Assembly (NCBI GenBank): GCA_934394595.1
Contig: CAKRRX010000010.1
Coordinates: 1 to 39,108, forward strand
From: an uncultured Blautia sp.
Lineage (GTDB): Bacteria; Bacillota; Clostridia; Lachnospirales; Lachnospiraceae
Direction: 5' to 3'
Length of the DNA stretch: 39,108 nucleotides
In this document: in pieces, positions 1 to 39,108 of the stretch
Position numbering within the stretch: position 1 is the stretch's first letter
How the letters are laid out: each line of letters begins with the position of its first letter
Position numbers and translations under genes: made by a program
The notes under the pieces: generated by a model
What the model was told of the DNA's origin: nothing
Seen by the model: only the letters and a program-made list of their open reading frames with translations
The model's database searches: none

Positions 1-93
1 AAAAACTCATGGACTTATTCAGGTATTCATATTTAGATATAATGGATTAAACCTTTTTTACACACACTCAATGGAATAATTAATAAGCAAATC

Positions 94-139
94 TTGACAC
101 CATTTTTGCTTGCTTTTGACTCCATTTTGACACCATTTT
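94..139. repeat. Three short direct repeats in AT-rich DNA downstream of metA
   Basis: The motif TTGACACCATTTT occurs at 94-106 and 127-139, with a one-base variant (TTGACTCCATTTT) at 116-128. A second pair, CGTGAAAT, lies at 152-159 and 172-179, exactly 20 bp apart. The rest of 1-190 is AT-rich and holds no convincing gene or terminator. The function is unknown. Binding sites for a regulator of a gene left of the window are one possibility. Confidence 0.5.
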
Positions 140-190
140 CATAATAAATAGCGTGAAATTATAATAACTTACGTGAAATACGCATCTCTC

Positions 191-1132
191 TCAATCCTTG
201 GAAATGCTTGAAAAATCAGGGGTTCCGTACAGGTCGTATGGGGTTGACTGGTAGACGTAATAATTCAGCCAATTCGTATACAGGTTGTTTGCATGGGCTC
301 TCCACAAAAGCAATGGGCCATTTTCCGGGTTGTTGTCGCGGTAGTAATTTTCCGGCATTTCGATTGGAAGACCTTTTCCCAGGTCACGTTTGTACTCGCC
401 GTCAAGGGTGACACGGTCGTATTCTGGATGTCCCATAACAAAAATCTTGCGTCCGTCCTCCGCCATGGCAAGGAAAAGTCCTGCCTCATCGGACTCTGCC
501 AGAACGGTAAGCTCCTTGCAGGCATGGACGTCCTTGATGGGAACCTCTGTATGTCTGGAATGTGGTGCCAGAAAAACATCATCAAACCCTCTTACCAGCG
601 GAATCTTGCGGTTCATCACCTTATGCCAGAACAGACCGAACATCTTTTTATCCAGCATACGCTTCTTCAGGCCATAGAAGTGATAAAGCGCTGCCTGAGC
701 TGCCCAGCACAAAAAAATGGTGGAGGTCACATGTGTCTCTGACCAGTCCATGATCTGGGTGATCTCCTCCCAGTAATCCACTTCCTCGAATTCCATCTGT
801 TCCACCGGCGCTCCGGTGATGATCATACCATCAAACTTTTTGTCCTTCAATTCAGAAAAAGTCTGGTAAAACTTGTTTAAATGGCTCTTGGAAGTGTTCT
901 TTGCCTGATGGGACTCCACTGCCATGAAGCTTACATCCACCTGCAGTGGTGTATTGGAAAGGGAACGAAGGAGCTGAAGCTCTGTTTCCTCCTTTAATGG
1001 CATCAGATTCAGGATCAGAATATAGATGGGACGGATGTCCTGGTGCATCGCCCGATTCTCATCCATCACGAAAAGATTTTCTTTTTCCAGTATCTCTTTT
1101 ACCGGCAAATCACTTTGTATTTTAATTGGCAT
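191..1132 (-). CDS. metA: Homoserine O-acetyltransferase (MetA/HTS family)
   Basis: Activates the hydroxyl of L-homoserine by acylation, the first committed step of methionine synthesis, in the cytoplasm. The 313-residue length is normal for the family. The catalytic triad is visible: Cys142 in LCWAAQAAL, and His235 and Glu237 in GHPEYD. Residue 111 (GAPVEQMEF) is Glu. In characterised MetA proteins Glu at this position goes with acetyl-CoA and Gly, as in E. coli, with succinyl-CoA, so acetyl-CoA is the expected donor. An AGGAGG site lies a few bases upstream of the ATG and supports this start. It follows ligA on the same strand after about 130 bp. No SAM riboswitch or T-box was recognised in that gap, so its regulation is not evident. 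Confidence 0.95.
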   Translation of the reverse strand: MPIKIQSDLPVKEILEKENLFVMDENRAMHQDIRPIYILILNLMPLKEETELQLLRSLSNTPLQVDVSFMAVESHQAKNTSKSHLNKFYQTFSELKDKKFDGMIITGAPVEQMEFEEVDYWEEITQIMDWSETHVTSTIFLCWAAQAALYHFYGLKKRMLDKKMFGLFWHKVMNRKIPLVRGFDDVFLAPHSRHTEVPIKDVHACKELTVLAESDEAGLFLAMAEDGRKIFVMGHPEYDRVTLDGEYKRDLGKGLPIEMPENYYRDNNPENGPLLLWRAHANNLYTNWLNYYVYQSTPYDLYGTPDFSSISKD

Positions 1133-1261
1133 TTCATTTCCTCCTGTATGTCCGGCGCCTCTGCGTGTTCCGGCATTGGCGCTTTACTTGATAAGTCATA
1201 TTTTATTTACACAATTACCCAATCTGTCCTGAAAGTAATTGTTTTTTGCATTGTAATGTCT

Positions 1262-3220
1262 TTAATTTTCTCCCGCCAGTTCCAGGAAATCTTCTTCGGA
1301 TAAAATCGGGATTCCCAGCTCCTGGGCTTTTTTATTTTTGGAAGAAGAAGAGGTTTTATCATTGTTTATAAGATAATCGGTTTTCTTTGTCACAGAGCCG
1401 GTAACCTTGCCGCCACGAGCCTCGATAAAGGCTTTTGCCTCTGAGCGGTTGGAAAAATGCTCCACACTTCCGGTGATAACAAAGGTCTTTCCGGCAAATA
1501 CCTGCTCCTGAGAAGTTTCCTCATGGATCAGATGCAGATGAGACAATAGATGATCCAGTTTCTGATTGTTTTCTTCTTTTTCAAAATATTCCACAAGACT
1601 TCCTGCAATTACCGGGCCAATTCCCTCAATGGAACTGATCTCTTCCACATCCGCATGGCGCAGCCTGTCCAAGTCATCGTCAAAATATCTGCAGATCACT
1701 TTTGCATTGGCAAGGCCGATATTGGCGATTCCAAGACTGTAGACCACCTTCGCAAGAGTGGTTTCCTTTGCCCTTTCCAGACTTGCCATAAGATTGTCAA
1801 AGGACTTCTGGCCAAAGCCTTCCATCTCTACGATCTGCTCTTTATACTTTCCAATTTCAAAAATATCTCCAAAATTGTGAATAAAGCCCATGGCAATAAA
1901 CTTTTCCAAAGTGGCCTCCGAAAGGCCGTCAATGTTCATGGCGTCCCTGCTGGCAAACAGGGTAAATGCCTTGATCTTCTTGGCTGCGCAGTCTGGATTC
2001 ATACAGTAAAGAGTCTCCACATCATTGTCCTGACGGATCCTTGCCTCATGACCACATACCGGGCATTTATCCGGGATCACCAGATTTCCGCTTCTGGTAA
2101 GATTTTCTGCGATCTGGGGAATGATCATATTGGCTTTATAAACCTTGATGGTATCTCCGATTCCAAGCTGCAGCTCTTTCACAATACTGATATTATGCAC
2201 ACTGGCGCGGCTTACTGTGGTCCCCTCCAGCTCCACTGGCTCAAAAATCGCCACCGGATTGATCAGGCCTGTCCTGGAAGGGCTCCATTCCATATCCACA
2301 AGTGTGGTTTCCCGCATTTCATCTGCCCATTTAAAAGCAAAGGAATTCCTGGGGAATTTGGCAGTACTTCCAAGGGACTCCCCATAGGCGATATCATCAT
2401 ACGTGACCACCAGTCCGTCCGAAGGAAAATCGTTGTTTACGATTGCAGTGGAAAAATACTCCATAGCTTCATCCAGATTCTGTGCTGTGACAACTCTGTA
2501 TTCCACCACCTCAAAGCCCTGCTCCTTCAGCCAGATAAACTGCTTCTCCCTGGAATTTTCAAAGTCCACATCTGTAGCGCTCACCAATGCAAAGGCATAG
2601 AACCGCACGTTCCTTTTAGCTGTGGTCTCATTATTCAGCTGACGCACAGAACCGCTGCACAGGTTTCGTGGATTTTTGTACTTTGCATCTGCATCTCCGA
2701 TGGTCTCGTTGATCCGCTCAAACTCCGAATAGGTGATAATTGCCTCACCACGAAGTACCAGCTGTCCTTTATAGGGAATCCGAAGCGGAATATTTTTAAA
2801 AACCCTTGCATTGTTTGTGATCACCTCACCTACAATGCCGTTTCCTCTTGTAACTGCCTTTATCAGTTCTCCATTTTCATAAGTAAGAACAATGGTCAGA
2901 CCGTCCAGCTTCCAGGATAGCAGACTTTTGTGGCTTCCAATGAATGCACGAAGCACTTCCCTGTCCTTTGTCTTATCAAGGGACAGCATGGGGCTTGGAT
3001 GTTCTTCCTTGGGAAGCTCATTAACTGCTTCATATCCCACCCGCACAGTGGGACTATTTGTGAGAACGGTGCCGGTTTCCTTTTCCAGCTGCTCCAGCTG
3101 GTCGTACAGGCCGTCGTACTCCTGATTGCTCATGATTTCTCTGTCTTCCTGATAATACGCTTTTGACGCCTGGTTCAGGGTTTCTACCAGCTCTTTCATT
3201 CGCTGTAAGGAATTTTCCAT
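1262..3220 (-). CDS. ligA: NAD+-dependent DNA ligase
   Basis: Seals nicks in duplex DNA using NAD+, in replication and repair. Domain order is complete for 652 residues. An N-terminal Ia region (about 1-65) is followed by the adenylation domain with the AMP-accepting lysine Lys104 in WKLDG, an OB fold (about 310-380), a zinc finger with Cys386, Cys389, Cys406 and Cys411, helix-hairpin-helix repeats (about 430-560) and a C-terminal BRCT domain (about 577-650). The lysine motif reads SWKLDGLT rather than the usual EPKxDGxA, so this is a divergent LigA. Another, housekeeping copy could exist elsewhere in the genome. An AGGAGG site 6 bases before the ATG fixes the start, which lies inside the 3' end of the upstream pseudouridine synthase gene (167 bp overlap). 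Confidence 0.93.
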   Translation of the reverse strand: MENSLQRMKELVETLNQASKAYYQEDREIMSNQEYDGLYDQLEQLEKETGTVLTNSPTVRVGYEAVNELPKEEHPSPMLSLDKTKDREVLRAFIGSHKSLLSWKLDGLTIVLTYENGELIKAVTRGNGIVGEVITNNARVFKNIPLRIPYKGQLVLRGEAIITYSEFERINETIGDADAKYKNPRNLCSGSVRQLNNETTAKRNVRFYAFALVSATDVDFENSREKQFIWLKEQGFEVVEYRVVTAQNLDEAMEYFSTAIVNNDFPSDGLVVTYDDIAYGESLGSTAKFPRNSFAFKWADEMRETTLVDMEWSPSRTGLINPVAIFEPVELEGTTVSRASVHNISIVKELQLGIGDTIKVYKANMIIPQIAENLTRSGNLVIPDKCPVCGHEARIRQDNDVETLYCMNPDCAAKKIKAFTLFASRDAMNIDGLSEATLEKFIAMGFIHNFGDIFEIGKYKEQIVEMEGFGQKSFDNLMASLERAKETTLAKVVYSLGIANIGLANAKVICRYFDDDLDRLRHADVEEISSIEGIGPVIAGSLVEYFEKEENNQKLDHLLSHLHLIHEETSQEQVFAGKTFVITGSVEHFSNRSEAKAFIEARGGKVTGSVTKKTDYLINNDKTSSSSKNKKAQELGIPILSEEDFLELAGEN

Positions 3221-3968
3221 GTTGTCCTCCTGTTTTCTTCTCTGCTTCCGGAAGCTGAGAGGAATTTTTTAATTTATCTTCCAGCTGCTGCCATTCACGT
3301 GACGTAGCTTCCCTGTACTGCCCCTCTCTAAGGCCGTCCAGTGTCAGATCCATGATCCGCACACGCTTCAGTGTCAGCACTTTATAACCCAGATATTCAC
3401 ACATCCGCCGGATCTGGCGGTTCAGACCCTGGGTGAGAATGATCCGAAAGGAATTTTTTCCGGTCTTTTCCACAAAACAGGGTCTGGTCACAGTGTCCAA
3501 AATGGGAATTCCCGAGGACATTCTCCTTACAAATTCCCCATCCACAGGCCGGTTCACTGTCACCAGATATTCTTTTTCATGATAATTACCCGCACGCATG
3601 ATCCGGTTCACCAGATCTCCCTGATTGGTCAGAAGGAGCAGCCCCTCCGAGTCCTTGTCAAGGCGTCCCACAGGATAGACCCTTATGGGATAGTTCAGAT
3701 ATTCGGTTACCGTGGTCTCCTGGCGCTGCTGTTTGGTACTGCACACAACGCCTCTTGGTTTATGAAATAAAAGAAGCACTTTTTTCTGTACCTGTTCCAC
3801 TGGCTTCCCGTCAACAAAAACCACTGTTCCTACAGTGATTTTCTCTCCTGGCTGTACCTTGTGCCCTTCTGCCACAACTCTTCCTGCCTGGATCAGAGAA
3901 TCCGCTTCTCTTCTGGAACAGAAACCGGCTTCACTTAAATATTTATTGATTCTGATTTTTTCGTCCAT
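3054..3968 (-). CDS. rluF: 23S rRNA pseudouridine synthase, RluF-like
   Basis: Isomerises a uridine in 23S rRNA (U2604 in the E. coli enzyme). An S4 RNA-binding domain occupies about residues 4-50, followed by an RsuA/RluF catalytic domain with GRLDKDSEGL, where Asp104 is the catalytic residue, and NRQIRRMCEYLGY. The resemblance to RluF (AGNxHEKEYLVTV, RIM motif) is close. The ATG at 3968 was preferred to an in-frame ATG 29 codons upstream because the S4 domain starts here and a promoter lies directly before it. The C-terminal 60-70 residues are basic, low in complexity and read through the ligA start in another frame. The family normally ends near the point where this tail begins. Confidence 0.9.
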   Translation of the reverse strand: MDEKIRINKYLSEAGFCSRREADSLIQAGRVVAEGHKVQPGEKITVGTVVFVDGKPVEQVQKKVLLLFHKPRGVVCSTKQQRQETTVTEYLNYPIRVYPVGRLDKDSEGLLLLTNQGDLVNRIMRAGNYHEKEYLVTVNRPVDGEFVRRMSSGIPILDTVTRPCFVEKTGKNSFRIILTQGLNRQIRRMCEYLGYKVLTLKRVRIMDLTLDGLREGQYREATSREWQQLEDKLKNSSQLPEAEKKTGGQHGKFLTANERAGRNPEPGVKSVLSGRQRNHEQSGVRRPVRPAGAAGKGNRHRSHK

Positions 3969-3974
3969 TTTTCC

Positions 3975-4003
3975 ATTATATAGTTTTTCCCACGCAGATG
4001 CAA
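3975..4003 (-). promoter_or_regulatory. Promoter of rluF, possibly giving a leaderless mRNA
   Basis: On the minus strand TTGCAT (4003-3998) and TATAAT (3980-3975) are spaced by 17 bp. Only six bases, GGAAAA, separate the -10 box from the ATG at 3968. The predicted transcription start is therefore at or within a base or two of the A of the start codon, and no Shine-Dalgarno sequence can fit. Translation would be leaderless. Confidence 0.5.
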
Positions 4004-4105
4004 GGCAAATCATGCAGGATATCCAGCATAAAAGCAGGTTAAAAAAAGACTCCAACTGTGCTGTATTTCACCCACATTCAACTGTCTCATCATAACGTAC
4101 AAACC

Positions 4106-4139
4106 AAAAAATGCGGCCAATGTTTTAACACTGACCGCA
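4106..4139 (-). terminator. Intrinsic terminator after the NhaC-type gene
   Basis: On the minus strand a stem with TGCGG/CCGCA at its base (4139-4135 with 4116-4112), continued inward by wobble pairs, is followed by six U. It lies about 105 bp past the stop of the antiporter gene and before rluF. Confidence 0.65.
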
Positions 4140-4243
4140 CCTTTTTCATTTCCTATTTTCTTTTCCACTGACCGAAGACCTGTTCAAACACGCTCTAGGC
4201 AAAATGGGACAAGCAGACTGCAAAAACGATTTTGGGGCAGGCT

Positions 4244-5863
4244 CTACGCAGCTTTCAGATCGCAGAACTTTTTCTTAACCACAAACATCGCAGCCATCAT
4301 CAGCACTACACCTATGATCAGGCACAGCGGACTCTGGATAAACCCTGCAAAAATATAGGTAACAAAGGATACCACAGCAGCCACAATAGCATATGGCAGC
4401 TGTGTGGATACATGGTTTACATGATCACACTGGGCTCCTGCGGATGCCATAATAGTAGTATCGGAAATCGGAGAACAATGGTCACCACATACAGCGCCTG
4501 CCATACATGCGGAGATGGAGATGATCATCAGGTCTCCAGGAGTATTTTCAAATACATGTACCACAATTGGGATCAGGATTCCAAAAGTTCCCCAGGAAGT
4601 TCCTGTTGCAAATGCCAGGAAACAGGCAACCAGGAAAATAATGGCAGGAAGCATATTTACCAGGCCTTCGGCCGAGGATTTCACCATTTCTGCCACAAAT
4701 TCAGCGGCTCCAAGGCTGTCTGTCATGCTCTTTAAGGTCCATGCAAAGGTCAGGATCAGGATTGCCGGAACCATGGACTTAAAGCCTTCCGGTATACATG
4801 CCATGCAGTCACGGAAAGATAATACCCGGCGAACCATATACAAAAGGACTGTCACAACAAGGCCGAAAAAGCTTCCCAACACAAGTCCTACAGACGCATC
4901 GCTCTGAGAAAAAGCAGTTACAAAATCTGTTCCGCTGAAAAATCCACCAGTGTAGATCATACCGATGACACAGCAGATAACCAGGGAAATGATCGGAATC
5001 AGAAGATCCATCACCTTACCTCTTGGATTGGACTTCTCCTCCCCTTCAGAACCTGCATAGGGACGGGTTGCTGTAGTAAAAAGATCTCCCTTTAAGGCAT
5101 TGGACTCATGCACGCCCATAGTTCCAAATTCCACTTTCATCAGCACCATGGAAACCATCATCACAATGGTAAGAAGTGCATAATAGTTATAAGGAATAGC
5201 CCTTACAAATACGGACATTCCATCCTCACCCGGAACAAAACCGCTGACAGCTGCTGCCCAGGAAGAGATGGGCGCTATGATACATACCGGAGCTGCTGTG
5301 GCATCAATAAGATAAGCCAGTTTTGCCCTGGATACATTATGCTGATCTGTGATAGGCCGCATCACGCTGCCTACAGTCAGACAGTTAAAATAATCGTCAA
5401 TAAAGATCAGGACTCCCAGTAAAATAGTGGTAAGTTCAGCTCCCACCCTTGTCTTAATGTGCTTGCCCGCCCAGCGGCCAAATGCAGCAGATCCGCCGGC
5501 ACGGTTCATCAGGCACACCATAGCTCCCAGAATTACCAGGAACACCAGAATACCTACGTTACTAGATGAAGACAGCACGCTGATCATACCACCGGAAAAG
5601 ATCTGATTCACAGTACCTTCAAAATTGCCGCCGGAATATAAAAGTGCACCGACCAGGATTCCAAGAAATAAAGAACTGTAGACTTCCTTTGTGATCAGCG
5701 CCAGGACAATTGCTACTACAGGCGGTATCAGAGACCAGAAAGTAGCATATACTGCAGGCGCCGCTGCTTCCTCTTTTGCTGCCAGTACTGTGGCCGGACA
5801 AGCCATCAAAAACAGCACTGCCATTGCAAGAAGGGCTGTAATTTTGTTGCGATGAAACTTCAT
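4244..5863 (-). CDS. NhaC-type Na+/H+ antiporter family protein
   Basis: A polytopic inner-membrane carrier of 539 residues, of the family that exchanges Na+ (or coupled organic substrates) for H+. An N-terminal hydrophobic segment ending ATVLAA (about 8-28) resembles a cleavable signal and precedes roughly eleven to twelve membrane segments. The conserved stretch FIDDYFNCLTVGSVMRP and a later GAVCGDHCSPISDTT segment are typical of NhaC/YheL-type proteins. The substrate cannot be told from sequence: some family members are amino-acid or malate/lactate antiporters rather than pure Na+/H+ exchangers. A GGGAGGAAA site precedes the ATG. The gene stands alone between two terminators and is probably monocistronic. 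Confidence 0.85.
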   Translation of the reverse strand: MKFHRNKITALLAMAVLFLMACPATVLAAKEEAAAPAVYATFWSLIPPVVAIVLALITKEVYSSLFLGILVGALLYSGGNFEGTVNQIFSGGMISVLSSSSNVGILVFLVILGAMVCLMNRAGGSAAFGRWAGKHIKTRVGAELTTILLGVLIFIDDYFNCLTVGSVMRPITDQHNVSRAKLAYLIDATAAPVCIIAPISSWAAAVSGFVPGEDGMSVFVRAIPYNYYALLTIVMMVSMVLMKVEFGTMGVHESNALKGDLFTTATRPYAGSEGEEKSNPRGKVMDLLIPIISLVICCVIGMIYTGGFFSGTDFVTAFSQSDASVGLVLGSFFGLVVTVLLYMVRRVLSFRDCMACIPEGFKSMVPAILILTFAWTLKSMTDSLGAAEFVAEMVKSSAEGLVNMLPAIIFLVACFLAFATGTSWGTFGILIPIVVHVFENTPGDLMIISISACMAGAVCGDHCSPISDTTIMASAGAQCDHVNHVSTQLPYAIVAAVVSFVTYIFAGFIQSPLCLIIGVVLMMAAMFVVKKKFCDLKAA

Positions 5864-5893
5864 TATCGATTTCCTCCCTCATGAAAAAGGAAA

Positions 5894-5930
5894 GCCATGA
5901 ACCCTCCCAGCTATGGGATACGTTCATGGC
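5894..5930 (-). terminator. Intrinsic terminator at the end of the hydroxylase operon
   Basis: A perfect 9-bp stem GCCATGAAC/GTTCATGGC (5894-5902 and 5922-5930) encloses a smaller CCCA/TGGG hairpin. On the minus strand it is followed by TTTCCTTTTTC. It lies 9 bp past the stop of the small ORF 5940-6170 and just before the antiporter ribosome binding site. Confidence 0.65.
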
Positions 5931-5939
5931 ATTTATTCT

Positions 5940-6170
5940 TCACAGGATCCATACCTTTGATAGCGCTCCACAACTGTGACAGTCTGCCGCATATTCTCCG
6001 TCAGCCCAGAATCTCTCTCCTATGGCAGAGAAAAATCCTTCGGCAGTCTCCCCTTTCATTTCGGTCAGTGTGCCATACACCTGAAAAAGCTCTCTGGAAG
6101 CTGTTAAAAAAATCACTTTCCAGTCACTGTTCCAGACCAAAATTACTGATGAAGCCCGCGCCTCTATCAT
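5940..6170 (-). CDS. Hypothetical small protein, last candidate gene of the hydroxylase operon
   Basis: Not recognised. The 76-residue product is soluble-looking, with alternating hydrophobic stretches (VILVW, VIFLTA) and a possible metal-binding CHSCG near the C terminus. It lies 62 bp after the membrane-protein gene on the same strand and ends directly before an intrinsic terminator, which suggests it is the last gene of the operon. The start is weak: GGGAAG sits only two bases before the ATG, and a second ATG (MKGETAEG) is possible. An overlapping plus-strand ORF of similar size has lower-complexity content and was not chosen. It may not be a real gene. Confidence 0.35.
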   Translation of the reverse strand: MIEARASSVILVWNSDWKVIFLTASRELFQVYGTLTEMKGETAEGFFSAIGERFWADGEYAADCHSCGALSKVWIL

Positions 6171-6232
6171 AACTTCCCGTATTCAGTTTTATAAAAACAC
6201 TGTATCAGCTTTTTTCTGCAAATGCAAGCCTT

Positions 6233-7006
6233 TTATTCGGAATATTTAAAAATGCCGTAACCATTTACCTGGCCGATGAGATGAAAACCCTTTCCATCCA
6301 TGTAAATCTGTTTTTTTTCACTGGGAAGGGGAAAGACCAGGTAGTTACATTCCAGTTTTTTTGCATACTTTACCACTTTTTTGATCACAGGGGTTTCGGC
6401 TACCAGCTGATCATGAAGCAACCTGGCCACTTTGTTTTTTGCTCCCTGTCTGCCTCTTCCATAAGGCATTTTTACGGCAGGGTCATATATCCTCACATAA
6501 GAGGCGACCTTATCATCTGTTGCCAGATAGATTTCTTCATCCTCATCCTTCTGACTGTTTATCAGATCACAGATCTCTACGATTTCATCTGGAATTTTCT
6601 GGACATTCTGGACCTTCTGATAAAATCCGTCTCTGTCCAGCCCTTTTCCACAAAGCACCAGTAATGCTGTCACAACTGCCAGCAAAGTCCACCGTACAAG
6701 AGGCTTTTTCCCTGCTTTTTGGATCAGGCAGGTTCCTGCATATCCGATCAGAGGTGCCACAGGGACCAGCCACAATACTCTCCAGTATACCAGTCCGCCT
6801 ACACATTTTTGTATGATCCAGGCTGTAACCGGGCAGAAAAAGATTCCAAGGAAAATGATCACATAAATCAGAAAAAGCCTTACCCTTTCTTTTTTTCTGC
6901 CAAATATCAGAAAATACACAACTGCTATCAGCAGCAGATACTCATAAAATCCATTTCCCCAGTATTTCTGCCAGGCATCCAGGGATACCAATAATGCATC
7001 TTTCAT
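6233..7006 (-). CDS. Membrane protein, possibly the C-terminal half of a split GT-C/DUF6077-like protein
   Basis: The 257-residue product has about four membrane segments in its first 130 residues (including LLLIAVVYFLIFG and VYWRVLWLVPVAPLIGYAG), followed by a soluble part containing EEIYLATDDKVASYVR and a hydrophobic-polar C terminus. A good ribosome binding site (GGGAGGGA) precedes the ATG, so independent translation is possible. It lies in the same reading frame as the preceding gene 7019-8047, with only a TAG and four codons between them. Together they would form one protein of about 604 residues with the topology expected of a GT-C-type membrane glycosyltransferase. The family assignment (DUF6077-like) is from memory of similar clostridial proteins and is tentative. 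Confidence 0.6.
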   Translation of the reverse strand: MKDALLVSLDAWQKYWGNGFYEYLLLIAVVYFLIFGRKKERVRLFLIYVIIFLGIFFCPVTAWIIQKCVGGLVYWRVLWLVPVAPLIGYAGTCLIQKAGKKPLVRWTLLAVVTALLVLCGKGLDRDGFYQKVQNVQKIPDEIVEICDLINSQKDEDEEIYLATDDKVASYVRIYDPAVKMPYGRGRQGAKNKVARLLHDQLVAETPVIKKVVKYAKKLECNYLVFPLPSEKKQIYMDGKGFHLIGQVNGYGIFKYSE

Positions 7007-7018
7007 TTTGTCCCTCCC

Positions 7019-8047
7019 CTAAAATACCAGTACATATACCACACCCAATATCAGGGAAGGCAGACAGCACACAATAGCTTTTTTAAGTTTCCGGATATCT
7101 CTGAATTTTATCAGATTCAGAAGAAGAAATATCCCCATCATAAGGGGAGCCAGCATAATTCCCATAGAGGAAAGCAGACAACAGGCTCCATTGGTCAGAA
7201 ATAAAAGGCTCCAGGGATATTTCGCATTCTCCTGCATCAATATTTCCATACAAAGAAAAAATAAAAGAGGAAGAAATACTCCGGCCAGCACCGCTTTTCC
7301 CTGCCAGATCCTGCCCATGGTAAATGCCCCGAAATTATACACCGAATAACCTGATGCCCACAGGATTCCTGCACAGAGGATCATAAAGATCCCCTGTTCC
7401 TGTACTTTTTCCTTAAAAAAGCGGCAGCTGTACTGATAAAGCACCAGATAAGCCAGAAAAATAAATACCGCCGGAAAAATGGTGTGTGCCACAGTTGCCG
7501 GAGAAAGTCCTGCACATAACCGGCTGATCACAGCAAGAAAAGCAGGAAACGGGGAAAGAATATAACGGCTTGGCAGTTTTTGGTAGGGGATTCCTGTGTA
7601 AGGATTTACCGCATATACAGAGTCGGTCTCTACCGCTGTAGCTGCAGTTCCCACATAAAAAGCATCATCCTCATCCATATGTGCATAAAGCATCACGATC
7701 ACCAGCTGTACAAGAATCAAAAACGCTGCCACTATTAATTCCGGAGAGATCTGTATTTTTTGTATAAGGGGCTCTCCAGCTTTTCTTTTCCGGTAAAGAA
7801 TGTACAGACCTCTGACAGCCAGAAAAACAGATATCAGCCCATAGACAGCTGTCAGCATATGCAACGGCAATTTCATAAAAATTGCGGCAAGAGAGAGCAG
7901 CTCTGTAATGGCAAACAACAGGATATATCCTCCAAGAAGCTGCTCACACCAGTTTCTGTTTTCCCGTCGAAAATAAAAGACGCCCACACACCATGGAATA
8001 AAGAGCAGCCACACAACAGCCAGCAAGCCCCCAAAAAACAATCCCAT
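7019..8047 (-). CDS. Polytopic membrane protein, DUF6077/GT-C-like, possibly an N-terminal half
   Basis: The 342-residue product has about nine or ten membrane segments. A hydrophilic loop at about 125-155 carries MDEDDAFYVGTAA and then PYTGIPYQKLPSRYILSPF. Acidic DD/ED motifs in the first external loop are typical of GT-C glycosyltransferases, so a lipid-linked sugar transfer role is conceivable but unproven. The ATG lies 5 bp past the stop of the molybdenum hydroxylase large subunit, so it is almost certainly cotranscribed with that enzyme. It ends with an amber codon that is in frame with the next gene, and may be a truncated first half. Confidence 0.65.
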   Translation of the reverse strand: MGLFFGGLLAVVWLLFIPWCVGVFYFRRENRNWCEQLLGGYILLFAITELLSLAAIFMKLPLHMLTAVYGLISVFLAVRGLYILYRKRKAGEPLIQKIQISPELIVAAFLILVQLVIVMLYAHMDEDDAFYVGTAATAVETDSVYAVNPYTGIPYQKLPSRYILSPFPAFLAVISRLCAGLSPATVAHTIFPAVFIFLAYLVLYQYSCRFFKEKVQEQGIFMILCAGILWASGYSVYNFGAFTMGRIWQGKAVLAGVFLPLLFFLCMEILMQENAKYPWSLLFLTNGACCLLSSMGIMLAPLMMGIFLLLNLIKFRDIRKLKKAIVCCLPSLILGVVYVLVF

Positions 8048-8052
8048 ATTTT

Positions 8053-10341
8053 TTATTTCTCCAATTCTTTTTTCAGGATTCCCATCGCTACCTTTTCCGG
8101 TGTGATGGGAAGTTCTCTTACACGGACGCCGGATGCATTGTAAACGGCATCTGCAATTGCAGGACTTGGAGTGTCGATAACAAGTTCTCCAATGGACTTG
8201 GCACCAAAAGGCCCTGTCTTCTCATAGCTGCTCTCAAACTCCACACGGATATTTCCAATATCCTCACGGCTTGGAACCTTGTACTGCATAAATGAATTCT
8301 CCCGGATCTTTCCTTCTTTTGAGTACTGAACATTCTCCATAAGTGCCATGCCAATTCCCTGGGCAACACCACCCTCAGTCTGTACCCGGGCAAGATTAGG
8401 ATTGATAGGAGTTCCACAATCTACCACAGCCACATAATCGATCAGTTCAATGTTTCCGGTCTCCTTGTCCACTTCCACTTCCGCTGCACCAATCATATAA
8501 GGCGGTGGGGAAATCTGTGATGAGAAAGAAGCTGTCACCTGAAGTTCCTGGGTATTGCCGCAGGTTCCCTTGTACGCAACCTCCTGGATACTTACTTCTT
8601 TTCCTTCTGTATATACTCTTTTCCCATCAAAATCAGCCTTTTCCGGCTCTATTCCAAGCATTCCTGCGCCAACCCTGATGATACGCTTTCTCAGTTCGCT
8701 GCAGGCATTGATCACTGCATTTCCTGTGGCATAGGTGGTGGCAGAAGCATAAGAACCGGAATCATAAGGGGAAACATCCGTATCCACGCCAAATGCTACC
8801 ACATTTTCAAACTCTGTCTCCAGGCAGTCTGCTGCCATCTGGGAGAGAATGGTATCACAGCCTGTACCCATATCTGCACATCCAAGGGATAACGTATAGG
8901 AAGCATCCTCATTCAGCTTCACCATTGCACCGCCTACATCCACATTTGCAATGGACGACCCCTGCATAGCCATGGCAAGTCCTACGCCACGGACTTTTCC
9001 ATTTCCCATATCCCTGCATGGATATTTTTCATCCCAGCCGATCATCTCCTTTGCACGGGCAAGACAGCGGTCCATGGTACAGCTTGCGGTGTGGGTAAGA
9101 TTGCCGTCATAGTCGTACATAGGTTCACCCTCAACAGGCATGTTCAGCTCACGGAGCTTTGCAGGATCCATATTCATTTTGTGCGCCAGCTCATTGACAG
9201 CGGATTCCACTGCATAAATACCCTGGGTAGCGCCATATCCACGGTATGCTCCTGCTGCCTGGACATTTGTATATACCACTTCATAATCAAAAGTATAGGC
9301 TTCCAGATTCCGGTACAGGGCAATTGCCTTGTGCCCGGTAAGGCCGACAGTTGTGGGACTGTGGTCTCCGTAGGCACCTGCATTGGAAAGAGCTTCCACC
9401 TTGATTCCCTTTACAATTCCATTTTCATCTGCCCCGACTTTTACATGAACTTCCATCTCATGACGTGGAGAAGCGCATATCAGAGATTCATAACGGCTGT
9501 ATACGATCTTGGAGGGGCGTCCTGTAAGCCAGGTGACAATTGCCGGATAGATCTCGCAGACCTCTGTCTGCTTGGCACCAAAACCACCGCCGATACGAGG
9601 CTTGATCACACGGATTTTAGAAGAAGGAATTCCAAGAGCATTCCCAAGGATTCGGCGAAGATGGAACGGAACCTGTGTGGATGACACTACATTCAGTCTT
9701 CCGAAATAGTCCTTGGTGCAGTAAGTGCGAAAAGTTTCCATCATACACTGCTGATCTGCTTTTGTGTGGTAAACTTCATCTACCGTGTATTTGCACTCTT
9801 CCAGAACTTTGTCAATATCTCCCATTTCCTCATGGCCCTTGGCAGCAAGATTTCTCTTATTGTCAGCGCCTACCGGGAATTTGGATTCCCAGTCATCCTC
9901 CGGATGCACCAGCACCGGGTTATCCTTGGCTGTGTGCATATCCAGAACCGGTGTCTCCACACGGTATTTTACCTTAATGCGTTTCATGGCAAGATCTACC
10001 GCAGCTTCCGTCTCTCCTGCCACAATTGCTACCGCATCTCCTACAAAGCGAAGATGCTGATCCAGGATCATTCTGTCATAGGGGCTGAATTCCGGATAAG
10101 TCTGACCTGCTGAAGCAAATCTTCTCTTTGGCACGTCTTTCCATGTAAGGATCAGTACCATTCCTTCCACCTTCATGGCATTTTCTGTCTTAATCTCTTC
10201 TACCCAGGCATTGGCATAGGGACTTCTTAAAATCTTGATGATCAGGCATTCCTTTGGGGCCAGATCATCTGTATAAACCGGCTGTCCTGTAACCAGAGCC
10301 ATGGCATCTTTTTTTTGCAAAGACTGATTTACATAGCTCAT
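8053..10341 (-). CDS. Molybdopterin-binding large subunit of a xanthine dehydrogenase-family hydroxylase
   Basis: Catalytic subunit of a molybdenum hydroxylase, which hydroxylates an aromatic heterocycle or aldehyde using water. The 762-residue length is normal for a separate large subunit. The first domain (about 15-125) is the aldehyde oxidase/xanthine dehydrogenase a/b hammerhead. The cofactor-binding domain contains RIGGGFGAKQ, AYRGYGATQG, a DMGTGCDT loop and the C-terminal GAKSIGEL motif, which carries the catalytic glutamate of the family. There is no CO-dehydrogenase active-site Cys loop of the CoxL type. The substrate cannot be assigned: xanthine, another purine or nicotinate are all possible. 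It overlaps the iron-sulfur subunit by 4 bp (ATGA). No molybdenum cofactor genes are in the window. Confidence 0.9.
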   Translation of the reverse strand: MSYVNQSLQKKDAMALVTGQPVYTDDLAPKECLIIKILRSPYANAWVEEIKTENAMKVEGMVLILTWKDVPKRRFASAGQTYPEFSPYDRMILDQHLRFVGDAVAIVAGETEAAVDLAMKRIKVKYRVETPVLDMHTAKDNPVLVHPEDDWESKFPVGADNKRNLAAKGHEEMGDIDKVLEECKYTVDEVYHTKADQQCMMETFRTYCTKDYFGRLNVVSSTQVPFHLRRILGNALGIPSSKIRVIKPRIGGGFGAKQTEVCEIYPAIVTWLTGRPSKIVYSRYESLICASPRHEMEVHVKVGADENGIVKGIKVEALSNAGAYGDHSPTTVGLTGHKAIALYRNLEAYTFDYEVVYTNVQAAGAYRGYGATQGIYAVESAVNELAHKMNMDPAKLRELNMPVEGEPMYDYDGNLTHTASCTMDRCLARAKEMIGWDEKYPCRDMGNGKVRGVGLAMAMQGSSIANVDVGGAMVKLNEDASYTLSLGCADMGTGCDTILSQMAADCLETEFENVVAFGVDTDVSPYDSGSYASATTYATGNAVINACSELRKRIIRVGAGMLGIEPEKADFDGKRVYTEGKEVSIQEVAYKGTCGNTQELQVTASFSSQISPPPYMIGAAEVEVDKETGNIELIDYVAVVDCGTPINPNLARVQTEGGVAQGIGMALMENVQYSKEGKIRENSFMQYKVPSREDIGNIRVEFESSYEKTGPFGAKSIGELVIDTPSPAIADAVYNASGVRVRELPITPEKVAMGILKKELEK

Positions 10342-10823
10342 GGCTGCACCTCCTTCTCCTGACCATTCTCATTTTTCTTATATTCCAGGTATTTCAGAAT
10401 ACTTCTGGTCTGTCCGATAAAACCGGAACAGCGACAGAGATTTCCTGCCAGGTATTCCTTGATTTCTTCTTCTGTAGGATCTTCTAATTCCTTTGTCATG
10501 GCAAGTACGTTCATAATAAATCCCGGATTACAAAATCCACACTGCTCCGCACCTTCATTTGCAAGAAAAGTACCAAACTCTTTTGCCTCTTCCTGAAGCC
10601 CTTCCATAGTCATGACCTTTTTACCGTCGATACGTGCTGCCAGAACGCTGCAGGACAGCACTGGCCTTCCCTCTACCAGAACTGTACAAAGGCCACAATT
10701 GGCAGTCTCACAGCCTCTCTTTACACTATAACATCCCAGGCTTCGAAGAAATTCCAAAAGCATGGTGTCCGGACGGATCTCTTCTTCTTTTTTGGCTCCA
10801 TTAAGCCAGAAATTAATTTTCAT
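10338..10823 (-). CDS. [2Fe-2S] subunit of the molybdenum hydroxylase
   Basis: Electron-transfer subunit with two [2Fe-2S] clusters that passes electrons from molybdenum to FAD. The plant-ferredoxin-type cluster uses Cys38, Cys43, Cys46 and Cys58 (GCETANCGLCTVL). The C-terminal helical cluster domain uses Cys95, Cys98, Cys130 and Cys132 (CGFCNPG and LCRCSG). At 161 residues it matches CoxS/XdhC-type small subunits. The start overlaps the FAD subunit by 11 bp and the end overlaps the large subunit by 4 bp, so the three are translationally coupled. Confidence 0.93.
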   Translation of the reverse strand: MKINFWLNGAKKEEEIRPDTMLLEFLRSLGCYSVKRGCETANCGLCTVLVEGRPVLSCSVLAARIDGKKVMTMEGLQEEAKEFGTFLANEGAEQCGFCNPGFIMNVLAMTKELEDPTEEEIKEYLAGNLCRCSGFIGQTRSILKYLEYKKNENGQEKEVQP

Positions 10824-11631
10824 CAGTCTTACCTCCCACTGCTTCCAATGCTCTTTTTGTGAGAACCTTCACAAGAAGAGATCTGTAATCTGCACTGCCT
10901 CGCATATTCCCGGCTGTGGGAACCTTTGCAGCAGCATAGTCTGCAAATCTGGAAAATGCATCCTTCTGTTCCTCCAAGGACTGCTTTTCCATATCCTTCA
11001 GGATATTTTCTTCATCTTTCAAAAGAAAGGCTTTTGCAGGGCGAGCACCATAAACAGCTTTCACACCACCTTCGGACCAGCTTATACAGCAGGCAAGCAC
11101 CGGAAAATCTGTCTTAGTGTTTCGCTGACTTAAATATGCCACCTTGATCGGCGTTTTCTTCACAATAATGCGTACCAGAATATCTCTGTCCTTTGGCATT
11201 TTCACAAAGTCAGAAAGACAGACCCTGCCGCCTTTAAAAAGCTCTACCTCTGTGTCCAGTGCCAGAAACATAGTCAGCACATCGGAGAATCCAAATCGTC
11301 CCCAGATGCTTCCTCCTACAGTGGCACAGTTGCGGAACTGAACTCCAACAATGTGGCGCAGGCTCTCTTTTATAGCACCATTTGTGTATGCATGAAGGCC
11401 CTCATGAAGCTCCAGATCACGCAGGGATGTCATACATCCGATGACAAATTCCTCATCCGTCTCTGTGATGGTATCCAGTCCCAGACCGGAAAGATCAATG
11501 GCTGTGGTCACATTTCTGCTGCCCATTTTCAGCCACACCATACCGCCCAGCACACAGGCAGTGCGCTTCTGGTTCAGCTCATAGGCTTCTTCCAGAGACT
11601 GCACTTTTACATAATTTTTTATCTTAAGCAT
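10813..11631 (-). CDS. FAD-binding subunit of the molybdenum hydroxylase
   Basis: CoxM/XdhB-type flavoprotein subunit (272 residues) that passes electrons from the iron-sulfur clusters to the final acceptor. The N-terminal FAD-binding domain carries VLGGMVWLKMG and the conserved CATVGGSIWG. The second half corresponds to the CO-dehydrogenase flavoprotein C-terminal domain. The WGRFGFSD stretch replaces the more usual small-residue loop after the second flavin motif, so this belongs to a divergent clostridial branch. The ATG at 11631 is preferred to one 15 codons upstream because AAAGGAAA lies just before it and family homology begins there. First gene of the operon. Confidence 0.88.
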   Translation of the reverse strand: MLKIKNYVKVQSLEEAYELNQKRTACVLGGMVWLKMGSRNVTTAIDLSGLGLDTITETDEEFVIGCMTSLRDLELHEGLHAYTNGAIKESLRHIVGVQFRNCATVGGSIWGRFGFSDVLTMFLALDTEVELFKGGRVCLSDFVKMPKDRDILVRIIVKKTPIKVAYLSQRNTKTDFPVLACCISWSEGGVKAVYGARPAKAFLLKDEENILKDMEKQSLEEQKDAFSRFADYAAAKVPTAGNMRGSADYRSLLVKVLTKRALEAVGGKTDEN

Positions 11632-11751
11632 GATAATTTCCTTTCTTTTATTATCGCTTATTTTGTTTTTTGACACAATGAAAAAGGCTTCCTGTAAAAT
11701 TCCCGGATCATATTCTATGGAAATTGGAGAAGTCTTCTTTTAAGTATCTTT

Positions 11752-11780
11752 AGTATAACAAGAAAGTTTTCAAATTTCCA
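11752..11780 (-). promoter_or_regulatory. Candidate promoter of the hydroxylase operon
   Basis: On the minus strand TGGAAA (11780-11775) and TATACT (11757-11752) are separated by 17 bp, with an extended -10 TG one base before TATACT. It would give a leader of about 115 nt. The leader shows no recognisable riboswitch. Confidence 0.4.
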
Positions 11781-11852
11781 GCGAAATGACATATTCAGAA
11801 TATTTTTTTGTTTTGATTTTATGCAAACTATATAGATATTTTCAAATAATTG

Positions 11853-11861
11853 TGTTATAAT
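11853..11861 (+). promoter_or_regulatory. Extended -10 promoter of the kinase-like gene
   Basis: TGTTATAAT at 11853-11861 is a full extended -10 element. There is no good -35 box 17 bp upstream. The transcript would start about 75 nt before the ATG at 11945. It is divergent from the hydroxylase operon promoter about 75 bp away. Confidence 0.45.
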
Positions 11862-11944
11862 ACGAAAAAGAACAGAAAATAGTTTTTGTAAGCTATTTTA
11901 TAACAAAAATAATCACAAATCCACCACAAAAGGAGGCGGCGTTT

Positions 11945-12541
11945 ATGAGTAAACGTATCATAACCATCAATCGTATGTTTGGAAGCAACGGACGTATTAT
12001 TGGAAAGGCTCTTGCTGAGGAACTGGGATTTAAGTTCTATGATAAGGAACTGATTGAAATGGCGAGCAAGGAGAAAAAAATCCCCTTCGATGAATTTGCC
12101 AGGGTAGACGAGAGAAAAGCCAGCCAGTGGCTTTATCCGGTGGATTACGAGCTTCAGATGAATCCGGAGTACCATTTTGTACCTATGAATGATGTGCTTT
12201 ATGATCTGCAGAAGAAGATCATTCTGGAGGCAGCAGATAAGGAAAACTGTGTGATCGTCGGACGCTGCGGCAATTACATTCTTCAGGATGTCAAAGATAA
12301 GCATCTGAGCCTGTTTATTTATGCACCTTTTGAAGAACGTGTAAAGACGGTTATGGCACGTACCGGACGGGAAGAAAAGAGTGTGCGTAAACTGGTAAAG
12401 AGAACCGACAAAGAGCGCCGGGCTTATTATGAATATTTCACAGATACCAACTGGCTGGATATGTTGCAGTATGATTTGTGTATCAACAGCAGTACGGTTT
12501 CTAAGGAAGAGATTGTGGAGATGGTGAAAAAGCTTATCTGA
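11945..12541 (+). CDS. Cytidylate kinase-like family protein
   Basis: P-loop nucleotide kinase fold of the cytidylate kinase-like family (198 residues). The N terminus IITINRMFGSNGRIIGKAL aligns with the family Walker A region (usually SREYGSGGREIGKKLA), followed by FYDKELIEMA. The central VIVGRCGNYIL and the Arg-rich lid RTGREEKSVRKLVKRTDKER are typical. Members of this family are common in Clostridia and mostly uncharacterised. True CMP kinase activity is not implied. Start supported by AAAGGAGG 9-10 bases upstream. Monocistronic, closed by a hairpin at 12558-12578. Confidence 0.85.
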   Translation: MSKRIITINRMFGSNGRIIGKALAEELGFKFYDKELIEMASKEKKIPFDEFARVDERKASQWLYPVDYELQMNPEYHFVPMNDVLYDLQKKIILEAADKENCVIVGRCGNYILQDVKDKHLSLFIYAPFEERVKTVMARTGREEKSVRKLVKRTDKERRAYYEYFTDTNWLDMLQYDLCINSSTVSKEEIVEMVKKLI

Positions 12542-12557
12542 GTACATAAAGATGATG

Positions 12558-12578
12558 GCCCCGCTGAATTGGCGGGGC
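12558..12578. terminator. GC-rich hairpin between convergent genes
   Basis: Perfect 7-bp stem GCCCCGC/GCGGGGC with a 7-base loop. It lies 16 bp past the kinase-like stop on plus and just beyond the end of the minus-strand DUF362 transcript. The following U-tract is weak on both strands. Confidence 0.55.
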
Positions 12579-12589
12579 TGTTAGTTCAT

Positions 12590-12652
12590 CTAAGCATTGC
12601 GCCGGTCTGCTGCATGAACCCCAACTGCCCCAAGGCGTCCGGTCTGCATCAT
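12590..12652 (-). CDS. Candidate 20-residue micro-ORF coupled to the DUF362 gene
   Basis: The start ATG overlaps the DUF362 stop codon as ATGA, followed by a second ATG. The 20-residue product contains GRLGAVGVHAADRRNA and stops 12 bp before the GC-rich hairpin. Its GC content is clearly higher than the surrounding intergenic DNA and it fills the whole gap between gene and terminator. No family is recognised. The DNA could instead be a conserved non-coding or repetitive element. Confidence 0.3.
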   Translation of the reverse strand: MMQTGRLGAVGVHAADRRNA

Positions 12653-13752
12653 TTTCCCAAATATCCTTTCAAAAATTCATAGATTTCTTCCTCAGTAGGC
12701 GGGCACCCCTCCAGGTGATGTGCAAAATGACGGGTGCAGTGGCCGATTCCCAGATTGCCGTTCTGATTTCTGTATCCCTGACCGATACAGATCCGGGTAT
12801 ACAGGCCAGAAAGCAACCCCTCTTGTTTCAGTCGGTCAAGAGCAGGAATCAGATTGCCATAACAGGCACTGCAGGATTCCACCTCTTCTACCGCATCTGC
12901 AAGCTCCACCACTTTCCGGGATTTTGGGATTGGCTTGCCAAAGTCCCCTCCGATGGCGCAGATCTCTGCCTGATGGATATCCGCACAGCCCACTCCAAGT
13001 GCAGCTGCTTTTACAATATATGGCACATCCTCTACCTGATAGTGCATCAGATCACAGACATAGGCATCCATAAGTACAGGGTCTTTTCCTGCCAGAATGC
13101 GGTTCATTTCAACCGGATTTCCTCCATCTTCAAAATCCAGATCCCCACAGATATTATCCACTACAATAAAATCCTGATGGATACCAAGCCCCAGATGGGC
13201 AATGGGATCATGAAGACCTAGTGCGTGGAATCTGCGCTTTTCCGAATTCGGCAAAAGTCCCTTCATATTCTTCAGTGCACAGGTGATCTTCGTCTGACAG
13301 TGTCCTTTTAAAACCGGTACATTGATAAGAAAGTCAAGGTCAAAAACACTTTTACAGATATTTAAGGTCATGTCACCACATTCTACTGAAATGCTTTTTT
13401 CTTTTTGCATGTCAAGAAAAGGAACGTGATATTTTTCACAGAGGGATTTGTATCCACAGACCTCATAGGACTCAGAGGTCTTATCTCCCACCCAGGAGCC
13501 CTCCATAATCACCAGATTGGAAAATCCCTTCTCCTGAAGATATTCCACAATTCCAGCCACCACCTCCGGGTGGGTGGTACCGCCCCAGTAAGCTTCCATG
13601 GGTGCTACCAGGTTTGGCTTGATGCCGATCCGCATGTTCTGCAAATCGCTCTTTTGCTCTATCTCTCCTGCCAGATCACAGGTTTCCAGCAATTCCATGG
13701 TCATTGCGGTGTAATCTGTTCCGCATTTTATATAAATCTGATTCTTCTTCAT
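12649..13752 (-). CDS. DUF362 domain-containing protein
   Basis: Cytoplasmic protein of 367 residues with the DUF362 pattern: MRIGIKPNLVAPMEAYWGGTTHPEVV near the N terminus, VIMEGSWVGDKTSES, a central LINVPVLKGHCQTKITCALKNMKGLLP, and DLDFEDGGNPVEMN. Family members are often iron-sulfur proteins of unknown function. Here Cys residues cluster near the C terminus (CSACYG), but no full ferredoxin CxxCxxC set is seen. The gene starts 7 bp after the ABC permease stop and so belongs to the GntR-ABC operon, which is an unusual partner. Any role is unknown. Confidence 0.85.
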   Translation of the reverse strand: MKKNQIYIKCGTDYTAMTMELLETCDLAGEIEQKSDLQNMRIGIKPNLVAPMEAYWGGTTHPEVVAGIVEYLQEKGFSNLVIMEGSWVGDKTSESYEVCGYKSLCEKYHVPFLDMQKEKSISVECGDMTLNICKSVFDLDFLINVPVLKGHCQTKITCALKNMKGLLPNSEKRRFHALGLHDPIAHLGLGIHQDFIVVDNICGDLDFEDGGNPVEMNRILAGKDPVLMDAYVCDLMHYQVEDVPYIVKAAALGVGCADIHQAEICAIGGDFGKPIPKSRKVVELADAVEEVESCSACYGNLIPALDRLKQEGLLSGLYTRICIGQGYRNQNGNLGIGHCTRHFAHHLEGCPPTEEEIYEFLKGYLGK

Positions 13753-13759
13753 TCCAGGA

Positions 13760-14428
13760 TCAGTACTCCTTTTTCTCCATAATCTTTATGGATATTGTAC
13801 AGGAAAGCAGAAGCATTAGCAACATCAAAGCTCCCAGAAGCACCAGACACACCGGAATTCCAAGACTCAGGATTTTCTCCATAACCTCTTTTACAAAAGA
13901 AAGATCAATCTGCATCCGGTCACATATTTCAGAACCGATCCAATATACAGCCATTGCGCCAAACACCATGATAAACAGTGCTATCCGACCTGCCTGGCTG
14001 CCAAATTTCAGCTGTACCGGAAACATAACTGACACTGCAACAATGGCCATAAAAAGCCCCGAAGCTGCTGCAGCGATCATTTCCTCCCACAAAATGCTGC
14101 GATAGCCGGCGATATTCACCACACAGCCAATTATAACTGCCAACGCCCATCCAAGAAGGATCATCCCTGTCCCAAACAGGTATTTCTCCTTCACATATTC
14201 CCTCCTGCTAAAAGGAAGGGTAAACAGATATGCCATGCTGCTGTACATCTCATCATTGGAAATATTATTCCATGCTATAACTGCAATCAAAATAGACACA
14301 TAGCTGATCAGAAAAGATGGTCCTGCTGATGTGCTGGCAAAGCATAAAAAAGCAATTGCAAAAGCTGCCACATATGCCTTTGCATTTTCTTTCATAAATT
14401 CCAGATCCTTTGTCATAAGACCTCTCAT
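13760..14428 (-). CDS. ABC-2 type transporter permease
   Basis: Membrane subunit of an ABC exporter, 222 residues with about six transmembrane helices. The first cytoplasmic segment SNDEMYSSMAYLFTLPFSRREYVKEKY matches the ABC2_membrane_5 family found in GntR-ABC operons of Firmicutes. It overlaps the ATPase gene by 4 bp (ATGA), so the two are coupled and form one transporter. The substrate is unknown. YtrA-type systems often respond to cell-envelope stress. Confidence 0.85.
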   Translation of the reverse strand: MRGLMTKDLEFMKENAKAYVAAFAIAFLCFASTSAGPSFLISYVSILIAVIAWNNISNDEMYSSMAYLFTLPFSRREYVKEKYLFGTGMILLGWALAVIIGCVVNIAGYRSILWEEMIAAAASGLFMAIVAVSVMFPVQLKFGSQAGRIALFIMVFGAMAVYWIGSEICDRMQIDLSFVKEVMEKILSLGIPVCLVLLGALMLLMLLLSCTISIKIMEKKEY

Positions 14429-15276
14429 AACACTTCCCCCTTAATCATCATAGTGATCACCTCATCCACTGAACCGCGCTCCACAGCGATCTGCGGATAA
14501 TTTTCCGTATAATATGCTTTCTCATCTGTGAGACAGCTGTAACCATAATGCTCCTTTTTTACCCGGAGGATATGCGCCCTGTCAAGAGATGCATACTGTT
14601 TCTCATCTGCCTTGATCAGTCCATATTCGTCCAGCAGCACATCGGTATTCTCATGAAGCACGATCTGTCCCTTGTTAATCATATAAATATCATCACAAAG
14701 ATTCTCCAGATCCGAGGAAATATGGGAACTGATCAGAATGCTCCGTCCTTCTGTCTCCATATATTCCCGCAGAAGCTCCAGAATGCTGTCCCTTGCTACC
14801 ACGTCAAGCCCTGCTGTAGGCTCGTCAAGGATCAAAAGCTTCGCATCAAAGCTGGTGGCCACCAGAACCTTTAATTTTGCACGCATTCCTGTAGAAAACT
14901 CCTTCAGCTTTTTGTCCATGGGAATGGAAAATTCCTGGCAGCGCTTTTCAAAAGCAGCTCTGTCAAATTTCTCATAGGTATTTTCCAGAACATGGACAAT
15001 CTGCTTTACCTTCAGACATTCGGAAAATCCACTGTCCGAAAGAGCCGCACCAATCTGTGCCTTTTCCTTTGCTGTGATCTCCTCCTGTCTCTTATTAAAA
15101 ATACGGATTTCTCCAGAGTCCGGATAGATCAGTCCCAGGATTGCCTTAAACGCAGTAGATTTCCCTGCCCCATTTGCCCCGATCAGGCCGGTGATCTGCC
15201 CTTCTTCAATCTCCATCGTCACATCCAGGGAAAAACCCGGATAATTCTTCTGTAAATGCTTTAAACTCAGCAGCAT
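14425..15276 (-). CDS. ABC transporter ATP-binding protein
   Basis: ATPase partner of the permease 13760-14428. Walker A GANGAGKST at about 33-41, a signature variant EFSTGMRAKLKV in place of LSGGQ, Walker B LLILDEPTAGLD, and a C-terminal extension of about 70 residues after the nucleotide-binding domain. At 283 residues it is typical of the YtrB/BcrA-like ATPases encoded beside GntR regulators. It lies 2 bp after the regulator gene. Confidence 0.9.
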   Translation of the reverse strand: MLLSLKHLQKNYPGFSLDVTMEIEEGQITGLIGANGAGKSTAFKAILGLIYPDSGEIRIFNKRQEEITAKEKAQIGAALSDSGFSECLKVKQIVHVLENTYEKFDRAAFEKRCQEFSIPMDKKLKEFSTGMRAKLKVLVATSFDAKLLILDEPTAGLDVVARDSILELLREYMETEGRSILISSHISSDLENLCDDIYMINKGQIVLHENTDVLLDEYGLIKADEKQYASLDRAHILRVKKEHYGYSCLTDEKAYYTENYPQIAVERGSVDEVITMMIKGEVL

Positions 15277-15278
15277 AT

Positions 15279-15650
15279 CTAATCCTCCATAATCAATTCA
15301 AACAGTTCCCGGATTTCTTCATCCGAAAGCCCGCTGATCCGTGCCTTTTTGACCACTTCATCCAGCTCCATCTCAATTTCACGCTTCCGTTCTTCCATAA
15401 GAAGACCCTGATTGTTTTTGGCAATGAAGCTGCCCTTTCCATGGACTGTGACAATAAAGCCCTCTTCCTCCAGAAAATCATAGGCCTTCTTTACAGTAAG
15501 GGCACTGATCTTCAGTTCCTTTGCCAGGGTTCGCACGGAAGGGAGCATTTCTTCCTCCTGTAATGTACCGTCAATGATCAGCCCCTTGATCTGATCTGTG
15601 ATCTGCTCGTATATAGGTTCCATTGACGAATGATTGATGATAATCTTCAT
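15279..15650 (-). CDS. GntR-family regulator, YtrA type
   Basis: Short GntR repressor of 123 residues with an N-terminal winged helix-turn-helix (EPIYEQITDQIKGLI, SVRTLAKELKISALTVKKAY, then VHGKGSFIA) and only a short helical C-terminal dimerisation tail, as in the YtrA subfamily. The ATG at 15650 is chosen over one six codons upstream because GGAGGA lies just before it. It heads the operon GntR-ATPase-permease-DUF362 and probably represses it through the palindromes that overlap its own promoter. Confidence 0.9.
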   Translation of the reverse strand: MKIIINHSSMEPIYEQITDQIKGLIIDGTLQEEEMLPSVRTLAKELKISALTVKKAYDFLEEEGFIVTVHGKGSFIAKNNQGLLMEERKREIEMELDEVVKKARISGLSDEEIRELFELIMED

Positions 15651-15666
15651 AGGCTCCTCCTTTGGC

Positions 15667-15715
15667 AAACAGTATATAACAGTATTGTACTGTTGTCAAG
15701 TGTTATATACTGTTT
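15667..15715 (-). promoter_or_regulatory. Promoter and nested palindromic operator of the GntR operon
   Basis: On the minus strand TTGACA (15699-15694) and TATACT (15676-15671) are exactly 17 bp apart. An outer inverted repeat AAACAGTATATAACA (15667-15681) / TGTTATATACTGTTT (15701-15715) covers the -10 box and flanks the -35 box. An inner perfect palindrome AACAGTA-TTG-TACTGTT (15678-15694) fills the spacer. The arms share the core AACAGTA, so two or more GntR dimers could bind. Autoregulation is inferred. Confidence 0.75.
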
Positions 15716-15956
15716 GTTACAAACTATGGCAAACAAACTTCTTTTCAAACATGCTCCTGAGAAACCAGCCTTGGATATTGAATTTTCCAATCTCAACCTG
15801 TATAATTATAAGGCAGGAATTGCAGGAGAAACTTTGTTTCAGAGCAATTCGTGGATATCAAGTTAGGGAAAACCTAACATCATTATAAAAATAAGAAAAC
15901 TGCCACGTATTTTTCAGAGTGTGGCAGTAATCACTACATTTTTACGGAGAAGGATA
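15716..15956 (+). other. Intergenic region with two hairpins upstream of the beta-propeller gene
   Basis: Divergent spacer with no supported gene. GTTAGG/CCTAAC (15862-15878) forms a small hairpin. A stronger one, ACTGCCAC/GTGGCAGT at 15899-15928, has an 8-bp stem and 14-base loop and ends 28 bp before the ATG. No U-tract follows, so it is more likely a leader structure or binding site than a terminator. Confidence 0.4.
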
Positions 15957-17744
15957 ATGAAAAAGAAAAAAGGAAAAAGAAAGAAACAACTGCGACGAAA
16001 ATATTTTATGAAAAAGCTTCTTATCACGGAAGGTTGTCTGCTGGCTGCGGCGCTTATCGTTCTCACAGGTGTCACACTTGTAAAACATCTGCGTGATTCT
16101 GCACGGACTGTTTCCATGGTCCAGGCACCTGCAGATCTGCCAGAGAGTACCGATATTGACATGGAGGCCACAGATTCCCTGGAACAGGTAAAAGCCGCCA
16201 TGGCAAAGCCCACAGAATTTTCCCCATCCTGCCTGGAATCCACTGATCCGTCCCTTTACATACAGTCAACGGAAATTGAGGTAAACGGTCAGACTCTAAC
16301 CAGTGTTTCCGATTATCATACAGAAGCAGTCCATACCTTTGATGCAGGAATCAATTATACGGATGTTGACGGAATCGTCACTTTCCGCGGCAACAATTTC
16401 CGTGACACTGCTTCCTACGGCAATACACAAATGAAAGATTATAAAATAGCAGATCTGTGGACCGCACAGACAGGCTCCCTTACCTACGGCAATGCCACCT
16501 GGTCCGGAAGCGGATGGACAGGCCAGCCCCTTATGGAAAAATGGCCCAAAGAAGTAAAGCAGCATATGAACATGTATGACTGGGCCAAAGAAGACGATGA
16601 CCTCGTGGAGGTGATCTACGCATGTATGGATGGATATGTTTATTTCCTGGATCTGAAAACAGGGAAGCCCACCCGTGATACCCTGAACCTTGGCTTTACC
16701 TTCAAGGGAGCCGGTGCACTGGATCCAAGAGGCTATCCCATCCTGTATGTAGGAGCAGGCTATGACAGTAACCTTGGCACAGCCAGAGTATTTGTGGTCA
16801 ACCTCCTTGACTGCAGCACCATGTACACCTTTGGAAATAATGACTCTTTTTCTCTTCGTGGAAATCTCAGCTATTTTGATTCTTCTGCCCTGGTAGACGC
16901 AAAGACAGATACCTTGATCTATCCGGGAGAAAATGGAATCCTTTATCTGATCAAGTTAAATACCCAGTATGACCCCCAGGCAGGTACCCTGTCCATTTCT
17001 CCGGACAATATCGTGAAATGGCATTACTATGGAACCCGCACCAGCGTAGGTTCCTACTGGCTGGGAATGGAAGACAGCGCTGCCATCTATGACGGTTACC
17101 TCTTTATCGCAGACAATGGCGGCAATCTCATGTGCCTGGATCTGAATACCCTGCAGCTGGTATGGGTACAGGATACTCTGGATGACTCCAATTCCACCCC
17201 TGTTCTCTCCGTGGAGGACGGTCACCTTTATCTGTACGTCAGCACCTCTTTCCGTCTCGGATGGCGAAGCAGCAGCTCTGCGGAAGTTCCCGTATGGAAG
17301 ATTGATGCAGAAAATGGAAAGATCATCTGGAAAACCTCCTATGAATGTTATTCTGAGGATGGTGTCTCCGGCGGAGTCCAGTCTACCATTGCCAATGGAA
17401 AAAATGAGCTTTCCGATTACATTTATGTAACAGTAGCCCGTACCGGCGGCCAATCAGACGGAGTCCTTGCGTGTCTGGATAAAAAGACAGGCGAAGCCAA
17501 GTGGGAGCACACCGCTGCTTATGCCTGGTCCTCTCCTGTCTGCGTCTACAATGCAGATGGCAGCGGAAAGGTTCTCTACTGTAACAGCACCGGACACATT
17601 TATCTGCTGGACGGAAAAACAGGAGACGTTCTTGACTGTCACCAGATCAGTGAGGGAGTCATAGAAGCATCTCCTGCTATTTATCAAAGCTATATGGTGG
17701 TAGGAACCAGGGACTGTAAAATATGGGGAATGGAGCTGCAGTAA
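15957..17744 (+). CDS. Membrane-anchored PQQ-like beta-propeller protein
   Basis: 595 residues: a very basic N terminus (KKKKGKRKKQLRRK), one transmembrane helix (about 20-42), a linker and then an extracytoplasmic beta-propeller. Blades carry recurring motifs such as GYVYFLDLKTGK, GNLMCLDLNTLQLVW, WKIDAENGKIIWKT, LACLDKKTGEAKWEH and GHIYLLDGKTGDVLD, as in PQQ-binding-like repeat proteins. These usually act in protein-protein or carbohydrate binding rather than as quinoproteins, and no PQQ ligand set was recognised. The ATG at 15957 has GGAGAAGG upstream and was preferred to a GTG 12 codons earlier. Confidence 0.85.
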   Translation: MKKKKGKRKKQLRRKYFMKKLLITEGCLLAAALIVLTGVTLVKHLRDSARTVSMVQAPADLPESTDIDMEATDSLEQVKAAMAKPTEFSPSCLESTDPSLYIQSTEIEVNGQTLTSVSDYHTEAVHTFDAGINYTDVDGIVTFRGNNFRDTASYGNTQMKDYKIADLWTAQTGSLTYGNATWSGSGWTGQPLMEKWPKEVKQHMNMYDWAKEDDDLVEVIYACMDGYVYFLDLKTGKPTRDTLNLGFTFKGAGALDPRGYPILYVGAGYDSNLGTARVFVVNLLDCSTMYTFGNNDSFSLRGNLSYFDSSALVDAKTDTLIYPGENGILYLIKLNTQYDPQAGTLSISPDNIVKWHYYGTRTSVGSYWLGMEDSAAIYDGYLFIADNGGNLMCLDLNTLQLVWVQDTLDDSNSTPVLSVEDGHLYLYVSTSFRLGWRSSSSAEVPVWKIDAENGKIIWKTSYECYSEDGVSGGVQSTIANGKNELSDYIYVTVARTGGQSDGVLACLDKKTGEAKWEHTAAYAWSSPVCVYNADGSGKVLYCNSTGHIYLLDGKTGDVLDCHQISEGVIEASPAIYQSYMVVGTRDCKIWGMELQ

Positions 17745-17751
17745 TGCAGCT
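17734..17751 (+). terminator. Compact terminator with the stop codon in its loop
   Basis: Perfect 7-bp stem AGCTGCA/TGCAGCT with loop GTAA that contains the TAA stop (17742-17744) of the beta-propeller gene, followed by the U-rich TCTTTCTTTT. Only 15 bp separate this gene from the end of the convergent rsmH-like gene. Confidence 0.6.
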
Positions 17752-17759
17752 TCTTTCTT

Positions 17760-18848
17760 TTAAGCCCGGATGGCCCAGCGCATCTTCGTTGAACGTGCCC
17801 GCCCGTTTCTGGCGCATTCCTGTGCTGAGGGACGGATCACATCCTTTGCATAATCTGCATAAATTCCTTCTTTATAGCCCTGTTTCAGGGCTTTTTTTAC
17901 CAGCTTGTCCTCACCGGAATGGAAGGTCAGAATTGCAGCTCTTCCACCTGGCTTTAAGGCTCCCGGCAGCTTCTCCATGAATTCATACAATACTTCAAAT
18001 TCATGGTTTACATCAATACGAAGTGCCTGAAAGGTTCTCTGACAGGTCTTTTTGATGGTATCTTTTTTCTCTTTTTCCGGAAGAAAATCCAGGGTTTTTT
18101 CAATAATCTCCCGGAGCTTTGTAGTGGTATCTATATGATTTCCCCTGCGTATCTCATCAGTAATGGCTTTTGCAAGCTCTTCACAGTAAGGTTCATCTGA
18201 ATTTTCATAAAGCATTCCGGCAAGCTCATCCCGCGTAATAGATTCCAGACGCTGGGCCGCACTGATACCGGTCTCCTGGTTCAGACGCAGATCCAGAGGT
18301 CCATCTGTTTTAAAAGAAAATCCCCTTTTGGGATTGTCAATCTGCATGGAGGATACTCCCAGGTCTGCCAGAAGAAAATCAAATCCCCCTGCTTCCTTTG
18401 CAATTTCATCCAGAGTGCAGAAATTCTGCAGTTTGATAGTCAGAATATCTTCCCCAAAGCCAAGGTCCTCCAGACGCTTCTTCGTCTTTGCAGCTTCTTC
18501 ATGATCCACATCTGTGGCATACATATGACCTTTTCCTTCCAGGCATTCCAGCATGGCCTTTGTATGTCCGCCGTATCCAAGGGTAGCATCAAATCCAGTC
18601 TGGCCTGGCTTGATTTCCAGAAAATCCAGGATTTCCTTTACCATAATGGAAATATGCATGCCAGCCGGAGTATTTCCTTTTTCTATTACATGCTGGATGG
18701 TATCCTGATATTTTTCCGGTTGCAGTTCCTTATATTTTTCTTCAAATTTTTTCGGATACTTACCTTTATAACGCACACGCCTTTTGTGGGACTGCTGGCC
18801 CTCTGCCTCTGCGCCTTGAAACTGCTTTTTTTCTTTTTCCTGTGACAT
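17760..18848 (-). CDS. rsmH: RsmH-type 16S rRNA methyltransferase, divergent paralogue
   Basis: SAM-dependent methyltransferase of the RsmH (MraW) family, which makes N4-methyl-C1402 in 16S rRNA. The family motifs are present with changes: FDATLGYGGHT instead of GTLGGGGHS, DLGVSSMQIDNPKRGFSF, GPLDLRLNQ, ALRIDVNHE and ILTFHSGEDKLVK. It carries an extra basic N-terminal segment of about 50 residues (KRRVRYKGKYPKKFEEKYKE) absent from standard RsmH, and it is not in a mraZ-ftsL-ftsI cell-division cluster. It is therefore probably a second, paralogous RsmH and its exact target is uncertain. AAGGAGAAA precedes the ATG. Confidence 0.8.
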   Translation of the reverse strand: MSQEKEKKQFQGAEAEGQQSHKRRVRYKGKYPKKFEEKYKELQPEKYQDTIQHVIEKGNTPAGMHISIMVKEILDFLEIKPGQTGFDATLGYGGHTKAMLECLEGKGHMYATDVDHEEAAKTKKRLEDLGFGEDILTIKLQNFCTLDEIAKEAGGFDFLLADLGVSSMQIDNPKRGFSFKTDGPLDLRLNQETGISAAQRLESITRDELAGMLYENSDEPYCEELAKAITDEIRRGNHIDTTTKLREIIEKTLDFLPEKEKKDTIKKTCQRTFQALRIDVNHEFEVLYEFMEKLPGALKPGGRAAILTFHSGEDKLVKKALKQGYKEGIYADYAKDVIRPSAQECARNGRARSTKMRWAIRA

Positions 18849-18882
18849 TACTTTCTCCTTTTATTTCCAAAATACTCTTTGT

Positions 18883-18911
18883 ATCCTAACATTTAACCTT
18901 GTAAAATTCAA
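18883..18911 (-). promoter_or_regulatory. Candidate promoter of the rsmH-like gene
   Basis: On the minus strand TTGAAT (18911-18906) and TAGGAT (18888-18883) with a 17-bp spacer, about 35 bp before the ATG. The rest of the divergent spacer (18912-19070) is AT-rich and contains an inverted repeat TTACTG/CAGTAA but no gene. A clear promoter for the plus-strand TAXI gene was not identified. Confidence 0.4.
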
Positions 18912-19070
18912 GCCATAGATTCTCTGACACTTTTGAAACCGATTTTTACTTATTACTGATCACAAAGCAAACAGTAACTTTTACTTTTTTATGAAATGAA
19001 AAAATTTTGTCTTTTCTTAAGAGAGATTTCCATGTAGAATATAAAATAAGAAGCAAGAAAGGAGCAACTT

Positions 19071-20003
19071 ATGAAGAAAAAATTTAGCATACTGCTGTGT
19101 GTGATGCTGCTTGCTCTTAGCGGCTGCCGTATTTCTGGCAATACCATCCGTTTTGGCGCAGCAGATATCGGTGGAATGTACTACTCATTTGCAAACACCT
19201 TCACAGAGCTGGCAAATGAGAGTTTTCCCTCTTACTCATTTGAATCACGTACTACAGCTGGTTCTGCAGCCAACCTAAGGCTCTTATCAGACAACTTTAT
19301 CGAGCTTGGAATCGCACAGGCTGACCTGATTTATGATGCCTATCAGAAAAACGGCAATCTCCGTGCCATTGCAGGACTTTACACAGAGGCATGCCAGCTG
19401 GTAGTAAGGGCAGATTCCGGCATTGAATCTCTTGATGATCTTTCCGGTCACACCGTAAGCATTGGTGCAGAGGAATCCGGAACAGAGTTAAATGCCAACC
19501 AGATCCTGGAATTTTCCGGCATTCCATCTTCCATTGTCACTACCAAAAATATGGATTACATTGAGGCTGCACATGAACTTGAAAACGGTGATATTGACGC
19601 ATTTTTCTGTACAGCCGGACTAACCACTACCATCATTGAAGAGCTTGCAAGAGAATGTGACATCCGCCTTATCTCCATTGATGACCGCACCATTGAAAAA
19701 ATGCTCTCCTATTCCAATGCCTACAGCCGTTATACTATTCCTGCCGGAACCTATGATGGGCAGGAAGAAGCGATCAATACTATTGGTGTGACATCTGTAC
19801 TTGTCACTTCAGACTCCATGTCTGAAGACCTGATCCAGCAGCTGACCTCCATGCTCTTTGAGAAATCAAAAGAGCTTCAGTATTCCACTTCCCTGGATCT
19901 TCATCTTGATGAAAAATTTGCCACAAGCAATATTCCTATTCCATTTCATTCCGGTGCAGCAAAGTACTATGAAGAGAATGGACTGGACGTGAACTTACAA
20001 TAA
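19071..20003 (+). CDS. TAXI-family solute-binding lipoprotein
   Basis: Extracytoplasmic binding protein of the TRAP-associated immunogenic (TAXI) type, 310 residues. A lipoprotein signal peptide ends in LALSGC with the lipidated Cys19. The mature part begins IRFGAADIGGMYYSFAN, matching the TAXI start (tGxxgGxYY), followed by FESRTTAGSAANLRLL, ELGIAQADLIYDAY, LRAIAGLYTEACQLVV and HTVSIGAEESGTELNA. TAXI proteins bind small organic acids or amino acids such as glutamate and 2-oxoglutarate. No DctQ or DctM membrane subunit follows. The next gene, 18 bp away, encodes a GltS symporter. Start supported by AAAGGAGCA. Confidence 0.9.
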   Translation: MKKKFSILLCVMLLALSGCRISGNTIRFGAADIGGMYYSFANTFTELANESFPSYSFESRTTAGSAANLRLLSDNFIELGIAQADLIYDAYQKNGNLRAIAGLYTEACQLVVRADSGIESLDDLSGHTVSIGAEESGTELNANQILEFSGIPSSIVTTKNMDYIEAAHELENGDIDAFFCTAGLTTTIIEELARECDIRLISIDDRTIEKMLSYSNAYSRYTIPAGTYDGQEEAINTIGVTSVLVTSDSMSEDLIQQLTSMLFEKSKELQYSTSLDLHLDEKFATSNIPIPFHSGAAKYYEENGLDVNLQ

Positions 20004-20021
20004 TCAACAGAAAGGCAAAAC

Positions 20022-21209
20022 ATGAGAATTCAATTAGATATGTATCAGACACTTGCAGTTGCTGTGCTGGTGCTTTTACTTGGAAATTTTCTGAGAAAAA
20101 GGATCAGCTTTCTGGAAAAATTCTGCATTCCTGCGCCTGTCATCGGCGGTCTTCTCTTCGCCATTATGACCTGCGTGTGCTACAGCGCCGGAATTGCCGA
20201 ATTTTCCTTTGACGATACCCTCCGTGAAGTATGCATGGTTTTCTTCTTTACATCCGTAGGCTTTCAGGCAAACCTCAAAGTTTTAAAAAGCGGTGGAAAA
20301 TCCCTTATCATCTTTCTTGGACTTGTGATCGCATTGATCCTGCTCCAGAACGTTACTGCCGTAGGACTGGCTAAAGTTCTGGGACTTGACCCTCTGATCG
20401 GAATGTGTACCGGTTCCATCCCTATGGTCGGTGGACATGGTACTGCCGGAGCTTTTGGACCGATTCTGGAAGATTTCAAGATCAGCGGCGCCACTACCAT
20501 ATGTACCGCAGCTGCCACATTCGGACTTATCGGCGGCAGCCTCATCGGAGGTCCCCTTGGTAAGCGTCTGATTGAAAAACATAACCTTCTCTCCACTGCT
20601 TCTACAGAGGACGACAGCCTTCTTGTGGAAGAAGAGAAAAAACATGAGCGACATACCACCATGTATCCTTCCGCTGTTTTTCAGCTGATCCTGGCTATTG
20701 GTCTTGGAACGATTTTTTCCATGTTTCTCACACAGACAGGACTTACCTTTCCAATTTACATTGGCGCAATGCTTGCAGCTGCACTGATGCGAAATATCTG
20801 TGAGTACACCAGGATCACCACCATCCATATGGGTGAGATCAATGACCTGGGTGGTATCAGCCTGTCCCTTTTCCTTGGTATGGCCATGATCACCTTAAAG
20901 CTCTGGGAGCTGGCTTCCCTTGCCCTTCCACTTATTATCCTGCTGGCAGCGCAGACCGTGCTCATCTGTGTCTTCACCTATTTCATTGAATTCAACATCA
21001 TGGGACGGGATTATGATGCTGCCATACTGGTAGCCGGAACCTGCGGTTTCGGAATGGGGGCCACCCCAAACGCCATGGCAAACATGCAGGCTGTATGCGA
21101 AAAATATGTACCTTCTGTCAAAGCTTATCTACTCATCCCTCTTGTTGGAAGCTTATTTGCAGATTTCCTTAACAGTCTTGTCATTACATTCTTTATCAAC
21201 ATACTATAG
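20022..21209 (+). CDS. gltS: GltS-type sodium/glutamate symporter
   Basis: Inner-membrane carrier of 395 residues with about ten to twelve helices in two inverted halves. The hallmark loops are both present: MVGGHGTAGAFGPILE in the first half and CGFGMGATPNAMANMQA in the second. A charged cytoplasmic loop (about 190-210, EDDSLLVEEEKKHERH) joins the halves. Known members co-transport Na+ and L-glutamate without a binding protein. Here the gene sits between a TAXI lipoprotein gene and a small repeat-protein gene, each 18 bp away. Dependence on the binding protein is an inference from that context. Confidence 0.92.
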   Translation: MRIQLDMYQTLAVAVLVLLLGNFLRKRISFLEKFCIPAPVIGGLLFAIMTCVCYSAGIAEFSFDDTLREVCMVFFFTSVGFQANLKVLKSGGKSLIIFLGLVIALILLQNVTAVGLAKVLGLDPLIGMCTGSIPMVGGHGTAGAFGPILEDFKISGATTICTAAATFGLIGGSLIGGPLGKRLIEKHNLLSTASTEDDSLLVEEEKKHERHTTMYPSAVFQLILAIGLGTIFSMFLTQTGLTFPIYIGAMLAAALMRNICEYTRITTIHMGEINDLGGISLSLFLGMAMITLKLWELASLALPLIILLAAQTVLICVFTYFIEFNIMGRDYDAAILVAGTCGFGMGATPNAMANMQAVCEKYVPSVKAYLLIPLVGSLFADFLNSLVITFFINIL

Positions 21210-21227
21210 TTTAAAGGAGTATCCATT

Positions 21228-21434
21228 ATGTTTAAAAAACTGAAAAAACTTTTCAATGCAAAGAAAGAACAGCATAAACATAATTATGATCTGACTTTTG
21301 ACAACGTAGCCATACCGGAAATTCACACCCACAAATCAGACAAGCACCAGGAAGAAGCCCCCAGTCAGCAGCCAATCCAATATGACAATGTAGCCATTCC
21401 GGAGGTTCACATCCGTGCTAAAAAAAATAAATAA
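21228..21434 (+). CDS. Small basic protein with an internal DNVAIPE repeat
   Basis: 68 residues, no known family recognised. The N terminus is strongly basic (MFKKLKKLFNAKKEQHKHN). The motif DNVAIPEIH at residues 25-33 recurs as DNVAIPEVH at 53-61, a 28-residue period, each preceded by a Tyr or Phe/Asp context and separated by a His/Gln/Glu-rich linker. There is no signal peptide or membrane helix, so it is probably cytoplasmic or membrane-surface associated through the basic end. AAAGGAG lies before the ATG, 18 bp after gltS, and a terminator follows 5 bp after its stop codon, so it is the last gene of this operon. It may be a regulatory or accessory subunit of the transporter. Confidence 0.75.
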   Translation: MFKKLKKLFNAKKEQHKHNYDLTFDNVAIPEIHTHKSDKHQEEAPSQQPIQYDNVAIPEVHIRAKKNK

Positions 21435-21439
21435 TCTGA

Positions 21440-21488
21440 TTACCAGAAAAAGAACGAGACCTGTAAAAAGTCTCGTTTTTTCTGGTAA
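21440..21488. terminator. Bidirectional intrinsic terminator
   Basis: Core stem ACGAGAC/GTCTCGT (21454-21460 and 21470-21476) extended outward by A-rich/T-rich arms and TTACCAGAAAA/TTTTCTGGTAA. U-tracts follow the core on both strands. It ends the plus-strand TAXI-gltS operon and the minus-strand nucleoside salvage operon, whose last gene punA stops 21 bp away. Confidence 0.85.
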
Positions 21489-21509
21489 GGAGCACATCCT
21501 CTCTCTTAT

Positions 21510-22331
21510 TTACATATGGATCACAATCTCTGTCACCAGTTCTTTAAAAGCTTTCGCAACCCGGTCAGCAGTTTCCTGAACCTCCTTATGGTTCAGCTCT
21601 TCCTTTGAAATGCCTGCTGCCATGTTGGTAATACAGGAGATACCACATATTTCAAGACCCATATGACGTGCAGCCATTGCTTCACATGCAGTACTCATTC
21701 CCACTGCATCTCCGCCCCAGATGGATGCCATCCGCACTTCTGCAGGTGTCTCATAATTCGGTCCTGTAAACTGGACATACACCCCCTCCTGTATCGGAAT
21801 CCCACAGGTATCAGAAGCCTGTCGGATCACCTCCTGCAGCCGTCTGCTATATACCTCACTCATATCCGGAAATCTGCTTCCAAGCTCATCTATATTTGGT
21901 CCGATCAGTGGGCTTGGGATTCCTGTGGCAATATGATCTGTGATCATCATGAAGTCTCCAGGCCTGTAAGCCGGATTTACTCCACCAGCTGCATTGGTCA
22001 GCAACAGCTTCTTAGCCCCCATCATCCCCATCAGTCTTGTGGGAAGAACTACGTCTGACATGGGATACCCTTCATAGTAATGTACCCTTCCCTGCATGAT
22101 CACTACCGGTACCTCTTTTACATAACCAAATACAAAACGTCCCTTATGTCCGGCTACTGTAGACGTAGGAAAACCCTCAATCTCTGTGTAGGAAACGGTC
22201 GCCTCTATCTGTATCTCATCTGCATAATCTCCCAGACCAGATCCCAGGATCAGCGCCACCTCCGGTTTAAAATCTGTTTTTTTCCGGACACTTGCAAGAC
22301 AAGTTTCCAGTTTCTGATATAAGCTGTTCAT
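21510..22331 (-). CDS. punA: Purine-nucleoside phosphorylase, trimeric type
   Basis: Phosphorolyses (deoxy)inosine and (deoxy)guanosine to base plus (deoxy)ribose 1-phosphate. 273 residues with phosphate-binding GSGLG, GRVHYYEGY, TNAAGG, VQFTGPNYETPAEVRM and VGMSTACEA. The SCITNMAAGI stretch carries the Asn typical of 6-oxopurine-specific trimeric enzymes. The ATG at 22331 is used because AAGGAGAAGG lies upstream and the family starts here; an in-frame ATG 13 codons earlier lies in the regulator gene. Last gene of the nucleoside cluster. Confidence 0.95.
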   Translation of the reverse strand: MNSLYQKLETCLASVRKKTDFKPEVALILGSGLGDYADEIQIEATVSYTEIEGFPTSTVAGHKGRFVFGYVKEVPVVIMQGRVHYYEGYPMSDVVLPTRLMGMMGAKKLLLTNAAGGVNPAYRPGDFMMITDHIATGIPSPLIGPNIDELGSRFPDMSEVYSRRLQEVIRQASDTCGIPIQEGVYVQFTGPNYETPAEVRMASIWGGDAVGMSTACEAMAARHMGLEICGISCITNMAAGISKEELNHKEVQETADRVAKAFKELVTEIVIHM

Positions 22332-22347
22332 ATGCACCTTCTCCTTC

Positions 22348-23076
22348 TTAGAAGCACCCAAGCTTCTCATCTACTGTTTTTTTAAGCCCTTCATACTGTT
22401 TTTTATCAATCCAGATCTGATTGCCTTTTTTAGTGATCAACTGATCCGACTGAAATTTTTTAATGGCCCTGCTGATGCTTTTCAGACAAAGTCCTGTCTC
22501 ATCAGCCAGGTTCTGGCGGCTTTCATTGATACATAAAATGTCATTTTTGTTATATTTTTCAAACCAGTCTGCAAACAACACTGCCAGCCTGTCAGCTCCC
22601 TCCAGAAACAGATACAGACGATTTCTGCGTTCTTCTTCCAGAAGGGAAGCACAGGTAAGTTTTGCCTCCAGCCGAAATGCCTCCATATCGGAATAGATCC
22701 ATTTTTCATATTGGATTCTAGGAAGTCTGGCCACAATACAATCTGTTACTGTCTGTAAGGTAGTCTGGTAGAGAGGCTGTCCGAGGATCACCTCCATTCC
22801 TCCAAGGGCAATGAGATTGGTCGGTTTCATAAAGTCATAGGCAATACCGGATATTCTGTAATCTGTGGCTTTTACTCTTCCTTTTGCTACAAAAAAGATC
22901 GTATCTGCCGGTTCATTTTCCCGGATAAAGGTAGTTCCTGCCTTCATCACTTCACTTTGAAACAGATCCATAAGCCACAAAGGTGCTGTCCTGAAATAAG
23001 CCTCAAACTGCTTCTGTTTTTCTCTTTCCAATTCTCTTAAAAATGGCAGTACATCGTGTAAATACGTGTGTTTCAT
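22348..23076 (-). CDS. Crp/Fnr-family transcriptional regulator
   Basis: 242 residues: an N-terminal cyclic-nucleotide-binding-like beta-roll (about 30-135, FQSEVMKAGTTFIRENEPADTIFFVAKGRVKA) and a C-terminal Crp-type helix-turn-helix (about 175-225, SRQNLADETGLCLKSISRAIKKF). No Fnr-type cysteine cluster is apparent, so oxygen sensing is unlikely. The ligand is unknown, though a nucleoside or sugar phosphate from the pathway would fit. It lies between deoB and punA with 46 and 16 bp spacing and probably controls this cluster. GAGGAA precedes the ATG. Confidence 0.85.
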   Translation of the reverse strand: MKHTYLHDVLPFLRELEREKQKQFEAYFRTAPLWLMDLFQSEVMKAGTTFIRENEPADTIFFVAKGRVKATDYRISGIAYDFMKPTNLIALGGMEVILGQPLYQTTLQTVTDCIVARLPRIQYEKWIYSDMEAFRLEAKLTCASLLEEERRNRLYLFLEGADRLAVLFADWFEKYNKNDILCINESRQNLADETGLCLKSISRAIKKFQSDQLITKKGNQIWIDKKQYEGLKKTVDEKLGCF

Positions 23077-23122
23077 ACAAGTTCCTCATTTTTACAGATC
23101 ACATGGTTGTTTTCTTTTGTTC

Positions 23123-24313
23123 TCAGACCAGTTTATCCAAAATGGAGTGGCCAATAGTCCCTTCCGGCATTTCCACATCAAAATTATCTGCCACAGAGGC
23201 TCCGATCACAGCAAAAGTATCCTGATTTTTCATCGCTCCGCCATTTTCCATGGACAAAGAATAGGCAAGAAAAGGAACATACTCCCGTGTATGATCTGTT
23301 CCGCTGTAGGTAGGGTCATTTCCGTGATCTGCGGTAAGGATCAGAAGATCATCCTCTCGCAGCTTTTGTAACAGGACTCCCAGGTTCCGGTCAAATTTTT
23401 CGATTTCTCTACCATAGCCTTCCACATTTCGTCTGTGTCCCCACAATGCATCAAAATCCACCAGGTTTACAAAGCAAAGTCCCTTAAACTCTTCCTTACT
23501 GATCTCAATAGTCTGCTCCATTCCCTGCACGGAACTTTCGGAATGGTAAGTCTTTGTAATTCCCTCCCCGCAGAAAATATCATTGATCTTTCCCACACCG
23601 ATCACATCCAGACCATTGTCCTTCAGAGCATTTAATACAGTGAGTCCAGTGGGCTTTAGAGCATAATCATGGCGGTTGCTGGTACGCTTGAATTCACCTT
23701 TCTTTTTGCCTACATAAGGTCTTGCGATCACCCGGCCTACACGCCACTCATCTTTCATGGTGATCTCTCTTGCGATTTCACAGCACCGGTAAAGATTGGC
23801 CAGATCAAAGGTCTCCTCATTTCCACAGATCTGAAGGACAGAATCTGCAGAGGTATAGACGATCATAGCGCCGGTATTAATTTCTTCCTCTCCCAGTTCC
23901 TCTATGATCTGGGTTCCGCTGGCACTTTTATTTCCAATCACCCGTTTGCCGCACCGTTTTTCCAGTTCCCGGATCAGTTCCGGCGGAAAACCGGTGTCTG
24001 TAAAAGTAATAAACGGTTTCTCTGTGCGGATTCCCATCATTTCCCAGTGCCCGGTCATGGTATCCTTACCATTGCTGGTCTCCCCCATCCGCATGTAACG
24101 CCCAATAGGATGCTCTTCCGGATGCATATTTCCTGCCGGATGAAGATTCAGCATTCCAAGCTTCCGAAGATTGGGGATTTCAAGGGAACCCATTTTATCC
24201 AGGATATGACCGAATGTGTCAACTCCCACGTCACCGTATTTTTCTGAATCCGGCATTGCACCAATGCCAAGGGAATCCAGGACGATCACGAAAATCCTTT
24301 CATATTTTTTCAA
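23123..24313 (-). CDS. deoB: Phosphopentomutase
   Basis: Interconverts (deoxy)ribose 1-phosphate and 5-phosphate, linking nucleoside phosphorolysis to DeoC and the pentose phosphate pathway. Alkaline-phosphatase fold with two Mn2+: the N-terminal [15 protein letters not shown] carries the first metal Asp, [10 protein letters not shown] the phospho-acceptor Thr, and [24 protein letters not shown] the C-terminal metal ligands. A TTG at 24313 has GAGGAA six bases upstream and gives an N terminus ([14 protein letters not shown]) that aligns with the family. The ATG at 24328 lacks a ribosome binding site but cannot be excluded. It overlaps the end of add in either case. Confidence 0.93.
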
Positions 24314-25322
24314 AATAAAATTCCTCATTTCTGCTGCATTTTCTTGTTTTATTGCGAATTTTGTTATACAGATCTCCTTTGACTTCTTCTTTTGCAAATG
24401 CCGTATCTACAGCATTTTTCATAAGCAATGGAATTTCCTCATCCAAAATCCCATAATATTTCTGGATAAAAAGCAGTTCCCCGGTCAATGTGGTATCGCT
24501 CACTGTACGGTTGTCCGTATTTACAGAAACCTTCAGGCCTGCATCCAGAAATTCCCGTAAGGGGTACTGAGCAGTGCTTTCCACTGCTTTTGTCTGAAGA
24601 TTGCTGATGGGACACATTTCAATCCCAATGCCTTTTTGTGCCAGCTCTTTTTGCAGCCCTTGATGTCCTCTCATGGCAATTCCATGTCCGATTCTGGCTG
24701 CACCTGCTTTTACCGAGTCAATGATGTTCTGCACACTTCCGCACTCCCCTGCATGAAGGGTAAATGGCATTCCCATTTTCCTGGTATTTTCAAATAATTC
24801 CATAAATTGTGCCATAGGATAAGAAGCTTCTGCACCTGCTAAATCTGCCCCGCATACACCACTGCCAAGATATTCCCTTGCAGTTTTTATCATCCGGCAG
24901 TTATCCTCCTGGCTGTGATGACGCATGGCACAGGTAATCACACCAAACTCCACTCCAAAAGCCTCCCTGCCTCTTTCCAGCCCTTTTAAAAGGGCTTCGA
25001 TCACATGAGCACAGTCCATGTCATTGTTTTCTGATAAAAGAGGTGCAAAACGGATTTCTGCATAACAGACGTTTTCCAGGCTCATAGTCTTCAGCACATC
25101 ATAACCTGCTTCTTCCAGTCCTTTTTCATCCATCAGGCACAGCCCGGGAAGAGAAAATTTCTCCAGATATTCTGCCAGGCTGGTGCAGTCTGCAGCCACA
25201 CTTAGTTCCTGTGGCTGTACTGTTCTTCCAAGTCTTCTCTCTATAAATTCACGGCTAAGGGAACCGTCCAGATGACAATGCAGTTCCACCTTGGGAAGTG
25301 CCTTTATTTCTTCTGCTGTCAT
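24300..25322 (-). CDS. add: Adenosine deaminase
   Basis: Zinc amidohydrolase that converts (deoxy)adenosine to (deoxy)inosine for phosphorolysis. 340 residues with all signatures: zinc ligands His15 and His17 in ELHCHLDGS, His190 and Glu193 in LHAGE, His213 in [15 protein letters not shown], and SVNTDN with the metal-binding Asp270. Start has GAGGAA upstream. Its 3' end overlaps deoB. Confidence 0.95.
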
Positions 25323-25387
25323 ATCTGTTCCTCATTTCTTATGCAAAAGAACCAGCTGCAGCCCTTTTACATTTTTCAGTATTTTTT

Positions 25388-25813
25388 TCAGTTTCTACCC
25401 AGATTGGCAGGGCCGAATCCCAAAGGCAAAAGCTCTTTCAGAGTATAAATGTCATAATGCCCCCTGTCAACTGCCAATATGATCCAGAAGGTTTCCGGAT
25501 CACAAAATTCCATCATAACCTGTCTGCATACACCACAGGGCGCAGCATATTCTGTGAGTATTCCATCCTTGCCTCCAACAATACAGATTGCCTGAAATTC
25601 TTTTATCCCCTCACTGACTGCTTTGAAAAATGCGGTTCTCTCTGCACAGTTTGTAGGGGTATATCCTGCATTTTCGATATTGCATCCGGTATAAATCTGA
25701 CCATTTTTTCCAAGCAGAGCTGCGCCCACCTTAAAATTGGAATAGGGTGCATAAGAATATTCCAATTGACTGATGGCGGTGTCGATCAGCCTGCCGATCA
25801 ACTCTTTTTCCAT
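25388..25813 (-). CDS. cdd: Cytidine deaminase
   Basis: Homotetrameric zinc enzyme that converts (deoxy)cytidine to (deoxy)uridine, the substrate for Udp. 141 residues. Zinc ligands Cys56, Cys93 and Cys96 (TNCAERTA and PCGVCRQ) and the catalytic proton shuttle Glu58 are present, as is the substrate-binding GCNIENAGY. AAGAGGTG lies before the ATG. Confidence 0.95.
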   Translation of the reverse strand: MEKELIGRLIDTAISQLEYSYAPYSNFKVGAALLGKNGQIYTGCNIENAGYTPTNCAERTAFFKAVSEGIKEFQAICIVGGKDGILTEYAAPCGVCRQVMMEFCDPETFWIILAVDRGHYDIYTLKELLPLGFGPANLGRN

Positions 25814-25860
25814 TTCACACCTCTTTTTTACTGTTTCTTTTCTTTTTGTTCCAGAGTGAT

Positions 25861-26526
25861 TTAATATCCGGTGGCTTTTTCATTTTTTACAATTTTAATG
25901 ATGCGGCTGGTTCCCAGTCTGTCTGCTCCAAGAGCCAGAAATTTCTCAGCATCTTCCAGTGAGGAGATACCACCTGCAGCTTTCATCTTCACATTTGGGC
26001 CGATATGTCTGGAAAACAGTTCAATATCTTCAAAGGTTGCTCCTGCACCGCCAAATCCGGTGGAAGTCTTGATATAATCTGCGCCTGCCTCTGTTACGAT
26101 CTCACACATTTTGATTTTTTCTTCTTCAGTAAGGAAACAGGTCTCAATGATCACCTTTAGAATCTTGTCTGCGCATGCCTCTTTCAGGGTACGGATTTCC
26201 TTTTCAATGAGATCATATTTTTTATCCTTCAGCCAGCCGATATTGATGACCATATCAATCTCAGATGCTCCATTTGCAAGTGCATCCTTAGTTTCAAACT
26301 CTTTTGCTGCAGTTGTCATATAGCCGTTTGGGAACCCGATTACCGTACACACTGTCATTTTTCCAGCCATATATTCTGTCGCCTGTTTTACATAGCTTGG
26401 AGGGATACACACAGATGCAGTTCCATATTCCATAGCATCATCACAGATCTGTCTGATTTCCTCCCAGGTGGAAGGCTGCAGAAGCAGGGTGTGGTCTACA
26501 TGTTTTAAAATCTCTTTTACGTCCAT
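25861..26526 (-). CDS. deoC: Deoxyribose-phosphate aldolase
   Basis: Cleaves 2-deoxyribose 5-phosphate to acetaldehyde and glyceraldehyde 3-phosphate. 221 residues, TIM barrel. Schiff-base Lys153 in [12 protein letters not shown], the proton-relay Lys182 in VKMKAAGGI and Asp91 in EIDMVINIG are all present. It lies 21 bp after udp. Confidence 0.96.
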
Positions 26527-26547
26527 TATTTTTTCCTCATTTTCTAT

Positions 26548-27321
26548 TTACATATCTTCCTGAATCAGTCTACGCACTGCCTCTACAGCCACACGGATGG
26601 CCATATCGGTATCATGGACTACCGGATTGTCTAGCCCCAGTTTCTCTCTTTCCTGGTTTGCGATCACCAGGAAACAGGAACCTGCTCTTACCCGAAGCTT
26701 ACCTGCAGCAATAAAAAGTGCAGCAGACTCCATCTCAGAAGCCAGGCAGCCCATTTGTTTCCAGGCTTCCCATTTATTCATCAGCTCATAGCCTACTGGC
26801 ATTGCCTCAGGCTCATGCTGCCCGTAAAAAGCATCCTTACATTGTACCACTCCCACATGGTAGGAAAGGCCTTTTTCCTTCGCCGCTGCCACAAGGGCAT
26901 TGGTCACATCCAGGTTTGCCACTGCCGGATATTCGATTGGTGCATATTCCCTGCTGGTCCCTTCCATGCGGACAGCGCCGGTGGCAATCACCACGTCACC
27001 ACTTTTTACCTCCGGCTGCATACCACCGCAGGTGCCGATACGCACAAAAGTGTCTGCACCGCATCTGGTCAGCTCTTCTATAGCTATGGAAGCAGACGGG
27101 CCACCGATTCCTGTGGAAGTAACGCTTACTTTCACCCCATTTAAAGTACCTGTATACGTGATATATTCCCGGTTGTCTGCAATCAGTACCGGATTTTCAA
27201 AATACTGTGCGATCTTCACGCATCTTTTGGGATCACCGGGCAGGATCACATAGCGCCCCACTTCTCCCTTTGCCACCTGGATATGATACTGTCTGCTTGC
27301 ATCTTCTGAATAATTTTTCAT
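26548..27321 (-). CDS. udp: Uridine phosphorylase
   Basis: Nucleoside phosphorylase I family enzyme of 257 residues that splits uridine (and often deoxyuridine) with phosphate. Motifs: ILPGDPKR at 27-34, [26 protein letters not shown] with the phosphate-binding Arg94, and [10 protein letters not shown], whose Glu binds ribose. The length and the RIGTCGG motif favour Udp over hexameric DeoD. Start has AAGGAGAATG upstream. Confidence 0.92.
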
Positions 27322-27415
27322 AGTGTCACATTCTCCTTACTTGTATTCCAATACCTGCGAATTGTTCCACCTCTGCGCGGATTCCACAATTCTCCATTTC
27401 CATTATCTTTGTTCC

Positions 27416-28357
27416 TTATCTTTGCCCCTTATCGTAAGGAATGCCTTCTGCTTTCGGAGCTCTGGAGTTCTTGGATACAAAGACAAGAACGATCAGGGAA
27501 ATAATATATGGGAACATATTGTACAGGGTGCTTGGAAGCTTTAGGGCTACCAGTGCATCAAATCCTGTATATACATTTGACAGGGCACGGAACAGACCGA
27601 ACAGAAGCGCTGCCAGTCCAATGTTTACCGGTTTCCACTGTCCAAAGATCATAACTGCAAGTGCCAGGAAACCAAATCCCGCTACTCCATTCTCAAATTT
27701 CCACTCGCTGACCCCTGCAGTGATATATACAAGTCCGCCAAGCCCGCCCAGTGCGCCGGAGATCAGAACACCAGCATAACGCATTTTGTAAACATTGATT
27801 CCCACAGAATCTGCTGCCTGTGGATGCTCACCGCATGCCATAAGACGAAGGCCAAATTTTGTTTTGTATAAAACAATATAAGAAGCGATCAAAATAATCA
27901 GGGCAAAAAGCATGAACCAGCTGAATTCAAATTTCCCCATTTTTACAAGGAATGCTTTTTTTGCCGCTTTATAAGCCACTGTGGAAGATACATTGTCCGG
28001 ATTTTCTGCCATGTTGATGGCTCTTACAATTACAACAGCTGCTGCCGGTCCAAGAAGGTTCAGCGCAGTACCTGCCAGTGTCTGGTCTGCATTAAAATTG
28101 ATGGCTGCCACGCCAAGAAGAAGGGAAAATACCATTCCCACCAGTACGCTTGCCAACACTGCCAGAAGGATCACAAGCACTGCAGGAGCAGATTCCGGAA
28201 GATATTTCATCATCAGGGCACCCCCAAGTGCCCCCATTACCATAATTCCTTCCAGACCAATATTGATCACACCACTGTGTTCGGAAAAACAACCGCCAAG
28301 AGCTACGAGAATCAATACAGATGCAAATATCAAGGTATACTGGATCAGTAATAACAT
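27416..28357 (-). CDS. nupQ: Nucleoside ABC transporter permease
   Basis: Second membrane subunit of the importer (313 residues, about nine helices), BPD_transp_2 family. The N-terminal GGCFSEHSGVINIGLEGIMVMGALGG is characteristic of permeases paired with BMP-type binding proteins. The start codon shares a base with the stop of the preceding permease gene, so the two are coupled. The order SBP-ATPase-permease-permease is that of B. subtilis NupNOPQ. Confidence 0.9.
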   Translation of the reverse strand: MLLLIQYTLIFASVLILVALGGCFSEHSGVINIGLEGIMVMGALGGALMMKYLPESAPAVLVILLAVLASVLVGMVFSLLLGVAAINFNADQTLAGTALNLLGPAAAVVIVRAINMAENPDNVSSTVAYKAAKKAFLVKMGKFEFSWFMLFALIILIASYIVLYKTKFGLRLMACGEHPQAADSVGINVYKMRYAGVLISGALGGLGGLVYITAGVSEWKFENGVAGFGFLALAVMIFGQWKPVNIGLAALLFGLFRALSNVYTGFDALVALKLPSTLYNMFPYIISLIVLVFVSKNSRAPKAEGIPYDKGQR

Positions 28358-29496
28358 TATTTTTCTCCTCCTTTCTGCGCTTTTACAGCTTTCTTCTCGT
28401 CTCTTTTATCAAGATAACGGTTCAGCCAGAGTTTGAAGAAAAATACAAATCCGCACAGATAAATGATAAATGCGGAGATCAGATCAGAGATCTGGGCGCA
28501 GTACATAGTCTTATCCACATAGCTTCCGCCGCTGGTAATATGCTGGATAAAATAGGAGGAAAAAACAGTTCCGATAGGGTTCAGGCCTCCCAGGAACGCA
28601 GCTGCAATTCCGTTAAAGCCCATTCCCGGCACTGTAGTCTGCTGTACCATCCAGTTCTCAATTCCACTTAAATAGAAAACAGCTGCGCCTAGACCTGCAA
28701 GCCCGCCTGCGATCATCATAGTGACAATAGTGTTTCTCTTTTCTTTCATTCCGCAGTATTTTGCAGCATTTTTGTTCATACCTGTGGCTTTCAGTTCAAA
28801 ACCGAATTTTGTTTTTTCCAGAACCACCCATACGACGATGGCCATCACTACAGAAATGATCAGACCAATGGAAACGAATTTGTTACCGGAAAAAATATTG
28901 TCCAGGCCACAGTTTGGCATCAGAGCACTTTTATTTCCACTGGAAAGGTCCACGGTATAAGGGGTGCTCTCGGATTTCACCTGTGTGAGAAGCATATTTA
29001 CCACATACAAAGAGATCCAGTTCAGCATGATACAGGAGATAACCTCATTTACATTAAAGTACGCTTTTAATGCACCTGAGATTCCTCCCAGAAGGGCAGC
29101 AATTACAATGGCTGCCAGCATACATACATACCAGGGCATACCAAATTTCAATGCAAAATATAAGGATGCACCTGCTCCTACTACATATTGTCCCGCTGCC
29201 CCGATATTAAACAGACCTACTTTGTATGCGAACAGGACAGACAGGGAACACATCAAAAGAGCGGAAGCCTTTACCAGCGTAGTTCCCATGTATTTCAGCA
29301 TGGCTGCCTGACTTGGATAATAAAAATAGTTTTTCAGGATTGCTGCTATGGCTTCTGCAGCACCTGCAGGATTGATGATCAGCAGTACGATATATCCGAT
29401 AAAAAGGCCAATCACAATGCAAAGAAGAGAGGCAATAATGGTCTGAACCGCATTATTTCTCAGAATACTTTCTTTTTTTCCGGATTCATTGTTCAT
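28357..29496 (-). CDS. nupP: Nucleoside ABC transporter permease
   Basis: First membrane subunit (379 residues) with about ten helices. It contains YKVGLFNIGAAGQYVVGAG, the permease motif equivalent to that in its partner, and a long periplasmic-side loop (LTQVKSESTPYTVDLSSG). The ATG at 29496 has GGAGAAAAAGAG upstream and overlaps the ATPase gene by 11 bp; an ATG 15 codons earlier lies within the ATPase gene and lacks this site. Confidence 0.9.
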   Translation of the reverse strand: MNNESGKKESILRNNAVQTIIASLLCIVIGLFIGYIVLLIINPAGAAEAIAAILKNYFYYPSQAAMLKYMGTTLVKASALLMCSLSVLFAYKVGLFNIGAAGQYVVGAGASLYFALKFGMPWYVCMLAAIVIAALLGGISGALKAYFNVNEVISCIMLNWISLYVVNMLLTQVKSESTPYTVDLSSGNKSALMPNCGLDNIFSGNKFVSIGLIISVVMAIVVWVVLEKTKFGFELKATGMNKNAAKYCGMKEKRNTIVTMMIAGGLAGLGAAVFYLSGIENWMVQQTTVPGMGFNGIAAAFLGGLNPIGTVFSSYFIQHITSGGSYVDKTMYCAQISDLISAFIIYLCGFVFFFKLWLNRYLDKRDEKKAVKAQKGGEK

Positions 29497-31030
29497 TGCT
29501 CTTTTTCTCCTTTCTCTTTGATCCTGCCATGTAAAGCCCAAGCTCCTCTACGGTTACTTTCTTAGGATCAAATTCTCCTACGATTTCACCTTCGTACATT
29601 ACCAGTATACGATCCGATACATTCATAACCTCATCCAGTTCCAGGCTTACCAGAAGAACGCCTTTTCCTGCGTCTCGAGCCTGTACCAGCTGCTTGTGTA
29701 CATGCTCGATGGCTCCTACATCCAGACCTCTGGTAGGCTGTACTGCAATGAGAAGCTCCGGATTTTTGTCGATTTCCCGGGCAACAATGGCTTTCTGCTG
29801 GTTTCCACCTGACATGGATCTCGCCTTTGTCACAGCTCCCTGTCCGGAACGGATATCAAACTGGTCGATCAGGCGGTTGGCATATTTGCGGATCTCTTTT
29901 CGTTTCAGAAAGCCCAGCTTATTGGTAAACTGTGGTTCAAAATACCGCTGCAGCACAATGTTGTCTTCCAGGGAATAATCCAGAACCAGTCCGTGTTTGT
30001 GGCGATCCTCCGGGATATGGCTCATTCCAGAGGTAAGGCGCTCACGGATCGGCATGCTGGTTATATCTTTCCCATTCATAGTAATGGTACCACTCTTTAA
30101 TGGCTCCAGACCGGAAAGTCCATAGACCAATTCAGTCTGTCCATTTCCGTCAATTCCTGCGATACATACGATCTCACCTCTGTGTACCTGCAGGGAAACA
30201 CCGTTTACTGCATTGTTTTTGTGTCGCTTGGACGCAACAACCATATCTTTTACATCCAGAACCACTTCTCCGGGTTTTGCTTCTTCTTTTTCTACCACAA
30301 AGTTTACATCTCTTCCTACCATCATGGCAGAAAGCTTCTCCGGATTGGTATCCTTGATATCTACAGTGCCGATATATCTGCCCTTGCGAAGGACCGTACA
30401 GCGGTCTGCAACCTGCATGATCTCACCTAGCTTATGGGTGATAAACAGAATGCTCTTGCCTTCTGCTGCAAGATTTTTCATGATCTGCATCAGTTCCTGG
30501 ATTTCCTGTGGAGTCAGTACTGCAGTAGGCTCATCAAAAATCAGAATCTCATTGTCCCGGTACAGCATTTTCAGGATCTCTGTTCTCTGCTGCATCCCCA
30601 CTGTAATATCCTCAATAATGGCATCCGGTTCTACTGCCAAGCTATATTTTCTAGAAAGCTCCAGCACCTTTTTCCGGGCATCATCTTTCTGGAGAAAGCC
30701 ATTTTTAGTAGTTTCTACGCCCAGAATGATGTTGTCAAGAACACTGAAACACTCCACCAGCTTAAAATGCTGATGTACCATTCCGATTCCCAGATCATTT
30801 GCATCATTTGGATCCTTGATCTCAACTTTTTTGCCGTCTTTGCGGATCTCACCTTCTTCTGGCTGATACAGACCAAAAAGAACGCTCATAAGGGTTGATT
30901 TTCCTGCTCCGTTTTCCCCAAGGAGCGCATGGATCTCACCTTTTTTTAACTGAAGTGTGATATTGTCATTTGCGATGATTCCCGGAAAACGTTTGGTGAT
31001 TCCCAGCATTTCAATTGCATATTCACTCAT
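29486..31030 (-). CDS. nupO: Nucleoside ABC transporter ATPase with two nucleotide-binding domains
   Basis: 514 residues with two fused ABC domains. The first has Walker A GENGAGKST (38-46), signature VGMQQR and Walker B ILIFDEPTAVLTP. The second has a degenerate Walker A GIDGNGQTE, signature SMSGGNQQKAIVARE and Walker B-like LLIAVQPTRGLDVGA. One canonical and one degenerate site is normal for this sugar/nucleoside importer family. It lies about 225 bp after the binding-protein gene, with a long hairpin between. Confidence 0.92.
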   Translation of the reverse strand: MSEYAIEMLGITKRFPGIIANDNITLQLKKGEIHALLGENGAGKSTLMSVLFGLYQPEEGEIRKDGKKVEIKDPNDANDLGIGMVHQHFKLVECFSVLDNIILGVETTKNGFLQKDDARKKVLELSRKYSLAVEPDAIIEDITVGMQQRTEILKMLYRDNEILIFDEPTAVLTPQEIQELMQIMKNLAAEGKSILFITHKLGEIMQVADRCTVLRKGRYIGTVDIKDTNPEKLSAMMVGRDVNFVVEKEEAKPGEVVLDVKDMVVASKRHKNNAVNGVSLQVHRGEIVCIAGIDGNGQTELVYGLSGLEPLKSGTITMNGKDITSMPIRERLTSGMSHIPEDRHKHGLVLDYSLEDNIVLQRYFEPQFTNKLGFLKRKEIRKYANRLIDQFDIRSGQGAVTKARSMSGGNQQKAIVAREIDKNPELLIAVQPTRGLDVGAIEHVHKQLVQARDAGKGVLLVSLELDEVMNVSDRILVMYEGEIVGEFDPKKVTVEELGLYMAGSKRKEKKSNEQ

Positions 31031-31075
31031 CTTGACATTTTCTCCTTTTTCTTCATAGGAAAGGTCCCACCAGAC

Positions 31076-31124
31076 TTCTTTATCAGCACAGGCATCTTTC
31101 GCTTATGCCTGTGCTGATAAAGAA
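31076..31124. repeat. 20-bp perfect inverted repeat between nupN and nupO
   Basis: Arms at 31076-31095 and 31105-31124 are exact complements around a 9-base loop. On the minus (operon) strand no U-tract follows, so it is not a typical terminator. In many ABC importer operons such a hairpin protects the binding-protein mRNA from 3' decay and gives that gene a higher expression than the membrane genes; that role is inferred. Confidence 0.7.
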
Positions 31125-31255
31125 AGGGAAGTGGCCACTGCTCACTCCCCTCCCTTGTCACTGCATGGCCTTACTTATTATGACCAATAAACTTTCCTGA
31201 CGGAACACTACCCGTGATCTATCACTGCATTTCTCTATACGGAGTAGTTGTTATC

Positions 31256-32419
31256 TTATTTAATGCTGCCGTAATCCTCAACTGCAATCTCAGTCTCCGG
31301 GAAAGCTGTGATATCGCTGCTTACTTCGATCTCACCATCAAATAATTTCTTTACAAGCTCTTTGTAATCGTCTACTGTGAAAGCATCGTCCCACTGTGTA
31401 GTCTCCATTGGAAGCTGTACATAGTTGTCCTCTGGATTCTCAGAAATCAGACCAAGATTATCGATCTTTCCTGCATAATCTTCCCATTTGTCTTCGCTGA
31501 TTGCCTGAAGTACGTTCTTAACAGTTGGAGCAAGACCTTTCATTGCAGAGGTAACAGTGAGGTCCTCACCAATGATTCCGGACTGGTCAGAGTCAACGCC
31601 GATTACCTTAGCATCTACCTTAGCTGCTGCTTCTGCTGCAGATGTATAGATTCCACCACCGCATGCAAATACAACTTCTACGCCCTTGCTTCCGTACCAG
31701 GTATCCATGTAAGCTGTGATATCTGCATCGCCGTAGAACTGTCCGCCACATACATACTCAAGCTCTACCTGATCTGTGATTCCAAGTTCTTTTGCTGCTT
31801 CGTCAGCACCCTGAACGTATCCATATCCAAAACGGGTAACTGCCGGTACAGACATTCCGCCCAAAAATCCGAGATGCTTGTATCCAAGCTTTACTGCTGT
31901 GTATCCAGCCATGTATCCGGAAATCTCTTCCTGATAAGTACAGCAGTAAACATTATCTTTGTTGTAATAATCTGATACTTCGTAATCATCTGGATTGTAG
32001 GTGTATCCTTCTCCAACACCTTTCTCACAGATATCACCTGCACTTACATCTGGTGCGATGAACTTCACATCCGGATACATATCAGACTGCTCTACGATAG
32101 TAGCTGCAAACATGTATCCCGGAAGTACAATTACATTGGCGCCATCTGCAACAGCCTGGTCAACACTTGCATTACGCGCCTCGTCAGAATCGCTCTCAGG
32201 TTTGTAATAATTGAACTCTGCACCATTGTCTGCCGCCCATTCCTTACAAGCCTCATAGGTGGTCTGGTTGAAACTCTGGTCTGTGATATCTCCAGAGTCT
32301 GTAACCATTGCAATCTTCATATCTGCGCCATCTGCCTTTACCTCTGTAACCCCATATGCCGGTGCAAGGGAAAGTGCCACCGCACCCGCCAGAACCATAG
32401 CTGCAATTCTCTTTTTCAT
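31256..32419 (-). CDS. nupN: BMP-family nucleoside-binding protein
   Basis: Substrate-binding component of the nucleoside importer, 387 residues, Bmp/PnrA family: MKIAMVTDSGDITDQSFNQTTYEA, YKPESDSDEARNASVDQAVADGANVIVLPGY, GFLGGMSVPAVTRFGYGYVQG and VIGVDSDQSG. The N-terminal signal (KKRIAAMVLAGAVALSLAPAY, cleavage likely after VKA) contains no lipobox cysteine, unlike most Gram-positive members. It is the first gene of the nucleoside operon. AAAGGAGGATGA precedes the ATG. Confidence 0.92.
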   Translation of the reverse strand: MKKRIAAMVLAGAVALSLAPAYGVTEVKADGADMKIAMVTDSGDITDQSFNQTTYEACKEWAADNGAEFNYYKPESDSDEARNASVDQAVADGANVIVLPGYMFAATIVEQSDMYPDVKFIAPDVSAGDICEKGVGEGYTYNPDDYEVSDYYNKDNVYCCTYQEEISGYMAGYTAVKLGYKHLGFLGGMSVPAVTRFGYGYVQGADEAAKELGITDQVELEYVCGGQFYGDADITAYMDTWYGSKGVEVVFACGGGIYTSAAEAAAKVDAKVIGVDSDQSGIIGEDLTVTSAMKGLAPTVKNVLQAISEDKWEDYAGKIDNLGLISENPEDNYVQLPMETTQWDDAFTVDDYKELVKKLFDGEIEVSSDITAFPETEIAVEDYGSIK

Positions 32420-32701
32420 TTTAAATCATCCTCCTTTTGATAAAATCATGATTACTGATCACATGCAATATTCCCCGAGGTATTTTTTAGATAAAGCTCA
32501 CAAAAAGCCTGAGAACTTCGGTGCATTTCGGAGTATATTGCCGGTCACGGAGTGAGCAGTAACAAATTGGCTTTGTTACCCTTACAATGACATATGTCTC
32601 ACTTATAGAACAGGACTCATGTCCCTTTTTTGTAGGTTATTATAATTTTCGTATAAAACAGACAGATTTTCAAGAGTTTTTTTATACATTATTTTCAAAT
32701 T
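32420..32701 (-). promoter_or_regulatory. Leader region of the nucleoside operon
   Basis: About 280 bp with no gene. A perfect 8-bp hairpin GTAACAAA/TTTGTTAC lies at 32559-32579. A minus-strand TATAAT at 32644-32639 could start the transcript about 210 nt before nupN, but no -35 box at 17 bp was found, so activator dependence is possible. No purine-type riboswitch core was recognised. Confidence 0.35.
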
Positions 32702-32893
32702 TCATTTTTCAAGAAAGACAACTGTCTCTTTTTTCCAATTTTCCATTTCCAGCTTCTTAAGGTTGATCTCTTCATATTGCGTTCTGGTATTTTCATCTTT
32801 ACGGAGGTTAAGGGCTTCCACACACTCATTGACAAGCTTGTTTAGATCTGCATAATCTCTCCTTTCCAAAGATAAGAACTTGTTATCTTCTCT
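32702..32893 (-). pseudogene. Gene remnant, about 63 codons, no proper start
   Basis: An open stretch on the minus strand reads like real protein (NKLVNECVEALNLRKDENT, then YEEINLKKLEMENWKKETV) and ends in TGA at 32702. It is preceded by an in-frame stop and has no ATG or GTG with a ribosome binding site; a TTG at 32869 is possible but unsupported. It is probably the 3' end of a lost gene. The family is not recognised. Confidence 0.4.
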
Positions 32894-32984
32894 TCAACTT
32901 ATGTACAGAGTATATCCTACTCCCGTTTTTCTTTTGCAATTTGTTTCCGCTACTGGAATTTTTAACTTGAATAAGTATTTTGAC

Positions 32985-33013
32985 TTGAGATATATGTATA
33001 CAGATGATATAAT
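32985..33013 (+). promoter_or_regulatory. Promoter of the type I toxin gene
   Basis: TTGAGA (32985-32990), 17-bp spacer, TATAAT (33008-33013) with TG one base before the -10. The predicted start is near 33020, giving a leader of about 75 nt. The repeat TT(A/G)ACTTGA occurs twice just upstream and within (from about 32963 and 32980). Confidence 0.65.
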
Positions 33014-33059
33014 TAATTTGTATAATTGAAAAATGAAGCCGGATGCATGTTTCGTCTTA

Positions 33060-33087
33060 CGCCCTCCAGTTTTACGAAAGGAGGGTG
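33060..33087 (+). promoter_or_regulatory. Hairpin that sequesters the toxin ribosome binding site
   Basis: CGCCCTCC (33060-33067) pairs with GGAGGGTG (33080-33087), eight pairs including one G-U, around a 12-base loop. The second arm is the Shine-Dalgarno sequence of the toxin ORF at 33095. Such locked translation starts are a hallmark of type I toxin mRNAs. Confidence 0.6.
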
Positions 33088-33094
33088 ATGCCTT

Positions 33095-33175
33095 ATGAAC
33101 ACACTAGAAGTTCTTACCCTATTGTTAGTAGTATTCTCGGCATTGACCTACATAGATCAGCATAATAAGAAATAA
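33095..33175 (+). CDS. Holin-like type I toxin peptide
   Basis: A 26-residue ORF (27 codons with stop): a short polar N terminus MNTLEV, one hydrophobic membrane helix (LTLLLVVFSALTYI) and a charged tail DQHNKK. Size, pattern and the leader GGAGGGTGATGCCTT before the ATG match the 'putative holin-like toxin' peptides of Firmicutes (TxpA/BsrG-like type I systems), which depolarise the membrane when overproduced. It has its own promoter and a locked ribosome binding site, and an antisense promoter faces it from downstream. Confidence 0.7.
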   Translation: MNTLEVLTLLLVVFSALTYIDQHNKK

Positions 33176-33210
33176 GCATCCCTACCGTCCAAAGTAAGAT
33201 GCTTATTTCT
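33168..33210. terminator. Hairpin at the 3' end of the toxin ORF, likely bidirectional
   Basis: Perfect 13-bp stem AGAAATAAGCATC/GATGCTTATTTCT with a 17-base loop. The first arm covers the toxin stop codon. T-rich sequence follows on both strands. It could end the toxin mRNA on plus and the antisense RNA on minus. Confidence 0.6.
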
Positions 33211-33269
33211 ATTTTACACTTTAATTTAATTACAGAGGGCAGCCGGAACTTGCTTCCGGTCATCTTCTT
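33168..33269 (-). ncRNA. Predicted antisense RNA antitoxin
   Basis: A minus-strand promoter, TTGAAA (33304-33299), 17 bp, TATAAT (33281-33276), faces the toxin gene. An RNA starting near 33269 would run through a CCGGAA/TTCCGG hairpin (33243-33259) and the toxin 3' region, ending at or past the 33168-33210 hairpin. It would be complementary to the toxin mRNA if that mRNA reads on to the terminator at 33287-33310. The 3' end is a guess. Confidence 0.45.
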
Positions 33270-33286
33270 AAGTAGATTATACATCA

Positions 33287-33310
33287 GGGCTCTTGGATTT
33301 TCAAGAGCCC
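33287..33310 (+). terminator. Strong terminator downstream of the toxin gene
   Basis: Perfect 9-bp stem GGGCTCTTG/CAAGAGCCC, 6-base loop, followed by TTTT on plus. The -35 box of the antisense promoter is in its loop and second arm. Probably the distal end of the long toxin transcript. Confidence 0.7.
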
Positions 33311-33362
33311 TTTTCACCGCTTGATGCGATTTATTTCCGCCTTTTCTTTCTAATAATAAGCC

Positions 33363-33596
33363 TTATCTGCAAACAATCTGAAACAGCTCTGGATTTTTCG
33401 TAGCAGGATCGTTGTAATGATAGACGTAGTAAAAGGCGTAGCCGCCCATGACGCCTATGACGCTTGCATCAGAGGACATTTCTGTCAGACATTCGTAGCC
33501 GGCGCCTTTCCAGTAGTAGATCTTGTTGTTGGCGTAGTAATAGGTGTTTTCGTACTCATCCTGAAAGATCTGCATGGAGTCTGCCCCTTCTGGCAT
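33363..33596 (-). pseudogene. 3' remnant of an unknown gene
   Basis: Coding-like minus-strand sequence rich in Tyr and aromatic repeats (ENTYYYANNKIYYWKGAGY, GYAFYYVYHYNDP), resembling part of an extracellular or beta-propeller-like protein. The frame stays open upstream to about 33628, where a TAG lies just past the end of the next gene. The ATG at 33596 has no ribosome binding site. Probably a truncated gene; function not recognised. Confidence 0.4.
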
Positions 33597-33637
33597 TTCC
33601 GTTTCATAGGGGACTCCGTCCGGAGCTGCTTTTGGCT

Positions 33638-36211
33638 TTATCTATGATATAGCACCAGCCTTTTATTTTGCAGGTCATTACACAATTCACAGAAAACTTT
33701 GCTCATATCATATACATGGGCAATCCCTTTTATATCTGGATCCTCTGAAAAGGAATCTACAATATCCGGAAAATCAGCCAGCTTTTCCGGTGCAAACCGA
33801 AGGGTCTTATTGTTTGAGAAAACTGCTGTATACAAAATTTCAGCCTCAACCAGATCCTGAAAAATATGACTTCCGTATGAAAGTTCCGGATTATACCCTG
33901 CTTTTTTCTCCTCCACCTCACAAATAGCTTCAAACTCGCTGATATCTGCAAAGGTTGTTGGAACCCCAAGTTCTGGGAAGGATGTTCCGATACGCCCCGG
34001 AACAATTAGCAGCATATGCTTATTTTTCCCTTTATTTTTCCAGTTTACGTTACCGATCAGCTTCGCCACTTTTACTTTTTTTGCATAGAGCATATTATAA
34101 TAAGCTACAGGATCGATCCAGACAATAATGTCAATCGGTACCTTTCTGGATAATCCCATAGAGGAGTGGACATTTTCCAGAATGATGTTCTCCTCTGGAA
34201 TTCCCTCTGGGATTTCCACATTTCCCGTGTCCTTAAACACCTGCAGTGGCCGGCATTGTAACAAATTTATAGAGTATTCCCCTGTTTCGGATAAATTTAC
34301 AGTGAACTCAATGTCAACCGGATAATCATATTCTTTCTGGATCAGCTGCATGAGCGTCTGTATCTGCTCCATCAGAATCTCTTTTTTCACAAGCCCACCG
34401 CAGGAAATAAAGCGGACCTCTCTGTATATGCCTCTCTCCCTTAAGGAATACTCCACATCATAATCATGTTCCAGTAGAAGCTTTCCAAGATATCCCGGAA
34501 TAAATTTTTCAATCTGCTCCAGCTCCAGCTGCCGCAGACAATGTCTGGTTGTATCCACGACCTCTATTTTCCGCTGCGAAAACTGGTGCTTCTGGGCGAT
34601 TGTCGTGCAGCTTGTTGCCTGGGGCATATCAAGGCTGACCAGTCTGGGATAAGAACCATCTGTCCGGTCTACTGCTGAGGTCCCCAGTCCCATGACCAGC
34701 CTGAGCATTCCCGCCCTGGGGTCAATTTTTTCCAAAAACTTATATGGGCTGTAGGAATATCCAACTCCTGCTGCACATGGCATATAATAAGAGCCATAGT
34801 AAGAGCCCGATACACGCTGTACAAGAAGCGCCATCTGTTCATCTCGTTTATCAAGGCCTCTTCTTTTTCTGTAATCCAGTGCTGACAGGCTCATAGAGCT
34901 TGCATATACGGTCTTTATGGCATTTTCAAATTCCAGAAGGCGTTCTTCCAGGCTTCCACGATTTGCGCAGAAAACAGATTCATATTTTCCGGCAAATGCG
35001 TTTCCAAAGCCATCCTCCAGAATACTGCTGGAACGTACAATGAAAGGATCCTGTCCATAATATTCCATAATATGTAAAAATTGATTTTCCATTTCTTCTG
35101 AAAATACCCCGTTTTTCAGACGCTGGGCAAATTCTTCTGCCAGGGAAAAGTATTCCGTTTCCTCTCTTTGACGGACACGGATGTCCCAGAATCCGTTGTC
35201 CACTATATAAGTATAATAAACGTCCGACCCTATAAAAAAAGAATCATGCGGTTCCAGTACCTCGTTGATATCCGAAGCCAGATTGCGCACAATTGCCCTG
35301 GAAAGCAGCATTCCACAAGCTTTTCCGCCTATCATACCGGTTCCGATCATATGATTCCGCACACTGAAATAGTCCTCTGGTGTAAAATGCTTTTTTACCA
35401 TAAGACGCATTTTGGGATCTCTGGTCATCATAATATCGCACATGGTATTACAGGCCTCGTCTGTGTTCATGTGATTGTCATAAAGCATTTTGGCAGTATT
35501 AAAAAAACGATCCCAGGAGTCCGTAAACTGTTCTTCTCCTGGCCTTTGAAATTTGCCGAGGATCTGATAAAAACGACTGGACTGTACGCCGTCTCGGATA
35601 GGGCGAAAGGTTCCCATTTCTTTCTTGTAAATGTGTGGCAAAAACATGGTTTCGGAATCCCGGTTCCACACTTTTGCAGGGCGTACATATATATTATTGG
35701 GATCGGAATATACGTCCAGAAGTAATTGTGTTGTGTTTAATATCTTTTTCACTGCATGGAAGGAATGCTTTCCTCTGATAATTGGAAAGAATGCAACGGT
35801 GTCCAATGAAAAAAGGAAGGGACAGGTTACACGGAAAAAATTACCCATCATCAGATCGGTTGCCCAGGCTGTCTGAAGCTCTGACAGACAATCAAAAACG
35901 TAAAAGGCATCAAAGCCTTCCCTTTCAATGACTTTGTGTATTTCTACTGTAAAATTTTCAAATTGATGAGATAGCGGAATCTCTATTCTTTTTACCTCAG
36001 GGCATTCTTTTACCAGTGGTTCGTGGCTTGCAAACCGAAAATATATAATATTTCGCCGATCCTTAATTGCCTGTTCCACATAAGGCTCACAAAAATATCG
36101 AAATTCCTGTAGGTGGGAAACTCTCCACACCACGTTATCCCCCAGCCTGATATTGTCAAGTGCCTTATCCATCTCCGGGATTCCGGAAAGGATTCTGTCA
36201 AAAGCTGCCAT
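33638..36211 (-). CDS. Degenerate KaiC-like domain fused to a PEP synthase/PPDK ATP-binding domain
   Basis: 857 residues. The N-terminal 190 or so resemble a RecA/KaiC fold: RILSGIPEMDKALDNIRLGDNVVWRV aligns with the KaiC GIPGLDELLGGGIPxGxxxLV start, but the Walker A loop is replaced by SHLQEFRYF, and FYVFDCLSEL (from about 103) stands at Walker B. From about 285 comes a PPDK_N/PEP-synthase ATP-grasp domain: GMIGGKACGML, PFIVRSSSILEDGFGNAFAGKYESVF, LVQRVSG and INLLQCRPLQ. No phosphohistidine (TSHxA) or PEP-binding barrel follows. Instead there is an unassigned C-terminal 200 residues. It cannot be a normal PEP synthase; a role as ATP-dependent phosphotransferase or sensor is speculative. AGGAGG supports the ATG at 36211 over one 8 codons upstream. 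Confidence 0.8.
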   Translation of the reverse strand: MAAFDRILSGIPEMDKALDNIRLGDNVVWRVSHLQEFRYFCEPYVEQAIKDRRNIIYFRFASHEPLVKECPEVKRIEIPLSHQFENFTVEIHKVIEREGFDAFYVFDCLSELQTAWATDLMMGNFFRVTCPFLFSLDTVAFFPIIRGKHSFHAVKKILNTTQLLLDVYSDPNNIYVRPAKVWNRDSETMFLPHIYKKEMGTFRPIRDGVQSSRFYQILGKFQRPGEEQFTDSWDRFFNTAKMLYDNHMNTDEACNTMCDIMMTRDPKMRLMVKKHFTPEDYFSVRNHMIGTGMIGGKACGMLLSRAIVRNLASDINEVLEPHDSFFIGSDVYYTYIVDNGFWDIRVRQREETEYFSLAEEFAQRLKNGVFSEEMENQFLHIMEYYGQDPFIVRSSSILEDGFGNAFAGKYESVFCANRGSLEERLLEFENAIKTVYASSMSLSALDYRKRRGLDKRDEQMALLVQRVSGSYYGSYYMPCAAGVGYSYSPYKFLEKIDPRAGMLRLVMGLGTSAVDRTDGSYPRLVSLDMPQATSCTTIAQKHQFSQRKIEVVDTTRHCLRQLELEQIEKFIPGYLGKLLLEHDYDVEYSLRERGIYREVRFISCGGLVKKEILMEQIQTLMQLIQKEYDYPVDIEFTVNLSETGEYSINLLQCRPLQVFKDTGNVEIPEGIPEENIILENVHSSMGLSRKVPIDIIVWIDPVAYYNMLYAKKVKVAKLIGNVNWKNKGKNKHMLLIVPGRIGTSFPELGVPTTFADISEFEAICEVEEKKAGYNPELSYGSHIFQDLVEAEILYTAVFSNNKTLRFAPEKLADFPDIVDSFSEDPDIKGIAHVYDMSKVFCELCNDLQNKRLVLYHR

Positions 36212-36238
36212 ATCGTACCTCCTCTCCAATAACAAAAA

Positions 36239-36266
36239 GGCACACAGACTTTTTCATCTGTGTGCC
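36239..36266 (-). terminator. Intrinsic terminator in the leader of the KaiC/PPDK-like gene
   Basis: Perfect 10-bp stem GGCACACAGA/TCTGTGTGCC with an 8-base loop, followed on the minus strand by TTTTT. It lies between the promoter at 36301-36329 and the ribosome binding site of the gene starting at 36211, about 28 bp before the ATG, so it could act as an attenuator. Confidence 0.75.
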
Positions 36267-36300
36267 ACATCGCACGAATTCTCATATTTTGTTTGAAATT

Positions 36301-36329
36301 ATTATAGAAAGAAAGTGCAGGAAAGTCAA
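36301..36329 (-). promoter_or_regulatory. Consensus-like promoter at the IS junction, reading into the KaiC/PPDK-like gene
   Basis: On the minus strand TTGACT (36329-36324), 17-bp spacer, TATAAT (36306-36301). If the left end of the insertion sequence is at 36316, the -35 box belongs to the IS and the -10 box to the flanking chromosome. The transcript would start near 36294 and meet the terminator at 36266-36239. Confidence 0.6.
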
Positions 36330-36346
36330 GAATCAGAGTACCAATT

Positions 36347-38062
36347 ATGTATCTCAAAAAAACGCCAAACGCCCATGGACGCATCCGGCTTTCCATCGTT
36401 GATAATTATTATGACAAAGTTAAAAAGTGTTCCCGGCAGAAAACAGTGGAGTCTATCGGCTGGCTTGATGAACTGGAAAAGCAGTATGATGACCCGATCG
36501 CCTATTTTACAAAACGTGTAGCGCAGCTCAATGAAGAAAAACAGAAAAAACAGGCTCCGATCAACTTTACTTTTTACGATTCAGATAGACTTTGCGTCGG
36601 TGATAACCTGCGAAAAAATTTTGGCTATGCTGCATTGAGCCAAATCTATCATGAGCTTGGCATCCATACATTTCTGATCAACCGGCAGCGTCATTCTAAA
36701 GAACAGTATGATTCCAATACTATTATGAAGATGCTTGTTTATTCCAGACTCCTTTTTCCAGCCTCAAAAAAATCTTCCTATGACAGCCGGGAACGTTTTT
36801 TTGAAAACACGGATTACTCACTGGATGATGTTTACCGCTGTCTTTCTTTTTTAGACAAGCACAGGGAAAACTTACAGATATGGATGAATGACCGCATCAA
36901 AAAGAATTATGGCAGGGATACCAGCCTGATTTATTATGATGTTACCAACTATTATTTCGAAACAGACGAACAAAATGAATTTCTTCACAAAGGAGTCTGT
37001 AAAGAACACCGGCCCAATCCTATCGTACAGATGGGACTGTTCATGGACAACAAGGGAATCCCCATTACTTATGAACTATTCCCTGGAAATACCAATGACT
37101 GCCTGACCTACCGTCCGAACTTAGGGCGCATAAAAAAACAGTTTGACCTTGGCCGGGTAATCACTGTTGCTGATAAGGGAATGACAACAGGTGATAACAT
37201 CTGGTATACGATCAATACTCCCACTCATGATGGATATGTTTTCAGTATGTCCATCCGGGGAGCTGAAAAAAGCCTCAAAAACTATGTCCTCAAAGAGGAA
37301 GGGTATGAATGGCTCGGCACGGAATATAAACGAAAATCCCGGAAATGTCCAAGGACCATTCTGGTTACTTCTGTTACTGGAAAAAAGATAAAAAAACAGG
37401 TGGATGAGAAACAGGTAGTTTTCTGGAGCGAAAAATATGCCAAACGAGCAAAAGCAGAACGGGAAGCTGCTTTGACAAAAGCAAGGGATCTGACGAAAAA
37501 TCCAGGAAATTACACAAGAGCTACTTCTTATGGAGCTGCCAAATATGTAAAAAAAATAGATTATGACAAAGAAACCGGGGAAATCCTCACTTCCTCATCT
37601 ATTCTAAACCTTGATGAAGAAAAGATTCAGGAAGAAGAGGCATTGGACGGTTACTATATGCTCCTGACCAGCGAAATGGATGCATCGGATGATGAGATTA
37701 TCGACATGTATCGAGGATTGTGGCGAATTAAAGAATCCTTCAAAGTAACCAAAAGCGAGCTGGAAGCCAGACCCGTATATGTTTGGACTAAGGAACATAT
37801 CGAAGCACACTTTCTGACCTGTTTTGTAGCCCTGACCATTGCAAGAATACTAGAAAATAAGCTTGAGCATAAATACAGAGTTGGAACAATCCTTGAATCT
37901 TTGTCAAAAGCGGAATGCAGTCTGGTTCAGCAAAACTACTACTTGTTTGACTACTATGATGAACTGCTAAAAAATATCGGATTGATTATGGACATTGATT
38001 TTGGAAAACGTATTCGGACTTTAGGAGAAATAAAAAAAATTTTGGCAAAGACAAAAAAGTAG
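36347..38062 (+). CDS. IS1634-family DDE transposase
   Basis: 571-residue transposase that appears intact. The DDE residues lie in LIYYDVTNYYFE (first Asp), ITVADKGM (second Asp) and the Y-(2)-R-(3)-E-(6)-K signature YRGLWRIKESFKVTKSE (Glu), spread by the long insertion typical of IS4/IS1634 elements. The N-terminal YDKVKKCSRQKTVESIGWLDEL is also typical of the family. No clear ribosome binding site precedes the ATG, consistent with low transposase expression. Confidence 0.93.
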   Translation: MYLKKTPNAHGRIRLSIVDNYYDKVKKCSRQKTVESIGWLDELEKQYDDPIAYFTKRVAQLNEEKQKKQAPINFTFYDSDRLCVGDNLRKNFGYAALSQIYHELGIHTFLINRQRHSKEQYDSNTIMKMLVYSRLLFPASKKSSYDSRERFFENTDYSLDDVYRCLSFLDKHRENLQIWMNDRIKKNYGRDTSLIYYDVTNYYFETDEQNEFLHKGVCKEHRPNPIVQMGLFMDNKGIPITYELFPGNTNDCLTYRPNLGRIKKQFDLGRVITVADKGMTTGDNIWYTINTPTHDGYVFSMSIRGAEKSLKNYVLKEEGYEWLGTEYKRKSRKCPRTILVTSVTGKKIKKQVDEKQVVFWSEKYAKRAKAEREAALTKARDLTKNPGNYTRATSYGAAKYVKKIDYDKETGEILTSSSILNLDEEKIQEEEALDGYYMLLTSEMDASDDEIIDMYRGLWRIKESFKVTKSELEARPVYVWTKEHIEAHFLTCFVALTIARILENKLEHKYRVGTILESLSKAECSLVQQNYYLFDYYDELLKNIGLIMDIDFGKRIRTLGEIKKILAKTKK

Positions 38063-38096
38063 AAAAAGCACCATGAAAAAATGACAAAATAGAGAA

Positions 38097-38129
38097 GCCG
38101 CAATCCCGCATAAACACTTGGATTGCGGC
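38097..38129 (+). terminator. Terminator of the transposase gene
   Basis: Perfect 10-bp stem GCCGCAATCC/GGATTGCGGC with a 13-base loop, followed by CATTTTTAATC. It lies 34 bp past the transposase stop, inside the proposed right end of the IS. Confidence 0.8.
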
Positions 38130-38153
38130 CATTTTTAATCTACTTTACCTGCA

Positions 38154-38443
38154 AAAGTCAGGTTATAAAGAGAATCTGAAGTCAATATTAGAAATGTTGC
38201 AATGGTGTCGCATTTTAGTTGCAAATAAATACCCTTTCCAGTATCAGATACAAAAAATTTCCAGATTGTTATCTTCCCCTAAATTTCACTATTTTTTGTA
38301 AGATAATCCAATCATTAGGAGATATAGTCAGCATCACCCGAAAAGCATCCATTCGTATATATTTATCAGTAAATATACTGACTAATTGGTTGATGTTTGG
38401 CAGAAATATGCTATAATACAAGTAACGAAAGGAGTTGACGATT
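38154..38443 (+). promoter_or_regulatory. Upstream region, operator and promoter of the Phd-RelE pair
   Basis: No gene is supported in this stretch. The promoter is TTGATG (38390-38395), 16 bp, TATAAT (38412-38417) with an extended TGC before the -10. A perfect inverted repeat TCAGTA-AATA-TACTGA (38366-38381) lies just upstream of the -35 box and is a candidate operator for the antitoxin-toxin complex. The part nearest the IS (38154-38300) is AT-rich and unassigned. Confidence 0.5.
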
Positions 38444-38767
38444 ATGGCATCTGTTATGAGTGCAATTAAAAATACGGTTCCGATCAGCCAGTTCAATCGT
38501 GGCCTTGCTGGAAAAATTTTTGAAGATGTGAAGCAGAGCGGTACTAAAGTGGTAATGAAAAACAACGTTGCAGAATGTGTTCTCATTTCCCCTGAAGAAT
38601 ACGTCCGTCTAATGGATGAGGTAAATGATGCCCGTCTACTGGCTGTTGCTTCTGAACGTATGGCACATTTTGATCCTGCCTCTATAATTTCTGAGGAAGA
38701 AATGAACCGCCGTCTCGGTGTTACAGAAGACGATCTTGCCGGTTTTGATGAGGTAGACATTGAATGA
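38444..38767 (+). CDS. Phd/YefM-family antitoxin
   Basis: 107 residues, type II antitoxin. The N terminus (SAIKNTVPISQFNRGLAGKIFEDVKQSGTKVVMKNN) is the DNA-binding Phd/YefM fold and AECVLISPEEYVRLMDE the conserved middle. The C-terminal acidic tail (RLGVTEDDLAGFDEVDIE) should bind and block the toxin. The ATG at 38444 follows AAAGGAG; a TTG three codons earlier is less likely. It overlaps the toxin gene by 4 bp. Confidence 0.9.
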   Translation: MASVMSAIKNTVPISQFNRGLAGKIFEDVKQSGTKVVMKNNVAECVLISPEEYVRLMDEVNDARLLAVASERMAHFDPASIISEEEMNRRLGVTEDDLAGFDEVDIE

Positions 38768-39099
38768 ATTGGAAACTAGAATACCTTCCGGAAGCAGAAA
38801 AAGACTTAAAAGACCTGGATGGAAGTCAGCGTATTCTTGTTCTGAAAGCCATCAAGAAAGTTCAGCAAAATCCACTGCCGATTGAAGAACAAGGCTATGG
38901 AAAGCTCTTAGGTAATCACAGCAGCACCAACCTTGCCGGACTTCTGAAGATTCAACTCCGCTCTGTTGGTTTGCGTGTTGTATATCAGCTTCGCCGTACC
39001 GAATCGTCTATGATGATTATTGTAATCGGCGTCCGAGCAGACGAAGAAGTATATGAAATTGCTCAGAAAAGAGCGAATAAACACAATCTTTTTGATTAA
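38764..39099 (+). CDS. RelE/ParE-family toxin
   Basis: 111 residues, RelE/ParE fold: WKLEYLPEAEKDLKDLDGSQR at the N terminus, a KLLGNHSSTNLAGLLKIQLRSVGLRVVYQL core with the basic residues used for mRNA contact in RelE-type toxins, and a C-terminal IIVIGVRADEEVYEIAQKR strand-helix. It would cleave translating mRNA unless bound by the antitoxin encoded 4 bp overlapping upstream (ATGA). Complete in the window, ending 9 bp before its edge. Confidence 0.9.
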   Translation: MNWKLEYLPEAEKDLKDLDGSQRILVLKAIKKVQQNPLPIEEQGYGKLLGNHSSTNLAGLLKIQLRSVGLRVVYQLRRTESSMMIIVIGVRADEEVYEIAQKRANKHNLFD

Positions 39100-39108
39100 C
39101 CTGCACCT

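Follow-up and report, generated by a model that had tools for sequence, protein, structure and literature searches.

A conserved motif protein gene accompanies TAXI-linked GltS carriers and may encode a cytoplasmic partner of the transporter

In a 39,108-nucleotide stretch of DNA from an uncultured Blautia sp. (the window, meaning the whole stretch that was analyzed), genes for a TAXI solute-binding lipoprotein and a GltS carrier are followed by a third gene, encoding a 68-residue protein with two copies of a nine-residue motif. This motif is found in the open reading frame (ORF) after gltS at 69 of 79 testable loci, and in the genomes searched it is restricted to loci with the TAXI type of GltS. 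The TAXI-GltS pairing is sound but already known, having been described in Bordetella pertussis and relatives in August 2025 (Jaques et al., 2025; PMC12344293, cited here and below for the sections examined); the third gene with its motif is the new part, and neither the motif protein nor its grafting onto other proteins was found in print among open-licence PMC papers. Our explanation of the whole, to which we give a probability of a little under 0.6, is that the locus encodes a TAXI-GltS glutamate cassette together with a third protein that docks on, or regulates, GltS.

The three-gene locus and the TAXI-GltS pair

The three genes share the plus strand, with 18 bases between the TAXI gene and gltS and again between gltS and the 68-residue ORF, and they end at a single hairpin (Table 1), an arrangement that an earlier note on this DNA had read from the sequence and that the ORF coordinates and the hairpin bear out. 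The hairpin is common to the three-gene operon and to a convergent phosphorylase-family gene, and in a separate terminator listing its inner part was assigned to the minus strand. The same note's account of the products also holds. The first product is a TAXI protein by its matches to TIGR02122 (E 4.9e-78) and PF16868 (E 8.3e-65) and to PDB entries 1us4 and 8s4j, with a signal peptide ending in the lipobox LSGC at Cys19. The second matches TIGR00210 above the curated cut-off (E 1.9e-108) and carries the two hallmark motifs, which we take to serve as the pore loops of the carrier and whose residues are invariant or nearly so across the 55 rows of alignment A1; profile match and motifs together place it in the ESS family of GltS. 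The third is a repeat protein (DNVAIPEIH and DNVAIPEVH).

Table 1. Features of the three-gene locus, with positions in the window
Feature	Position	Strand	Basis or value
TAXI solute-binding lipoprotein gene, 310 aa	19071..20003	+	TIGR02122, PF16868, PDB matches
gltS, sodium/glutamate symporter, ESS family, TAXI-linked clade, 395 aa	20022..21209	+	
GltS pore-loop motif 1, GGHGTAGAFG, residues 137-146	20430..20459	+	sequence, alignment A1
GltS central loop, residues 197-215, candidate docking surface	20610..20666	+	residue conservation
GltS pore-loop motif 2, GFGMGATPNAMANM, residues 342-355	21045..21086	+	sequence, alignment A1
Motif protein gene, 68 aa, proposed cytoplasmic docking or regulatory subunit	21228..21434	+	
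N-terminal basic helix of motif protein, residues 2-14	21231..21269	+	AlphaFold model, alignment A2
Motif copy 1, DNVAIPEIH, residues 25-33	21300..21326	+	sequence, alignment A2
Motif copy 2, DNVAIPEVH, residues 53-61	21384..21410	+	sequence, alignment A2
Terminator hairpin, operon end, facing convergent gene	21441..21487	.	-25.5 kcal/mol

Residues Y45 and Q93 of VcGluP, both shown to be important for glutamate there, align with Y37 and Q83 of the TAXI protein, and these are predicted from the alignment to be its glutamate-site residues. By way of VcGluP they also correspond to the two binding-site residues tested by Jaques et al., who report that the binding domain of a gltS-adjacent TAXI protein binds L-glutamate with a Kd of 180 nM (PMC12344293). 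We infer that glutamate is the TAXI ligand at this locus as well. A segment near the C-terminus of the TAXI protein, SNIPIPFHSG, bears a faint likeness to the nine-residue motif that is probably due to chance.

The pairing is not specific to this strain. Here the TAXI gene lies directly beside gltS on the same strand, and of 326 gltS loci the best 80 were taken as the nearest; in 78 of them TAXI adjoins gltS or is fused to it, with a single ORF encoding both in 16 of the 78. In a tree of GltS sequences, built by a short search with 11 hand-chosen genes of the 39 TAXI-less ones from Clostridia, the TAXI-linked GltS proteins form one clade (SH-aLRT 99). The proposal in the earlier note of a binding-protein-dependent transporter built on GltS is supported by this recurrent pairing and fusion, and the class is already published: conventional-size TAXI genes beside gltS and TAXI-GltS fusions of Lachnospiraceae are in print, with functional coupling of the two proteins awaiting experimental proof according to the authors (PMC12344293).

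It would also be conceivable that the two proteins work apart, with GltS transporting alone and the TAXI protein acting as a sensor or serving a TRAP permease encoded elsewhere. Most GltS proteins operate without a binding protein (PMC12344293), DctM genes occur in G001, the closest relative (up to 368.7 bits), and two genomes with the TAXI type of GltS, G009 and G010, keep the carrier and the motif with no TAXI match over the cut-off. We nevertheless consider this reading quite improbable in view of the 78 paired loci out of 80, the 16 single-chain fusions, and the eight of 20 hand-chosen genomes in which TAXI passes the cut-off and DctM has no match, which makes a TRAP permease an unlikely partner of TAXI there. 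In the window itself, Pfam scans of the 32 ORFs with 190 aa or more gave no TRAP membrane subunit, in agreement with the earlier note; the objection named there, a TRAP permease elsewhere as the true partner, is weakened in those eight genomes and keeps some force in G001.

The neighborhoods of the loci gave no clue to the substrate when ORFs with 130 codons or more around 85 loci were clustered, and besides TAXI, gltS and overlapping frames no cluster occurred in more than eight loci; one neighbor cluster was present in eight, in changing positions. Two loci have a tandem pair of TAXI genes upstream of gltS (L072, 3928-5946; L073, 3937-5946), possibly two binding proteins supplying one carrier. 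Upstream of TAXI on a plasmid of Lachnospira eligens (L161, NC_012780.1) stands a gene with the annotation alanine racemase, relatives of this gene hold the same place at L011, L012 and L013, and these four loci may be linked to D-amino acids; the gene after gltS on the plasmid is annotated as hypothetical protein WP_012740645.1.

The remainder of the window holds several other gene groups. Two of them are on the minus strand: 7019-13752 holds molybdopterin-dependent dehydrogenase-like genes (MoCoBD, FAD_binding_5), which have DUF6077 and DUF362 neighbors, and 21510-32419 holds genes for nucleoside uptake and salvage, comprising two phosphorylase-family genes and those for an adenosine deaminase, a DeoC/LacD-family aldolase, a PnrA-type binding protein, an ABC ATPase and two permeases. 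A minus-strand gene beside the transporter genes (17760-18848) encodes a MraW-family methyltransferase in which a basic N-terminal extension precedes the domain, the latter beginning only at residue 64, and a plus-strand ORF of 571 residues (36347-38062) had no Pfam match at E 1e-8.

A motif gene that follows TAXI-type gltS

No Pfam or NCBIfam match was obtained for the 68-residue ORF. A search with the protein matched all 104 candidate proteins at E ≤ 1, and a profile search matched 1641 of 4609 candidate protein clusters at E ≤ 0.001; among the 120 profile matches listed, the few names shown were all 'hypothetical protein'. In two comparisons, both at saturated dS, its dN/dS came to about 0.05; against L001, the nearest locus, the value was 0.051. 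Because of these matches and this dN/dS the ORF looks like a genuine gene.

The consensus of the motif is [DE]N[LV]A[IV]PE[IV]H. Counted with a relaxed protein pattern, two copies are present in 51 of the 69 proteins that have it, one copy in 15 and three copies in 3. In both repeats the A, P and E are invariant across the 31 hand-picked rows of alignment A2, an invariance that among the 69 proteins arises partly by construction, since the relaxed pattern used to find them demands A or S, P and E. The final His is present in 102 of 126 copies and is otherwise Arg, Leu, Lys or Ile. Some relatives have a shorter N-terminal basic helix or none, and modeled alone by AlphaFold the protein is a short helix followed by coil (mean pLDDT 73.8, scores 63-86, pTM 0.21).

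Of the 80 loci, L074 was left out of the count because its contig ends at gltS, and of the remaining 79 the motif is missing after gltS in ten (L023, L039, L049, L050, L053, L065, L068, L069, L070 and L076), which means that it is not essential everywhere. The motif state changes at least six times on the GltS tree and the rows without it branch among those that carry it, as is consistent with an ancestral motif that was lost several times.

The presence of the motif was compared with that after other genes. In a draw from Clostridia (43 GltS matches above 250 bits from 391 genomes, weaker matches being left out), the relaxed pattern was found after none of the 39 TAXI-less gltS genes, and the motif accompanied all four TAXI-linked ones, at L145 in degenerate form. 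In a draw from Negativicutes (70 loci taken from a longer list of strong matches in 150 genomes, with two genes near contig ends dropped and duplicates counted once), the pattern was found after none of the 69 TAXI-less gltS genes examined, and the single TAXI-linked one has the motif. After the ends of other ORFs of at least 200 codons, taken on both strands, the pattern occurred in 15 of 682 cases, and none of the matches listed from these 15 has [DE]xxA[IV]PE. A chance repeat is rejected by the difference between 69 of 79 loci and these three controls.

A search at the DNA level gave the same association. A degenerate DNA pattern had 21 sites in 14 of 19 genomes with the TAXI type of GltS, all of them beside gltS by coordinates and one of them marking a further TAXI-GltS locus of G018. 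Reversed, the pattern had no site in the 19 genomes. Three of the five genomes lacking a site are those of the motif-less loci L039, L049 and L065, and at the other two, L041 and L080, the motif is present but falls outside the DNA pattern. In 299 genomes of the family the pattern had sites in 11 genomes, beside gltS in seven of them, one being a gltS remnant, and away from gltS and off-consensus in four, with the reversed pattern having one. The remnant (L160, in G120) consists of the 35 C-terminal residues of GltS, with a one-motif ORF still adjoining. The earlier note had placed the repeat protein beside a TAXI-GltS idea that stands; what it missed is that the third gene is a conserved member of the system.

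Motif fusions, site of action and candidate partner

At nine loci the motif stands N-terminal to another domain, drawn from five families: Nudix (L014), M20 amidohydrolase (L019, L031), nitroreductase (L029, L037, L058), TSCPD (L041) and isochorismatase (L051, L057). Enzymes of these families are normally cytoplasmic. Within the first 60 residues, no 15-residue stretch with mean hydropathy above 1.3 was present in any of the 69 motif proteins. Judging by the enzyme fusions and the lack of hydrophobic stretches, the cytoplasm is the most likely place of action of the motif. At L063, L064, L071, L072, L073 and L080 the motif is preceded by a segment of about 45 residues, which had no Pfam match in L064, the one scanned.

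GltS is the simplest partner for the motif, since the motif follows one clade of GltS and does so even where a TAXI match is lacking (G009, G010). Within the carrier, attention falls on the central loop, which we take to lie on the cytoplasmic side. Six of its residues (D197, L201, E203, H208, R210 and Y215) are conserved at 0.96-1.00 in 73 motif-bearing rows, at 0.00-0.23 in the 39 TAXI-less rows, and at 0.90-1.00 in the 10 motif-less TAXI-linked rows. The loop is thus a candidate docking surface that, being equally conserved in the motif-less loci, may instead serve TAXI or something else. An attempt to find GltS residues that track the motif rather than TAXI was unsuccessful with the 10 motif-less rows, which are few and of which five fall in one tight clade.

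In the explanation that we favor, the TAXI lipoprotein, anchored outside the membrane, would capture glutamate or a close relative and pass it to GltS, a sodium symporter of the elevator type. The third gene would supply a mostly disordered cytoplasmic protein whose motif copies would each attach to the cytoplasmic side of one GltS protomer, with the clade-specific central loop as the probable site, and one motif protein might in this way clasp a GltS dimer and tune its turnover. A ratio of one copy to each protomer suggests itself, since GltS of E. coli is a dimer (PMC12344293) and most motif proteins have two copies. Where the motif is fused to an enzyme, it would bring that enzyme to the carrier.

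A different cytoplasmic partner for the motif protein, such as a signaling hub of the PII kind, a protease or a metal, together with a third gene that accompanies the cassette solely because regulation is shared, would leave the TAXI-GltS transporter as it is. When GltS and the motif protein were modeled by AlphaFold as a single chain, made by reading stop codons as Gly, pLDDT was 25-32 across both motif copies and there was no sign of docking, as this alternative would have it; the test is weak, since the tether starts at the C-terminus of GltS, which is presumably on the outer side. The 6 His and 9 acidic residues among the 68, and the ten loci without a motif, point the same way. Set against this, the motif remains tied to TAXI-type GltS although the surrounding genes vary, is unseen beside 108 TAXI-less GltS genes, and in its strict DNA form has no other site in the 14 genomes where it is present. 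On this balance another partner seems unlikely, and a metal-binding role is ranked low because the His is replaceable, being kept in 102 of the 126 copies.

A pure inhibitor or plug of GltS, with the fusions arising as neutral read-through accidents with whatever gene lies downstream, is a rather doubtful account. The five fusion families are unrelated, as would be expected if chance picks the partner, and the central cytoplasmic loop of GltS reportedly modulates turnover, according to the title of a study by Krupnik from 2011. Yet fusions have been kept, with nitroreductase at three loci, isochorismatase at two and M20 at two, although the members of each of these sets are close relatives on the tree. 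The fusions also allow a broader version of docking on GltS, which we put forward tentatively: the motif may be a portable address tag that holds any tagged cytoplasmic protein at the inner face of the TAXI type of GltS. The binding protein would then work on the outer side and the elevator within the membrane, and on the inner side would sit a tagged effector or enzyme that is swapped from one lineage to another.

Comparison with known transport systems

Docking of the third protein on GltS, if it holds, gives the conserved third gene a predictive value, in that it points to an inner partner for the carrier and to a defined peptide that can be tested, and the portable motif offers a route to enzymes that may work at the transporter. 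The nearest known system is TAXI-GltS of Bordetella, which is alike in that TAXI is genetically tied to GltS with no TRAP membrane gene nearby (PMC12344293) and in that the Tyr and Gln central to glutamate binding are conserved here. The Bordetella protein BP0403 is elongated and dimeric, has an extra domain and is encoded downstream of gltS, whereas the TAXI protein here is of ordinary size and encoded upstream; and the sections of that paper examined describe no third component, in contrast to the motif protein of the present locus (PMC12344293).

TAXI-TRAP transporters such as VcGluP likewise have a TAXI binding protein with the glutamate-site residues, but the present locus differs from them in that no DctM-type permease was found among the window's ORFs of 190 aa or longer, nor anywhere in eight of the 20 related genomes. 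The carrier resembles GltS of the ESS family in its family match above the curated cut-off, and CitS of the 2HCT family in the CitS-like fold of its model; unlike other GltS and CitS proteins, it belongs to a TAXI-linked clade marked by a conserved central loop of its own and by companion genes to either side. Small proteins that regulate transporters are known, among them SgrT, which acts on PtsG, and AcrZ, which acts on AcrB. The motif protein resembles these in its small size and its proposed action on a transporter, and differs from them in being a disordered protein built around a short motif, usually in two copies, that is portable onto other proteins.
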